DNA of 41,649 nt from Acidaminococcus hominis (GTDB taxonomy: Bacteria; Bacillota; Negativicutes; Acidaminococcales; Acidaminococcaceae): NCBI RefSeq assembly GCF_900291475.1, contig NZ_OLMM01000004.1:519223-560871 (forward strand), in the 5' to 3' direction. Below the pieces are notes generated by a model that searched no databases, was not told where the DNA came from, and saw only the letters and a list, made by a program, of their open reading frames with translations. Below, piece after piece: positions 1 to 41,649 of the stretch (its first letter is position 1; every line of letters starts with the position of its first letter). Made by a program: the position numbers and the translations under genes.

Positions 1-1
1 C

Positions 2-91
2 ATGGAGTATTACAACAGTGGCCGTTTGCAGCGGAATTTGGGCCGTTTGACCCCTATGCAAAAACATAATAGCTACCAAATGGCGGCGTAG
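2..91 (+). CDS. IS3-family transposase, C-terminal fragment (cut by window edge)
   Basis: The reading frame open from the window edge ends at TAG (89-91). It encodes about 29 residues beginning MEYYNSGRLQRNLGRLTP. The YYN..R.Q..LG.LTP pattern is the usual C-terminus of the DDE integrase domain of IS3-family (IS150-like) transposases, just after the catalytic Glu. The rest of the gene lies upstream of the window, so I cannot tell whether the element is intact. The first ATG is internal to the full protein and not a real start. Confidence 0.75.
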   Translation: MEYYNSGRLQRNLGRLTPMQKHNSYQMAA

Positions 92-112
92 AGGTTTATA
101 TTATTAGGAACT

Positions 113-136
113 GTCTACTTGACGGGGAGCACACCA
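113..136 (+). mobile_element. Probable right terminal inverted repeat of the IS3-family element
   Basis: Twenty-two bases after the transposase stop comes a G-rich run ending in GGGGAGCACACCA. Its reverse complement begins TGGTGTGCTCC, the TG...CA terminus typical of IS3-family elements. The left end is outside the window, so the boundary at 136 is inferred from the TG/CA rule only. The target duplication cannot be checked. Confidence 0.5.
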
Positions 137-163
137 TAAATGTTGAAGGTAATAAGGAACGAA

Positions 164-195
164 CGACGATAGAAGTTTCATTATTTCACACCCTC
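164..195 (+). repeat. Dispersed repeat fragment, copy of 37849-37880
   Basis: This 32-bp stretch (starts CGACGATAGAAGTTT, ends near TTTCACACCCTC) matches the reverse complement of 37849-37880 with only a handful of mismatches. Its 3' half ATTATTTCACACCC recurs at about 38530-38543. It appears to be the end module of the mosaic repeats at 37.5-38.8 kb. The rest of 137-221 holds no gene that I can see. Confidence 0.55.
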
Positions 196-221
196 TTTTG
201 CTGTCTATAGAGTTTTAGGCC

Positions 222-1661
222 TCAGAAGGGTCCCAATTTTACGGCGGTGCAGTAGCTCATGACCCCAAAGGCCACAATCCACCACAGTCCCACCATGGGC
301 ACCGCAAACTTCCACCATTTCTTCAGGGGCACCCCAGCTATGGTCAGGATGGTCATAGTGGTCCCGCTGGCAGGGGTAATGCAGTTGGTAAACGCATCCC
401 CCATTTGGAAGGCCATAACCGCCGATTGCCGGGTCATGCCCACCAGATCCGCCAAAGGCGCCATAATGGGCATGGTGATGGCAGCCTGACCGGAACCGGA
501 AGGCACCACAATATTGAACAGGTCCTGGACGATGAACATGCCAAAGCCCATCAGGTAATGGGGCAGCAGGTTCAGGGCGCCAGCCAGATAGAAGATAATG
601 GTGTCCAAAATCTTGCTATCCGTCATGATAATGGTCACGCCCCGGCACATGCTGACCATCAGGCAGGGCAGGGCCATATTCTTGACCCCGGCTACAAAGG
701 CATCGGAGTAGCCCTTGGGGCTGAGTCCCCCTACCACGCCGGCGTACACCGACAGCATCAGGAACAGGGCAGCCAGTTCTTCAATGTAGAAGCCAAACTT
801 GATAACCCCTACCAGCACCGCACAGATGGTGGCCACAAAGCCCACCAATACCAAGGTATGCCGTTTGGTCAGGGCCACATGGGCATTTTCGTCTTCCTCG
901 ATATTAAGCTTTTCCTTGTAGATCTTGTCCAGTTCATACATGGGGCTGCTTTCCGGGTTTTTCTTGACCTTTCTGGCGTAATGCATCACGTAGGTAATAC
1001 TCACCAGAATCAGGATGACCAGCATCACCATACGCACCTGGATGGCAGAGAACATGGGCAGGCCGGCAATACTCTGGGCCACCCCTACGGTAAAGGCGTT
1101 GGTCACCCCAGCGCCGTAGCCGGTGCCTACAGAAGCCAGCACCAGGGCCACTGCCGTAATGGAGTCAAACCCCAGGGCATAGCTGACGGACAGAATCAGG
1201 GGCAGGAACGCAATGTATTCTTCGCTGCACCCGGCAAAGGAACTGAGCATACTGAACACGGTAATGATCACGGGTACCATCAGGATTTCCCGGCCCGCCA
1301 TTTTCCGCACCACATGGCCCATGGCCGCGTGAATGGTACCGGTAGCGGCCATTACGTTCAGGGCGCCGCCGATGATCATCAGGAAGCCCACAATTTCGCT
1401 GGCTCCCTTGATGCCCTTGGGAATGGACATAAAGGCTTCAAAGATGCCCACCGGATGCTGCTTAATAAAATGGAAGGTGTTGGGATCCACCACCATCCGG
1501 CCGCTGGCCGCATCTTTTACCCGGTCAAAAATCCCGGCAGGAATGATGTAGCTGGCCACCACACTTAAAAACAGGATAAAGGCAATAATCAGAATCGGAC
1601 TGGGTACCGATAAGGTTTTGTTGACGGGCTTTTCCGGCACCGTCTTCGTTTCTTCACTCAC
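222..1661 (-). CDS. YfcC/DcuC-family (ArgINT-type) membrane carrier
   Basis: Predicted integral membrane carrier of 479 residues, of the YfcC / C4-dicarboxylate anaerobic carrier-like family (Pfam DcuC/YfcC group). Long hydrophobic segments run through the protein (about residues 20-41, 88-108, 128-144, 150-200, 208-226, 267-315, 325-380 and 436-475), with a charged loop at 228-268. The family's paired re-entrant motifs are visible: VVPSGSGQ (385-392) and CITPASGTT (427-435). Translation starts at GTG 1661 with GAGGGGGAG six bases upstream. It lies 22 bp downstream of an M20 metallopeptidase in the same operon. YfcC carriers are often paired with such peptidases, which suggests uptake of the hydrolase's substrate or product (an N-acyl amino acid, dipeptide or amino acid). 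The actual substrate is unknown. Confidence 0.85.
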   Translation of the reverse strand: MSEETKTVPEKPVNKTLSVPSPILIIAFILFLSVVASYIIPAGIFDRVKDAASGRMVVDPNTFHFIKQHPVGIFEAFMSIPKGIKGASEIVGFLMIIGGALNVMAATGTIHAAMGHVVRKMAGREILMVPVIITVFSMLSSFAGCSEEYIAFLPLILSVSYALGFDSITAVALVLASVGTGYGAGVTNAFTVGVAQSIAGLPMFSAIQVRMVMLVILILVSITYVMHYARKVKKNPESSPMYELDKIYKEKLNIEEDENAHVALTKRHTLVLVGFVATICAVLVGVIKFGFYIEELAALFLMLSVYAGVVGGLSPKGYSDAFVAGVKNMALPCLMVSMCRGVTIIMTDSKILDTIIFYLAGALNLLPHYLMGFGMFIVQDLFNIVVPSGSGQAAITMPIMAPLADLVGMTRQSAVMAFQMGDAFTNCITPASGTTMTILTIAGVPLKKWWKFAVPMVGLWWIVAFGVMSYCTAVKLGPF

Positions 1662-1683
1662 AGTGGACTCCCCCTCAAAATGG

Positions 1684-2841
1684 TTATAACTTGCAAATGG
1701 CTGCTGCCAGCAGCTTGGTCCGGGTAAACATCGTTTCTACATTGGCAAATTCATGCTTGGTATGGGCTCCGTCCCCCTGCACCCCGCAGGAACACAGGAT
1801 GGGAATCCCTGCCTTGGCCATAAAGGACGCATCGGAGCAGCCGCCGGGGTGGGCCGGGCCAAAGGCTGGCTGGCCAAATTCCTGGGCAGCCTGGTTCACC
1901 AGGTCCAGGAGGTGCTCATTGCCCGCCGTCTTTTCAAACACCGGCATGCTGGACACAAACTGCACTTCCGTAGTCGTACCGGGCACATAGGTCCGGGCAC
2001 AGATTTCCTTGATTTTTTCTTCCAGCATGGGCTTATCCGCATTGAAGTCGTAGCGGCAGTCCACCTCAATCCGGCAGTGGTCCGCCACCGCATTGGACAC
2101 CGTACCGCCGGAAATAATATCCGTGCTGACAATCAGCCCTAAATCCAGGTTGGTCAGCTTCCGCAGCTCCACAATCTTGTAGGCCATTTCCTCAATGGCG
2201 TTGCTGGAAGACGCATAGGCGTTGCCCACATGGCCGGCCTTGCCGGTTACCGTAATCCACACGTCCATGCAGCCTTTCCGGCCCACGGTAAGCCCGTTGT
2301 CCATCCGGCCCGTTTCAAAATTAAACGCCGCCAGGCAGCCTTCCGCCTCCTGGGCCAGCAGCACATCGGCCTGGGAACCTATATGGGTGGTTTCCTCGTC
2401 CCCGACAAAAACCAGCTTGAAGGGATGCTTAGCATACCCCAGCTTGTCCAGCACCTTGGCCAGGTAAATGGCCATGACGATGCCGCCCTTCATATCATTG
2501 ACCCCGGGGCCATAGGCCTTTCCGTCCCGGATGGTAAAGGGATTTTCCGGATAGCTGCCGTTGGGAAATACTGTGTCCAAGTGGCCGCTAAGCAAAATAG
2601 GTTTGCCCGGCCGCTCCTTGCCCAGGTACGCCCGCAAAAGCGGAATGGGGCTGCCCGTGGGCAGCAGTTCACTGGCAAAGCCTTCCCGGTTTAATTTGGC
2701 ATTGACCTGGCTCAGCAGAGCAAACATGCGCTCTCCTTCTTTGCTGCCGGCCTGAAAATTCACCAGCTCTTTCCAGTAGTCCAGCATTTCCTGGCGGTAG
2801 GACTCCACCGCCTGTTCGATGGCTTCCCTTGTGATTTCCAT
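1684..2841 (-). CDS. M20-family metallopeptidase (glutamate carboxypeptidase-like)
   Basis: Cytosolic zinc amidohydrolase of the ArgE/DapE/ACY1/CPG2 superfamily, 385 residues. I chose ATG 2841 because an AAGGAGG lies just upstream; the frame stays open upstream but that part looks non-coding. Metal-site motifs are present: SGHLDT (His87, Asp89), GVNDMKGG (Asp116, bridging) and GDEE (catalytic and metal Glu149-150), plus a late His in HTKHEF. The dimerisation (lid) domain sits in the middle third. The sequence resembles carboxypeptidase G2-type members, which release C-terminal Glu from peptide or folyl conjugates, but the M20 family is functionally broad. It is co-transcribed with the YfcC carrier downstream. 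Confidence 0.87.
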   Translation of the reverse strand: MEITREAIEQAVESYRQEMLDYWKELVNFQAGSKEGERMFALLSQVNAKLNREGFASELLPTGSPIPLLRAYLGKERPGKPILLSGHLDTVFPNGSYPENPFTIRDGKAYGPGVNDMKGGIVMAIYLAKVLDKLGYAKHPFKLVFVGDEETTHIGSQADVLLAQEAEGCLAAFNFETGRMDNGLTVGRKGCMDVWITVTGKAGHVGNAYASSSNAIEEMAYKIVELRKLTNLDLGLIVSTDIISGGTVSNAVADHCRIEVDCRYDFNADKPMLEEKIKEICARTYVPGTTTEVQFVSSMPVFEKTAGNEHLLDLVNQAAQEFGQPAFGPAHPGGCSDASFMAKAGIPILCSCGVQGDGAHTKHEFANVETMFTRTKLLAAAICKL

Positions 2842-2890
2842 AGGTACGCCTCCTTGTAATGGATAATGATAATTATAATGAGTATTTTTT

Positions 2891-2919
2891 ATTCTATACT
2901 GTATCCCTGGAAATAGCAA
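2891..2919 (-). promoter_or_regulatory. Promoter for the M20 peptidase / YfcC operon
   Basis: Reading the minus strand, TTGCTA (2914-2919) and TAGAAT (2891-2896) are separated by 17 bp, about 50 bp upstream of the peptidase start. It lies just after the lrgAB terminator hairpin, as expected for an independent unit. Assigned by pattern only. Confidence 0.6.
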
Positions 2920-2938
2920 CAAAATTGGATAAATATGC

Positions 2939-2986
2939 AAAAAAGATAATTTCATTACAATTTCTTGTAACAAAATTATCTTTTTT
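2939..2986 (-). terminator. Terminator of lrgA-lrgB, near-symmetrical AT-rich hairpin
   Basis: A long inverted repeat: outer arms AAAAAAGATAATTT and its complement, a 2+2 internal loop, then an inner TTACAA/TTGTAA stem with a 4-base loop. The minus-strand copy ends in T6 shortly after the lrgB stop. The symmetry means it could also work in the other direction, but no plus-strand gene precedes it. Confidence 0.7.
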
Positions 2987-3007
2987 ATCCTACGCTTATT
3001 GCTGGCT

Positions 3008-3691
3008 TCAGCCAAAAAACAGCATCAGCCCCGTGGTCAAAATGCCGCAGACACACAGGGAAATAGAACTCATGGCCCCCTGGACCTTGCCGATTTCCAG
3101 GGCCTTGCTGGTGCCGATGGCATGGCTGCAGGCCCCGATGGCCACCCCTTCCGCTACCGGATGGGTTATGCGGAACAGCTTGGCCAGCCAGGGAACGATC
3201 ACCGCCCCTTCAATGCCGGTAAACACCACCGCTGCCGCGGTGATTCCCGGAATGCCCCCGCCGCTTTCCGATATGCCCAGGGCAATGGCCGTGGTCACGC
3301 TTTTGGGCAGCATGGAAATGGAAAACACCTGGTTGGTGCCAAAAAGCCGGCACAGCAGGATGGCCGCGCCAATGCTGACCAGGCAGCCCACCGTGCAGCC
3401 AATCACCACCGAAAGAAAATTCTTATGGAGAATTTCCCGCTGCTGGTAGATATTGAGCGCCAGCACCGCCGTGGCAGGTCCCAGCATCAGGGACACCAGG
3501 GAGCCCCCTACATTGTATTGTTTAAAGGAGATACCAAAAACCGTAAGCACCACCACAATCAGCACCGCTGCCACCAGTACCGGGTTCAGCAGCAAAAGGC
3601 CGGTCTTTTTCTGGATTTTCAGCCCCAGGGCCCAGCAGGCAAAGGTCAGTGCCAGGCCAAAGAACGGATTGCTGGCAAAGGAACTAAGCAT
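3008..3691 (-). CDS. lrgB: LrgB/CidB-family membrane protein
   Basis: 227-residue polytopic inner-membrane protein of the LrgB (YohK/CidB) family. Diagnostic family stretches are visible, such as LPKSVTTAIALGISE near residue 130 and GACSHAIGTSKA near 185. In other bacteria LrgAB/CidAB modulate murein hydrolase activity and cell lysis, and more recent work links them to export or import of pyruvate and other small acids. The start overlaps the 3' end of lrgA by 8 bp, implying translational coupling. Length is normal for the family. Confidence 0.9.
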   Translation of the reverse strand: MLSSFASNPFFGLALTFACWALGLKIQKKTGLLLLNPVLVAAVLIVVVLTVFGISFKQYNVGGSLVSLMLGPATAVLALNIYQQREILHKNFLSVVIGCTVGCLVSIGAAILLCRLFGTNQVFSISMLPKSVTTAIALGISESGGGIPGITAAAVVFTGIEGAVIVPWLAKLFRITHPVAEGVAIGACSHAIGTSKALEIGKVQGAMSSISLCVCGILTTGLMLFFG

Positions 3692-4052
3692 GGGGCACCT
3701 CCTGTCTGTCCCGGAACTTCAGCACCAGCTGGATGGTCCAGGCCGTAACAAAATACACCAGGGGCGTGGTCACCAGGGTTACCACCGCAAAGGGCAGCAA
3801 ATAGGCCTTCAGGGTTTCCAGATACTCCACGGTTCCCACCAGGGCAGGCACAAAAAAGATGCCCATGCTGCCCATCAGAAAGGTGGCAACGCCCCGGATC
3901 TGTTCCGGTTTGATGACCTTCCGGTACAGCAGCAGGGTCAGCAGCAGAAGGCTTACCACGCTGGCCGGCATGGCCACCGGCAGCAGGTGGGTAATGCCTG
4001 CGCTGATAAGACACAGGCTGAACAACAGGGCCAGTTCAGTTACGATTTTCAT
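3684..4052 (-). CDS. lrgA: LrgA/CidA-family holin-like protein
   Basis: 122-residue membrane protein with four hydrophobic segments, matching the CidA/LrgA (YohJ) family: N-terminal segment around residues 6-22, LPVAMPASVVSLLLL around 25-40, then a cytoplasmic basic patch and two more segments. An AAGGAG site precedes ATG 4052. It is first in a two-gene operon with lrgB, the standard family arrangement. Whether the pair acts as holin/antiholin or as a metabolite transporter cannot be told from sequence. Confidence 0.9.
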   Translation of the reverse strand: MKIVTELALLFSLCLISAGITHLLPVAMPASVVSLLLLTLLLYRKVIKPEQIRGVATFLMGSMGIFFVPALVGTVEYLETLKAYLLPFAVVTLVTTPLVYFVTAWTIQLVLKFRDRQEVPHA

Positions 4053-4099
4053 GAGTTCTCCTTTTTCTGATTTGTGTATTTTTTTGCATGATTGTTTTT

Positions 4100-4128
4100 A
4101 GTATACTTGATTCCTGTGCAGTTGAAAA
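4100..4128 (-). promoter_or_regulatory. Promoter for lrgA-lrgB
   Basis: On the minus strand TTTTCA (4123-4128) lies 17 bp from TATACT (4100-4105), about 48 bp upstream of the lrgA start. The -10 is good and the -35 is weak. No clear activator site was seen. Confidence 0.5.
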
Positions 4129-4169
4129 GGCATTGGCCTAAAAAAGTAGAACTTTTTTCTCAGAATTGG

Positions 4170-4175
4170 TATAAT
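4170..4175 (+). promoter_or_regulatory. -10 box of the tRNA-Arg promoter
   Basis: A perfect TATAAT ends 11 bp before the mature tRNA 5' end. The -35 position (about 4147-4152, TAGAAC) is a poor match. Confidence 0.55.
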
Positions 4176-4186
4176 AGATGCGTTAT

Positions 4187-4263
4187 GCGGTTGTAGCTCA
4201 GATGGATAGAGCATCTGCCTCCTAAGCAGAGGGTCGCGCGTTCGACTCGCGCCAATCGCACCA
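4187..4263 (+). tRNA. tRNA-Arg (anticodon CCU)
   Basis: A 77-nt cloverleaf. Acceptor stem GCGGTTG pairs with CAATCGC (one G-T wobble), with discriminator A and an encoded CCA (4261-4263). The D-arm begins AGCTCAGATGG. The anticodon stem TCTGC/GCAGA encloses loop CTCCTAA, giving anticodon CCU, which reads AGG (Arg). The T-arm contains GTTCGACTC. It is a single tRNA gene with its own promoter and terminator. Confidence 0.95.
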
Positions 4264-4275
4264 AAGCTGTTTCTG

Positions 4276-4307
4276 GGTCCTGCCTGCGGGCGGGGCCTTT
4301 TTCTTTT
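4276..4307 (+). terminator. Rho-independent terminator of tRNA-Arg
   Basis: The 9-bp stem GGTCCTGCC/GGCGGGGCC (one wobble), with a 4-nt loop, is followed by TTTTTCTTTT. It starts 12 bp after the CCA end. Confidence 0.88.
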
Positions 4308-4313
4308 GGACGC

Positions 4314-4361
4314 AAAAAAGCGCCCTTTCCTGCCCCTTTGCAGGAGCCGGAAAAGACGCTT
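4314..4361 (-). terminator. Terminator of the beta-barrel protein gene
   Basis: On the minus strand AAGCGTCTTTTCC pairs with GGAAAGGGCGCTT around an inner CCTGC/GCAGG hairpin, followed by T6 (4314-4319 read in reverse). It lies 12 bp beyond the stop codon. Confidence 0.75.
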
Positions 4362-4373
4362 GCGCCGCAGCTT

Positions 4374-4982
4374 TTAGAATTTGTAGGATACGCCTACGTT
4401 GACACCGTGGGTCTTGGCATCAATATCGCCGGAGAAATCCTTGTACTTGCTGTCGTTGTAGGAAATATTGCCTTCCCAGTTATCGGTAAAGGCATAGCCC
4501 ACGCCCACTTCGTATTGGGTGATGGTGTTGCCGATGCCAAACTTGGCCCAGCCCGTGGTCTTGTCCGTAATGGGCAGCCGGCCAATGGCGCCTACCTGAT
4601 AACCGCTGGTGTTGTCATGGTAGCCATGGAGTTTGGCCCGGTTCCGTACATAGCCGCCGAAGCCGTACAGATAGGGGTTAAATTGATAAACCAGGTTTAC
4701 CTGGTGGGATTGCACCGATGCATTTTCGTTGCCTTCGTGCGCTGCATACGTGTAGTCCAGACCCAAATTGTCCGCAATGCCTACCGTAGCACCTGCCCGG
4801 TACCGGGTATCACCGTCGAAGTCCACGGAATGGCCGTCTTTCTGGCCTTCCAAATGGGTGCCCACCGTAACATTGGCATCGATCTGGGCTGCTCCCGGGG
4901 CGATTTTGGCAAGCGGAGATGCGCTGGCCAGGGTCAGGGGCAGCAGGCTCATTACTGCAGCCGCAATGATAATTTTTTGCAT
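4374..4982 (-). CDS. Small outer-membrane beta-barrel protein
   Basis: 202 residues with a classic signal peptide: MQK, hydrophobic core to about residue 18, and a cleavage site after ASA at 19-21. The mature part is built of alternating polar/hydrophobic strands rich in Tyr, Gly and Asn, and ends in YKF, the terminal aromatic that the BAM machinery recognises. This resembles OmpW/OmpA-like eight-stranded porin-like proteins, but I cannot name a family with confidence. Its presence argues for a diderm cell. GAGGAGGG lies upstream of ATG 4982. A hairpin (ATCATCC/GGATGAT, 5007-5022) sits in the leader, and the gene has its own promoter and terminator, so it is probably monocistronic. Confidence 0.75.
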   Translation of the reverse strand: MQKIIIAAAVMSLLPLTLASASPLAKIAPGAAQIDANVTVGTHLEGQKDGHSVDFDGDTRYRAGATVGIADNLGLDYTYAAHEGNENASVQSHQVNLVYQFNPYLYGFGGYVRNRAKLHGYHDNTSGYQVGAIGRLPITDKTTGWAKFGIGNTITQYEVGVGYAFTDNWEGNISYNDSKYKDFSGDIDAKTHGVNVGVSYKF

Positions 4983-5038
4983 GGGAAATCCCTCCTCGTA
5001 TGAAATATCATCCCTGGATGATTGTTATTTACCTTACT

Positions 5039-5067
5039 ATTATACACTTTTCCCCAAAAGAACGCAA
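5039..5067 (-). promoter_or_regulatory. Promoter of the beta-barrel gene
   Basis: Minus strand: TTGCGT (5062-5067), 17-bp spacer, TATAAT (5039-5044). The -35 lies just past the brnQ stop codon (5070-5072). The leader is about 50 nt. Confidence 0.7.
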
Positions 5068-5069
5068 AA

Positions 5070-6416
5070 TCACGCCCGGTCGCCCACCAGCTTCACGCTG
5101 ATAATGGCCAGCAGCAGGGCCACAAAGGTGGGCACTACCCAGCCCATACCCAGGCTAAACAGGGGCAGAATCTTGTAATAGCCGAGAATCTGCAGCACCA
5201 GGGGAGAATTGGCCAGGCCCTGGGGCAGTGCGCTCAGGGCGTCCCCAAAGGCAGCGATTCCGGCCAGCACCATGGGCCAGCGGTACAGCCGCTTGCTTTG
5301 GCCAAACAAAGCCCGGGCAAAAGAAGACAGAATCAGGGTAATGGCCAGGGGATACAGGAACATCAAAATAGGAATGGCCAGCACAATAATCTGGGTCAGC
5401 CCCACATTGCCTACCAGGAAGGCAATCACGGCAAAAGCCACGCACCAGCCCTTATAGCCCAGGCTCATGGGGAAGAATTCCGCAAAGGTATCGGAGCAGG
5501 CGGAAATCAGGCCGATGGCCGTCTTCAGGCAGGCCAGGGTCACGATGACAGCCTGGAGCAGGCCGCCCAAGGGGCCAAAGTAGTACTGGGCAATCTGGGC
5601 CAGGGCAATGCCCCCGTTGGCAGAAAGGGCCAGCTTGCCCATGCTGGAAGTACCCAGCCAGGTAATCATGGTGTAGATCAGGCTCATGAGGATTACTACA
5701 ATCACGCCCACCTTGATAATGTCCCGGGAAACCGTTTTCCGGTCCGTGACCCCCAGGTTATGCATGGTATCCACCACGATAACGGAAAAGGCCAACATGG
5801 CCAGAACGTCCATGGTGTTGTACCCTTCCTTAAAACCGGTCAGGAAGGCATGGCCGCTGTAATCCCCCTGGGGTGCAATCATGGCCACGGACCCCATGGG
5901 GTGCAGCAGGGCGGCCAACACCAAAAGGCACAGGAAGGTCAAAAAGGCCGGGTTCAGCCATTTGCCGATGTACACAATCAGCTTGGAAGGCTTCAGGGCA
6001 AAGGCCAGGGCCACCGCCATAAACACAAAGGTAAATACGGCCAGGGCCACTGTGGGATTGGTACTCCCCAAAAAGGGCACCACCCCAATCTGGAAGGATA
6101 CGGTGGCTGTACGGGGCAGGGCAAAAGCCGGCCCGATGGTCAAATACAGCAAAATGGTAAAAATCCGGGCGAAGATGGGATGCACATTGCCCGCCAGTTC
6201 TTCCACCCCGGAACTTCCGGTAAGCCCAATGGCCAAAAGGGCAAAGAAGGGCATAAATACCCCGGTAAAAATGAAGCCCCAGTTGGCGGACCAGAAATTG
6301 GATCCCGCCAGCTGCCCCATATGCACCGGGAAAATCAGATTGCCGGCCCCAAACAGCATGCCAAACAGCATGGAACCGATAAACAACGCATTGGCTCTCG
6401 TTAATTTTTTCTCCAT
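5070..6416 (-). CDS. brnQ: Branched-chain amino acid:cation symporter BrnQ
   Basis: 448-residue inner-membrane carrier of the LIVCS (BrnQ/BraB) family. The N-terminus carries the family pattern GNLIFPVHMGQLAG (about residues 26-39), and twelve hydrophobic segments follow. The family imports Leu, Ile and Val with Na+ or H+. A sodium-coupled mode would suit the sodium-type ATPase in this window, but that is inference. AGGAGG precedes ATG 6416. The gene starts 10 bp after the stop of an SDR oxidoreductase, so the two are co-transcribed. No terminator is evident before the next promoter. Confidence 0.93.
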   Translation of the reverse strand: MEKKLTRANALFIGSMLFGMLFGAGNLIFPVHMGQLAGSNFWSANWGFIFTGVFMPFFALLAIGLTGSSGVEELAGNVHPIFARIFTILLYLTIGPAFALPRTATVSFQIGVVPFLGSTNPTVALAVFTFVFMAVALAFALKPSKLIVYIGKWLNPAFLTFLCLLVLAALLHPMGSVAMIAPQGDYSGHAFLTGFKEGYNTMDVLAMLAFSVIVVDTMHNLGVTDRKTVSRDIIKVGVIVVILMSLIYTMITWLGTSSMGKLALSANGGIALAQIAQYYFGPLGGLLQAVIVTLACLKTAIGLISACSDTFAEFFPMSLGYKGWCVAFAVIAFLVGNVGLTQIIVLAIPILMFLYPLAITLILSSFARALFGQSKRLYRWPMVLAGIAAFGDALSALPQGLANSPLVLQILGYYKILPLFSLGMGWVVPTFVALLLAIISVKLVGDRA

Positions 6417-6426
6417 GTGGCGCCTC

Positions 6427-7173
6427 CTATTTTGCCGTCAGTCCGCCGTCCACGCTGACTACAGCGCCGGTCATAAAGCTGTTCATAGGCGACAGGATGG
6501 CACAGATCATATGGGCCACTTCTTCCGGCTGGCCAATCCGTTCCATAGGATAGATGGAAGCCATGGCACTCATGGTGTAGCCGCCTTCTTCCATTTGCTT
6601 GCGCACCAGGGGCGTTTCCACATCCCCGGGGCACAGGCAGTTCACCCGCACCCAAGGCGCCAAATCCAGGGCCAGGGACTTGGTAAAGGCCACCACAGCC
6701 CCTTTGGAGGCTGCGTAGACGCTGCACCCATAGTTGCCCTCCAAAGCCGCGTCAGAGGCAATATTCAGCACCGAGGGGCCCTCCTCCTGCATAAGCGGCA
6801 GCAGGGCCTTGGTCAGGAACACCGTTCCTTTCACATTCAGGTTCATTACCTGGTCATAATCTTCTTCCGTCAGCCGGTCCAGCATCCGTTCCTGGTACAT
6901 CCCGGCACAGTTCACCAGAAAATCCAGTTTCTGGTCTTCCAGGGCTGCCGCCACACTTTGGCAGCCGGCCACTGTGCTGAGATCTGCCTGGACAAACCGG
7001 GCCCTGCCGGCGCCGCTTAGGCTTTCCACCGCCTGGGCACCCTTTTGGGCATCCCGGCCAATGAGAATCACTTCCGCACCATCCTTCACCAACAGCTGGG
7101 CTGCCGCCAGGCCGATACCCGAGGTACCGCCGCTGATGACGCCCCGCTTTCCTTCCATTCCGTACGCAGCCAT
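6427..7173 (-). CDS. Short-chain dehydrogenase/reductase (classical SDR)
   Basis: 248-residue NAD(P)-dependent oxidoreductase. Motifs in order: cofactor site GGTSGIG (15-21), NCAG (88-91, variant of NNAG), catalytic Asn113, Ser140 and YAASK (Tyr153, Lys157). I chose ATG 7173, preceded by AAAGGGG, over the longer open frame upstream, which has no SDR character. Substrate unknown; classical SDRs of this size act on sugars, polyols, 3-oxoacyl groups or hydroxy acids. It lies immediately upstream of brnQ in one operon, which may hint at branched-chain 2-keto or 2-hydroxy acid metabolism, but this is weak. Confidence 0.87.
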   Translation of the reverse strand: MAAYGMEGKRGVISGGTSGIGLAAAQLLVKDGAEVILIGRDAQKGAQAVESLSGAGRARFVQADLSTVAGCQSVAAALEDQKLDFLVNCAGMYQERMLDRLTEEDYDQVMNLNVKGTVFLTKALLPLMQEEGPSVLNIASDAALEGNYGCSVYAASKGAVVAFTKSLALDLAPWVRVNCLCPGDVETPLVRKQMEEGGYTMSAMASIYPMERIGQPEEVAHMICAILSPMNSFMTGAVVSVDGGLTAK

Positions 7174-7296
7174 TGTCCAATTCCCCTTTCTGTGTGCGCA
7201 GGTCTGCTGCCCTTCCAGGCAGTTTCCCCGGCGCTGTTTCTGATTGTTATAGAATGACAGTATGCGCCGCCCAGGGCTCACCCACCCCAGACATAG

Positions 7297-7329
7297 AAAA
7301 AAAGGAGTATCGCATTTCTGCGACACCCC
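7297..7329 (-). terminator. Terminator of the cold-shock gene
   Basis: Minus strand: an 11-bp stem (7304-7314 with 7319-7329, two wobbles) with a GAAA loop, followed by seven T. It is 38 bp past the csp stop. Confidence 0.85.
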
Positions 7330-7367
7330 TTTCATTGCTTGGTTGTTTATTCTTCAGATGCTATATC

Positions 7368-7565
7368 TTACAGCTTAACAACGTTCGCAGCTTGTTCACC
7401 GCGGTTGCCTTCGACTACATCGAATTCAACAGCTTGGCCTTCTTCCAAGGTTTTGAAACCGTCGCCTTGGATTGCGGAGAAATGTACGAATACGTCGCCG
7501 CCATCTTCGCGTTCAATGAAACCATAACCCTTTTCAGCATTAAACCATTTTACTTTGCCAGTCAT
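7368..7565 (-). CDS. csp: Cold-shock domain protein (CspA family)
   Basis: 65-residue single cold-shock domain, an OB-fold nucleic-acid chaperone that melts RNA secondary structure. RNP1 is KGYGFI (12-17) and RNP2 is VFVHF (25-29), both intact; the start [13 protein letters not shown] is canonical. AGGAGG precedes ATG 7565. The inferred leader is about 88 nt, long enough for the structured, temperature-sensing 5' UTR typical of cspA genes. Monocistronic, with its own promoter and terminator. Confidence 0.97.
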
Positions 7566-7660
7566 ATTACTTGGCCTCCTAAAAAATATTGCGAAAAACG
7601 ATCCACCTATCTGTGATACTTTGCGTTCAACATTCAGTAAGTCCGCTTTCTCTGAGAATC

Positions 7661-7689
7661 ATTCTAGCATAACAGGACTGCTTTTACAA
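7661..7689 (-). promoter_or_regulatory. Promoter of the cold-shock gene
   Basis: Minus strand: TTGTAA (7684-7689), 17-bp spacer, TAGAAT (7661-7666), with a TGC extension just upstream of the -10 (extended -10). Confidence 0.75.
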
Positions 7690-7717
7690 GCAAAAGTACA
7701 AGAAAAAGAGGCTGTAT

Positions 7718-7987
7718 TCATGTAATTTTCTGAAGCTTTCCCGTAAAGCATCGAACCAGCTCCTCTTTCCTCGCTTTCTTTAAATGTTTTAGAACATACT
7801 CCCGTTTCAAGGCATCTTCCCGGCTGGAAACTTCCTCAAAATAGACCATTTCCACCGCCTTGAAGCCCCGGGTAAACTTAGCGCCTGTCCCCGCTTGATG
7901 CTGGGCCAGGCGCCGCTTTAGGTCAGTGGTCCACCCGGTGTACAGCGATCCATTGGCACAGCGGATCATATACACGTAGGCTGCCAT
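7718..7987 (-). CDS. GIY-YIG nuclease-superfamily protein (YhbQ/UPF0213-like)
   Basis: 89-residue single-domain member of the UPF0213/YhbQ group. The GIY-YIG pair is degenerate but recognisable as VYM (5-7) and YTG (16-18), followed by the conserved RRLAQH region with the putative catalytic Arg, then YFEEVSSREDALKRE. YhbQ-like proteins have reported DNA or RNA nuclease activity, but the physiological role is uncertain. The ATG shares its A with the stop of the upstream cyclophilin gene (TAATG), so translation is coupled. Confidence 0.88.
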   Translation of the reverse strand: MAAYVYMIRCANGSLYTGWTTDLKRRLAQHQAGTGAKFTRGFKAVEMVYFEEVSSREDALKREYVLKHLKKARKEELVRCFTGKLQKIT

Positions 7988-8451
7988 TATTTTACGATTT
8001 CAACCTTTTCCATCACAACGTCTTCCAGGGGACGGTCACTGAAGTCCGTAGCCGTGGAGCCGATTTTGTGGACCACATCCATACCTTCGGTGATTTTGCC
8101 GAAAATGGCGTGATGGCCGTTCAGCCAGGGCGTAGGAACCAGGGTAATGAAGAACTGGCTGCTGGCGGTGTTGGGGCCGGCATTGGCCATGGACAGGATG
8201 CCCTCGCTGTCGTGGGCCAGGCCAGGACCGAATTCATCCCGAATCACGTCCTTGGAGCCGCCCCGGCCGGTACCAGTAGGGTCCCCGCCCTGGATCATGA
8301 AGTCATCGATAACCCGGTGGAAAATAATGCCGTCATAGAATTTTTCTTCCACCAATTTCAGAAAGTTGGCAGCCGTAATAGGCGCCTTATCCTCAAAAAT
8401 TTCCGCAGTGAAATCCCCTAACGTTGTGTGAAAATGTACTTTTCTGTTCAT
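7987..8451 (-). CDS. Cyclophilin-type peptidyl-prolyl cis-trans isomerase
   Basis: 154-residue cyclophilin of the short bacterial PpiB type, without signal peptide and so probably cytoplasmic. The core FHRVIDDFMIQGGD holds the catalytic Arg46 plus Phe51 and Gln54; ANAGPNTASSQFFIT follows. It catalyses proline isomerisation during folding. AAAAAGGAG precedes ATG 8451. It is first of a two-gene unit with the GIY-YIG protein and may be read through from the MFS gene upstream, since the GACGGC/GCCGTC hairpin in the 35-bp gap lacks a T-tract. Confidence 0.93.
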   Translation of the reverse strand: MNRKVHFHTTLGDFTAEIFEDKAPITAANFLKLVEEKFYDGIIFHRVIDDFMIQGGDPTGTGRGGSKDVIRDEFGPGLAHDSEGILSMANAGPNTASSQFFITLVPTPWLNGHHAIFGKITEGMDVVHKIGSTATDFSDRPLEDVVMEKVEIVK

Positions 8452-8486
8452 ATTGCATCTCCTTTTTATTTATAGACGGCAAGCCG

Positions 8487-9704
8487 TCAAGATACCACAG
8501 GCTGTTTCCGTACTTTTGACTGATACACGTAAATTCCGCCCACCATCAGCACCAGCCCGGTCAGGGCCAGAATCTGGCCAATGGTCATAAAGGCTCCCAG
8601 AAAACCCCCGGCCAAGGGGCCGATGGCGCCGCCCAGCTGGTCCGCTGCCGTGGCCAGGCCAAAGGCCTTGCCACGCTGGGAAACCGGAGTTTCCTGGGTC
8701 ATGCTGGTGTACAGATTGGGAGCTGCTCCTGCCAGGAACAGGCCGTAGACAAAGTACAGAATGGCAAAAATCCAAATATTGTGGCCGAAATACTGGGCCA
8801 CGTCCATAACGCCGGCGCTGAAAAGCACCAGGGACAGGACCCGGTTGCAGCCATAGGTATGCCCCTGGGTGCCCCAGAAAGGCGCGGCCACAATACCGGC
8901 AATCCCTGCCAGGGACAGGATTACCCCGGAAATGGTCACCACATCCGGAGCCCCCTGGAGCAGGTCGTTGACATAAATGGTCAGCAGCGGCTGCACCACC
9001 ATAATGCAGGCCTTTACCAGGGCAAAAAGCAGCAGGATGCCAAACAAGGTTTTCTGGGTGAGCATGCCCCCCAGCTGCTGAAACATCCCCTGCTTGGCTT
9101 CGGCAGCCGAAGGCCCTTTGGGATGGTCCCGGGGTACCAGGAACACCAGCGCCAGAGCCGCCAGGCCCAAAGACCCCGCCGCCACCATAAAGGACATCCG
9201 CATACCAAACAGGCTGCTGAGAAAGCCCCCCAAAAGCGGCCCCATAATGCTGCCGCTGGAGTTGGCGGTCTGCATCAGTCCCATGCCCCACCCCATCCGG
9301 CTTTCCGGCAAGATGTAGGAAGCCATGGCCATACAGGCCGGCACAAACCCGCTGATGATGCCCATCAGCACCCGCACCCCCAAAAGCTGCCAGGGGTCCG
9401 TTACCAGGGCCGTAGCGGCATAACAGAAGGTCAGCCCCACCCCGGCCCGGATGGCATTGATTTTCTGCCCGGACACATCGCCCCGGGCACCCCAGTAGGG
9501 AGCCATCACCCCTGCCAGGACAAAGGTCACGGCGATAATCACCCCGGACCACATTTTGGCATTGGCCGCCGGCAGGTGCAGCTCCTGCACCAGAAATAAC
9601 GGCAGGAAAGGCACTACCATGGTATAGCTGGCGCATACCAGAAAAACACAGATCCAAAGGACCCCGAAAGTCCGCTTCCAATTGGCGGACATGGCCTGAT
9701 CCAT
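8487..9704 (-). CDS. MFS transporter, drug-efflux type (MdtG-like)
   Basis: 405-residue major facilitator with about 12 membrane segments. The N-terminal half has the DHA1-type pattern: LPLFLVQELHL in the first loop, the motif-A region APYWGARGD (about residues 68-76), and RVLMGIISGFVPA in segment 4. The C-half repeats the fold (FWGTQGHTYG). It resembles MdtG/YceE-type multidrug exporters; the true substrate is unknown. It is the last gene of the presumed redox operon, starting 30 bp after the lipoprotein gene. Another long frame over the same DNA is a composition artefact. Confidence 0.87.
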   Translation of the reverse strand: MDQAMSANWKRTFGVLWICVFLVCASYTMVVPFLPLFLVQELHLPAANAKMWSGVIIAVTFVLAGVMAPYWGARGDVSGQKINAIRAGVGLTFCYAATALVTDPWQLLGVRVLMGIISGFVPACMAMASYILPESRMGWGMGLMQTANSSGSIMGPLLGGFLSSLFGMRMSFMVAAGSLGLAALALVFLVPRDHPKGPSAAEAKQGMFQQLGGMLTQKTLFGILLLFALVKACIMVVQPLLTIYVNDLLQGAPDVVTISGVILSLAGIAGIVAAPFWGTQGHTYGCNRVLSLVLFSAGVMDVAQYFGHNIWIFAILYFVYGLFLAGAAPNLYTSMTQETPVSQRGKAFGLATAADQLGGAIGPLAGGFLGAFMTIGQILALTGLVLMVGGIYVYQSKVRKQPVVS

Positions 9705-9734
9705 GGTTACCCTCTCCTTAGGCTTGATTTTGTT

Positions 9735-10781
9735 TTAATAGTCCCGCACCACCAGATCCGACAGGTCTAAGGGAACCCGTCCCGGCTCCGGCTGCTGGAC
9801 ACTGGCCAGGGCAATGAGTTTTCCCTGGTCATCCACGTAAAAATTGTCCGGGTCCAGCCGGGCATCGCTGCCCAGCTCTGCCAGCCGCTCTTTTACCGCA
9901 GCTTCCCGGTTCTTTCCCAGAAAATACTCGTAGGTCAGCCGGCTCCCCGTATTCAGGTCAAAAACCATGCCGTACTGGAGATCCGTCCGCTCGGCCGTTA
10001 GGGAATTGGGGTCCGAACCCCCAATCAATGGGGAAACGTACACGTATTTTTTGAGCTGGGACCAGCTGGCCAGGTTGTTCACCTCGGACACCGGATAGGT
10101 CCGGTACCGGATGGGCTTGCCGGTAAATACCAGGCTCAGCAGCCCCCGCCGGTTATACGTCACCTTGCACTGGAGCTCGCCCCCCACCGGCCCGATAACG
10201 TGCCGGTATACCGAGTAGTAATTGCCCAGCTCCTGGTTGATCCGGTCCTGGACCCGGGGCGGTACTTCCCCGGTTACCTGGGGATAGGTGCTGCGGTAAA
10301 CATTTTCCGCAATCTGCAGCGGCGGCCGCTTGTCTTCCTTTAGTGCCCCTTCCCGGGCCGGCGCCGCGTACCAGGCGGTGACCCCATCCCGGGTAGCCAC
10401 CTTGGCCCATTCCAGGCCGTTGATTTCCCGTTTCCCAAAAATCATTCCCAGACTGCCCGCCGGGGCCGCCCGCATAATGGTATCCGGCTTTTCTTCCGGC
10501 AGGGTCCGGAGATAGCCCCCGGAAAAGGTGATCCGTTCCATCTTGTGTTCCCGGGTCACAAATTCCACCCGGGCGCCCCGTTCCCCTTCCCCAGGAGCCA
10601 AGGTCTTGGTTTCCTGGCTGGGGGCCGGGCTGGTCAGAAGTTTTTCCTGGGTGCTGGCCGCTTCCGTCCCCTTACTGGAGGCAGTGCTCTGGCTCCCGGT
10701 ACTGCTGCCGCAGCCCGTCAGCAGGCTGGCAGCAAGAAGTGCCGCTAGTAATCCTGCCTGGAGCCGCCTTTCCCCGGTCAT
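9735..10781 (-). CDS. Lipoprotein with SH3-like and DUF3298/RsiV-like regions
   Basis: 348 residues. I start at ATG 10781 because it forms an ATGA overlap with the preceding stop and has AGGAG at good distance. A lipobox LTGC puts the lipidated Cys at residue 24, so the protein is exported and membrane-anchored. A Ser/Thr-rich linker runs to about residue 65. A bacterial SH3-like segment follows at about 70-150 (KMERITFSGGYLRTLP...WAKVATRDGVTAWY). The C-terminal half (about 155-348) looks like the DUF3298/DUF4163 fold seen in anti-sigma factor RsiV and in peptidoglycan-linked proteins. Domain calls are by eye and moderate. No enzyme signature was seen. Confidence 0.65.
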   Translation of the reverse strand: MTGERRLQAGLLAALLAASLLTGCGSSTGSQSTASSKGTEAASTQEKLLTSPAPSQETKTLAPGEGERGARVEFVTREHKMERITFSGGYLRTLPEEKPDTIMRAAPAGSLGMIFGKREINGLEWAKVATRDGVTAWYAAPAREGALKEDKRPPLQIAENVYRSTYPQVTGEVPPRVQDRINQELGNYYSVYRHVIGPVGGELQCKVTYNRRGLLSLVFTGKPIRYRTYPVSEVNNLASWSQLKKYVYVSPLIGGSDPNSLTAERTDLQYGMVFDLNTGSRLTYEYFLGKNREAAVKERLAELGSDARLDPDNFYVDDQGKLIALASVQQPEPGRVPLDLSDLVVRDY

Positions 10782-11635
10782 TGCCGGTGCTCCTGGAGCC
10801 ACGAAGCCACAGAGAGCAGGGCCACCTGCCCTTCCCCGGCGGCCTTGTTGATCTGCCAGGGCAGGCCGGTGCAGTCCCCGGCGGCAAATACCCCGTCCAC
10901 GCTGGTAGCCATCTGCCGGTTCACCGCAATAAAGCGGCCGTCCAGTTTCAGGCCCGGTAGCAGCTTTTCCAAAGGATCCGTTTCCCGGAGGATAAAAATA
11001 CCGTCCACCGGTTCCGTGCCTTCCGTGGTTTTAAGGGCGGTAACCTTCTCCCCGCCTTCCACGGCGGTGGGTTTCCCCGTCCGAATGCGAATATTCTTTT
11101 CCGTAAAGGCCGGCACGGGATATGTGGCCCAAACGTCCACTTCTGCCGCCAAAGAAGCCAAAAACAGCACTTCTTCCCAGCCAGATTCCAGGGTGGTGAT
11201 GACCCCAATATGTTTTCCTTTATAGAAATTCCCGTCGCAGGTAGCGCAGTAGCTGATGCCCCGTCCCAAATAATCCGCTTCTCCCGTAAGGCCCTTGCCG
11301 TGGGCCACCCCGGGAGCCAGGATGACCGTTTTGGCTTCGTAAATATCCCCCGGAGTCGCCAAGTAGAAATGGTCCTTCAGGCTCATGACGCTGAGCACCT
11401 TGTGGGGCACTACCACAGCGCCCCCTTCCTTGGCGTGAGCCAGGAAGGCGTCCATCAGCGCCTTGCCGGATTGGTCCGGCATACCCAGGTAGTTCTTGAT
11501 ACTGTGGGATTTGCGCAGTGCCGGGGCAAAATCCCCGGCGTCAAATAACACTGCGGACTGGTTCCGGGCGGCTGCCGTAACGGCAGCACTCAGGCCCGCA
11601 GGACCTCCGCCGATAATGGCTGTATCATAGATCAT
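10778..11635 (-). CDS. Thioredoxin-reductase-like flavoprotein lacking NADPH motifs
   Basis: 285-residue flavoprotein with the TrxB fold. The FAD site GGGPAG (9-14) is intact, as are the redox pair CATC (Cys130, Cys133) and the C-terminal FAD motif FAAGDCTG (250-257). Unlike NADPH-dependent TrxB, the nucleotide-domain motif normally GGGDSA reads VITTLES (145-151), and the HRRxxxR phosphate-binding motif is replaced by WATYPVPAF (169-177). The protein is also somewhat short. This pattern is described for ferredoxin-dependent flavin thioredoxin reductases of Clostridium and relatives, so the electron donor may be ferredoxin rather than NADPH. Its 3' end overlaps the lipoprotein gene by 4 bp. 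No thioredoxin gene lies nearby. Confidence 0.8.
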   Translation of the reverse strand: MIYDTAIIGGGPAGLSAAVTAAARNQSAVLFDAGDFAPALRKSHSIKNYLGMPDQSGKALMDAFLAHAKEGGAVVVPHKVLSVMSLKDHFYLATPGDIYEAKTVILAPGVAHGKGLTGEADYLGRGISYCATCDGNFYKGKHIGVITTLESGWEEVLFLASLAAEVDVWATYPVPAFTEKNIRIRTGKPTAVEGGEKVTALKTTEGTEPVDGIFILRETDPLEKLLPGLKLDGRFIAVNRQMATSVDGVFAAGDCTGLPWQINKAAGEGQVALLSVASWLQEHRQ

Positions 11636-11649
11636 TTTGTACTCCTTGC

Positions 11650-11679
11650 CGGCCCTGGGTTCTGTTTTCCCCAGGGCCT
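11650..11679 (-). other. Intercistronic hairpin between nitroreductase and flavoprotein genes
   Basis: A 9-bp perfect stem (GGCCCTGGG at 11651-11659 with CCCAGGGCC at 11670-11678) fills most of the 50-bp gap. No T-tract follows, so it is more likely an mRNA processing or stabilising stem than a terminator. Confidence 0.45.
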
Positions 11680-11685
11680 ACCGTT

Positions 11686-12261
11686 TCAGCAGAACCGGGC
11701 CACGTCCTTGAGCTTCAGCTTGGGCACGTAGTAATCCCGTTTCTCGTCCACATAGTAATCCAGGCTGCCGCCCTCCTGGGCCTCCACCAAGGTGCTTTGG
11801 TGGCTGGGATACCCCAGGGCCAGCACAATATTCACTTCCCAGCCTTCCGGCACAGAAAGGAGCTCCCCAATGGCTTTCCGGTCCACAGCTGCCATAATGC
11901 AGCTGCCTACGCCCTGTTCCCAGGCGCAGATGGCCATAGTGTCCAGGGCAATGCCCAAGTCCACATTGGTTAGCGGCCCCGCATTGTTTTCCCGGAGCAC
12001 CACCACAAAAGCCGTGGGCTGTTCTCCCTGGACAGGGGTGCCGATGGCCTTGGGCAGTGCCGCCGCCCAGCGCACCAGCGGCTGCATCGCAGCCACCTTT
12101 TCCGGGCTTTTCACCACGATAAACCGCAAAGGCTGGCCGTTGCGGCCGCAGCTTCGGGTATGGGCCGTGTCCACCAGCGTATGCAGCAGCTCCTCCGGCA
12201 CCGGTTTTTGGGTAAAGCGCCGGTAGGTCCGGCAGCCCTTATATAATTCAGACAAACTCAT
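11686..12261 (-). CDS. Nitroreductase-family FMN protein
   Basis: 191-residue protein of the NfsA/NfsB (FMN nitroreductase) superfamily. The FMN-binding start CRTYRRF (10-16) and the R-x-GQP-like segment TRSCGRNGQPLRF (about 35-47) are clear, as is ICAWEQGVGSCIM near residue 131. It would catalyse two-electron reduction of quinones, nitro compounds or flavins with NAD(P)H; the real substrate is unknown. AGGAGG precedes ATG 12261. It lies 16 bp after the secreted-protein gene and 50 bp before the flavoprotein gene, so it belongs to the same operon. Confidence 0.87.
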   Translation of the reverse strand: MSLSELYKGCRTYRRFTQKPVPEELLHTLVDTAHTRSCGRNGQPLRFIVVKSPEKVAAMQPLVRWAAALPKAIGTPVQGEQPTAFVVVLRENNAGPLTNVDLGIALDTMAICAWEQGVGSCIMAAVDRKAIGELLSVPEGWEVNIVLALGYPSHQSTLVEAQEGGSLDYYVDEKRDYYVPKLKLKDVARFC

Positions 12262-12277
12262 GCTGGTTCCTCCTTAT

Positions 12278-12832
12278 TTATTCCACATCCACCAGGTAGC
12301 CCATCGCCCCATCTGCCGATAAGGTCAGCACGTGAGGCGCGTCTTCCAGAAACAGCACAGCCTGATTCTGGCGGATCTGCAGCGGCGAATTGAATACATC
12401 TACCGGCTCAAAGCCCACTACGGGCAGGGGCCGCACCACACCCAGGGCGTCCTCGCCAATCACGGACACTTCATTCAGGTGGGTCCGCCCCACCCCGTGC
12501 TTGCCGTAGCTCAGGATCAGCAAATCTTCCTTGCCGGGACGAAAGTTCAATTTATACAGGGCATAGTCCACACCCTTTTGGTAGGCCACCAGGCCGATAT
12601 TCTGGTCGTTCTGCCAGGCCAGCGCCATGACCCGCTCACTGCCGGGCGTCCCCGTCAAAATAGCCGAAATCTGCCGGGGCACCCCTTTGGTAAATTCTAC
12701 CGTCAGGGCCGGCTGCAGCTGGCCATTTTGGGAAAAGCCATATTTCGGGGCAAAATACTGGGCGGCTTGAACGGTCGGTATGGGCAGCGTCAAAGCCAGG
12801 GCCAAGGCAGCTGCCTCCCATTTTTTATGCAT
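12278..12832 (-). CDS. Secreted protein of unknown function
   Basis: 184 residues. A clear signal peptide (MHKKW, hydrophobic AAALALALTLPIP, cleavage near VQA at 22-24) predicts export to the periplasm. The mature part looks beta-rich, with no Cys and no recognisable catalytic motif; I do not recognise a family. AAGGAGG precedes ATG 12832. It is the first gene of an operon with nitroreductase, TrxR-like flavoprotein, lipoprotein and MFS genes, so a role in an envelope redox or stress process is possible, by context only. Confidence 0.6.
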   Translation of the reverse strand: MHKKWEAAALALALTLPIPTVQAAQYFAPKYGFSQNGQLQPALTVEFTKGVPRQISAILTGTPGSERVMALAWQNDQNIGLVAYQKGVDYALYKLNFRPGKEDLLILSYGKHGVGRTHLNEVSVIGEDALGVVRPLPVVGFEPVDVFNSPLQIRQNQAVLFLEDAPHVLTLSADGAMGYLVDVE

Positions 12833-12904
12833 CGCCGCACCTCCTTGCTTACAGGTAACTTCTTCTTGCTTACAATTTACTTCTTATATACTATATTTTG
12901 TTCC

Positions 12905-12934
12905 ATTATACCCTAGAACAGTAGGGAAACACAA
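12905..12934 (-). promoter_or_regulatory. Promoter of the secreted-protein/nitroreductase operon
   Basis: Minus strand: TTGTGT (12929-12934), 18-bp spacer, TATAAT (12905-12910), 73 bp upstream of the first gene. It starts just 13 bp past the stop of the MocR regulator gene, with no terminator between them, so read-through from the regulator gene is possible. Confidence 0.65.
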
Positions 12935-12946
12935 TGTACCCGGCCG

Positions 12947-14320
12947 CTATTTTTCCGGTACCAGGGCCCGGTACAAAGCCTTTACCCCGTCCCGGATCTT
13001 ATCTTCCCCAATCCCCGCAAAGGACAGGAGAAACTCCGGGGGCTGCCCCTCCGGCGTTCCCTGGACAGGAATAATCCGCACCCCCTGCTTCAGGGCCTGC
13101 TGGGCCAATTCTGCCGCCGTGCCCGGCAGCCTTAGGGCAATGTGCAGGTGAAGCCCGGACCCGTAGCTCATGGGCAGGACCAGCTCCCCAAACACTTCCT
13201 GGAGGGCCTGGCGCAGCTGCCGACTCTTTTCCCGGTACCGGGTCCGCAGCTTTTTCACGTGCCGGGTGAGATGCCCGTCCTCAATATACTGGGCCAGGGC
13301 CAGCTGTTCCATGGTGGATGCCGTCTGGTTGTAGCGGGCTGCCACCGCCCGGTAGGCCGGCAGCAGTTTTTCCGGCAGCACCAGGTAGCTGATCCGCAGG
13401 GAAGGCAGCAGGGTCCGGGAAAAAGACCCTACGTAGATGATCTGCTCCCGGTTGCCAAAGCTGTGCAGGGCCGGGGTGGGCTGATGCAGGTAGCGGAATT
13501 CCCCATTGTAGTCATCCTCCAGCAGATACACCCGCTCCAGCTGGGTGGCCACAATCAGGTTATTCCGTTCCCGTTCTGTCAGGGCCCGCCCCTTGTAGGG
13601 GTTGGCGGGAGAGATCATCAGCAGCCCCGGCCAGTCCGCCTTGGGGTCCCCAGGGTCAAAGGTCTGGGTTTCCCAGCCCAGCAGGTGGAATACCTGCTCC
13701 GCCTGGGGAAAGCCCGGTGCCTCCAGTCCCACCCGTTTGGGCTCCACCGGCAAAATGGACAGCAGAATCACCAAAAGGGCCTGAAGGCCGGCCCCTACCA
13801 GGATCTGTTCCGGAGTGCACACTACGCCCCGGGCACTGTAGCTGTACCGGGCCAGGACCTCCCGCAGTACCGGTTCCCCCTGGGGGTCCCCGTAGCCGGC
13901 CAGCGCCCCAGGACTATGCAGCACCTTGTTCAGGCAGCGCCGCCACAGCACCGTATCGAAGGTGGACGTATCAATGTAATTATTGGAAAAATTATAGAGC
14001 ACAGGAGGCGCTTTTTTCTCTTTTTCCGCCCTAGCCCACTGGGGCCGTACCTTTTTAGGGGCAGGAATCCTCCCGGTATCCACCACCTGGTAGCCCCGGC
14101 TGGGCAGGTTCTGGACGTAGCCCTCGTCAATGAGGATTTCGTAGGCCGCCTCCGCCGTAGTCCGGCTCAGCTTCAGGTCCCGGTTCAGCTTCCGGATGCT
14201 GGGCAGGAACTCCAGGGGCAGCAGCCGCCCTTCCCGGATTTCCTGCCGGAAATAGCTGGCCAGCTGCCGGTACAAGGGCCCCTGGCCCCGCTCCGGACGA
14301 AAATTAAACGTGGTTGCCAA
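12947..14320 (-). CDS. MocR/PdxR-type regulator (GntR HTH fused to aminotransferase domain)
   Basis: 457-residue fusion. The N-terminal winged helix (about 1-75: PLYRQLASYFRQEIREGRLLP, SRTTAEAAYEIL) is GntR-type. The remainder is a fold-type I aminotransferase domain with SPANPYKG, LLEDDYNGEFRY and a PLP-Lys context SFSRTLLPSLRISY. Such MocR proteins use PLP or an aldimine as effector; PdxR controls vitamin B6 genes and GabR controls GABA genes. No B6 gene is adjacent, so its target is open; the redox operon just downstream is one candidate. The start is TTG at 14320, nine bases after GGAGG, and no better ATG is present. Confidence 0.9.
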   Translation of the reverse strand: MATTFNFRPERGQGPLYRQLASYFRQEIREGRLLPLEFLPSIRKLNRDLKLSRTTAEAAYEILIDEGYVQNLPSRGYQVVDTGRIPAPKKVRPQWARAEKEKKAPPVLYNFSNNYIDTSTFDTVLWRRCLNKVLHSPGALAGYGDPQGEPVLREVLARYSYSARGVVCTPEQILVGAGLQALLVILLSILPVEPKRVGLEAPGFPQAEQVFHLLGWETQTFDPGDPKADWPGLLMISPANPYKGRALTERERNNLIVATQLERVYLLEDDYNGEFRYLHQPTPALHSFGNREQIIYVGSFSRTLLPSLRISYLVLPEKLLPAYRAVAARYNQTASTMEQLALAQYIEDGHLTRHVKKLRTRYREKSRQLRQALQEVFGELVLPMSYGSGLHLHIALRLPGTAAELAQQALKQGVRIIPVQGTPEGQPPEFLLSFAGIGEDKIRDGVKALYRALVPEK

Positions 14321-14360
14321 CGCTTGCTGCCTCCTTTACTTTGTCAAACTGTGTTTCCTT

Positions 14361-14369
14361 ATTCTACCA
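14361..14369 (-). promoter_or_regulatory. Extended -10 promoter of the MocR gene
   Basis: Minus strand TGGTAGAAT: TAGAAT at 14361-14366 with the TG extension. The -35 region is a poor match, common for extended -10 promoters. Confidence 0.5.
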
Positions 14370-14481
14370 CAATTTACCCCTTTTAGAGCACAGTCCCCTT
14401 TACTGCACGTTCTGCGTTCTAACTTCTTAGCGCCCTGTGCCCTTCGCCCAGCTTCCTATACACCAAGCTCGTCCAAATCTG

Positions 14482-15027
14482 TTAATCTGCCTCCGCCGTT
14501 CGCTTTAAATATTGGGCAGGCACACCTTTGGTCAGCCACACCCCGTTTACAGACTGATAAAACCGGAAGCCGGCCTTCTCCATTTCTCCCGCGGCAACCC
14601 GGTAAACCACAGGCTTGCCGTGGCGGGCCCCCACCTTCACGGCGGTTGCGTAGTCCCCGGACAGATGCACATACAGCCTGGATTTGGGTATCAGGCCCTG
14701 GGCCTCAATGGACGCGGTATACTTTTCACCGGTGCCGTGCCACAGCACTTCCGGCGGCGTCTTTTCTGCCAGTTCTACGTCCACGGGAAGGGAGTGTCCC
14801 TGGTTGGCCCGAATCAGCGTATGGTCCTCGTTAAAGGAATAGCGCTGCTTGCTGTCCGTGCGCACGATTTCTTCTAGCATCGCCCGATCAAAGGGCTGCT
14901 GCCTGGCAATCCCCGCAACCACTTCCTCCACCTTGGCCCAGCCGTGCCGGTCCAGGGTAATGCCGATTACCTCCGGCTTATGCCGCAGGATTAACGCCAG
15001 AAATTTGCTTGTTTCGTTGAGTGACAT
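14482..15027 (-). CDS. kptA: RNA 2'-phosphotransferase (Tpt1/KptA)
   Basis: 181-residue Tpt1/KptA enzyme, which uses NAD+ to move an internal RNA 2'-phosphate to ADP-ribose. Family marks are present: LALILRHKPE near the N-terminus, RHGWA, IRANQGHS in the middle, LWHGT, and the C-terminal VHLSGDYATAV and KPVVYRV stretches. I chose ATG 15027, with AGGAGGTGC directly upstream; the 18 residues before it in frame are not conserved-looking. In bacteria without the tRNA splicing pathway its role is unclear. It lies 84 bp after the last V-ATPase gene, beyond a strong hairpin. Confidence 0.93.
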   Translation of the reverse strand: MSLNETSKFLALILRHKPEVIGITLDRHGWAKVEEVVAGIARQQPFDRAMLEEIVRTDSKQRYSFNEDHTLIRANQGHSLPVDVELAEKTPPEVLWHGTGEKYTASIEAQGLIPKSRLYVHLSGDYATAVKVGARHGKPVVYRVAAGEMEKAGFRFYQSVNGVWLTKGVPAQYLKRTAEAD

Positions 15028-15053
15028 GCTGCACCTCCTAGGGCAAAATCCAA

Positions 15054-15097
15054 AAGAGGCTGGGAAAAAATGAAACCTCATTTTTTCCCAGCCTCTT
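15054..15097 (-). terminator. Terminator of the V-ATPase operon
   Basis: A perfect 20-bp stem (15054-15073 with 15078-15097) and a 4-nt loop, followed on the minus strand by TTTTGG. It is 14 bp past the ntpD stop. The tail is short, so partial read-through into kptA, whose start is only 27 bp further, is possible. Confidence 0.75.
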
Positions 15098-15110
15098 ATT
15101 TTCCGGCACC

Positions 15111-15746
15111 CTACGCCTGCTTGGCCATAATTTCCTTGGCCTTCATCAGGCGCACCGTGCTGGCTCTTTCGTTCTCGCTGAGCTTCATGGTGATATACTT
15201 GATGCTCTCCTGCATTTCCGGAATCATCACGTATTCCAGGGCGTTAACCCGCCGGCGGGTCTTTTCGATTTCATCTGCCAGCATATTGCAGGTCTTTTCC
15301 ACCTCTGCCAGTTCCAACAGTTCCGGCAAAAGGGTGGTCAGTTCTGTTACAGCCGTATCCAGTTCTTCCGCCGTAAAAGCAAAGGAATAGGGAATGGACG
15401 CAGCATCGTCCGCCGTGTTGCCGGTGTACTTCAGTGACGGCACCTCCACGCTCATCACGTTCTTCCGGCCCACTTCAAACTCGGCACTCCGTGCCGGGTA
15501 CAGCAGGGCTTCGTTGACGCTCAGGGCCCCCATATGGGCCTTGGCCATCCCGAAATGCCGGGAAACGTTCTGGAGGGCTTTTTCCATTTTCTGCCGGAGT
15601 TCATGGTTGCGGCGGATGTAGATCATGAACTGCCGCACCATTTCGTCCCGCTTGTCCTTCAGCAATTTATGTCCCCGAACGGCAGTGGCCAGCCGGTTCT
15701 TCAGCCGGGTCAGCTCCATCCGGGTAGGGTTTACGTTTGTAGCCAT
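15111..15746 (-). CDS. ntpD: V/A-type ATPase subunit D (central stalk)
   Basis: 211-residue long coiled-coil rotor shaft subunit. The N-terminal stretch NPTRMELTRLKNRLATA is the subunit D signature, and the C-terminal helix contains TRRRVNALEYVMIPEM. In the complex it sits in the A3B3 ring and, with subunit F, couples ATP hydrolysis to rotation. It begins 3 bp after the subunit B gene and is the last gene of the operon. Confidence 0.96.
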   Translation of the reverse strand: MATNVNPTRMELTRLKNRLATAVRGHKLLKDKRDEMVRQFMIYIRRNHELRQKMEKALQNVSRHFGMAKAHMGALSVNEALLYPARSAEFEVGRKNVMSVEVPSLKYTGNTADDAASIPYSFAFTAEELDTAVTELTTLLPELLELAEVEKTCNMLADEIEKTRRRVNALEYVMIPEMQESIKYITMKLSENERASTVRLMKAKEIMAKQA

Positions 15747-15749
15747 GGG

Positions 15750-17141
15750 TTATTCCCCCTCGCTGCCATCCGCCGGTTTGTAGTACTTGTCCAGATATTC
15801 ATCACGGATACGTTTCAGTTCGGATCTGGGCAGGATACCCAAAAGCTTCCAACCCAAGTCCAAAGTCTCCTCAATGGAGCGGTTGGTCTGGTAGCCCTGG
15901 GACACGTATTCCCGTTCAAAAGCATCGGCGAATTTGGCATACAGCTTATCCACCTTGCTCAGGGCCGAATCCCCCAGGATGGTGGCCAGTTCCTTGGCCT
16001 GCTTGCCCCGGGAGTATGCAGCAAACAGCTGGTTCATGGTATCGGCATGGTCTTCCCGGGTCTTGCCCTTGCCCACGCCCTTATCTTTCAGCCGGGACAG
16101 GGACGGCAGCACGTCAATCGGCGGCGTCAGCCCTTTCCGGTACAGTTCCCGGGACAGGATAATCTGCCCTTCGGTAATGTACCCGGTCAAGTCGGGAATG
16201 GGGTGGGTCTTATCGTCTTCCGGCATGGAAAGGATAGGAATCATGGTAATGGACCCCTTCTTGCCCTTGATCCGGCCGGCCCGTTCGTACATGGTAGCCA
16301 GGTCCGTGTACAGGTAGCCAGGATAGCCCCGGCGGCCGGGCACTTCCTTACGGGCAGCGGATACTTCCCGCAGGGCATCGGCGTAGTTGGTAATATCCGT
16401 AATGATAACCAGTACGTGCATATCCAGCTCAAAGGCCAGATATTCAGCAGCGGTAATGGCCATACGCGGCGTTGCAATCCGTTCTACAGCCGGGTCGTTG
16501 GCCAGGTTGATGTACATCACCGCACGGCTCAAGGCGCCGGTCCGGTTAAAGTCCTGCATGAAGAAGTTGGCTTCTTCAAAGGTAATCCCTACGGCGGCAA
16601 ACACTACGGCGAATTTTTCGCCGGTGCCCAGTACCTTGGCCTGCCGGGCAATCTGGGCAGCCAATTGGGCATGGGGCAGACCGGAACCGGAGAATACCGG
16701 CAGTTTCTGGCCCCGGACCAGGGTGTTCAGCCCGTCAATGGCGCTGACCCCGGTTTGGATAAATTCCGAAGGATAGTCCCGGGCAGCCGGGTTCATGGGT
16801 TCCCCGTTGATATCCAGGAACTTTTCCGGAATAATGGGCTTGCCTCCGTCAATGGGGCGGCCCATGCCGTCGAATACCCGGCCCAGCATATCGGGAGATA
16901 CCCCCAGCTGAATGCCGTGGCCCAGGAAACGGGCCTTGGCCGTAGCCGGACGCAGCCCCTGGGAGCTTTCAAACAGCTGTACCAGGGCCTTGTCCCCGTC
17001 GATGACCAGCACACGGCCGCTGCGGACTTCCCCGTTTTCCTGGTGGATTTCCACCAGTTCATCGTAGGTGGCACCCTGTACCTGGTCCACCAGCATCAGA
17101 GGGCCGACTACCTCGCGAATGGTCTTATAATCTTTACGCAT
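15750..17141 (-). CDS. ntpB: V/A-type ATPase subunit B
   Basis: 463-residue non-catalytic nucleotide-binding-fold subunit of the A3B3 head. It opens [17 protein letters not shown], contains [19 protein letters not shown] in place of a true P-loop, and later [21 protein letters not shown], all typical. I prefer ATG 17141, six bases after GAGGGTG, over the in-frame GTG at 17150. The start overlaps the 3' end of ntpA by 8 bp (coupled). Confidence 0.96.
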
Positions 17142-18906
17142 TGTCGTCACCCTCTTCCGTCAGTTCTGCAAAGGCCTGTTCCAATTCCTTGTTCAGTTCG
17201 GCGAACTTTTCCTTCCGTTCGCTTTCCGGAATGTACTTGGCACGGCCAATCTTTTCCCGGATAGGCATTTCAATGATCTTATCCAGGTTCACATGCTTGG
17301 TCATGGCTTCCAAAGCCTGTTCGTACCAGGTAATGATCAGCTTCAGCATGTCGTATTGTTTTTCCAGGGAAGTGTACGTATCCACTTCGTGGAAGGAGTT
17401 CTGGTGCAAAAAGTCTTCCCGAATGGACCGGGCGCATTCCATGGTGATCCGGTCCTTGAAGCCCAGGGCATCGATACCTACCAGGCGGACGATTTCGTTC
17501 AGGCTGGATTCTTCCTGCAAGATTTCCATGGTGGTGCCCACCAGTTTGGACCAGTCCGGCGCCACGTGCTTGTCGTAGTAGGCCCGCAGCCGATCGGAAT
17601 ACAGGGAGTAGCTCTGCAGCCAGTCGATGGCCGGGAAATGCCGGGCATAGGCCAGGGCAGAGGACAGGCACCAGAATACCTTGACAATCCGCAGGGTAGC
17701 CTGGGAAACCGGTTCAGAAATATCGCCGCCAGGAGGGGATACGGCCCCAATGGCAGAAACGGCGCCTACCCGGTCATCCTTGCCCAGGCATTCCACCTCG
17801 CCGGCCCGTTCGTAGTACTCTGCCAGACGGGAAGACAGGTACGCCGGGTACCCTTCTTCACCGGGCATTTCTTCCAACCGGGAGGACATTTCACGCAGGG
17901 CTTCTGCCCAACGGGAAGTGGAGTCGGCCATAATGGCCACCTTGTAGCCCATATCCCGGTAATACTCGGCAATGGTAATGCCCGTATAAATGGAAGCTTC
18001 ACGGGCGGCCACCGGCATATCCGAGGTATTGGCAATCAGCACCGTCCGCTTCATCAGCGGCAGCCCGGTGCGGGGGTCGTTCAGGGCCGGGAATTCGTTC
18101 AATACGTCGGTCATTTCGTTGCCCCGTTCGCCGCAGCCTACGTAGACGATAATATCTGCATCGGCCCACTTGGCCAGCTGGTGCTGGATAACCGTCTTGC
18201 CGCTGCCGAAAGGCCCGGGCACTGCTGCCACGCCGCCCTTGGCAATGGGGAACAGGGTATCGATAACCCGCTGCCCGGTTACCATGGGTTCATCCGGAGG
18301 CAGCTTTTCCTTATAAGGACGGGCCACCCGTACCGGCCATACCTGGAGCATGGGGTATTCCGTGACCTTGCCCTGTTTGTCTTTCAGTTTGTACACCGGG
18401 TCCAGGATGGTGGCTTCCCCCTGGTAAACCCATTCCACCGTGCCGCCCTTGCCAGGAGGCACCATGACTTTATGGAGTACGGCCGGGGTTTCCTGGACGG
18501 TACCAATCACGTCCCCGCCGGACACTTCGTCTCCGACTTTGGCCACGGGCACGAACTCCCATTTTTTCTGCCGGTCCAGCTTGGGCACATCAATACCCCG
18601 GCGGATTCTATCCCCGGCCAGTTTATAGATTTCCTCCAGCGGCCGCTGGATCCCATCGAAAATACTTTCGATCAGGCCAGGTGCCAGTTCTACGGACATG
18701 GGCACCCCGGTGGATTCCACCGGTTCCCCCGGTCCCAGGCCGGCCGTTTCTTCGTATACCTGAATGGAGGCTTTATCATCCCGTAATTCGATAACCTCAC
18801 CGATCAAATGCTTATCGCTGACGCGGACCATATCATGGAGTTCCACGTCCTTCATGCCTTCAGCAACAATCAGCGGGCCGGATACTTTTACGATTTTTCC
18901 ACTCAC
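17134..18906 (-). CDS. ntpA: V/A-type ATPase catalytic subunit A
   Basis: 590 residues. The P-loop GPFGSGKT lies at 231-238; the Walker B/catalytic region includes GCGERGNEM and the long V-type non-homologous insertion (about 110-190) that distinguishes A subunits from F-type beta. [20 protein letters not shown] is typical. It hydrolyses or synthesises ATP in the A3B3 head. It starts 9 bp after subunit F and is followed by B and D. Confidence 0.97.
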
Positions 18907-18915
18907 AATCTATCC

Positions 18916-19248
18916 CTACCCTTCCTTGAACAGAATATCGGCGCCCACTGCTTTTTCCACGTTTTCCCGAACACGCTGCATACCCAAGCCCAGGGACTTA
19001 TTGCCGCTGGGAATGAGAATGATGGCAGGAAAGGTAGCGGCAGCGTATTCGTCAATCACTGCTTTGGCTTTCTGGGCAGCGGTTTCCGTAATGTAGATGA
19101 CCACATACCCGGCATCCGCCAGCTTGTGGATCCTGCGCTCTATTTTTTCCTGTTCTTCTTCGTAGAACACGTCAAAACCAACGGCCTTGAAGATCATAAC
19201 GGAGCTGGGATCACCGATCACTGCTATTTTCTTTTTTTCCATTTTCAT
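18916..19248 (-). CDS. ntpG: V/A-type ATPase subunit F (rotor)
   Basis: 110-residue small alpha/beta subunit (called NtpG in Enterococcus hirae, subunit F in general naming). IAVIGDPSSVMIFKAVGFDV near the N-terminus and VVIYITETAA in the middle fit the family. It binds subunit D in the central stalk. It sits between subunits C and A, the standard order. Confidence 0.93.
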   Translation of the reverse strand: MKMEKKKIAVIGDPSSVMIFKAVGFDVFYEEEQEKIERRIHKLADAGYVVIYITETAAQKAKAVIDEYAAATFPAIILIPSGNKSLGLGMQRVRENVEKAVGADILFKEG

Positions 19249-19268
19249 CCTCCCAAGCTTCCGGGCCC

Positions 19269-20264
19269 TTACGCATAGACCTCCGGCAGCGTTACTTCAA
19301 AGCCGCCCTGCAGTCCGCCGAATATCAGCCGCAGAGCTTCCGCCTCGGTTTCCCGGGCCATCAGGTAGCCCACAATGGGGCCCAGGGTGTGGGTATCCCA
19401 TTTGGCCCGCCGGATGATCAGGCTGAGGCCTTCCTTCATCCGTTTGGGGATTACACCCAGCTCGTTGGTCTGGGCATATTCGTTGATGGCCTGGATCAGT
19501 TCCCCCTTGTGGGAACCCTGTCCCAGGCTGGCGCCCAGCTGTTCCGCCGGTACGTCCAAACTCTCCTCAAACACCTTCAGGGGGATTTCCCCGCAAGTAA
19601 TCAGCACCTGGCGCAGTTTGGCCACGTCCCAGTGCAGGTTCTGAGCCCGGATCAGACTCAGGGTATTGGTAAAGTCCGCCCACAGGGAAAAGTACTCCCG
19701 GATAAAGCCGTGTTCCTTTTTCCGGTCCAGTACTTCCTGGGCCTGGGCAAACATGGCCTGGTCCAATTGGGCGCTGAGCAGGAAGGGATCCGGTTCCCGG
19801 TTCAGTTCTCCCTCAATAGCTTCCAGCGTATGCTGGTAGATGGGGGGCAGATCTTCGTAATACTTGGTCTGGACCATATCCTTCAGGTCCTGGAGGGAAA
19901 AGTTTCCGCCCTCCCGCAGAATGTCGTCGGCAGAAGTCCCCAAAAGCCGGGCCTTCAAAAGGGCCTTCAGGTTGTGGGTATCCACCGGCAGCAAAAACAA
20001 GCCTGTCAGTTCCGGATCCGGAGTAATTTCCTGAATCCGTTTCCGGGTCAGCTGGAGCTGTTCCCGGATAATCAAATCAATTTCACCCAGGGCGATTTCC
20101 TGTTCTGTGGTCTGGTTTTCACCATACCCGGTTTCCATCAGCAGCTTGATGGCTTCCTGGGAACTGCCTGCTTCGGCAATCCGGCGCAGCTGCGCTGCTG
20201 TAAGGAGATGGGTGGACAGAACACTGATGCGGCCCAGGGCATATTCATAACTGGGCTGGGGCAT
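19269..20264 (-). CDS. ntpC: V/A-type ATPase subunit C/d (central stalk socket)
   Basis: 331-residue, mostly helical protein of the V-ATPase subunit C/AC39 (d) family. It links the rotor shaft DF to the membrane c-ring. The N-terminus (YEYALGRISVLSTHLL) and segments such as LFLLPVDTHNLKALLKARLLG near 105 are typical. Its start lies 1 bp after the subunit E gene. Confidence 0.93.
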   Translation of the reverse strand: MPQPSYEYALGRISVLSTHLLTAAQLRRIAEAGSSQEAIKLLMETGYGENQTTEQEIALGEIDLIIREQLQLTRKRIQEITPDPELTGLFLLPVDTHNLKALLKARLLGTSADDILREGGNFSLQDLKDMVQTKYYEDLPPIYQHTLEAIEGELNREPDPFLLSAQLDQAMFAQAQEVLDRKKEHGFIREYFSLWADFTNTLSLIRAQNLHWDVAKLRQVLITCGEIPLKVFEESLDVPAEQLGASLGQGSHKGELIQAINEYAQTNELGVIPKRMKEGLSLIIRRAKWDTHTLGPIVGYLMARETEAEALRLIFGGLQGGFEVTLPEVYA

Positions 20265-20265
20265 C

Positions 20266-20874
20266 TTACTTCACCTCCGCGCCAAACAGAAGCTCTGCTA
20301 CGCGATATTCCTCCTGATCACGCACATCCTGCAGCAAGGTGGCAAAAGAGCCATCGTAATCACAGCTCTTGCCCCGGATCAGCACGCCGCCGTCAAAAGC
20401 AGCCGCGTCCTGGGCCAGCTTCAGGTCGCCCTCTTTCCCCTGCTGCCGCAGTTCCTTGTTCAGCTTCTTCAAAAACCCGCCTTCATAAATGGCACGGTCC
20501 TTGGCGGGAACCACCAGTTCCTCGTGCCCTTCCAGGTCGCAGGACAGCACAATCCGGGTAATCAGGGCTTCCCAATCTGCCTGAGGCAGCGCTGCCAGCC
20601 GGGCAGCGGCCTCCGTAAAGGCTTCCTGGATCACAGCCCGCTTGCTGGCCAAGGTGTCCTTCCGGGACTGCAGCTCACCAATGAGCTGCTGCCGGACGGC
20701 GGCTTCCTTGGCTTCAGTTTGGGCCTTGGCGGTTACGTCCGCTGCTTCTTCCTTGGCCTTGGCCAGAATCCGGTCTGCCTCCTTGGTAGCCTTTTCCTGG
20801 GCTGCGGCCGCGATGGCTGCCGCGTCCTGCTTCGCTTCTTCTTCTATCTTCTGAATAATCTTATCGCCTGCCAC
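20266..20874 (-). CDS. ntpE: V/A-type ATPase subunit E (peripheral stalk)
   Basis: 202 residues: an Ala/Glu/Lys-rich N-terminal coiled coil (about 1-80, beginning AGDKIIQKIEEEAKQDAAAI) and a globular C-terminal domain that contacts the head. It pairs with the G-type subunit encoded first in the operon. It lies 16 bp after the subunit K gene. Confidence 0.93.
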   Translation of the reverse strand: MAGDKIIQKIEEEAKQDAAAIAAAAQEKATKEADRILAKAKEEAADVTAKAQTEAKEAAVRQQLIGELQSRKDTLASKRAVIQEAFTEAAARLAALPQADWEALITRIVLSCDLEGHEELVVPAKDRAIYEGGFLKKLNKELRQQGKEGDLKLAQDAAAFDGGVLIRGKSCDYDGSFATLLQDVRDQEEYRVAELLFGAEVK

Positions 20875-20890
20875 GACGCGTCCACCTCAC

Positions 20891-21388
<498 letters not shown>

Positions 21389-23242
21389 TTATTTCGTGAT
21401 ATCTGTATATTTGGTCCGCAGGGCCAAGGGCAGGAACGCCCGGCCGCCGGCCTCATAAAACTTGCCGAAAAACTCGATATACTGCAGCCGGCTGCTGTGC
21501 ACGAAGGCACCCAGCACGTTGATGATGATGTTGAAATAGTGACCGGCAAAAAGCACCAGGATAGCAGCCACAATGCCAATTGGGCCAGCACCCCACAGCA
21601 TCTGGGCCACGGTATTGATAACCATGGCGATAACGCCGGTAGCAAGCCCCAGGGCGAAAATCCGGGAGTAGCTCAAAAGGTCACTCAGATACCCGCTGAT
21701 ATTGTACAGGCTCAGAAGCCCGCCCAGCAGGCGGCTGACAATGCCCTTCTTTTCCCGTCCGCCGAACAAGATGATGATGGCGGCACCCAAAATGGCCAGG
21801 TACTTGCCCAAGGGGCCCGGTACCAGTGCCATGGCAAAGAATCCGGCAAACATGATCAGCCAGCTCACTTCATCACAAATGGCCCCCAGCATATCCCCAT
21901 CCCGGATCAGCAGATACGTTTTGATCAGCATCCCGGTAACCAGATGGAGGACCCCCAGGCCAAAGCACAGGGCCAGCATCTTGATGGGCTCTTTCATGGG
22001 CACAAACAGCAAGGGTTTCCATTCCAAACCAAACCAGCCGCCAAACATGGCGCCCCAGATAATGGTAGAAATGCTGCCGAAGAAAATGACCATAGCCAGT
22101 TTCCCGGCAAACCCTTCCGGTTTGAATTTCTTCATGGCGATGTACAGCATAATGGTCAGTACCAGCCCGTACCCGGCATCGGAAAGCATCATCCCAAAGA
22201 AGATGAAATGGAACGGGGCCATAATGGCATCCGGGTCAAAGGAGCCAGCCATGGGTAGGGAGTACAGCTCCACCACCGACTCGTAGGGCCGGACCAAGGA
22301 ATTGTTTTCCAGCACCGTAGGTGGGATTTCCCCGTCCGGTTCTGCAAAGGAAATTTCAAAAGCATCGGTGACGCTGCGGATAACTTCTTCCACGTGCTTT
22401 GTCCGGTCTTTCCGGACCCAGCCCTGGACCCTAAAAGCCTTGGCGGTTTCTACCCCGCCGTTGGCCAGCCGGGCGTTGGCCGCGGACAGCTGGTCATAGT
22501 ACAGCTCCAGCTGCTGCTTTTGGCCGCCGAGCTCCTGGGTTTCCTTTCTGAGCTCTGCCACCTTCTCTTCCCGCTGGCGGATTTCCTCCAACAGTTCAGC
22601 TTTTACCTGCTGGGCCGTACCGCTGCGTTTGGGCAGCACCGCTTCGCTGAAGTCATTTTCCTTTAACAGGTGCTTGACCTCCTCGTCGGCGCTGAGATAG
22701 GCGATGATTACCACCGCCTGCCCGTCTTCACTGAGGCCATAGACGCTCAGCTCCACCGGCAGGTCCTTGAGCCCTTCCCGAACGGTTTCCAGCTGGGTAT
22801 CGGGCAAAAAGCCCGCATAGCACCGGGTGGTCTCCGTAAAAGCCAGCTGCTCCAAAGGAACGTCCAGCTGCAGCCAGGGTTCCAGACTGTCCGCCTGGGT
22901 CCTTAAAGCCGCCGCTTCACTTTCCAGGGAAGCAATCTTGCCGGCAATGGTGTCCAGCTGCTCGGTGAGCTGCCGCCCCTGATCGTTCTTCTTCAGGAAG
23001 TCCCCATAGGATACCCGCTCCTTTTGGGGGAACAGGGCACTTTTGGCCCCGTTCTGCACCATAAAGCGCAGAGCCTGCCCGGCCTTATCCAGCTGGGCAC
23101 TGACTTCTTCGGAACCCTCCAGGGCTTTGCTGTCCTCTTCCGGTTCCAGCATGACACTGCCATCTTTTTGCAGGGCCAGGTACAGGGCATCGCGATCCGC
23201 CTTCAACGCGTACAGCGTCAGCTTTTGCATGGGAACTAACAT
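21389..23242 (-). CDS. ntpI: V/A-type ATPase subunit I/a
   Basis: 617 residues: a cytoplasmic N-terminal half with coiled coil (about 85-120 and 215-265) and a membrane half from about residue 330 with eight hydrophobic segments. The late segment HSSRLQYIEFFGKFYE carries the conserved Arg region that faces the c-ring glutamate in this family. It forms the ion half-channels and stator. The start at 23242 overlaps the preceding gene by 7 bp; a second in-frame Met (residue 5, 23230) has no visible binding site. Confidence 0.94.
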   Translation of the reverse strand: MLVPMQKLTLYALKADRDALYLALQKDGSVMLEPEEDSKALEGSEEVSAQLDKAGQALRFMVQNGAKSALFPQKERVSYGDFLKKNDQGRQLTEQLDTIAGKIASLESEAAALRTQADSLEPWLQLDVPLEQLAFTETTRCYAGFLPDTQLETVREGLKDLPVELSVYGLSEDGQAVVIIAYLSADEEVKHLLKENDFSEAVLPKRSGTAQQVKAELLEEIRQREEKVAELRKETQELGGQKQQLELYYDQLSAANARLANGGVETAKAFRVQGWVRKDRTKHVEEVIRSVTDAFEISFAEPDGEIPPTVLENNSLVRPYESVVELYSLPMAGSFDPDAIMAPFHFIFFGMMLSDAGYGLVLTIMLYIAMKKFKPEGFAGKLAMVIFFGSISTIIWGAMFGGWFGLEWKPLLFVPMKEPIKMLALCFGLGVLHLVTGMLIKTYLLIRDGDMLGAICDEVSWLIMFAGFFAMALVPGPLGKYLAILGAAIIILFGGREKKGIVSRLLGGLLSLYNISGYLSDLLSYSRIFALGLATGVIAMVINTVAQMLWGAGPIGIVAAILVLFAGHYFNIIINVLGAFVHSSRLQYIEFFGKFYEAGGRAFLPLALRTKYTDITK

Positions 23243-23547
23243 GCGATCACGACCTTTTCCATAATATAGTCCACTGCCTGGGGCAGATTCTTCCGGGCCT
23301 TGGCAGCCACAGCGTCAGCTTCGCCCTTTTTCTGGGTAATGGCAGCCTCGGCTTCCGTCTTGGCCGCAGCTTCTGCAGCCGCTACCGTTTCAGCCGCCCG
23401 TTTCCGGGCTTCCTGCAATACTTCTGCAGCCTGGGCGTGGGCCTTTTCCTGGGCCTGGCGCAGGGTGCTGCGAGCATCTGCAGCCGCCTGTTTTTTCAGT
23501 TCGTCTGCCTGCTGCTCGGCATTTTTTATTTCTTCTAACATGGACAT
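23236..23547 (-). CDS. ntpF: V/A-type ATPase peripheral-stalk subunit G/H-like
   Basis: 103 residues, almost wholly an Ala/Glu/Lys/Gln-rich coiled coil (about 5-85) with no aromatic residues until the last 15. This fits the short partner (NtpF of E. hirae, subunit G/H) that forms the peripheral stalk with subunit E. It is first in the operon order G-I-K-E-C-F-A-B-D, a complete set. AAAGGTGG precedes ATG 23547. Confidence 0.85.
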   Translation of the reverse strand: MSMLEEIKNAEQQADELKKQAAADARSTLRQAQEKAHAQAAEVLQEARKRAAETVAAAEAAAKTEAEAAITQKKGEADAVAAKARKNLPQAVDYIMEKVVIAC

Positions 23548-23843
23548 GGTTTCACCACCTTTGTACCGTAGAGAGATTCATTACAGTTATGGTATATACA
23601 TTCTACAGAGCTAGAAAAATCCCTTCTGGTACTTAGAATATATATAATTATACTATATATTTAATGATAATAGGGGATTTTGTAACATATTTTTAAGAAA
23701 AGTTATCAATTAATTAGATATGTTTTTCGTAAAACGCCTTTTTTTCTCACATTTTGGCCCACCCTACATGGATTTTCCAGTCTCAAAACACTTTCTGCGG
23801 CTGTTAAAAAGAACCCTGCCAGACTTCCCCGGCAGGGCCCTTT
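23548..23843. other. AT-rich intergenic region upstream of the V-ATPase operon
   Basis: About 296 bp, far more AT-rich than its surroundings. It should hold the V-ATPase promoter. A minus-strand TATAAT at 23647-23652 and a TAGAAT near 23600 are candidate -10 boxes, but neither has a convincing -35. No gene is seen; the LysR terminator lies at its right edge. Confidence 0.5.
23806..23837 (-). terminator. Terminator of the LysR regulator gene
   Basis: Minus strand: CCCTGCC and GGCAGGG arms around a 10-nt loop, followed by TTCTTTTT. It begins 7 bp past the stop. Confidence 0.85.
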
Positions 23844-24764
23844 TTAGACTTCCCGGCTGCCAAATTCCCGCTTCAGCAGGTCAATGAAATACCGTTCCGC
23901 TTTATTCAGATAGCTGTTCTTCTTATAAATGGCATTGATGTTCCACTGAAAAGGATGGGGAGAATAATCGTAGCAATACCGGGCATAATCCGGCCCCAGG
24001 ATTTTCTTGGCCCGGCCGGGCACAATGGTAAAGCCCAGGCCGCAGGCTGCCAGCTGGACCGCCGTCATGCTGCTTTCCACTTCCATCAGTTCCTTGGGGG
24101 AAATATCATACTGGCGGAAAATCCGCTCCACCTGGGCATGGATGGAATGACGCTTCTTGATGCCGATAAAGGGCATATGCTCCAGTTTCTTCAGATCCAC
24201 CAGCCGGCTGGCCTTGTCCAGGAACATATCGTCCGTAAAGGCATCTTCCGCCGCAATCAGCTGCACCTTTTCCCGGTAGATCAGTTCCGTCACCATGGGC
24301 ACCGGCAGATACTCCTGGTCCCGGGGGCAGACCAGGAAGGTCACCTTATTATTCTTCAGCAGCTCAATCAGCTCGTCCGTACCCGCTTCCTGAATGAAAA
24401 ACTCCGAATCCGGAAAGCGCTGCCGGAAGGTATTGATAATGGGCGGCAGCATATACCCTGCCCGCTCCGCCGGAATCCCCAGACTGATCCGGGCCCCCTG
24501 GCCGTCCTTCAGGTCCGCCAGGCGGTTTTTCATCTCAATCCGTTCCTGAAGAATATCCCGGGCCGTCTTCACGTAGATAATCCCCGCATCCGTCAGCGCC
24601 AAAGGCTGCTGGGACCGGTCAAAAAGCTTGACGCCGATTTCCTTTTCGATCCGGGCCAGGGCATAGCTGAGGGAAGGCTGGGAAATATACAGTTGTTTGG
24701 CCGCCTGGGTAATGTTCCGGCAGTCAGCTACAGTTACTACATATTGCAGTTCACGAAAATCCAT
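23844..24764 (-). CDS. LysR-family transcriptional regulator (aconitate cluster)
   Basis: 306 residues from ATG 24764 (GAGGGG upstream; a longer TTG-initiated form is unlikely). The N-terminal winged HTH runs MDFRELQYVVTVADCRNITQ through SQPSLSYALARIEKEIG (to about 50), then a linker helix and a periplasmic-binding-like effector domain (about 90-300). It follows aconitase in the same direction with a terminator and 194 bp between, so it is probably a separate unit. LysR regulators commonly bind a pathway intermediate; a tricarboxylate is a natural guess here. Candidate operators lie upstream of the isocitrate dehydrogenase and PrpF-like genes. Confidence 0.92.
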   Translation of the reverse strand: MDFRELQYVVTVADCRNITQAAKQLYISQPSLSYALARIEKEIGVKLFDRSQQPLALTDAGIIYVKTARDILQERIEMKNRLADLKDGQGARISLGIPAERAGYMLPPIINTFRQRFPDSEFFIQEAGTDELIELLKNNKVTFLVCPRDQEYLPVPMVTELIYREKVQLIAAEDAFTDDMFLDKASRLVDLKKLEHMPFIGIKKRHSIHAQVERIFRQYDISPKELMEVESSMTAVQLAACGLGFTIVPGRAKKILGPDYARYCYDYSPHPFQWNINAIYKKNSYLNKAERYFIDLLKREFGSREV

Positions 24765-24876
24765 AATGTACCCCTCACCTTGCAAGAATCAAACTATTAT
24801 TACTTATATTCTACCATTTTTCAAGCCCTCTGACTGCCAAATTCCTGCGCCTTTGCCAATTTTTCTTCAGGACAGC

Positions 24877-24906
24877 AAAAACCCCTGGAACGGGGTCCAG
24901 GGGCTC
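24877..24906 (-). terminator. Terminator of the icd-acn operon
   Basis: Minus strand: CCCCTGGA/TCCAGGGG, 8 bp with a 6-nt loop, followed by five T (24877-24881). A smaller GNRA-like hairpin (TCGCA-GCAA-TGCGA) lies nearer the aconitase stop. Confidence 0.85.
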
Positions 24907-24958
24907 TTGCTGGTTTTGTTGGTTTTCAGCAAAAAGGAGGATATCGCATTGCTGCGAA

Positions 24959-27250
24959 TTACTTATTTTTAGCCTTGTTCCGGTTGAAGTTGATCAGGCA
25001 GCCAGCTTTGATGATAGCCCGTTCTTCAGCGGTCAGGTCTTTGATGTACAGGTTGATGGGGGTGGTTTCGCCGTTCTTCACCACGTAAGCGGTGATGTCC
25101 TGCAGGTCCCCATCCAGAGCTTTCCGGGCGCCGGGTACGTAGATGTAGTCGCCTACTTCAAAGGCCACCGGTTCGCCTTTCAGATGGAAAGGCAGCATGC
25201 CCCAGTTGATTACGTTGGAACGATACCGTTTGGTAGCGTAGTCTTGGGTGATGTTGGCCAGGCCGCCGATAACTCTCTGGCAGCTGGCAGCCTGTTCACG
25301 GGCAGAACCGTCGCCAGGTTTATTGGCATAAACCATGGAGCCGATTTCCGTGTTGGCAGGAGTTGCTTCCCCAGGCAGGCTCTTCAAGGTTTCGAACACA
25401 GCCTTTACTTCTTCCGGCAGGTCCTTGCCAGCTTCCCGGGCCACTTCTACTTCCTTCACAGCCTTGGTGCGGCCTACGTATTCCGGATCCCGGCGGGACA
25501 GGGTGAATTCAGCCAGGCCCAGGGGGTTGGAACGGTAGGAGGAGGTTTCACCAGAAGGAATCAGTTCGTCGGTGGTGGTAACCGGATCCAAAATCTTGGA
25601 GCAGACCTTCAGCAGTACGTTGTCACCCAGAGGCGGCATTTCCGGCCAGTCTTTGATGTTGGGGCCGTAGAACAGTTCCTGGTCCTTGTTGGCCTTGCCA
25701 AAGCCGTAGAATACACGGGCTTTGTAGGAGCTGTCGTCGAAGTGGTATTCAGGCACATTGCCGAAAGCATCGCCGTATTCTTCAGCAGAGGTCAGGATGC
25801 CGTTGTTGGCAGCGGTAGCAGCGATGGAACGAGCATCCATCAGGGCTACTGCAGCCATCTGGCCTTGGCCCGGTTTGCTGCCTTCCCGGTTGGGGAAGTT
25901 ACGGGTATTGTGACGAATGGACAGGCCGTTGTTGTTGGGGGTGTCCCCTGCGCCGAAGCAAGGTCCGCAGAAAGCGGTCTTAACCACAGCACCGGCAGCC
26001 ATCAGGTCCGTCAGTTCGCCCTTCTTCATCAGGTCCATATAAACGGGCATGGAAGAAGGATAAATGTTCAGGGTAAATTCGCCGGTGCCAATGGATCTGC
26101 CGCGCAGCATGTTGGCAGCTTCCACTACGTTCACGTAGTTACCGCCGGCACAGCCGCCGATAACCCCTTGCTGTACCTGGAGCTTGCCATTCACGATTTT
26201 GTCGGTCAGGGTGAATTCTGCTCTGCCCTGGCTAACCTTTTCCGCAGCCTTTTCGGTTTCCCGCAGGATGTCGCCCAGGTTGGCGTTCAGTTCGTCGATT
26301 TCGTAAGCGTTGGAAGGATGGAACGGCAGGGCAATCATGGGTTTAATGGTGGACAGGTCCACAACCACAACGCCATCGTAGTACGCTACGTCAGCCGGAT
26401 TCAGTTCCTTATAGTCAGCTTCCCGATGGTGTTCCTTCAGGAAAGCATGGGTGTCTTCGTCAGTTCTCCAGATGGAGGACAGGCAGGTGGTTTCCGTGGT
26501 CATTACGTCCACAGCGTTCCGGTAGTCGGTGGTCATGGAGGAAACGCCAGGTCCCACAAATTCCATTACCTTGTTCTTTACGTAGCCGTTCTTGTAAACA
26601 GCGCCGCAGATAGCCAGGGCGATATCATGGGGTCCTACCCAGGGTTTGGGAGCACCGGTCAGGTATACAGCCACTACGCCAGGATACGGGTTGTCCCAGG
26701 TGTCCAGCAGAATCTGTTTGTCCAGTTCGCCGCCGCCTTCACCTACAGCCATAGTACCCAGAGCGCCATAACGGGTATGGCTGTCGGAGCCCAGAATCAT
26801 CTTGCCGCAGCCGGCATACATTTCACGCATATATTGGTGGATAACAGCCATATGAGGGGGAACGTAGATGCCGCCGTATTTCTGGGCAGCAGTCAGGCCG
26901 AACAGATGGTCATCTTCGTTGATGGTGCCGCCTACAGCGCACAGGGAGTTGTGGCAGCAGGTCAGTACATAGGGCATGGGGAATTTTTCCATACCGGACG
27001 CACGGGCCGTTTGAATAATGCCAACGTAGGTAATATCATGGGAGGTCAGGGCGTCAAAACGGATTTTCAGGTTATCCATAGAGTCGCCGGTGTTGTGGCT
27101 TTTCAAGATGCTGTAAGCGATGGTACCTTTTTTGGCTTCATTCTTATCCAGCTTCTTGCCCAGCTGCTGCTCCGCTTTGGCAACATCTTCTTCGGCAATC
27201 AGTTCGGTACCGTGAAGCAGGTACGCACCATTTTTGTACAATTGAATCAT
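24959..27250 (-). CDS. acn: Aconitate hydratase (4Fe-4S)
   Basis: 763-residue aconitase-superfamily hydro-lyase interconverting citrate, cis-aconitate and isocitrate. Active-site marks: GSDSHT (154-159), the cluster ligands Cys367 (GGCAGG), Cys428 and Cys431 (FCGPCFG), and [10 protein letters not shown] (448-457), the counterpart of the usual SNRNF-GR loop. The C-terminal swivel domain follows from about residue 580. Length is that of the mitochondrial-like and Firmicute hydratase branch rather than the 890-residue AcnA. It lies 93 bp downstream of isocitrate dehydrogenase with AAAGGAG before ATG 27250. Together they convert aconitate to 2-oxoglutarate. A methylcitrate-type substrate cannot be excluded. 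Confidence 0.88.
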
Positions 27251-27343
27251 GAGTTTCCTCTCCTTTTTTCAGGCCCTGTCCGGATGATCGCAGTCCACCC
27301 GGCCGGGGCATAGTGGCTTGTAGTCAGGCTGTTTGTATCTGGC

Positions 27344-28507
27344 TTATTTTGCCAGGGTATCCAGCAGATAGTCCGTGAATTCTGCAGCCGTAGCTCCGTC
27401 CTTGTCGGTGGTGATAACCACTTTCTTTTCGGTGCGGGTGCAGATATCCAGGGCATCCACCAGTTGTTGTTTCTTTTCAGGGTAGCCAATGTGGGCAATC
27501 ATTTCGCCCATGGCCCGAATGAGGCTGCACGGATCGGCATACTGGGCACGGTTGTGCTGTACCAGGAAGTTGCCCACCCCATGGATGGCTTCAAACAGGG
27601 CGTATTGGTCGCCGATATTGGAGGAGCTAGCCGTTCCCAGGCCGCCCTGGTATTCGGCAGCCACGTCGGTAACAATGTCCCCGTACAGGTTGGGCAGCAC
27701 AAAGACCTGCATGCCTTTGGTGAATTCCTGGTCCGTCAGTTTGGCGGCCATGGAGTCAACCAGTTCTTCCCGTACCGTAATGCCCGGGTATTCCTTTTCC
27801 AGGGCATGGGCCATTTTAATGAAGTTCCCATCCACCAGTTTCACAATATTGGCCTTGGTTACCACCGTTACATTGGTCTTGCCATTGGCTTTGGCGAATT
27901 CAAAGGCAGCCCGGCAGATCCGTTCTGCACCGGGGCGGCTCAGGACCTTGAAGTCCACTGCCAGGTCATCGTTTACCTGAATGCCCTTGTTGCCCCAGAT
28001 GTATTCGCCTTCGATGTTTTCTCTAAAGAAGGTCCAGTCAATGCCCTTTTCCGGAATCCGCACCGGCCGTACTGCTGCATACAATTGCAGGGCCCGGCGC
28101 ATCAGGCTGTTGGCACTGACCAGGTTGGGCCAGGGATCGCCGGCCCGGGGAGTCACAAACGGACCCTTCACCAGTACGTCGCAGGCTTTGCAGGCTTCCA
28201 GTACTTCGTCCGGCAGGCTCTGGTTCTTGGCAGCCCGTTCTTCAATGGTCATGCCTTCGATGGTGGTAAATTCCACCTTCCCAGCGGCGATTTCGTCCTT
28301 GAGCAGGAACTTTGCCACCCGCAGGGCCTGTTCCATAATGTAGGGGCCAATGCCGTCCCCAGGCAGAATGCCTACGGTAACGTGGTCCAGCTTGGTGAAA
28401 TCCTTCCGGCCCGGTGCATTTTTGATGGCCTCAATACGTTTGAAATCTTCCCGGATGAGTGCTGCAAACTTCTCTGCCGCTTCACGAATAACTTGTTCTT
28501 GATCCAT
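27344..28507 (-). CDS. icd: Isocitrate/isopropylmalate dehydrogenase-family enzyme, probably isocitrate dehydrogenase
   Basis: 387 residues of the beta-decarboxylating dehydrogenase family. Motifs: LPGDGIGP (48-55), the substrate loop SANSLMRR (131-138), FRENIEGEY (161-169), Lys218, and metal aspartates in LYGDIVTDVAAE (274-285). The pattern of the substrate loop and the neighbouring aconitase favour isocitrate over isopropylmalate. The cofactor loop reads HGVGNFLVQHN (309-319) and is not a standard NADP signature, so NAD use is likely but unsure. It is the first gene of the icd-acn operon. Confidence 0.85.
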   Translation of the reverse strand: MDQEQVIREAAEKFAALIREDFKRIEAIKNAPGRKDFTKLDHVTVGILPGDGIGPYIMEQALRVAKFLLKDEIAAGKVEFTTIEGMTIEERAAKNQSLPDEVLEACKACDVLVKGPFVTPRAGDPWPNLVSANSLMRRALQLYAAVRPVRIPEKGIDWTFFRENIEGEYIWGNKGIQVNDDLAVDFKVLSRPGAERICRAAFEFAKANGKTNVTVVTKANIVKLVDGNFIKMAHALEKEYPGITVREELVDSMAAKLTDQEFTKGMQVFVLPNLYGDIVTDVAAEYQGGLGTASSSNIGDQYALFEAIHGVGNFLVQHNRAQYADPCSLIRAMGEMIAHIGYPEKKQQLVDALDICTRTEKKVVITTDKDGATAAEFTDYLLDTLAK

Positions 28508-28569
28508 GTTCTTATCCCCTTTGCTAGGCTTATCTGAAAACTTACTTCTAGTCCAATCTCGATACCCTT

Positions 28570-28599
28570 ATTGTAGGAGATTATTCAGTTAATTCCCAA
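28570..28599 (-). promoter_or_regulatory. Promoter of the icd-acn operon
   Basis: Minus strand: TTGGGA (28594-28599), 18-bp spacer, TACAAT (28570-28575), leader about 56 nt. The -35 touches the shared 26-bp motif, as expected for an activator site. Confidence 0.6.
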
Positions 28600-28623
28600 T
28601 ACTTGTACTCCCATAGGGGGTAT
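28598..28623 (-). promoter_or_regulatory. Candidate operator, copy 1 (icd)
   Basis: A 26-bp motif that on the plus strand begins AATACTT, has CTCCCATAG in the middle (28608-28616) and ends GGTAT. It is an imperfect dyad (TAC.CCC...GGG.GTA, 28606-28622). About 20 of 26 positions match the motif at 30065-30090, at the same 28-bp offset from the -10. Binding by the LysR protein is inferred. Confidence 0.55.
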
Positions 28624-28673
28624 CAGATTTTCTCTATAGCATTGTTTACAGCTAATAGCAAAGTTCCCATAAC

Positions 28674-29813
28674 TTATTTCCGGATGTAAACAAAGCCATC
28701 CATGGTCCGGCGGGCCGTACGCTGTACTGCCACCCCGTGTACCAGGATTTCCCCGTTTTGTTCTTCCAGGTCCGGATACACCGTCATCACGCCGCTGGGG
28801 TGACCCAACCGCACGGACTTGGTCCCTTCCGGCAGTGCCCCCAGGGTCTTTTCAATAATGGAACCCGGGAGGAACGCCGCTACCGCAATGGAGCTGGCGG
28901 CCGTCAGCGGGCAGGCCTTGTGGCATTTGAATACGGAGATCACCCGTACGCACAGATCCATAGCGGACGCTTCCACCGGCTGGCCGGCAATGTCCGTATA
29001 GCCTACAGGAGCCGTAAATACGCCCACCTTGGGAACTGCCGGAGAATTGGCCGTAGCATCTGCCAAATCCTTGGCAAAGCCCATTTTCACTGCTGCTGCG
29101 CCCCGGATTTTTTCCAGGAGGGCAGAGGCTTCCTTGTTGGCGTCCACCACCGCAGGCATTTCCGTGCCCGTAAGGCCTACGTCTTCTGCCTTCACCAGCA
29201 CCAGAGGGTTGGAGACGTCCAAAATGGTGGCTTCAAACTTCCGGCCCTCAATATCCAGCACGTCCAGGGTGCTTCCCGTAGGCAGCAGTTTCCCTGTTTT
29301 GGCACCGGCCGGGTTCAGGAAGTTTACCTTCAGTTCTGCCGCCGTGCCGTCAATACCGGCAATGTGGCAGTCCCCGTCCTGGGCAAAGGTATGGGTTTCC
29401 GGGTCAATGGGCACCGTTACGTTGATGTACTTGTCCGTGTTCTTGTTCAGCATCCGTACCGTAGTAATGGGTTCCACCACGGGCACCAAACCTTCCTCCA
29501 CGGCAAAGGGAGCCACCGCAGCTGTCATGTTGCCGCAGTTGGACTTGTAGTCCACCTGTTTCTTGCCCACAATCACCTGGCCTACCAGGTATTCCACATC
29601 CACATCTTTTTCTGCGCTCTTCCACACAATCACAATCTTATTATTGGAAGAAACCGTACCGCCCATGCCGTCCATCTGCTTGGGATCCGGATTGCCCATA
29701 ACCTGAAGGAAAATCTCATCCCATTCCTTCCGGTCCGCTGGCAGATCCTCCCGCAGGAACATACAGCCCTTGCTGGTACCGCCGCGCATATACACCGTTT
29801 TAAATTTTCTCAT
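28674..29813 (-). CDS. PrpF-family isomerase, probable aconitate isomerase
   Basis: 379 residues of the PrpF / diaminopimelate-epimerase-like fold, whose members isomerise unsaturated tricarboxylates (methylaconitate, oxalomesaconate, trans/cis-aconitate). Marks: MRGGTSKG (9-16), MDGMGG (47-52), SSNNK (55-59), the probable catalytic Cys93 in SNCGNM, and HPSG near the C-terminus. I chose ATG 29813 with AGAGGA upstream. The usual prpBCD partners are absent, while aconitase and isocitrate dehydrogenase lie directly downstream, so trans-aconitate to cis-aconitate is the best-supported role. It has its own transcript, 166 bp from icd. Confidence 0.82.
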   Translation of the reverse strand: MRKFKTVYMRGGTSKGCMFLREDLPADRKEWDEIFLQVMGNPDPKQMDGMGGTVSSNNKIVIVWKSAEKDVDVEYLVGQVIVGKKQVDYKSNCGNMTAAVAPFAVEEGLVPVVEPITTVRMLNKNTDKYINVTVPIDPETHTFAQDGDCHIAGIDGTAAELKVNFLNPAGAKTGKLLPTGSTLDVLDIEGRKFEATILDVSNPLVLVKAEDVGLTGTEMPAVVDANKEASALLEKIRGAAAVKMGFAKDLADATANSPAVPKVGVFTAPVGYTDIAGQPVEASAMDLCVRVISVFKCHKACPLTAASSIAVAAFLPGSIIEKTLGALPEGTKSVRLGHPSGVMTVYPDLEEQNGEILVHGVAVQRTARRTMDGFVYIRK

Positions 29814-29892
29814 TTTGCATCCTCTTTTCGTCAAGTTATCCGGCTTGTGCCGGTTCAGAAAATCGATGCGAGGCTAACTGCCTACGCTTTCG

Positions 29893-29922
29893 ATTATAGG
29901 CCGGTTTTCAGAATTTTACCAA
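29893..29922 (-). promoter_or_regulatory. Proximal promoter of the PrpF-like gene
   Basis: Minus strand: TTGGTA (29917-29922), 18-bp spacer, TATAAT (29893-29898), leader about 73 nt. This is the best-scoring promoter by eye for the gene. Confidence 0.65.
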
Positions 29923-29933
29923 TGATTCTCTAG

Positions 29934-29948
29934 TTATGCCTTCCATAA
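29934..29948 (-). promoter_or_regulatory. LysR-type box (T-N11-A dyad) upstream of the PrpF-like gene
   Basis: The perfect dyad TTATG-N5-CATAA fits the T-N11-A LysR consensus. Its centre is about -55 from the start site predicted by the proximal promoter, the usual place of a LysR recognition site. Confidence 0.55.
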
Positions 29949-30036
29949 CCTACATTTCTCACAGGAACTGGAAAAAGCTCCCTGGTACTGCGTCTTTTCT
30001 TCCCCCCCTGTAGTATCCGAAGATTTTTCTATTTCC

Positions 30037-30066
30037 ATTCTAGGTGAATAGTTCCAGCTTTGCTAA
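30037..30066 (-). promoter_or_regulatory. Distal promoter candidate of the PrpF-like gene
   Basis: Minus strand: TTAGCA (30061-30066), 18-bp spacer, TAGAAT (30037-30042). The geometry is identical to the icd promoter. If used, it gives a leader of about 217 nt. Confidence 0.45.
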
Positions 30067-30090
30067 TACTTATCCCCCCATATGAGTTAT
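30065..30090 (-). promoter_or_regulatory. Candidate operator, copy 2 (PrpF-like gene)
   Basis: A 26-bp match to the icd motif: AATACTT at the left, CCCATA in the middle, TTAT at the right on the plus strand. It starts exactly 28 bp from the -10 left edge, as at icd. Confidence 0.5.
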
Positions 30091-30279
30091 TTGAGTTTAT
30101 CTATGAAAGATTCAATAATCATTGGTTAATCATGATAGTCAAAAAGACGTTCCTTTCCTGTTCGGCCAAAACTAGCCCGTTTAAATTACCGGCTTCATTT
30201 CTGCTGCCCAAGCATTTCTGGGGCCCTTACCGAACAGCTAGAACAATTATTATGAAATCAGCTTTTAGGTATAGCTTTC

Positions 30280-30296
30280 CTCCCATAGCCCTATCA
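30280..30296 (+). promoter_or_regulatory. Candidate operator, partial copy 3
   Basis: CTCCCATAG (30280-30288) then TATCA (30292-30296), the same core pair as the icd motif with one base less between the parts. It lies 12 bp upstream of the -35 of the candidate small RNA. Confidence 0.4.
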
Positions 30297-30307
30297 TAGA
30301 GAAGGTA

Positions 30308-30337
30308 TTGGTATTTTCTAACAATTTCTTCTAGAAT
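30308..30337 (+). promoter_or_regulatory. Promoter of the candidate small RNA
   Basis: TTGGTA (30308-30313), 18-bp spacer, TAGAAT (30332-30337), giving a start near 30344. Confidence 0.5.
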
Positions 30338-30343
30338 AAAACA

Positions 30344-30438
30344 CGGGAAAATCCCGCCCTATTCCCCCGCTAATCTACAATAGGACGGATCGCAGGCGGA
30401 AAGGCACCTAGGACTGCAGGGCCTTTCCGCTTTTCCCT
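30344..30438 (+). ncRNA. Candidate small RNA (about 95 nt) with promoter and terminator
   Basis: Between a promoter (30308-30337) and an intrinsic terminator (30396-30434) lies a short non-coding stretch that folds. A small CGGGA/TCCCG hairpin opens it. Next comes a CCTATT/AATAGG stem extended by CCG/CGG, then the terminator stem. No open frame with a ribosome site is present, and no plus-strand gene follows for about 460 bp, so it is not a simple leader. I do not recognise an Rfam family. It may be expressed with the aconitate genes, since a motif copy lies upstream. Confidence 0.4.
30396..30434 (+). terminator. Rho-independent terminator of the candidate small RNA
   Basis: The perfect 10-bp stem GCGGAAAGGC (30396-30405) / GCCTTTCCGC (30421-30430) with a 15-nt loop, followed by TTTTCCCTT. 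Confidence 0.75.
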
Positions 30439-30454
30439 TATAAGCTCCACCCTT

Positions 30455-30600
30455 TATGCGGCCGCATCCAAACAGCCCCACAGTTTTCCAAAGGCGGTTT
30501 GGTCAATAAGGCCCATGCGATAGCGGCCCGCGAAGTAAGCCCAAAGGGCGCAACTAAGCGGTTTGCCGCGAACCGCTGGGGAGAGATGTCAGCCCCAGGC
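30455..30600 (+). repeat. Mosaic repeat, type-1 unit (degenerate)
   Basis: Hairpin CCAAAC.GCC / GGC.GTTTGG (30468-30502) is followed by ATGCGATAGCGGCC and AAGCCCAAAGGGCG, then GCCGCGAACCGCTGGGG. These blocks recur in the units at 30.6 and 38.0-38.8 kb. Confidence 0.6.
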
Positions 30601-30775
30601 TGAATGAGGGAGTCGTATCCACCTTTCAAGGCGTCAGCCGCAGAAAGGTGGAATATACGACCCCTGTGATAGCGGCCTGTGAATCAAGTCCGAAGGACGA
30701 TGACGAACAGCGAGCCGCGAACCACTGAGGGAATACCCGGCACCACATCACTTCAGATTCACTGACCGCACCACC
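30601..30775 (+). repeat. Mosaic repeat, type-1 unit A
   Basis: A two-step hairpin: outer GTCGTAT/ATACGAC (30612-30618, 30655-30661), inner CCACCTTTC/GAAAGGTGG (30619-30627, 30643-30651), with a 3-nt bulge AAT on the 3' side only. Then follow CTGTGATAGCGGCCTGTG, GCGAACCACTGAGGGAA and the tail CTGACCGCAC. It is the same order of blocks as unit B at 38632-38803, with inner arms of different sequence but conserved pairing. Confidence 0.8.
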
Positions 30776-30789
30776 AAAGTTGACACCCA

Positions 30790-30837
30790 GGGGCGGGGCA
30801 AAGGAAATTTCCTTTGCCCCGCCCCCAGTTTTCTTTT
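30790..30837 (+). terminator. Long perfect palindrome with T-rich tail
   Basis: Arms of 18 bp (30790-30807, 30808-30825) without a spacer: GGGGCGGGGCAAAGGAAA and its complement. After CAG comes TTTTCTTTT. It looks like a plus-strand terminator, yet no gene precedes it, only repeat A. It lies just upstream of the alcohol dehydrogenase promoter, so it may insulate that gene or end a repeat-derived transcript. Confidence 0.55.
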
Positions 30838-30904
30838 CCGCCAAATTCAGCTATACTGTAACTGTACGTTGTCTTGTCACACCATCCTGAAGGAGGTTTT
30901 TCAC

Positions 30905-32077
30905 ATGAAGGATTTTATTTACGATATTCCCACCAAGATTTATTTCGGCAAGGACCAGTTCTGTTATTTGGGCGAGGTTCTGGCCCAATACGGCAAAAAG
31001 GTGCTGCTGGTCTACGGCGGCGGTTCCATCAAAAAGATTGGCCTGTACGATACCATCCAGCAGGAAATCCAAAAAGCCGGCCTTACCTGCTTTGAAGTTT
31101 CCGGCGTGCTCCCCAACCCCCGCATCGACAAGGTACGGGAAGGCGTGCAGGTCTGCAAGGAGCAAGGCATCGATATGGTACTGGCGGCCGGCGGCGGCTC
31201 CGCCCTGGATACGGGCAAGATGATTGCCATCGGGGCCTGCGTGGACTGCGACCCCTGGGACTTCTTCATCAAACGGGTACCGGCGGAAAAAGCCCTGCCC
31301 ATTATCACCATCCCCACCCTGGCCGCTACGGGCTCCGAAATGGACAATGTGGCCGTGCTCAGCAACCCCGACACCGATGACAAACGGGGCGCCAAAACCA
31401 TGCTGATCCAGCCCAAGGTTTCCTTCCTGGACCCGGAAACCACCTATACGGTAAATGCCTACCATACCGCCTGCGGCGCCGCAGACATTTTGTCCCATAC
31501 CATCGAAACGTATTTTAACCCCACCGAAGGCATGTACCTTTTGGACACCTTCATGGAAGGGCTGATGAAAACCGTGATCCGCTATGCCCCCATCGCCCTG
31601 AAGGAACCAAACAACTACGAAGCCCGGGCCAACCTGATGTGGGCCGCTTCCTGGGCCATCAACGGCCTGTTCAAAACCTGCCAGAACCAGATCTGGAGCT
31701 GCCACGCCATGGAGCACCAGCTGTCCGCCTACTATGACATTACCCACGGCCTGGGTCTGGCCATTCTCACCCCCCGGTGGCTGGAATACTGCCTCACCGA
31801 GCAGAATGTGGACCGGTACGTCCGCTTCGGCGTCAACGTCTTTGGTCTGGATCCCCAGCAGGAACCCCTGACCATTGCCCACGAAGCCATCAACCACCTG
31901 GAACACTTCCTGTTCACCACCCTGGGACTCAAGAGCACCCTCCACGAAGTGGGTATTGGGGAAGAACACATCCCCGTCATGGCCCAAAAAGCCTGCTCCT
32001 CCAAGGGCAACGTGATCAAAGGCTTCCGTCCCCTGCTGCCGGAAGATGTGGTCCAAATCTACAAACGCTGCCTGTAA
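30905..32077 (+). CDS. Iron-containing alcohol dehydrogenase (BdhA/YqhD-like)
   Basis: 390-residue group III (Fe/Zn) alcohol dehydrogenase. The N-terminal Rossmann-like domain has YGGGS (37-41) and GGGSALDTGK (96-105). The metal ligands are Asp194, His198, His267 and His281 (contexts ADILSHT, CHAMEHQ, DITHGLG). The GSEMDN motif (143-148) puts it in the butanol dehydrogenase/YqhD branch, which reduces short aldehydes with NAD(P)H. In a fermenter this would serve as an electron sink or detoxify aldehydes. ATG 30905 has AAGGAGG upstream; a longer frame starting at 30869 is unlikely. A TATACT at 30852-30857 is a possible -10. Monocistronic. Confidence 0.92.
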   Translation: MKDFIYDIPTKIYFGKDQFCYLGEVLAQYGKKVLLVYGGGSIKKIGLYDTIQQEIQKAGLTCFEVSGVLPNPRIDKVREGVQVCKEQGIDMVLAAGGGSALDTGKMIAIGACVDCDPWDFFIKRVPAEKALPIITIPTLAATGSEMDNVAVLSNPDTDDKRGAKTMLIQPKVSFLDPETTYTVNAYHTACGAADILSHTIETYFNPTEGMYLLDTFMEGLMKTVIRYAPIALKEPNNYEARANLMWAASWAINGLFKTCQNQIWSCHAMEHQLSAYYDITHGLGLAILTPRWLEYCLTEQNVDRYVRFGVNVFGLDPQQEPLTIAHEAINHLEHFLFTTLGLKSTLHEVGIGEEHIPVMAQKACSSKGNVIKGFRPLLPEDVVQIYKRCL

Positions 32078-32114
32078 AAAGCAGTTGTATGATAAGAAAC
32101 AGCCTTGCATAAAT

Positions 32115-32157
32115 AAAAACCGCTGAAAAGCAATTTCTTGCTTTCCAGCGGTTTTTT
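32115..32157. terminator. Bidirectional terminator between the alcohol dehydrogenase and aminotransferase genes
   Basis: AAAAACCGCTG (32115-32125) pairs with CAGCGGTTTTT (32146-32156), with an inner AAAGCAA/TTGCTTT stem and a TTTC loop. The T-tract on either strand serves the two convergent genes. Confidence 0.88.
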
Positions 32158-32184
32158 CTATGCAGGGTTCTTTCGTTTAGGAGC

Positions 32185-33477
32185 TTATTTCACGCCAAAT
32201 TCCTTGGCAATTTCCACCGTAGCCTTCAGGAAGGTATCGATGTCGCCGAAGTCATGGCAGTGCAGCGGGGATACCCGTAGCAGGCCCGTATGACCCAGGG
32301 ATTCTACAATCCGTTTGGAGTACAGGCTGGTGTTGATCCGTTCAAAGACGATGATGTGGCGTTTTTCATAAGCCAGGCGCAGGTCGGTGTAGTCCACACC
32401 CTTCATGCCCATAGCCACTACCAGGTCACGGGTTTCGTCAATAGGACCATCATCGAAGTACACTTCTACCCCGGGGATATGGCGCAGGCCAGGAACGGTT
32501 TCGCTGCCTTCCAGCATATGTTCCAGCAGGGCTTCTTCCTGTTCGTGGGCTTTCTTCATGCCTACCACGTATTGTTCCCGGCGGCTTTCAGAATTGGTGT
32601 AGTGACGGCCCAGCCAGCATACATAGTCCACCATGGCGCTCATGGCAGCGAAGTTGGCATGGGGATAGGTGCCCAGTTCCCATTCCTTGGCATCCTTGCC
32701 GTTTAATTTATCATGGGGCAGCACAGCAGCCCGGTCAGAAACGTAGCCGTAGCCGCAGCCCCGGATACCCATCGCTTTATAAGGAGCAATAATCATGCCG
32801 TCCAGCTTCAGGTCGTGGGCATACAAAGCGGCGTGGGGCATATGCTGTACTGCATCGGAAATGATGTACAGGTCCGGTTTGATGGCCCGGGCTTTTTCGA
32901 TGATTTCCTTCATGGGGAATACTTTGCCGGAAATGTTGGAAGCGCTCATGACGCTGAGCAGGCAGGTATCCTTGTCCACCAGGTTCACAATGGCGTCCAC
33001 GTCCACCCCGCCAGTTTTGGGGTTGGCTTGGGCCACCCGCAGTTCCATGCCCATTTTGGCAGCATAGATGGCGGCAGCATCATAAGCGGACGGATGTTCG
33101 ATGGAGGTGGTGACCACGTTCTTGCCAGGAACATTTTCAATAATGGCACGGGTAATGCTGAAGGTGGTCTTGGACGGGGTCAGTTCCGTTACCAGAGCCC
33201 CTTCGCCCGGTTCTGCACCAAAAATAACTTCCAGCAGGTCAGAAATGCCCTTGGCTTTCACTTCATGCAGTTGCTCGGATACGTCATGATAACGCAGGGG
33301 GCAGTCAGGAATCATTTCGTATTTGGCCTTGGCATCTACGCAGGCCTTCAGGCGCAGGGAGCCGCCGGAGTTTTCAAAGAACAGCCGTTTATGGCCGAAC
33401 ATATCCTCATCCATATAACAGAACTTGCTTTTGATTTCCTTTTGCAGCGCTTCATCAAATACCGGTTTATTTGCCAT
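32185..33477 (-). CDS. Class V aminotransferase-family PLP enzyme (cysteine desulfurase-like fold)
   Basis: 430 residues of the class V (NifS/selenocysteine lyase) fold. PLP-site marks: SIEHPS (125-130, His128), SDAVQHMPH (207-215, Asp208 and Gln211) and the Schiff-base lysine Lys234 in APYKAMGIRGCGYG. The catalytic Cys loop of true cysteine desulfurases is not obvious near the C-terminus; the segment there reads GHTGLLRVSPLHCHDFGD. It may instead be an amino-acid aminotransferase or lyase. It follows a class I aminotransferase by 84 bp in one operon. Substrate unknown. Confidence 0.8.
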   Translation of the reverse strand: MANKPVFDEALQKEIKSKFCYMDEDMFGHKRLFFENSGGSLRLKACVDAKAKYEMIPDCPLRYHDVSEQLHEVKAKGISDLLEVIFGAEPGEGALVTELTPSKTTFSITRAIIENVPGKNVVTTSIEHPSAYDAAAIYAAKMGMELRVAQANPKTGGVDVDAIVNLVDKDTCLLSVMSASNISGKVFPMKEIIEKARAIKPDLYIISDAVQHMPHAALYAHDLKLDGMIIAPYKAMGIRGCGYGYVSDRAAVLPHDKLNGKDAKEWELGTYPHANFAAMSAMVDYVCWLGRHYTNSESRREQYVVGMKKAHEQEEALLEHMLEGSETVPGLRHIPGVEVYFDDGPIDETRDLVVAMGMKGVDYTDLRLAYEKRHIIVFERINTSLYSKRIVESLGHTGLLRVSPLHCHDFGDIDTFLKATVEIAKEFGVK

Positions 33478-33561
33478 GTTATTTCCTCTTTTCTGTATAG
33501 TACCCGGACCGGGCAGCCCTGCGGCCCCCAGCCCGGATCAAAAGTCAGCGTTTCCGTATGC

Positions 33562-34776
33562 TTATTTGCTTCTATACCGTTCCATCAGCTGCAGCACCCG
33601 GTCCAGGGCGGCAATGGCATTGTCCTTGTCCTGGGAGAAGTTCATCCGGAAGCTGTGGGTGAATTGCGGGCCAAATTCCGTGCCCGGCGTCAGGGTCACA
33701 TTGGCCATTTTCCGTGCAATTTTGGCAAAATCACTGATGCTTACATCCAAAGGCGGCAGGGTGGGGAATATGTAGCTGCCCCCTTCGGTCTTTCTTACCG
33801 AGCAGCCTTCGTGGGATTCTACCAGTTTAATCAGGGCATCGCGGATTTCCTGATGCTGCCGGATCCGGTCAGCCAGCCAGCCTTCCGGTTCGTTGAACCA
33901 GACCTTGAATACATGCTGGCAGTAGCCGGGAGCCCGCAGGGTAACAATGGCCTGGAGTTTTTCCATCCGGTCAATGATCCAGCTGGAACCAAAAGCCGTA
34001 CCCAGACGGAAACCGCTGAGGGATTCCGTTTTGGACGGTCCCATAATGGTCAGCATATTATCCGGTTTCTCTTCCAAGGCCCGGAGATGGGTGTAAGGAT
34101 GGCCGTCAAAAATCTGACGGGAGTACAGTTCATCCACCAGCAGGGTTACATTGTATTTCTTGGCCAGTTTGGCAATGGTGGTAATTTCCTTTTCAGAATA
34201 AATCACACCAGTGGGGTTGTTGGGGTTGGAGAACAGGAACAGTTTTACGCCCTGTTTGAAGGATTCTTCCAAATCATCCAGGTTCACCCCAGCACAGGTA
34301 TTTTGGCTCAGATAATCCAATTTAACCGGTACCAGTTCCCCTTCGAAGAATTCCACCAGTTTCCGGTTATCAAAGTAGTCCGGTTCCACAATGGCGACCT
34401 TGTCGCCCCGGCCTACCAGGCAGCCCAGTGCCAGGAACAGCGCGCCCTGGGTACCAGGAGTCAGGATCAGTTCCTTGTCCGGATCCACAGGAGCTCCGGT
34501 AAAGGCGGCCAATTTGGCGGCTACGTCCTGCCGAGGGTCTTCCCCGCCCCGGTATTCCGTGTACGCTACGCAGCTGCCCATGTTGAAGCCTTCAATGAAT
34601 GCATCCAGAGAACCCGGTGTGGGTTTGTGGGCATCTACATCCCCGTGGGAAAAGTCCACTTTGGGGCCCGGCAGGGGTTCGCCCCGCAGGTCCAGCTGAG
34701 CTGCAGCCTGCAATTTTTCCTGTCCCGGTGCATTGTCAATTCCCAAGCGTTTAAATTTCTCCGTCAGTAAATCCAT
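33562..34776 (-). CDS. Class I/II pyridoxal-phosphate aminotransferase
   Basis: 404 residues, fold type I. Marks: YTEYRGGEDPRQD (72-84, substrate cap), SNPNNPTG (183-190), VDELYSR (214-220, Asp215 to the PLP nitrogen), Lys249 in GPSKTESLSGFRLG, and Arg257. The C-terminal Arg in HSFRMNFS should bind the substrate alpha-carboxylate. It resembles aspartate/alanine/aromatic aminotransferases. I chose ATG 34776 with AGGAGGG directly upstream; the 14 residues before it in frame are not needed. It is first of a two-gene operon with the class V enzyme. Exact specificity is unknown. Confidence 0.87.
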   Translation of the reverse strand: MDLLTEKFKRLGIDNAPGQEKLQAAAQLDLRGEPLPGPKVDFSHGDVDAHKPTPGSLDAFIEGFNMGSCVAYTEYRGGEDPRQDVAAKLAAFTGAPVDPDKELILTPGTQGALFLALGCLVGRGDKVAIVEPDYFDNRKLVEFFEGELVPVKLDYLSQNTCAGVNLDDLEESFKQGVKLFLFSNPNNPTGVIYSEKEITTIAKLAKKYNVTLLVDELYSRQIFDGHPYTHLRALEEKPDNMLTIMGPSKTESLSGFRLGTAFGSSWIIDRMEKLQAIVTLRAPGYCQHVFKVWFNEPEGWLADRIRQHQEIRDALIKLVESHEGCSVRKTEGGSYIFPTLPPLDVSISDFAKIARKMANVTLTPGTEFGPQFTHSFRMNFSQDKDNAIAALDRVLQLMERYRSK

Positions 34777-34859
34777 AATATTCCCTCCTGAATCAAAATT
34801 GATTGTGGTTGTTTCCATGCGTCACTTGCCAGGTGTTTTGCCAAACATCTCTTGTCTCT

Positions 34860-34895
34860 ATTATAGAAAAGCCCGGCCCCAATTACCAATTGGTA
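34860..34895 (-). promoter_or_regulatory. Promoter of the aminotransferase operon with overlapping palindrome
   Basis: Minus strand: TTGGTA (34884-34889), 18-bp spacer, TATAAT (34860-34865). The -35 is embedded in a perfect 12-bp palindrome TACCAATTGGTA (34884-34895), a likely operator. The rest of 34896-35022 is AT-rich without a gene. Confidence 0.6.
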
Positions 34896-35022
34896 TTTAA
34901 GACACCTGTTATATCAATTTACTTATAGGCTAAGGATTCATTTCGGCTTTCAGGCCCGCATCTATACTGGATTCCTTTATTTTTTCACAAATATTTCTGT
35001 GTTTTTTCCCTGCGAAGGGAGA

Positions 35023-35997
35023 TTATAATCCACCAAGAACTTTCCCGTACTTGGCCCCTTCCTCCTGGCAAAATTCCATAAAGGCCTTGGCCAAAGGAGA
35101 CAAAGGCACATGCTTCTTATAGTACAGATTTACGCCCCGTACTGCCAGCGGGTCCGCCACCTTGTAGTACACCAGTTTGGGCGTAGCCTCCAGGGAACTG
35201 ATTACCTCCGCCCGGATCATGGTCACCCCTTTGCCGTCCCGGGCAATAAAGTAGCTGGTAAGCATCTGGTCCATTTCCAGCAGTACCTGGGGGCGAATGC
35301 CCGCATTCCGGAACATCTTCTTGATGCGCTTATGGCTGTCGTTGCCCTTGGTCAGGAGAATAAAGGGATACTTCTGAAACTCTGCCAGGGATACCTGGGG
35401 ACAGTCCGGCTCCCAGTACCGGCCCTGTTTCACCTCTTCCCAGGAAAGCGCCGCCTCCCGGAGCCGTTGGTTCACCGGGTACTCTGCCGGCACCACCAGC
35501 AGCATCATTTCCGAATATAGGTAGCAGCCCTGGCATTTGCTGCCGTAGCTGGTATCCACACTGAGCACCATGTCCACCGTATCCTTTTGCAGGTACTGGA
35601 CCAGGTCCGCCGTATTCCCTTCCAGTAAATTGATGTTGGCTGGCTTTTTGCTGGCCTTCCGAAAGGCATCCGCCAGTTTGGGCAGCTCATTGGCGCAGAA
35701 AAACGCCGAACTCCCAATGCGCAGGGTCCCCTGTTCCAGGCTTTGCAGGGCCTGGAGCTCCTTCCCCAATTTCTGCTCGATTTCCCGAATTTTCAGGGCG
35801 CTGTTGATGTACTTGATGCCTGCTTCCGTCAGCGTCAGGGGCGTTACCCGCCGGTTAAAAAATTGCAGCCCGTACCGCTGCTCCTCCTTTTTTACAATGG
35901 CGCTGAGTGCGGGCTGGGTTACAAAGAGCTTGGCCGCGGCTTTGGAAAAGCCATGTTCCTCGTACACCGCCAGCACATATTCCATTCCTTTTTCCAT
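35023..35997 (-). CDS. LysR-family transcriptional regulator (divergent from symporter)
   Basis: 324 residues from ATG 35997, preceded by AGGGGAG. N-terminal HTH: VLAVYEEHGFSKAAAKLF and TQPALSAIVKKEEQRYG, followed by the typical RVTPLTLTEAG segment and an effector domain with an unusual Cys pair (KCQGCYLY near residue 155). It is divergently arranged with the symporter gene at 36258, the standard LysR target layout, so it probably controls that gene and itself. The co-inducer is unknown. Confidence 0.92.
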   Translation of the reverse strand: MEKGMEYVLAVYEEHGFSKAAAKLFVTQPALSAIVKKEEQRYGLQFFNRRVTPLTLTEAGIKYINSALKIREIEQKLGKELQALQSLEQGTLRIGSSAFFCANELPKLADAFRKASKKPANINLLEGNTADLVQYLQKDTVDMVLSVDTSYGSKCQGCYLYSEMMLLVVPAEYPVNQRLREAALSWEEVKQGRYWEPDCPQVSLAEFQKYPFILLTKGNDSHKRIKKMFRNAGIRPQVLLEMDQMLTSYFIARDGKGVTMIRAEVISSLEATPKLVYYKVADPLAVRGVNLYYKKHVPLSPLAKAFMEFCQEEGAKYGKVLGGL

Positions 35998-36065
35998 AGC
36001 GCTCCCCTTTCTTGTATTCTGCACATTGTATACTTTTTACCGAAATAAATCTTGTTGTCTTTGAT

Positions 36066-36128
36066 TATACTCCTAAAAAGCAAGTATTTATGCCCTTTTC
36101 CCGTTTTTTCCCATACGTATTTTTGTAT
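36066..36128. promoter_or_regulatory. Possible LysR sites between regulator and symporter
   Basis: ATAC...GTAT pairs occur twice in the 260-bp divergent region: near 36066-36086 (13-bp gap) and at 36113-36128 (8-bp gap). They resemble LysR half-sites, but neither has the exact T-N11-A spacing, so this is tentative. Confidence 0.3.
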
Positions 36129-36149
36129 AAGGTGATATCTATTTACATA

Positions 36150-36180
36150 TTGGCAAAAGGCCCTTGTTTTTTTCTATAAT
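36150..36180 (+). promoter_or_regulatory. Promoter of the symporter gene
   Basis: TTGGCA (36150-36155), 19-bp spacer, TATAAT (36175-36180), about 78 bp upstream of the start codon. The wide spacer suggests dependence on an activator. Confidence 0.5.
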
Positions 36181-36257
36181 ATTTTTAGCTAAGAATCACA
36201 CGCATGGAAGCCGGGCCGTCCGCCAAACATCCCCGGACTACAAGGGAGGTTTTTTTC

Positions 36258-37475
36258 ATGAAGAAACTCATTCATATGGCATTATGGAAACAGATTCTCA
36301 TCGGTATCGTTGCCGGCATCCTGGTGGGCGTCTACGCACCCGGTGTGGTACCCCACATCAAGTTCCTGGGCGACATCTTCCTGCGGCTGTTAAAAATGCT
36401 GATTGCACCTTTGGTGCTCTTTACCCTGATCAGCGGCGTGTGTAAGATGGGCGACATCAAGCGCCTGTACACCGTAGGTATCCGCATTGTCTGCTATTAC
36501 CTAATTACTTCCGCGGTCAGCGCCGCTCTGGGCCTGTTGTTCGCCCTGTTCACCCAACCCGGCAAAGGCGTAACGGACCTCTTGACTTCCGAATCCGGGA
36601 AAACCGTTTCCTACGATTTTCTGTCCAACATGATCCAGTGGATTCCCACCAACATTTTTGAATCCCTGGCCAAAGGCGACACCCTGCAAATCATCATCTT
36701 TGCCCTGCTCACCGGTATTGTCCTGCTGCTGTTGGGCGACGAATGTGCCGGCGTTGTCAAACTCATTGACCAAGCCGCCAACGTGATGTTAAAGATGACC
36801 GACCTGGTCATGAAATACTCCCCCATCGGGATTTTCGCCCTGATTGCGGACATGATGACCACCATCAGCGGCCGTATGCTGTACCAGGTTGTAAACTTTA
36901 TCGCCACCGACTGGGCCGTATGCCTGGTAGTCATCTTCATCATCCAGCCCCTGCTGGTACAATTCCTGGGCCGGCTCAGCGCCATCCAGTATCTGAAGAA
37001 CGTAGCCCCCATTATGGTTGTGGCTGCTTCCACCACCTCTTCCGCTGCTACCCTGCCTTTGGAATTAAAGATTGCCAATGAAAAAATGGGCATTCCTGAA
37101 AACATCTACGGCTTCTGCCTGCCCCTGGGCAATACCTGCAATATGAACGGCATGGCCTGCGGCATCGGCGTAATTTCCGTCTTTGCATCCAACCTGTTTG
37201 GCGTACCCATTACCATCGGGGCCTGTGTCCAGTTCATCTTCCTGGGCCTGGTACTTTCCGTAGGGGCCGCTGGTGTAAAAGGCGCCGGGATTGTCATGTC
37301 CTCCGTGCTGCTGCAAACCGTAGGCATGCCCCTGACCCTGGTACCCTTGCTGGCTGCCGTATGGCCCATCCTGGACATTGTCCATACCACCGCCAACGTT
37401 TCCGGCGATATGGCTGGCACCATCATCGTAGCCAGATCCCTGGATTCCCTGGATGTGGAAAAATTCAACAGCTAA
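36258..37475 (+). CDS. Dicarboxylate/amino-acid:cation symporter (DAACS) with altered key residues
   Basis: 405-residue GltP/SstT-family carrier. ATG 36258 has AAGGGAGG upstream. It has eight membrane helices and two re-entrant loops. HP1 has STTSSAATLP (258-267), with the serine-rich tip shifted. The helix-7 motif, normally NMDGT, is NMNGM (295-299), changing the Asp that helps bind a Na+ ion. In helix 8 (ILDIVHTTANVSGD) Asp373, Asn380 and Asp384 align with the conserved positions. The Arg that holds the substrate's side-chain carboxylate in Glu/Asp carriers is His376. Glutamate or aspartate is therefore an unlikely substrate; a neutral amino acid or other acid is possible. It is divergent from a LysR gene. 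Confidence 0.88.
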   Translation: MKKLIHMALWKQILIGIVAGILVGVYAPGVVPHIKFLGDIFLRLLKMLIAPLVLFTLISGVCKMGDIKRLYTVGIRIVCYYLITSAVSAALGLLFALFTQPGKGVTDLLTSESGKTVSYDFLSNMIQWIPTNIFESLAKGDTLQIIIFALLTGIVLLLLGDECAGVVKLIDQAANVMLKMTDLVMKYSPIGIFALIADMMTTISGRMLYQVVNFIATDWAVCLVVIFIIQPLLVQFLGRLSAIQYLKNVAPIMVVAASTTSSAATLPLELKIANEKMGIPENIYGFCLPLGNTCNMNGMACGIGVISVFASNLFGVPITIGACVQFIFLGLVLSVGAAGVKGAGIVMSSVLLQTVGMPLTLVPLLAAVWPILDIVHTTANVSGDMAGTIIVARSLDSLDVEKFNS

Positions 37476-37501
37476 TACTCCAAAAATGCTATACCGTTGC
37501 T

Positions 37502-37535
37502 GCCCCGGACTGGCCCCTCCAGTCCGGGGCTTTTT
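37502..37535 (+). terminator. Terminator of the symporter gene
   Basis: The 12-bp stem GCCCCGGACTGG/CCAGTCCGGGGC with a 5-nt loop, followed by five T. It is 27 bp after the stop. Confidence 0.92.
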
Positions 37536-37543
37536 CCTATTTG

Positions 37544-37600
37544 TCTCCTCCAAACGTGGAGGAGATGCCGACGCAGTCGGCAGAGATAGTTCAAACCCAA
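37544..37600 (+). repeat. Mosaic repeat, type-2 unit 1
   Basis: Hairpin TCTCCTCCA-AACG-TGGAGGAGA (37544-37565), then TGCCGAC-GCA-GTCGGCA (37566-37582) and AGATAGTTC. It has the same block order as units 2 and 3. Confidence 0.65.
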
Positions 37601-37848
37601 TAGGCTCCTTCAGTGGTGGCGGCGAAAGGCGTCGAAGAGAGTTTAGCAAATGAAGAACATCGAGTAAATTTTATTTTAACGAGGGTATTTTTTGCGGCCG
37701 CAGGCCGACTTGCCTTCCGCTTACCTGTTCGCGCAGCGAACAGGAGAAGGGGAAGGGTGGCTGCGCCCCAAGAGAGTAAGCGCAGCCGGGATGGGGTTTC
37801 GTCCAGGAGTCCGAAGGGCCGCCCAAACCTCCGCTGACCGCACAAAAA

Positions 37849-37880
37849 GGAGGTATGAAAAAATAAAACTTCTATCGTCG
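37849..37880 (-). repeat. Repeat end module (copy at 164-195)
   Basis: Read on the minus strand it starts CGACGATAGAAGTTT, matching 164-195 near the IS3 end. It directly follows a CTGACCGCAC tail shared with units A and B. Confidence 0.55.
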
Positions 37881-37894
37881 CCTGAATCCTGGAA

Positions 37895-37948
37895 AACTTC
37901 TTCCGTCAGCCTCTCGGCTGCCACCCCCTTCACGCTTGAAGGGGGCTA
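37895..37948 (-). repeat. Mosaic repeat, type-2 unit 2 (inverted)
   Basis: On the minus strand: CCCCCTTCA-AGCG-TGAAGGGGG (37924-37945), then GGCAGCC/GGCTGAC and GGAAGAAGTTT. It is in the opposite orientation to units 1 and 3. Confidence 0.65.
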
Positions 37949-37974
37949 TAAAGGAAAATGCGATACTTCCTACA

Positions 37975-38072
37975 GTGGTTCGCTGCTAGCCAGGCGGCGT
38001 CGCCCTTCGGGCTTGCCTTCTGGGCAGCTATCGCATGGCTCGCGTATTCCAAACAGCTTTTGGAATACCTGT
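37975..38072 (-). repeat. Mosaic repeat, type-1 unit E (inverted)
   Basis: On the minus strand: hairpin GTATTCCAAA/TTTGGAATAC (38043-38069), then CATGCGATAGCTGCC, AAGCCCGAAGGGCGA and GCAGCGAACCACTG. The conserved blocks match units A-D, in the opposite orientation. Confidence 0.65.
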
Positions 38073-38104
38073 AGCGCTGTTTGGACGCGAACGCAACGCT
38101 TTAC

Positions 38105-38200
38105 GGTCGCATCCAAATGTCAATGCATTTTCCCGAGGACATTTGGTATATGCGACCTATGTGATAGCCGTCCGTGAGCCGAACCCGCAGGGTGAAGGGG
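38105..38200 (+). repeat. Mosaic repeat, type-1 unit D
   Basis: Outer GGTCGCAT/ATGCGACC (38105-38112, 38150-38157), inner CCAAATGTC/GACATTTGG (38113-38121, 38138-38146), 3-nt bulge TAT, then TATGTGATAGCCGTCC. The geometry is as in unit A. Confidence 0.75.
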
Positions 38201-38204
38201 ATGC

Positions 38205-38350
38205 GCTCATATCCAATAATCCACCAAAAATTCTAAGGGATTATTGGCTAATATGAGCCATGTGATAGCAGCCTGTGAATCAAGCTCTTTGAGTGCAGAT
38301 GAACAGCTAGCTGCGAACCACTACGGAGCACGGCGAACCACTCAGGAAGC
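38205..38350 (+). repeat. Mosaic repeat, type-1 unit C
   Basis: Outer GCTCATAT/ATATGAGC (38205-38212, 38251-38258), inner CCAATAATCC/GGATTATTGG (38213-38222, 38238-38247), 3-nt bulge CTA, then ATGTGATAGCAGCCTGTG and GCTGCGAACCACT. It directly follows unit D. Confidence 0.75.
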
Positions 38351-38462
38351 GTTCCTATCCACTACTGGACATGTGATAAAACGGGATATTACAATCATCT
38401 ACGTAACTATGATTTCTTTTCCTATACCCATTTTGCACATGACTCGTATAGGCCCAAGACCG

Positions 38463-38545
38463 GCCCCTGCAAGCGTGTAGGGGCTGGCAGTCCGTAGGAC
38501 TGACTGAGGAAGTTTAGTTCAGCAATTTTATTATTTCACACCCCC
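38463..38545 (+). repeat. Mosaic repeat, type-2 unit 3
   Basis: GCCCCTGCA-AGCG-TGTAGGGGC (38463-38484), then GGCAGTCC-GTA-GGACTGAC, GAGGAAGTTTAG and the end block ATTATTTCACACCC. Same order as unit 1, with different arm sequence. Confidence 0.7.
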
Positions 38546-38631
38546 GAATGAAGTCCAATTCAATTGGCCCGGAGGGCCCCGGCCCAGCGGGCGCCCATAG
38601 CACCAACCACTGGGAGAACTGTCACCGCAGG

Positions 38632-38803
38632 ATGACTAAGGGAGTCGTATCCATTTCTCAAGGCCTTGGCCGTAGAGAAATGGAATATACGACCCCTGTG
38701 ACAGCCGTCCAGGAGTCGAGCCTGCAAGGCGATGACGACTGGAATACGGCGAACCGCTGAGGGGATTCCCCAGGCCAGCACACTTCAGGTTCGCAGACCG
38801 CAC
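38632..38803 (+). repeat. Mosaic repeat, type-1 unit B
   Basis: Outer GTCGTAT/ATACGAC (38644-38650, 38687-38693), inner CCATTTCTC/GAGAAATGG (38651-38659, 38675-38683), 3-nt bulge AAT, then CTGTGACAGCCGTCC, GGCGAACCGCTGAGGGG and the tail CAGACCGCAC. It is collinear with unit A; the inner arms differ by paired changes. Confidence 0.8.
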
Positions 38804-38830
38804 AAAAAGGCGGAACCCGAAGGTTCCGCC
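38804..38830 (-). terminator. Terminator of ridA
   Basis: Minus strand: GGCGGAACC-TTCG-GGTTCCGCC, a 9-bp stem with a UUCG tetraloop, followed by TTTTTG. It is 29 bp past the stop and abuts repeat unit B. Confidence 0.9.
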
Positions 38831-38859
38831 CCAACAGCACAAACTAATAGTTCTTTCCC

Positions 38860-39276
38860 TTACCCTACCACAGCCGTCAGAGAAATCTCCACCGGCGCGT
38901 TTTTCGGCAGGCTGGCCATACCCAGGGCGCAGCGGGCACAAACCCCAGCGTCTCCCAATTGTTCCGTCAGATATTCAGAAGCAAAGTCCGCCAGTTTGGT
39001 GTGGTCCACAAAGCCTTCTGCGGCGTTGACATACACAATCATCTGGAGTACCCGGCCAATTTTTTCCCCTTCCTGGAGCTGGTTTTTGGCAGCCGTCAGA
39101 GCATTGGCAGCCGCTTGAATGACGGCTTCCTTGTATTCTTCCAGGGGCTTGTCCGCCTGCACCTTTCCGGTGTAGATCAGCACCCCATCTTTCCGGGACG
39201 TCATGCCGGCGGTCATAATCAGTTGTCCAGCCCGGACGGCGGGCACGTATTTTCCTTGCGGTACGGGATTTTTCAT
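38860..39276 (-). CDS. ridA: RidA/YjgF-family enamine/imine deaminase
   Basis: 138-residue Rid-family protein (normal 125-140; trimer). The key Arg115 in GVCARCALGMASLP aligns with the RidA arginine that holds the 2-iminoacid carboxylate; Glu130 in PVEISLTAVV is also conserved. RidA hydrolyses 2-aminoacrylate or 2-aminocrotonate released by PLP dehydratases, protecting other PLP enzymes. It is divergent from a Thr/Ser dehydratase, which fits that job exactly. AAAGGAG precedes ATG 39276. A minus-strand TATAAT lies at 39343-39348, and an AGAAGC/GCTTCT hairpin lies in the leader. Confidence 0.9.
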   Translation of the reverse strand: MKNPVPQGKYVPAVRAGQLIMTAGMTSRKDGVLIYTGKVQADKPLEEYKEAVIQAAANALTAAKNQLQEGEKIGRVLQMIVYVNAAEGFVDHTKLADFASEYLTEQLGDAGVCARCALGMASLPKNAPVEISLTAVVG

Positions 39277-39483
39277 TACTCATCTCTCCTTTGTGAATTG
39301 CTTTTATGTGAGAAGCTTTGCTTCTTGCTGCCTTGTAGTTTTATTATAGCGATTTTCTTTCTCTTTTGCCTGCGCCTTTCCCAGACCAAGCCCAACAAAA
39401 CGGTGCACTTTCCTGCTTGTATTTTTCAGGTTTCCGGCTTACCATGGAAGCAGAAATTATTCCTGTAAGGAGGTATCACCACC

Positions 39484-40425
39484 ATGTTATCCCTTGAAAC
39501 TGTGTTCCAGGCCCAAAACCGCCTGGCTCCCTACGTCTACCATACACCCCTGATTCATCTAGAGGCTCTGGACGCCCTTCTGGGCTGCCAGGTATACGTC
39601 AAGGCAGAATGTATGCAGCTGACCCATTCCTTCAAGATTCGGGGCGCCCTAAACCGGATTCTGGAGCTGTCCCCGGAGGAACGGTCCCGGGGCATTGTCA
39701 CCGCTTCCAGCGGCAACCACGGCCGGGGCGTTGCCTACGCCTGCAAAATGCTGGGCATCAAGGCCACGGTGGTGATTCCCTCCCATGCGCCGGCCATCAA
39801 AATCCAGGCCGTCCGGGATTTGGGTGCCGAAGTGGTCCTTTGCGAAAAGCCCCAACGCTTTGCCATTGCCGAAAAATTGCAGCAGGAGCGGGGCTATTGC
39901 TACGTGCCGCCCTTTGACGACTACGGCGTCATGGCCGGCCAGGGCACCATTGCCCTGGAAATCTTCCAGGATATGCCCAATCCCGATGCAGTGGTCATTC
40001 CCATTGGCGGCGGCGGGCTCACCAGCGGCATTGCCACCACCGTAAAAGCCATCCGGCCCCAGACCAAAGTCTACGCCTGCGAACCGGCCCTGATTCCCCG
40101 CTTTACTGCCAGCCTGAAAGCCGGCCATCCCGTAACCGTACCCCAGGTGGACACCATCGCCGACGGCGTGGCCACCCTGCGGCCCGGGGATAAAACCTTC
40201 CCCATTGTTCGGGATAAAGTAGATGAAGTATTGGACATTCCCGAAGAAGCCCTGCTGCCCGCCATGAAACTGCTGCTGACAGAAGGCAAGGTACTGGCAG
40301 AACCTTCTTCCTCCATCGGTCTCGCCGCCATTCAATGCGGCAAACTCCACGTTACCCCGGAAGAAAAAGTCGTATTCGTTCTTTCCGGCGGCAATTTGGA
40401 CCTTTCTTTAATCCAGTCATTATAA
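39484..40425 (+). CDS. Catabolic threonine/serine dehydratase (PLP fold type II)
   Basis: 313 residues. PLP lysine Lys51 in HSFKIRGA, SSGNHG (75-80) and the glycine-rich phosphate loop GGGGLTSG (175-182) identify the threonine dehydratase/serine racemase group. There is no C-terminal ACT regulatory domain, so it is the short catabolic type (TdcB-like) or a serine racemase. It would form 2-oxobutyrate or pyruvate plus ammonia through enamine intermediates. AAGGAGG lies ten bases before ATG 39484. An IS30-family element starts 6 bp after the stop, so its native terminator has probably been displaced. Confidence 0.88.
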   Translation: MLSLETVFQAQNRLAPYVYHTPLIHLEALDALLGCQVYVKAECMQLTHSFKIRGALNRILELSPEERSRGIVTASSGNHGRGVAYACKMLGIKATVVIPSHAPAIKIQAVRDLGAEVVLCEKPQRFAIAEKLQQERGYCYVPPFDDYGVMAGQGTIALEIFQDMPNPDAVVIPIGGGGLTSGIATTVKAIRPQTKVYACEPALIPRFTASLKAGHPVTVPQVDTIADGVATLRPGDKTFPIVRDKVDEVLDIPEEALLPAMKLLLTEGKVLAEPSSSIGLAAIQCGKLHVTPEEKVVFVLSGGNLDLSLIQSL

Positions 40426-40431
40426 GAATTG

Positions 40432-41649
40432 GGTCAGTTGTAAAATGAACTTGAACAGTTAATCAAAAAATAAAAATCCATAGTGAAGCCTCATGCTAAA
40501 ATGGTTTTGCGAGAAATCATCAACAAAGGAGCAATCACGATGGATCACATCCATTCTAACACAATGGAGGACGTACGTATCCCCGGCCGCCATCTTTCTT
40601 TGGAAGAACGTGGTATGATTCAAGCTCTGCATCGTCAAGGGCTTTCCCTTCGCAACATTGCTGCTGCAGTAGGATGTGCTCATACGACTGTTTTCTATGA
40701 GCTTCGGCGTGGAACGCCGGAACGAAAAAGCAAGCACGGTCGTGCCCCACAGTATATGGCAAAGCGCGGTCAGAAGGCATACGCAAAGAATCGCAAGAAC
40801 TCCAGGAAGACTTGCAAAATCGATCATGACGACTGCGAATCGTTCATCCAATGGATGGTAGAACAAGTCCGCCAGGAACGTTGGTCACTGGATGCCTGCG
40901 TTGGCTATGCTAGGCGGAACAAGCTATTTACGCCGGAACAGATTCCCTGTACCAAGACGCTTTACAACATGCTTTGGGCTAATAAGCTTCCGCTGTCGCT
41001 CTTCGAAGTCCCGCGAGCCTTAAAGCATAAACACCGTCGGAAATGGGTACGTAAGAACAAGCGTATGAAGGGTCGCTCCATTGAGGAACGTCCTGCCGTC
41101 GTCAATGAAGGTACCGAAATTGGCCACTGGGAAGTGGACACGGTCGTTGGTCAGCGTGCAGGCCGTGAGGCAGTAGTCTTCACTGCTGTTGAAAAGGTTA
41201 CGCGCAACTACATCGCCATCCGCATTCCTGGACGTACCTGTGCCGGCGTTGAATCCGCTCTTGCACAGTTGCAGGAGCTATATGGCGCAGAGCGCTTCAG
41301 CCAGATTTTTAAGACGATGACGGCCGATAACGGTCCTGAGTTTGAGAACTTGTCACAGTTCGAGAGTCTCGGCACCAAGATGTACTTTACACATTCGTAC
41401 AGCTCGTGGGAACGGGCTCAAAACGAACGCCACAATGGCTTGCTGAGGGATTTCATCCCAAAGGGCATGTCCGTAGAGCGGTTCTCTGATGAGGATATCC
41501 TGAACATGGCAGATACGCTGAACCAGCGCCCACGTCGTGTTTTGGGCTACCATACGCCGTCAGAGCTATTTGATGCATTCCTCGATGAAGTTTATGCTAT
41601 TGAGTGTGTTTCTTGATTATAGTTGTTCAAATTCAACTTGCAATTTACC
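40432..41649 (+). mobile_element. IS30-family insertion sequence (apparently complete)
   Basis: The left end (from GGTCAGTTG at 40432) and the reverse complement of the right end (GGTAAATTG from 41649 inwards) align over about 30 bp with few mismatches; both share the block TTGAACA. They bracket a single transposase gene, giving about 1.2 kb, a normal IS30 size. The right boundary coincides with the window end, so a few terminal bases and the target duplication may be missing. Confidence 0.8.
40540..41616 (+). CDS. IS30-family transposase
   Basis: 358 residues from ATG 40540 (AAAGGAG upstream; the frame is open earlier but without a site). The N-terminal HTH LSLEERGMIQALHRQGLSLR, with IAAAVGCAHTTVFYELRRG, is the IS30 DNA-binding region. 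The DDE triad is Asp200 (HWEVDTVVG), Asp263 (TADNGPEF) and Glu297 (NERHNGLLR); the 33-residue gap between the last two is the IS30 hallmark. The ORF looks intact, so the element may be active. Codon use is less GC-biased than in neighbouring genes. Confidence 0.95.
   Translation: MDHIHSNTMEDVRIPGRHLSLEERGMIQALHRQGLSLRNIAAAVGCAHTTVFYELRRGTPERKSKHGRAPQYMAKRGQKAYAKNRKNSRKTCKIDHDDCESFIQWMVEQVRQERWSLDACVGYARRNKLFTPEQIPCTKTLYNMLWANKLPLSLFEVPRALKHKHRRKWVRKNKRMKGRSIEERPAVVNEGTEIGHWEVDTVVGQRAGREAVVFTAVEKVTRNYIAIRIPGRTCAGVESALAQLQELYGAERFSQIFKTMTADNGPEFENLSQFESLGTKMYFTHSYSSWERAQNERHNGLLRDFIPKGMSVERFSDEDILNMADTLNQRPRRVLGYHTPSELFDAFLDEVYAIECVS

Follow-up and report, generated by a model that had tools for sequence, protein, structure and literature searches.

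The window, a stretch of 41,649 nucleotides that was analysed as a whole, belongs to the 2.6-Mb genome of Acidaminococcus hominis (G000). It carries four genes in line on the minus strand, listed here in the order of transcription:

28674-29813, minus strand: PrpF-family isomerase, candidate aconitate isomerase (PF04303, 391 bits; under cut-off for the OMA tautomerase and PrpF equivalog models)
27344-28507, minus strand: icd, a protein of the isocitrate/isopropylmalate dehydrogenase family (top NCBIfam models: isocitrate dehydrogenases, with every match under the curated cut-off)
24959-27250, minus strand: aconitase-family hydratase of the PRK11413 type, acn (NF008503, 1367 bits; cut-off 641)
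23844-24764, minus strand: LysR-type regulator, lysR, the proposed binder of the sites below (many LysR-family models; occurrence; LysR tree)

The closest relatives of icd among named records were from Acidaminococcus. The dehydrogenase matched 18 models, in each case with a score under the curated cut-off, and it keeps the motif S-x-N-x-x-x-R (VSANSLMRR), which is associated with isocitrate binding. The substrate names are only likely, since they come from family models, several of them under curated cut-offs; judged from sequence, the genes likely handle the aconitate/isocitrate branch. The PrpF-like protein of the window falls in the superfamily of the aconitate isomerases TarA and TbrA, which are described in passages of PMC11495376.

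The two motifs and the 69-bp element

The first-pass annotation had described a 26-bp motif before icd and again before the PrpF-like gene, with about 20 of 26 positions in common and the same distance to the promoter. Measurement gave an identity of 20/26, a distance of 28 bp from the start of each 26-mer to the left edge of a minus-strand -10 box, and an 18-bp spacer at both promoters, with TACAAT (icd) and TAGAAT (PrpF-like gene) as the -10 boxes, all as claimed. Counted from the sequence, the stretches between motif and -10 matched at 10/22 positions, so "mostly different" was a fair description of them. The similarity of the two sites ran about 14 bp further upstream (ATAGA-N-AAA-N-TC), beyond the 26-mer of the first-pass annotation, which predicts a two-part operator. 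The features were as follows (R1 is the covariance model described in the next section):

28569-28637, minus strand: full predicted operator-promoter of icd(-acn), with the upstream dyad at 28637-28622, the core TATGGGAGTACAAGTATTGG, the -35 and the -10 (R1 match of 61.4 bits, used in training; one of the 11 aligned sites of the genus)
28598-28623, minus strand: 26-bp motif, site 1, confirmed as first described
28594-28599, minus strand: -35 TTGGGA of the icd promoter, 18-bp spacer (promoter scan and sequence)
28570-28575, minus strand: -10 TACAAT of the icd promoter (promoter scan and sequence)
30036-30104, minus strand: full predicted operator-promoter of the PrpF-like gene (R1 match of 54.9 bits at 30037-30104, a training site; alignment of genus sites)
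30065-30090, minus strand: 26-bp motif, site 2, confirmed as first described
30061-30066, minus strand: -35 TTAGCA of the PrpF-like gene promoter, 18-bp spacer (promoter scan and sequence)
30037-30042, minus strand: -10 TAGAAT of the PrpF-like gene promoter (promoter scan and sequence)

In Markov resamplings of the two intergenic regions, which did not require equal spacing to a -10, the best 26-mer match reached 20 in 3 of 300 trials and was never higher. The pair of window sites taken alone is suggestive only. With up to three mismatches allowed, the consensus of the two sites occurred at only these two places in the window and in none of 100 shuffles; because it was built from both sites, this count shows only the absence of a third close copy.

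The gap between icd and acn is 93 nt and acn has no site of its own in the window; this acn would come under control only through co-transcription with icd. The leader of the PrpF-like gene (29814-30030) measures about 220 nt from the predicted start site to the ATG, and it holds a second promoter-like match (TTGGTA-18-TATAAT, minus strand, 29922-29893). An Rfam search of window positions 23000-37000 returned nothing at the gathering threshold.

Alignment of the 11 sites of the genus showed each 26-mer to be the core of a larger element of 69 bp, made up of an upstream dyad, this core, a weak -35 and the -10 in fixed register. The columns invariant in 11/11 sites were ATA (1-3), AT (15-16), TAT (23-25), AGTATT (35-40), TA (63-64) and T (68). 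The upstream dyad was AT-N12-AT, with AT at columns 1-2 and 15-16 of every site; T-N12-A was present there in 11/11 sites and T-N11-A in 6/11 only. The core had T-N11-A at columns 23/35 in 11/11 sites and ran into the weak -35. At the -10 columns all sites kept TA...T, with sequences between TATAAT and TAATGT; at the -35, which is TTGGAA-like, all kept TT(G/A)G. The upstream dyad was conserved though it lies outside the core promoter, and the sequence between core and -10 drifted. LysR-type promoters have a T-N11-A box and an upstream recognition dyad centred near -65. Assuming a transcription start about 7 nt past the -10, the dyad would be centred at about -66 and the core at about -46, positions in keeping with the LysR layout. 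A CsoR-like palindrome in site 1 (TAC-N-CCC-N3-GGG-N-GTA) was rejected as a candidate element, as it was not kept across the 11 sites.

A third candidate site, missed by the first-pass annotation, lies on the opposite strand:

30271-30338, plus strand: third candidate site, 1 bp shorter between the dyads, with -35 TTGGTA at 30308-30313 and -10 TAGAAT at 30332-30337 (gapped PWM score 27.6)
30344-30440, plus strand: possible short structured transcript with a terminator-like hairpin at its end (folding energy -38.8 kcal/mol, z -3.3, 1/200 shuffles as good)

The third site has an upstream dyad, a core, a -35, an 18-bp spacer and a -10. Its gapped score compared with -13.5 ± 4.6 in shuffles of the intergenic region (0/300 as high), and the maximum over 20 whole-window shuffles was 2.4. 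It is likely but not certain to be a real operator-promoter; the doubt comes from its partial R1 match, with an E of 0.0034 within the window and 0.2 genome-wide, and from a promoter-only look-alike in G006 with a gapped score of 18.6. The 97-nt structured stretch after it may simply consist of terminators. A minus-strand terminator-like hairpin also lies at 30343-30370, and 30344-30440 had no match better than E 0.03 in the 58 other genomes. It seems improbable that the same LysR drives this promoter to produce a structured RNA of about 95 nt (30344-30440) that has a C-rich loop and carries its own terminator; if true, the regulator would couple the aconitate/isocitrate enzymes to a small regulatory RNA.

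The adjoining DNA (30436-30780) is part of a repeat family: the matches listed for 30340-30840 in its own genome numbered 68, the stretch itself included. They fell mostly into two modules, each about 120 nt long, and were often located on contig C8; the 8 other Acidaminococcus genomes gave no match at E <= 0.001. A perfect 18-bp inverted repeat with a T-rich tail (30790-30825) forms a strong terminator-like hairpin about 80 bp before an iron-type alcohol dehydrogenase gene. The idea of this gene as a conserved target of the third site was not supported: relatives at E <= 1e-80 were found in only 2 of 8 other genomes of the genus, and the gapped scan at the G008 relative (64% identical) gave no match above 5.

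Distribution of the element and of the LysR gene in the family

With a position matrix built on the two window sites, the motif was located ahead of icd in further Acidaminococcus records, and two genomes had it ahead of a hydrolase-transporter-prpF cluster. In the aligned sites of the relatives, conservation began 14 bp further upstream than the 26-mer and extended to the -10. R1, a sequence-only covariance model of 69 columns with 8 training sites, was then used on 59 genomes of the family, with stricter filters that lose some weak matches. It found 11 sites of 46-63 bits (E <= 1.1e-11), two each in G000, G001, G005 and G008 and one each in G002, G006 and G007. Eight were the training sites; those before G008 icd, G008 acn and G005 icd were new. 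Some R1 match at E <= 1 occurred in 43/59 genomes, and the next best match anywhere had 19.9 bits. One such match, at C55:16990-17026 of G006 (E 0.004), was rejected as a real site: only the promoter half (columns 33-69) matched, and it lay before an unrelated gene. The first-pass annotation had made its reading depend on conservation of the motif in relatives, and conservation was found, with all 11 sites in seven LysR-bearing genomes and none above 19.9 bits in the other 52/59.

The window LysR had matches at E <= 1e-60 in exactly the seven site-bearing genomes, of which G005 had two, while the other 52 had none; this comparison covered the window LysR, among 30-57 first-look LysR-like candidates per Acidaminococcus genome. 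icd at E <= 1e-100 was present in the same seven genomes and in G003 (A. massiliensis). The G003 icd is 88% identical, but that genome has no LysR match at E <= 1e-60 and no site upstream of icd, and in G004 icd, LysR (at these thresholds) and the site are all absent. As the genomes of the genus are related, seven with and two without amount to few independent events.

The lysR gene lay in the same cluster as a site-bearing operon or within 0.8 kb of one in G000, G001, G005 and G008, and G005 had two copies, one beside each operon. It was about 10 kb from the site in G006 and on a different contig in G002 and G007; a LysR-type regulator was thus within about 10 kb of a site in 5/7 genomes. The site preceded icd in 7/7 genomes, acn separately in one (G008), and prpF or a hydrolase-transporter-prpF cluster in three. 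It stood before icd followed by acn in G000, G002, G005, G006 and G007; G001 had icd with a site, and in G008 icd and acn each had their own. The prpF target was the gene itself in G000 and the hydrolase-transporter-prpF cluster in G001 (where acn follows) and G005. An ortholog of the PrpF-like protein (at least 76% identical) was found in three genomes, all three with a site before the gene or cluster. Another LysR, divergently oriented, lay within the fetched DNA at 11 of 17 other PrpF loci (37-49% identical).

In two genomes an amidohydrolase resembling 4-sulfomuconolactone hydrolase (L023 8103-8975; L022 9644-10537) stands first in the transporter-prpF cluster, and the L022 copy scored 164 bits on the corresponding model (cut-off 500). 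The citrate-type transporter of G001 (L003 2663-3671) is divided into two shorter reading frames of 279 and 165 aa, compared with 435 aa in G005, and therefore looks broken there.

LysR clades and upstream dyads beyond the genus

A total of 80 icd loci were fetched, of which 76 were outside Acidaminococcus records. With the genus matrix, the 13 of these with a LysR of at least 230 bits outscored the other 63 (Mann-Whitney p 8e-6, a value that shared ancestry may inflate; L034, L059 and L060, under 230 bits, were counted as LysR-negative). Against shuffles, z was above 2 at 10 of the 13 LysR-bearing outside loci and at 8 of 59 others, a set from which L034, L039, L059 and L060 were left out because they looked site-bearing. 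The LysR-bearing loci not clearly above shuffles were L038 (z 1.1, 10/60 as good), L035 (z 1.2, 7/60) and L040 (z 1.6, 3/60).

In a LysR tree of 54 rows, built by a quick method and with site labels assigned by hand beforehand, 22 regulators of site-bearing genomes or loci formed one clade (SH-aLRT 99). One site-labelled LysR, that of L060, fell outside it; the second LysR of L107 has the "site" label solely because labels were given per locus. L059 was too short for the tree and was placed in the clade for the leave-one-out, dyad and register counts. A second matrix, made from the outside sites and used leave-one-out, found the element in 15/15 clade loci outside the genus (z 8-22, 0/25 shuffles each). 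An ORF began 0-124 nt after the -10 region at these loci, and 9 of the 15 ORFs read as icd or aconitase. The second matrix also gave z > 3 in 27/61 non-clade loci; in those that were read, the promoter half was similar and the upstream dyad often different.

Other LysR clades had other dyads. TGCA..CTAT was found in 7/8 loci of another clade, 0/15 clade loci and 3/48 unassigned loci, and ATGAG..CTCAT in 5/5 loci of a third clade and 0/15 clade loci. A fixed-register pattern of the clade of the window LysR (clade A) matched 13/15 clade loci, 0/8 and 0/5 loci of the other two clades and 3/48 unassigned loci. The first regular expression for clade A was too strict (3/15) and was redrawn to give 13/15; the rewritten clade-B pattern found 0/8 (earlier 7/8) and the clade-C pattern 4/5 (earlier 5/5). 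Patterns, clade lists and site labels were fixed after the sites had been seen, so these counts are descriptions and not blind tests. The TGCA..CTAT dyads at icd promoters of the other clade lie at L070 5882, L071 2162, L067 5872, L072 4363 and L052 5892, and the ATGAG..CTCAT dyads of the third clade, before an aconitase-looking gene, at L044 6605, L046 8286, L053 12048 and L098 1380.

Proposed regulon and comparison with known systems

The conservation of the sites together with one LysR clade, and the presence of other dyads with other clades, gave computational support to the proposal of the first-pass annotation that one regulator, probably the LysR at 23844-24764, acts at both motifs. Very probably both motifs serve as operator sites for a single LysR-type regulator, with the protein encoded at 23844-24764 as the most likely candidate; this would place icd(-acn) and the PrpF-like gene in one regulon. 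icd is the constant predicted target, and the PrpF-like gene is a predicted target in 3/7 genomes. In the proposed mechanism, a LysR tetramer would hold the upstream dyad and contact the core next to the -35. Binding of a tricarboxylate (citrate, aconitate or isocitrate) would shift its grip and help RNA polymerase, and isomerase, aconitase and dehydrogenase would rise together, feeding carbon to 2-oxoglutarate. Activation is preferred to repression because the -35 is weak; the geometry by itself cannot decide.

A possible but less probable variant, compatible with the shared regulator, is that the same protein at the same sites is mainly a repressor of the CcpC kind, sitting on both dyads over the -35 and freed by citrate. 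CcpC represses citB, with citrate reducing its binding, according to passages of PMC8514465, and ybhH is up in an E. coli ybhD mutant in those of PMC9068703. The weak -35 (TTGGAA type) speaks for an activator instead, as does the end of the core at the -35, and the LysR regulator TarR is described as activating a trans-aconitate operon (passages of PMC11495376).

That a different regulator, a LysR paralog or a member of another family, binds the sites while the neighbouring LysR merely travels with the cluster is unlikely. The 30-57 LysR-like candidates per genome leave room for it, lysR and icd are on different contigs in G002 and G007, and palindromes like the one in the core of site 1 are of a kind used by other repressors. 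Against it, the CCC..GGG palindrome is lost across the 11 sites, where ATA, AT, TAT and AGTATT are invariant; among the 59 genomes, LysR at E <= 1e-60 occurs in exactly the site-bearing ones; and the site-bearing loci of other families hold LysRs of the same clade, with other dyads at the two other clades. A recent promoter duplication or a shared core-promoter sequence with no shared regulator is hardly credible: it would suit the 3/300 chance level of the window pair alone and the promoter-only look-alike of G006 (C55, columns 33-69, E 0.004, before an unrelated gene), but the element is kept in seven genomes and recurs in other families with its register unchanged, the core-to-(-10) sequence drifts, and the upstream dyad is conserved outside the core promoter.

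The proposed LysR regulon resembles CcpC of Bacillus, also a LysR regulator of an aconitase gene with a two-part operator, in the predicted centring of the upstream dyad at about -66; passages of PMC8514465 report binding of CcpC to the citB dyad at -66 and to a half-dyad near -27. The CcpC boxes there are ATAA, TTAT and TATT, the second near -27, whereas here the dyad is AT-N12-AT and the core would lie at about -46. Against the NCBIfam model of CcpC, with its cut-off of 400, the window LysR also reached only 88 bits, and icd and prpF are among its predicted targets.

In Bacillus velezensis, TarR-tarAB likewise places a LysR regulator over a PrpF-superfamily aconitate isomerase; passages of PMC11495376 describe tarR as divergent from tarA and TarR as binding TTATAA palindromes, three of them in the promoter. 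The window lysR, in contrast, is downstream on the same strand, TTATAA is in 0/11 sites, and icd is the constant predicted target. YbhJ of E. coli is presumably of the PRK11413 aconitase-like type. The ybhD-ybhHI-ybhJ system, compared by its genes, has a LysR gene beside ybhJ and the PrpF-like ybhH, whose product is termed a 4-oxalomesaconate tautomerase homologue; ybhD is divergent and ybhH is up in its mutant, unlike the four genes in line here, and the passages of PMC9068703 make no mention of icd in this system. A. fermentans, of the same genus and with likely the same substrates, gains energy from citrate and trans-aconitate. Its published route runs via citrate, oxaloacetate and pyruvate, whereas the genes here lead to isocitrate and 2-oxoglutarate, and no regulator is named in the passages of PMC3035267. 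A. intestini is among the predicted trans-aconitate users in passages of PMC11495376.

No description of this regulator or operator was found in the open-licence literature searched by title, abstract start or passages (subscription papers were outside this scope). Within that literature the predicted switch is newly described; it is ordinary in kind, a new example of the well-known LysR switch, and is well supported by comparison.

The proposed regulon suggests a second way to 2-oxoglutarate, an oxidative one that perhaps serves glutamate. It provides a testable operator, regulator and target list for the switching of the tricarboxylate-to-2-oxoglutarate branch in gut Acidaminococcus, and this switch may also operate in other Bacillota whose LysR belongs to this clade. 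The different dyads per LysR clade, next to a similar promoter half, would offer a natural series for the change of LysR specificity.
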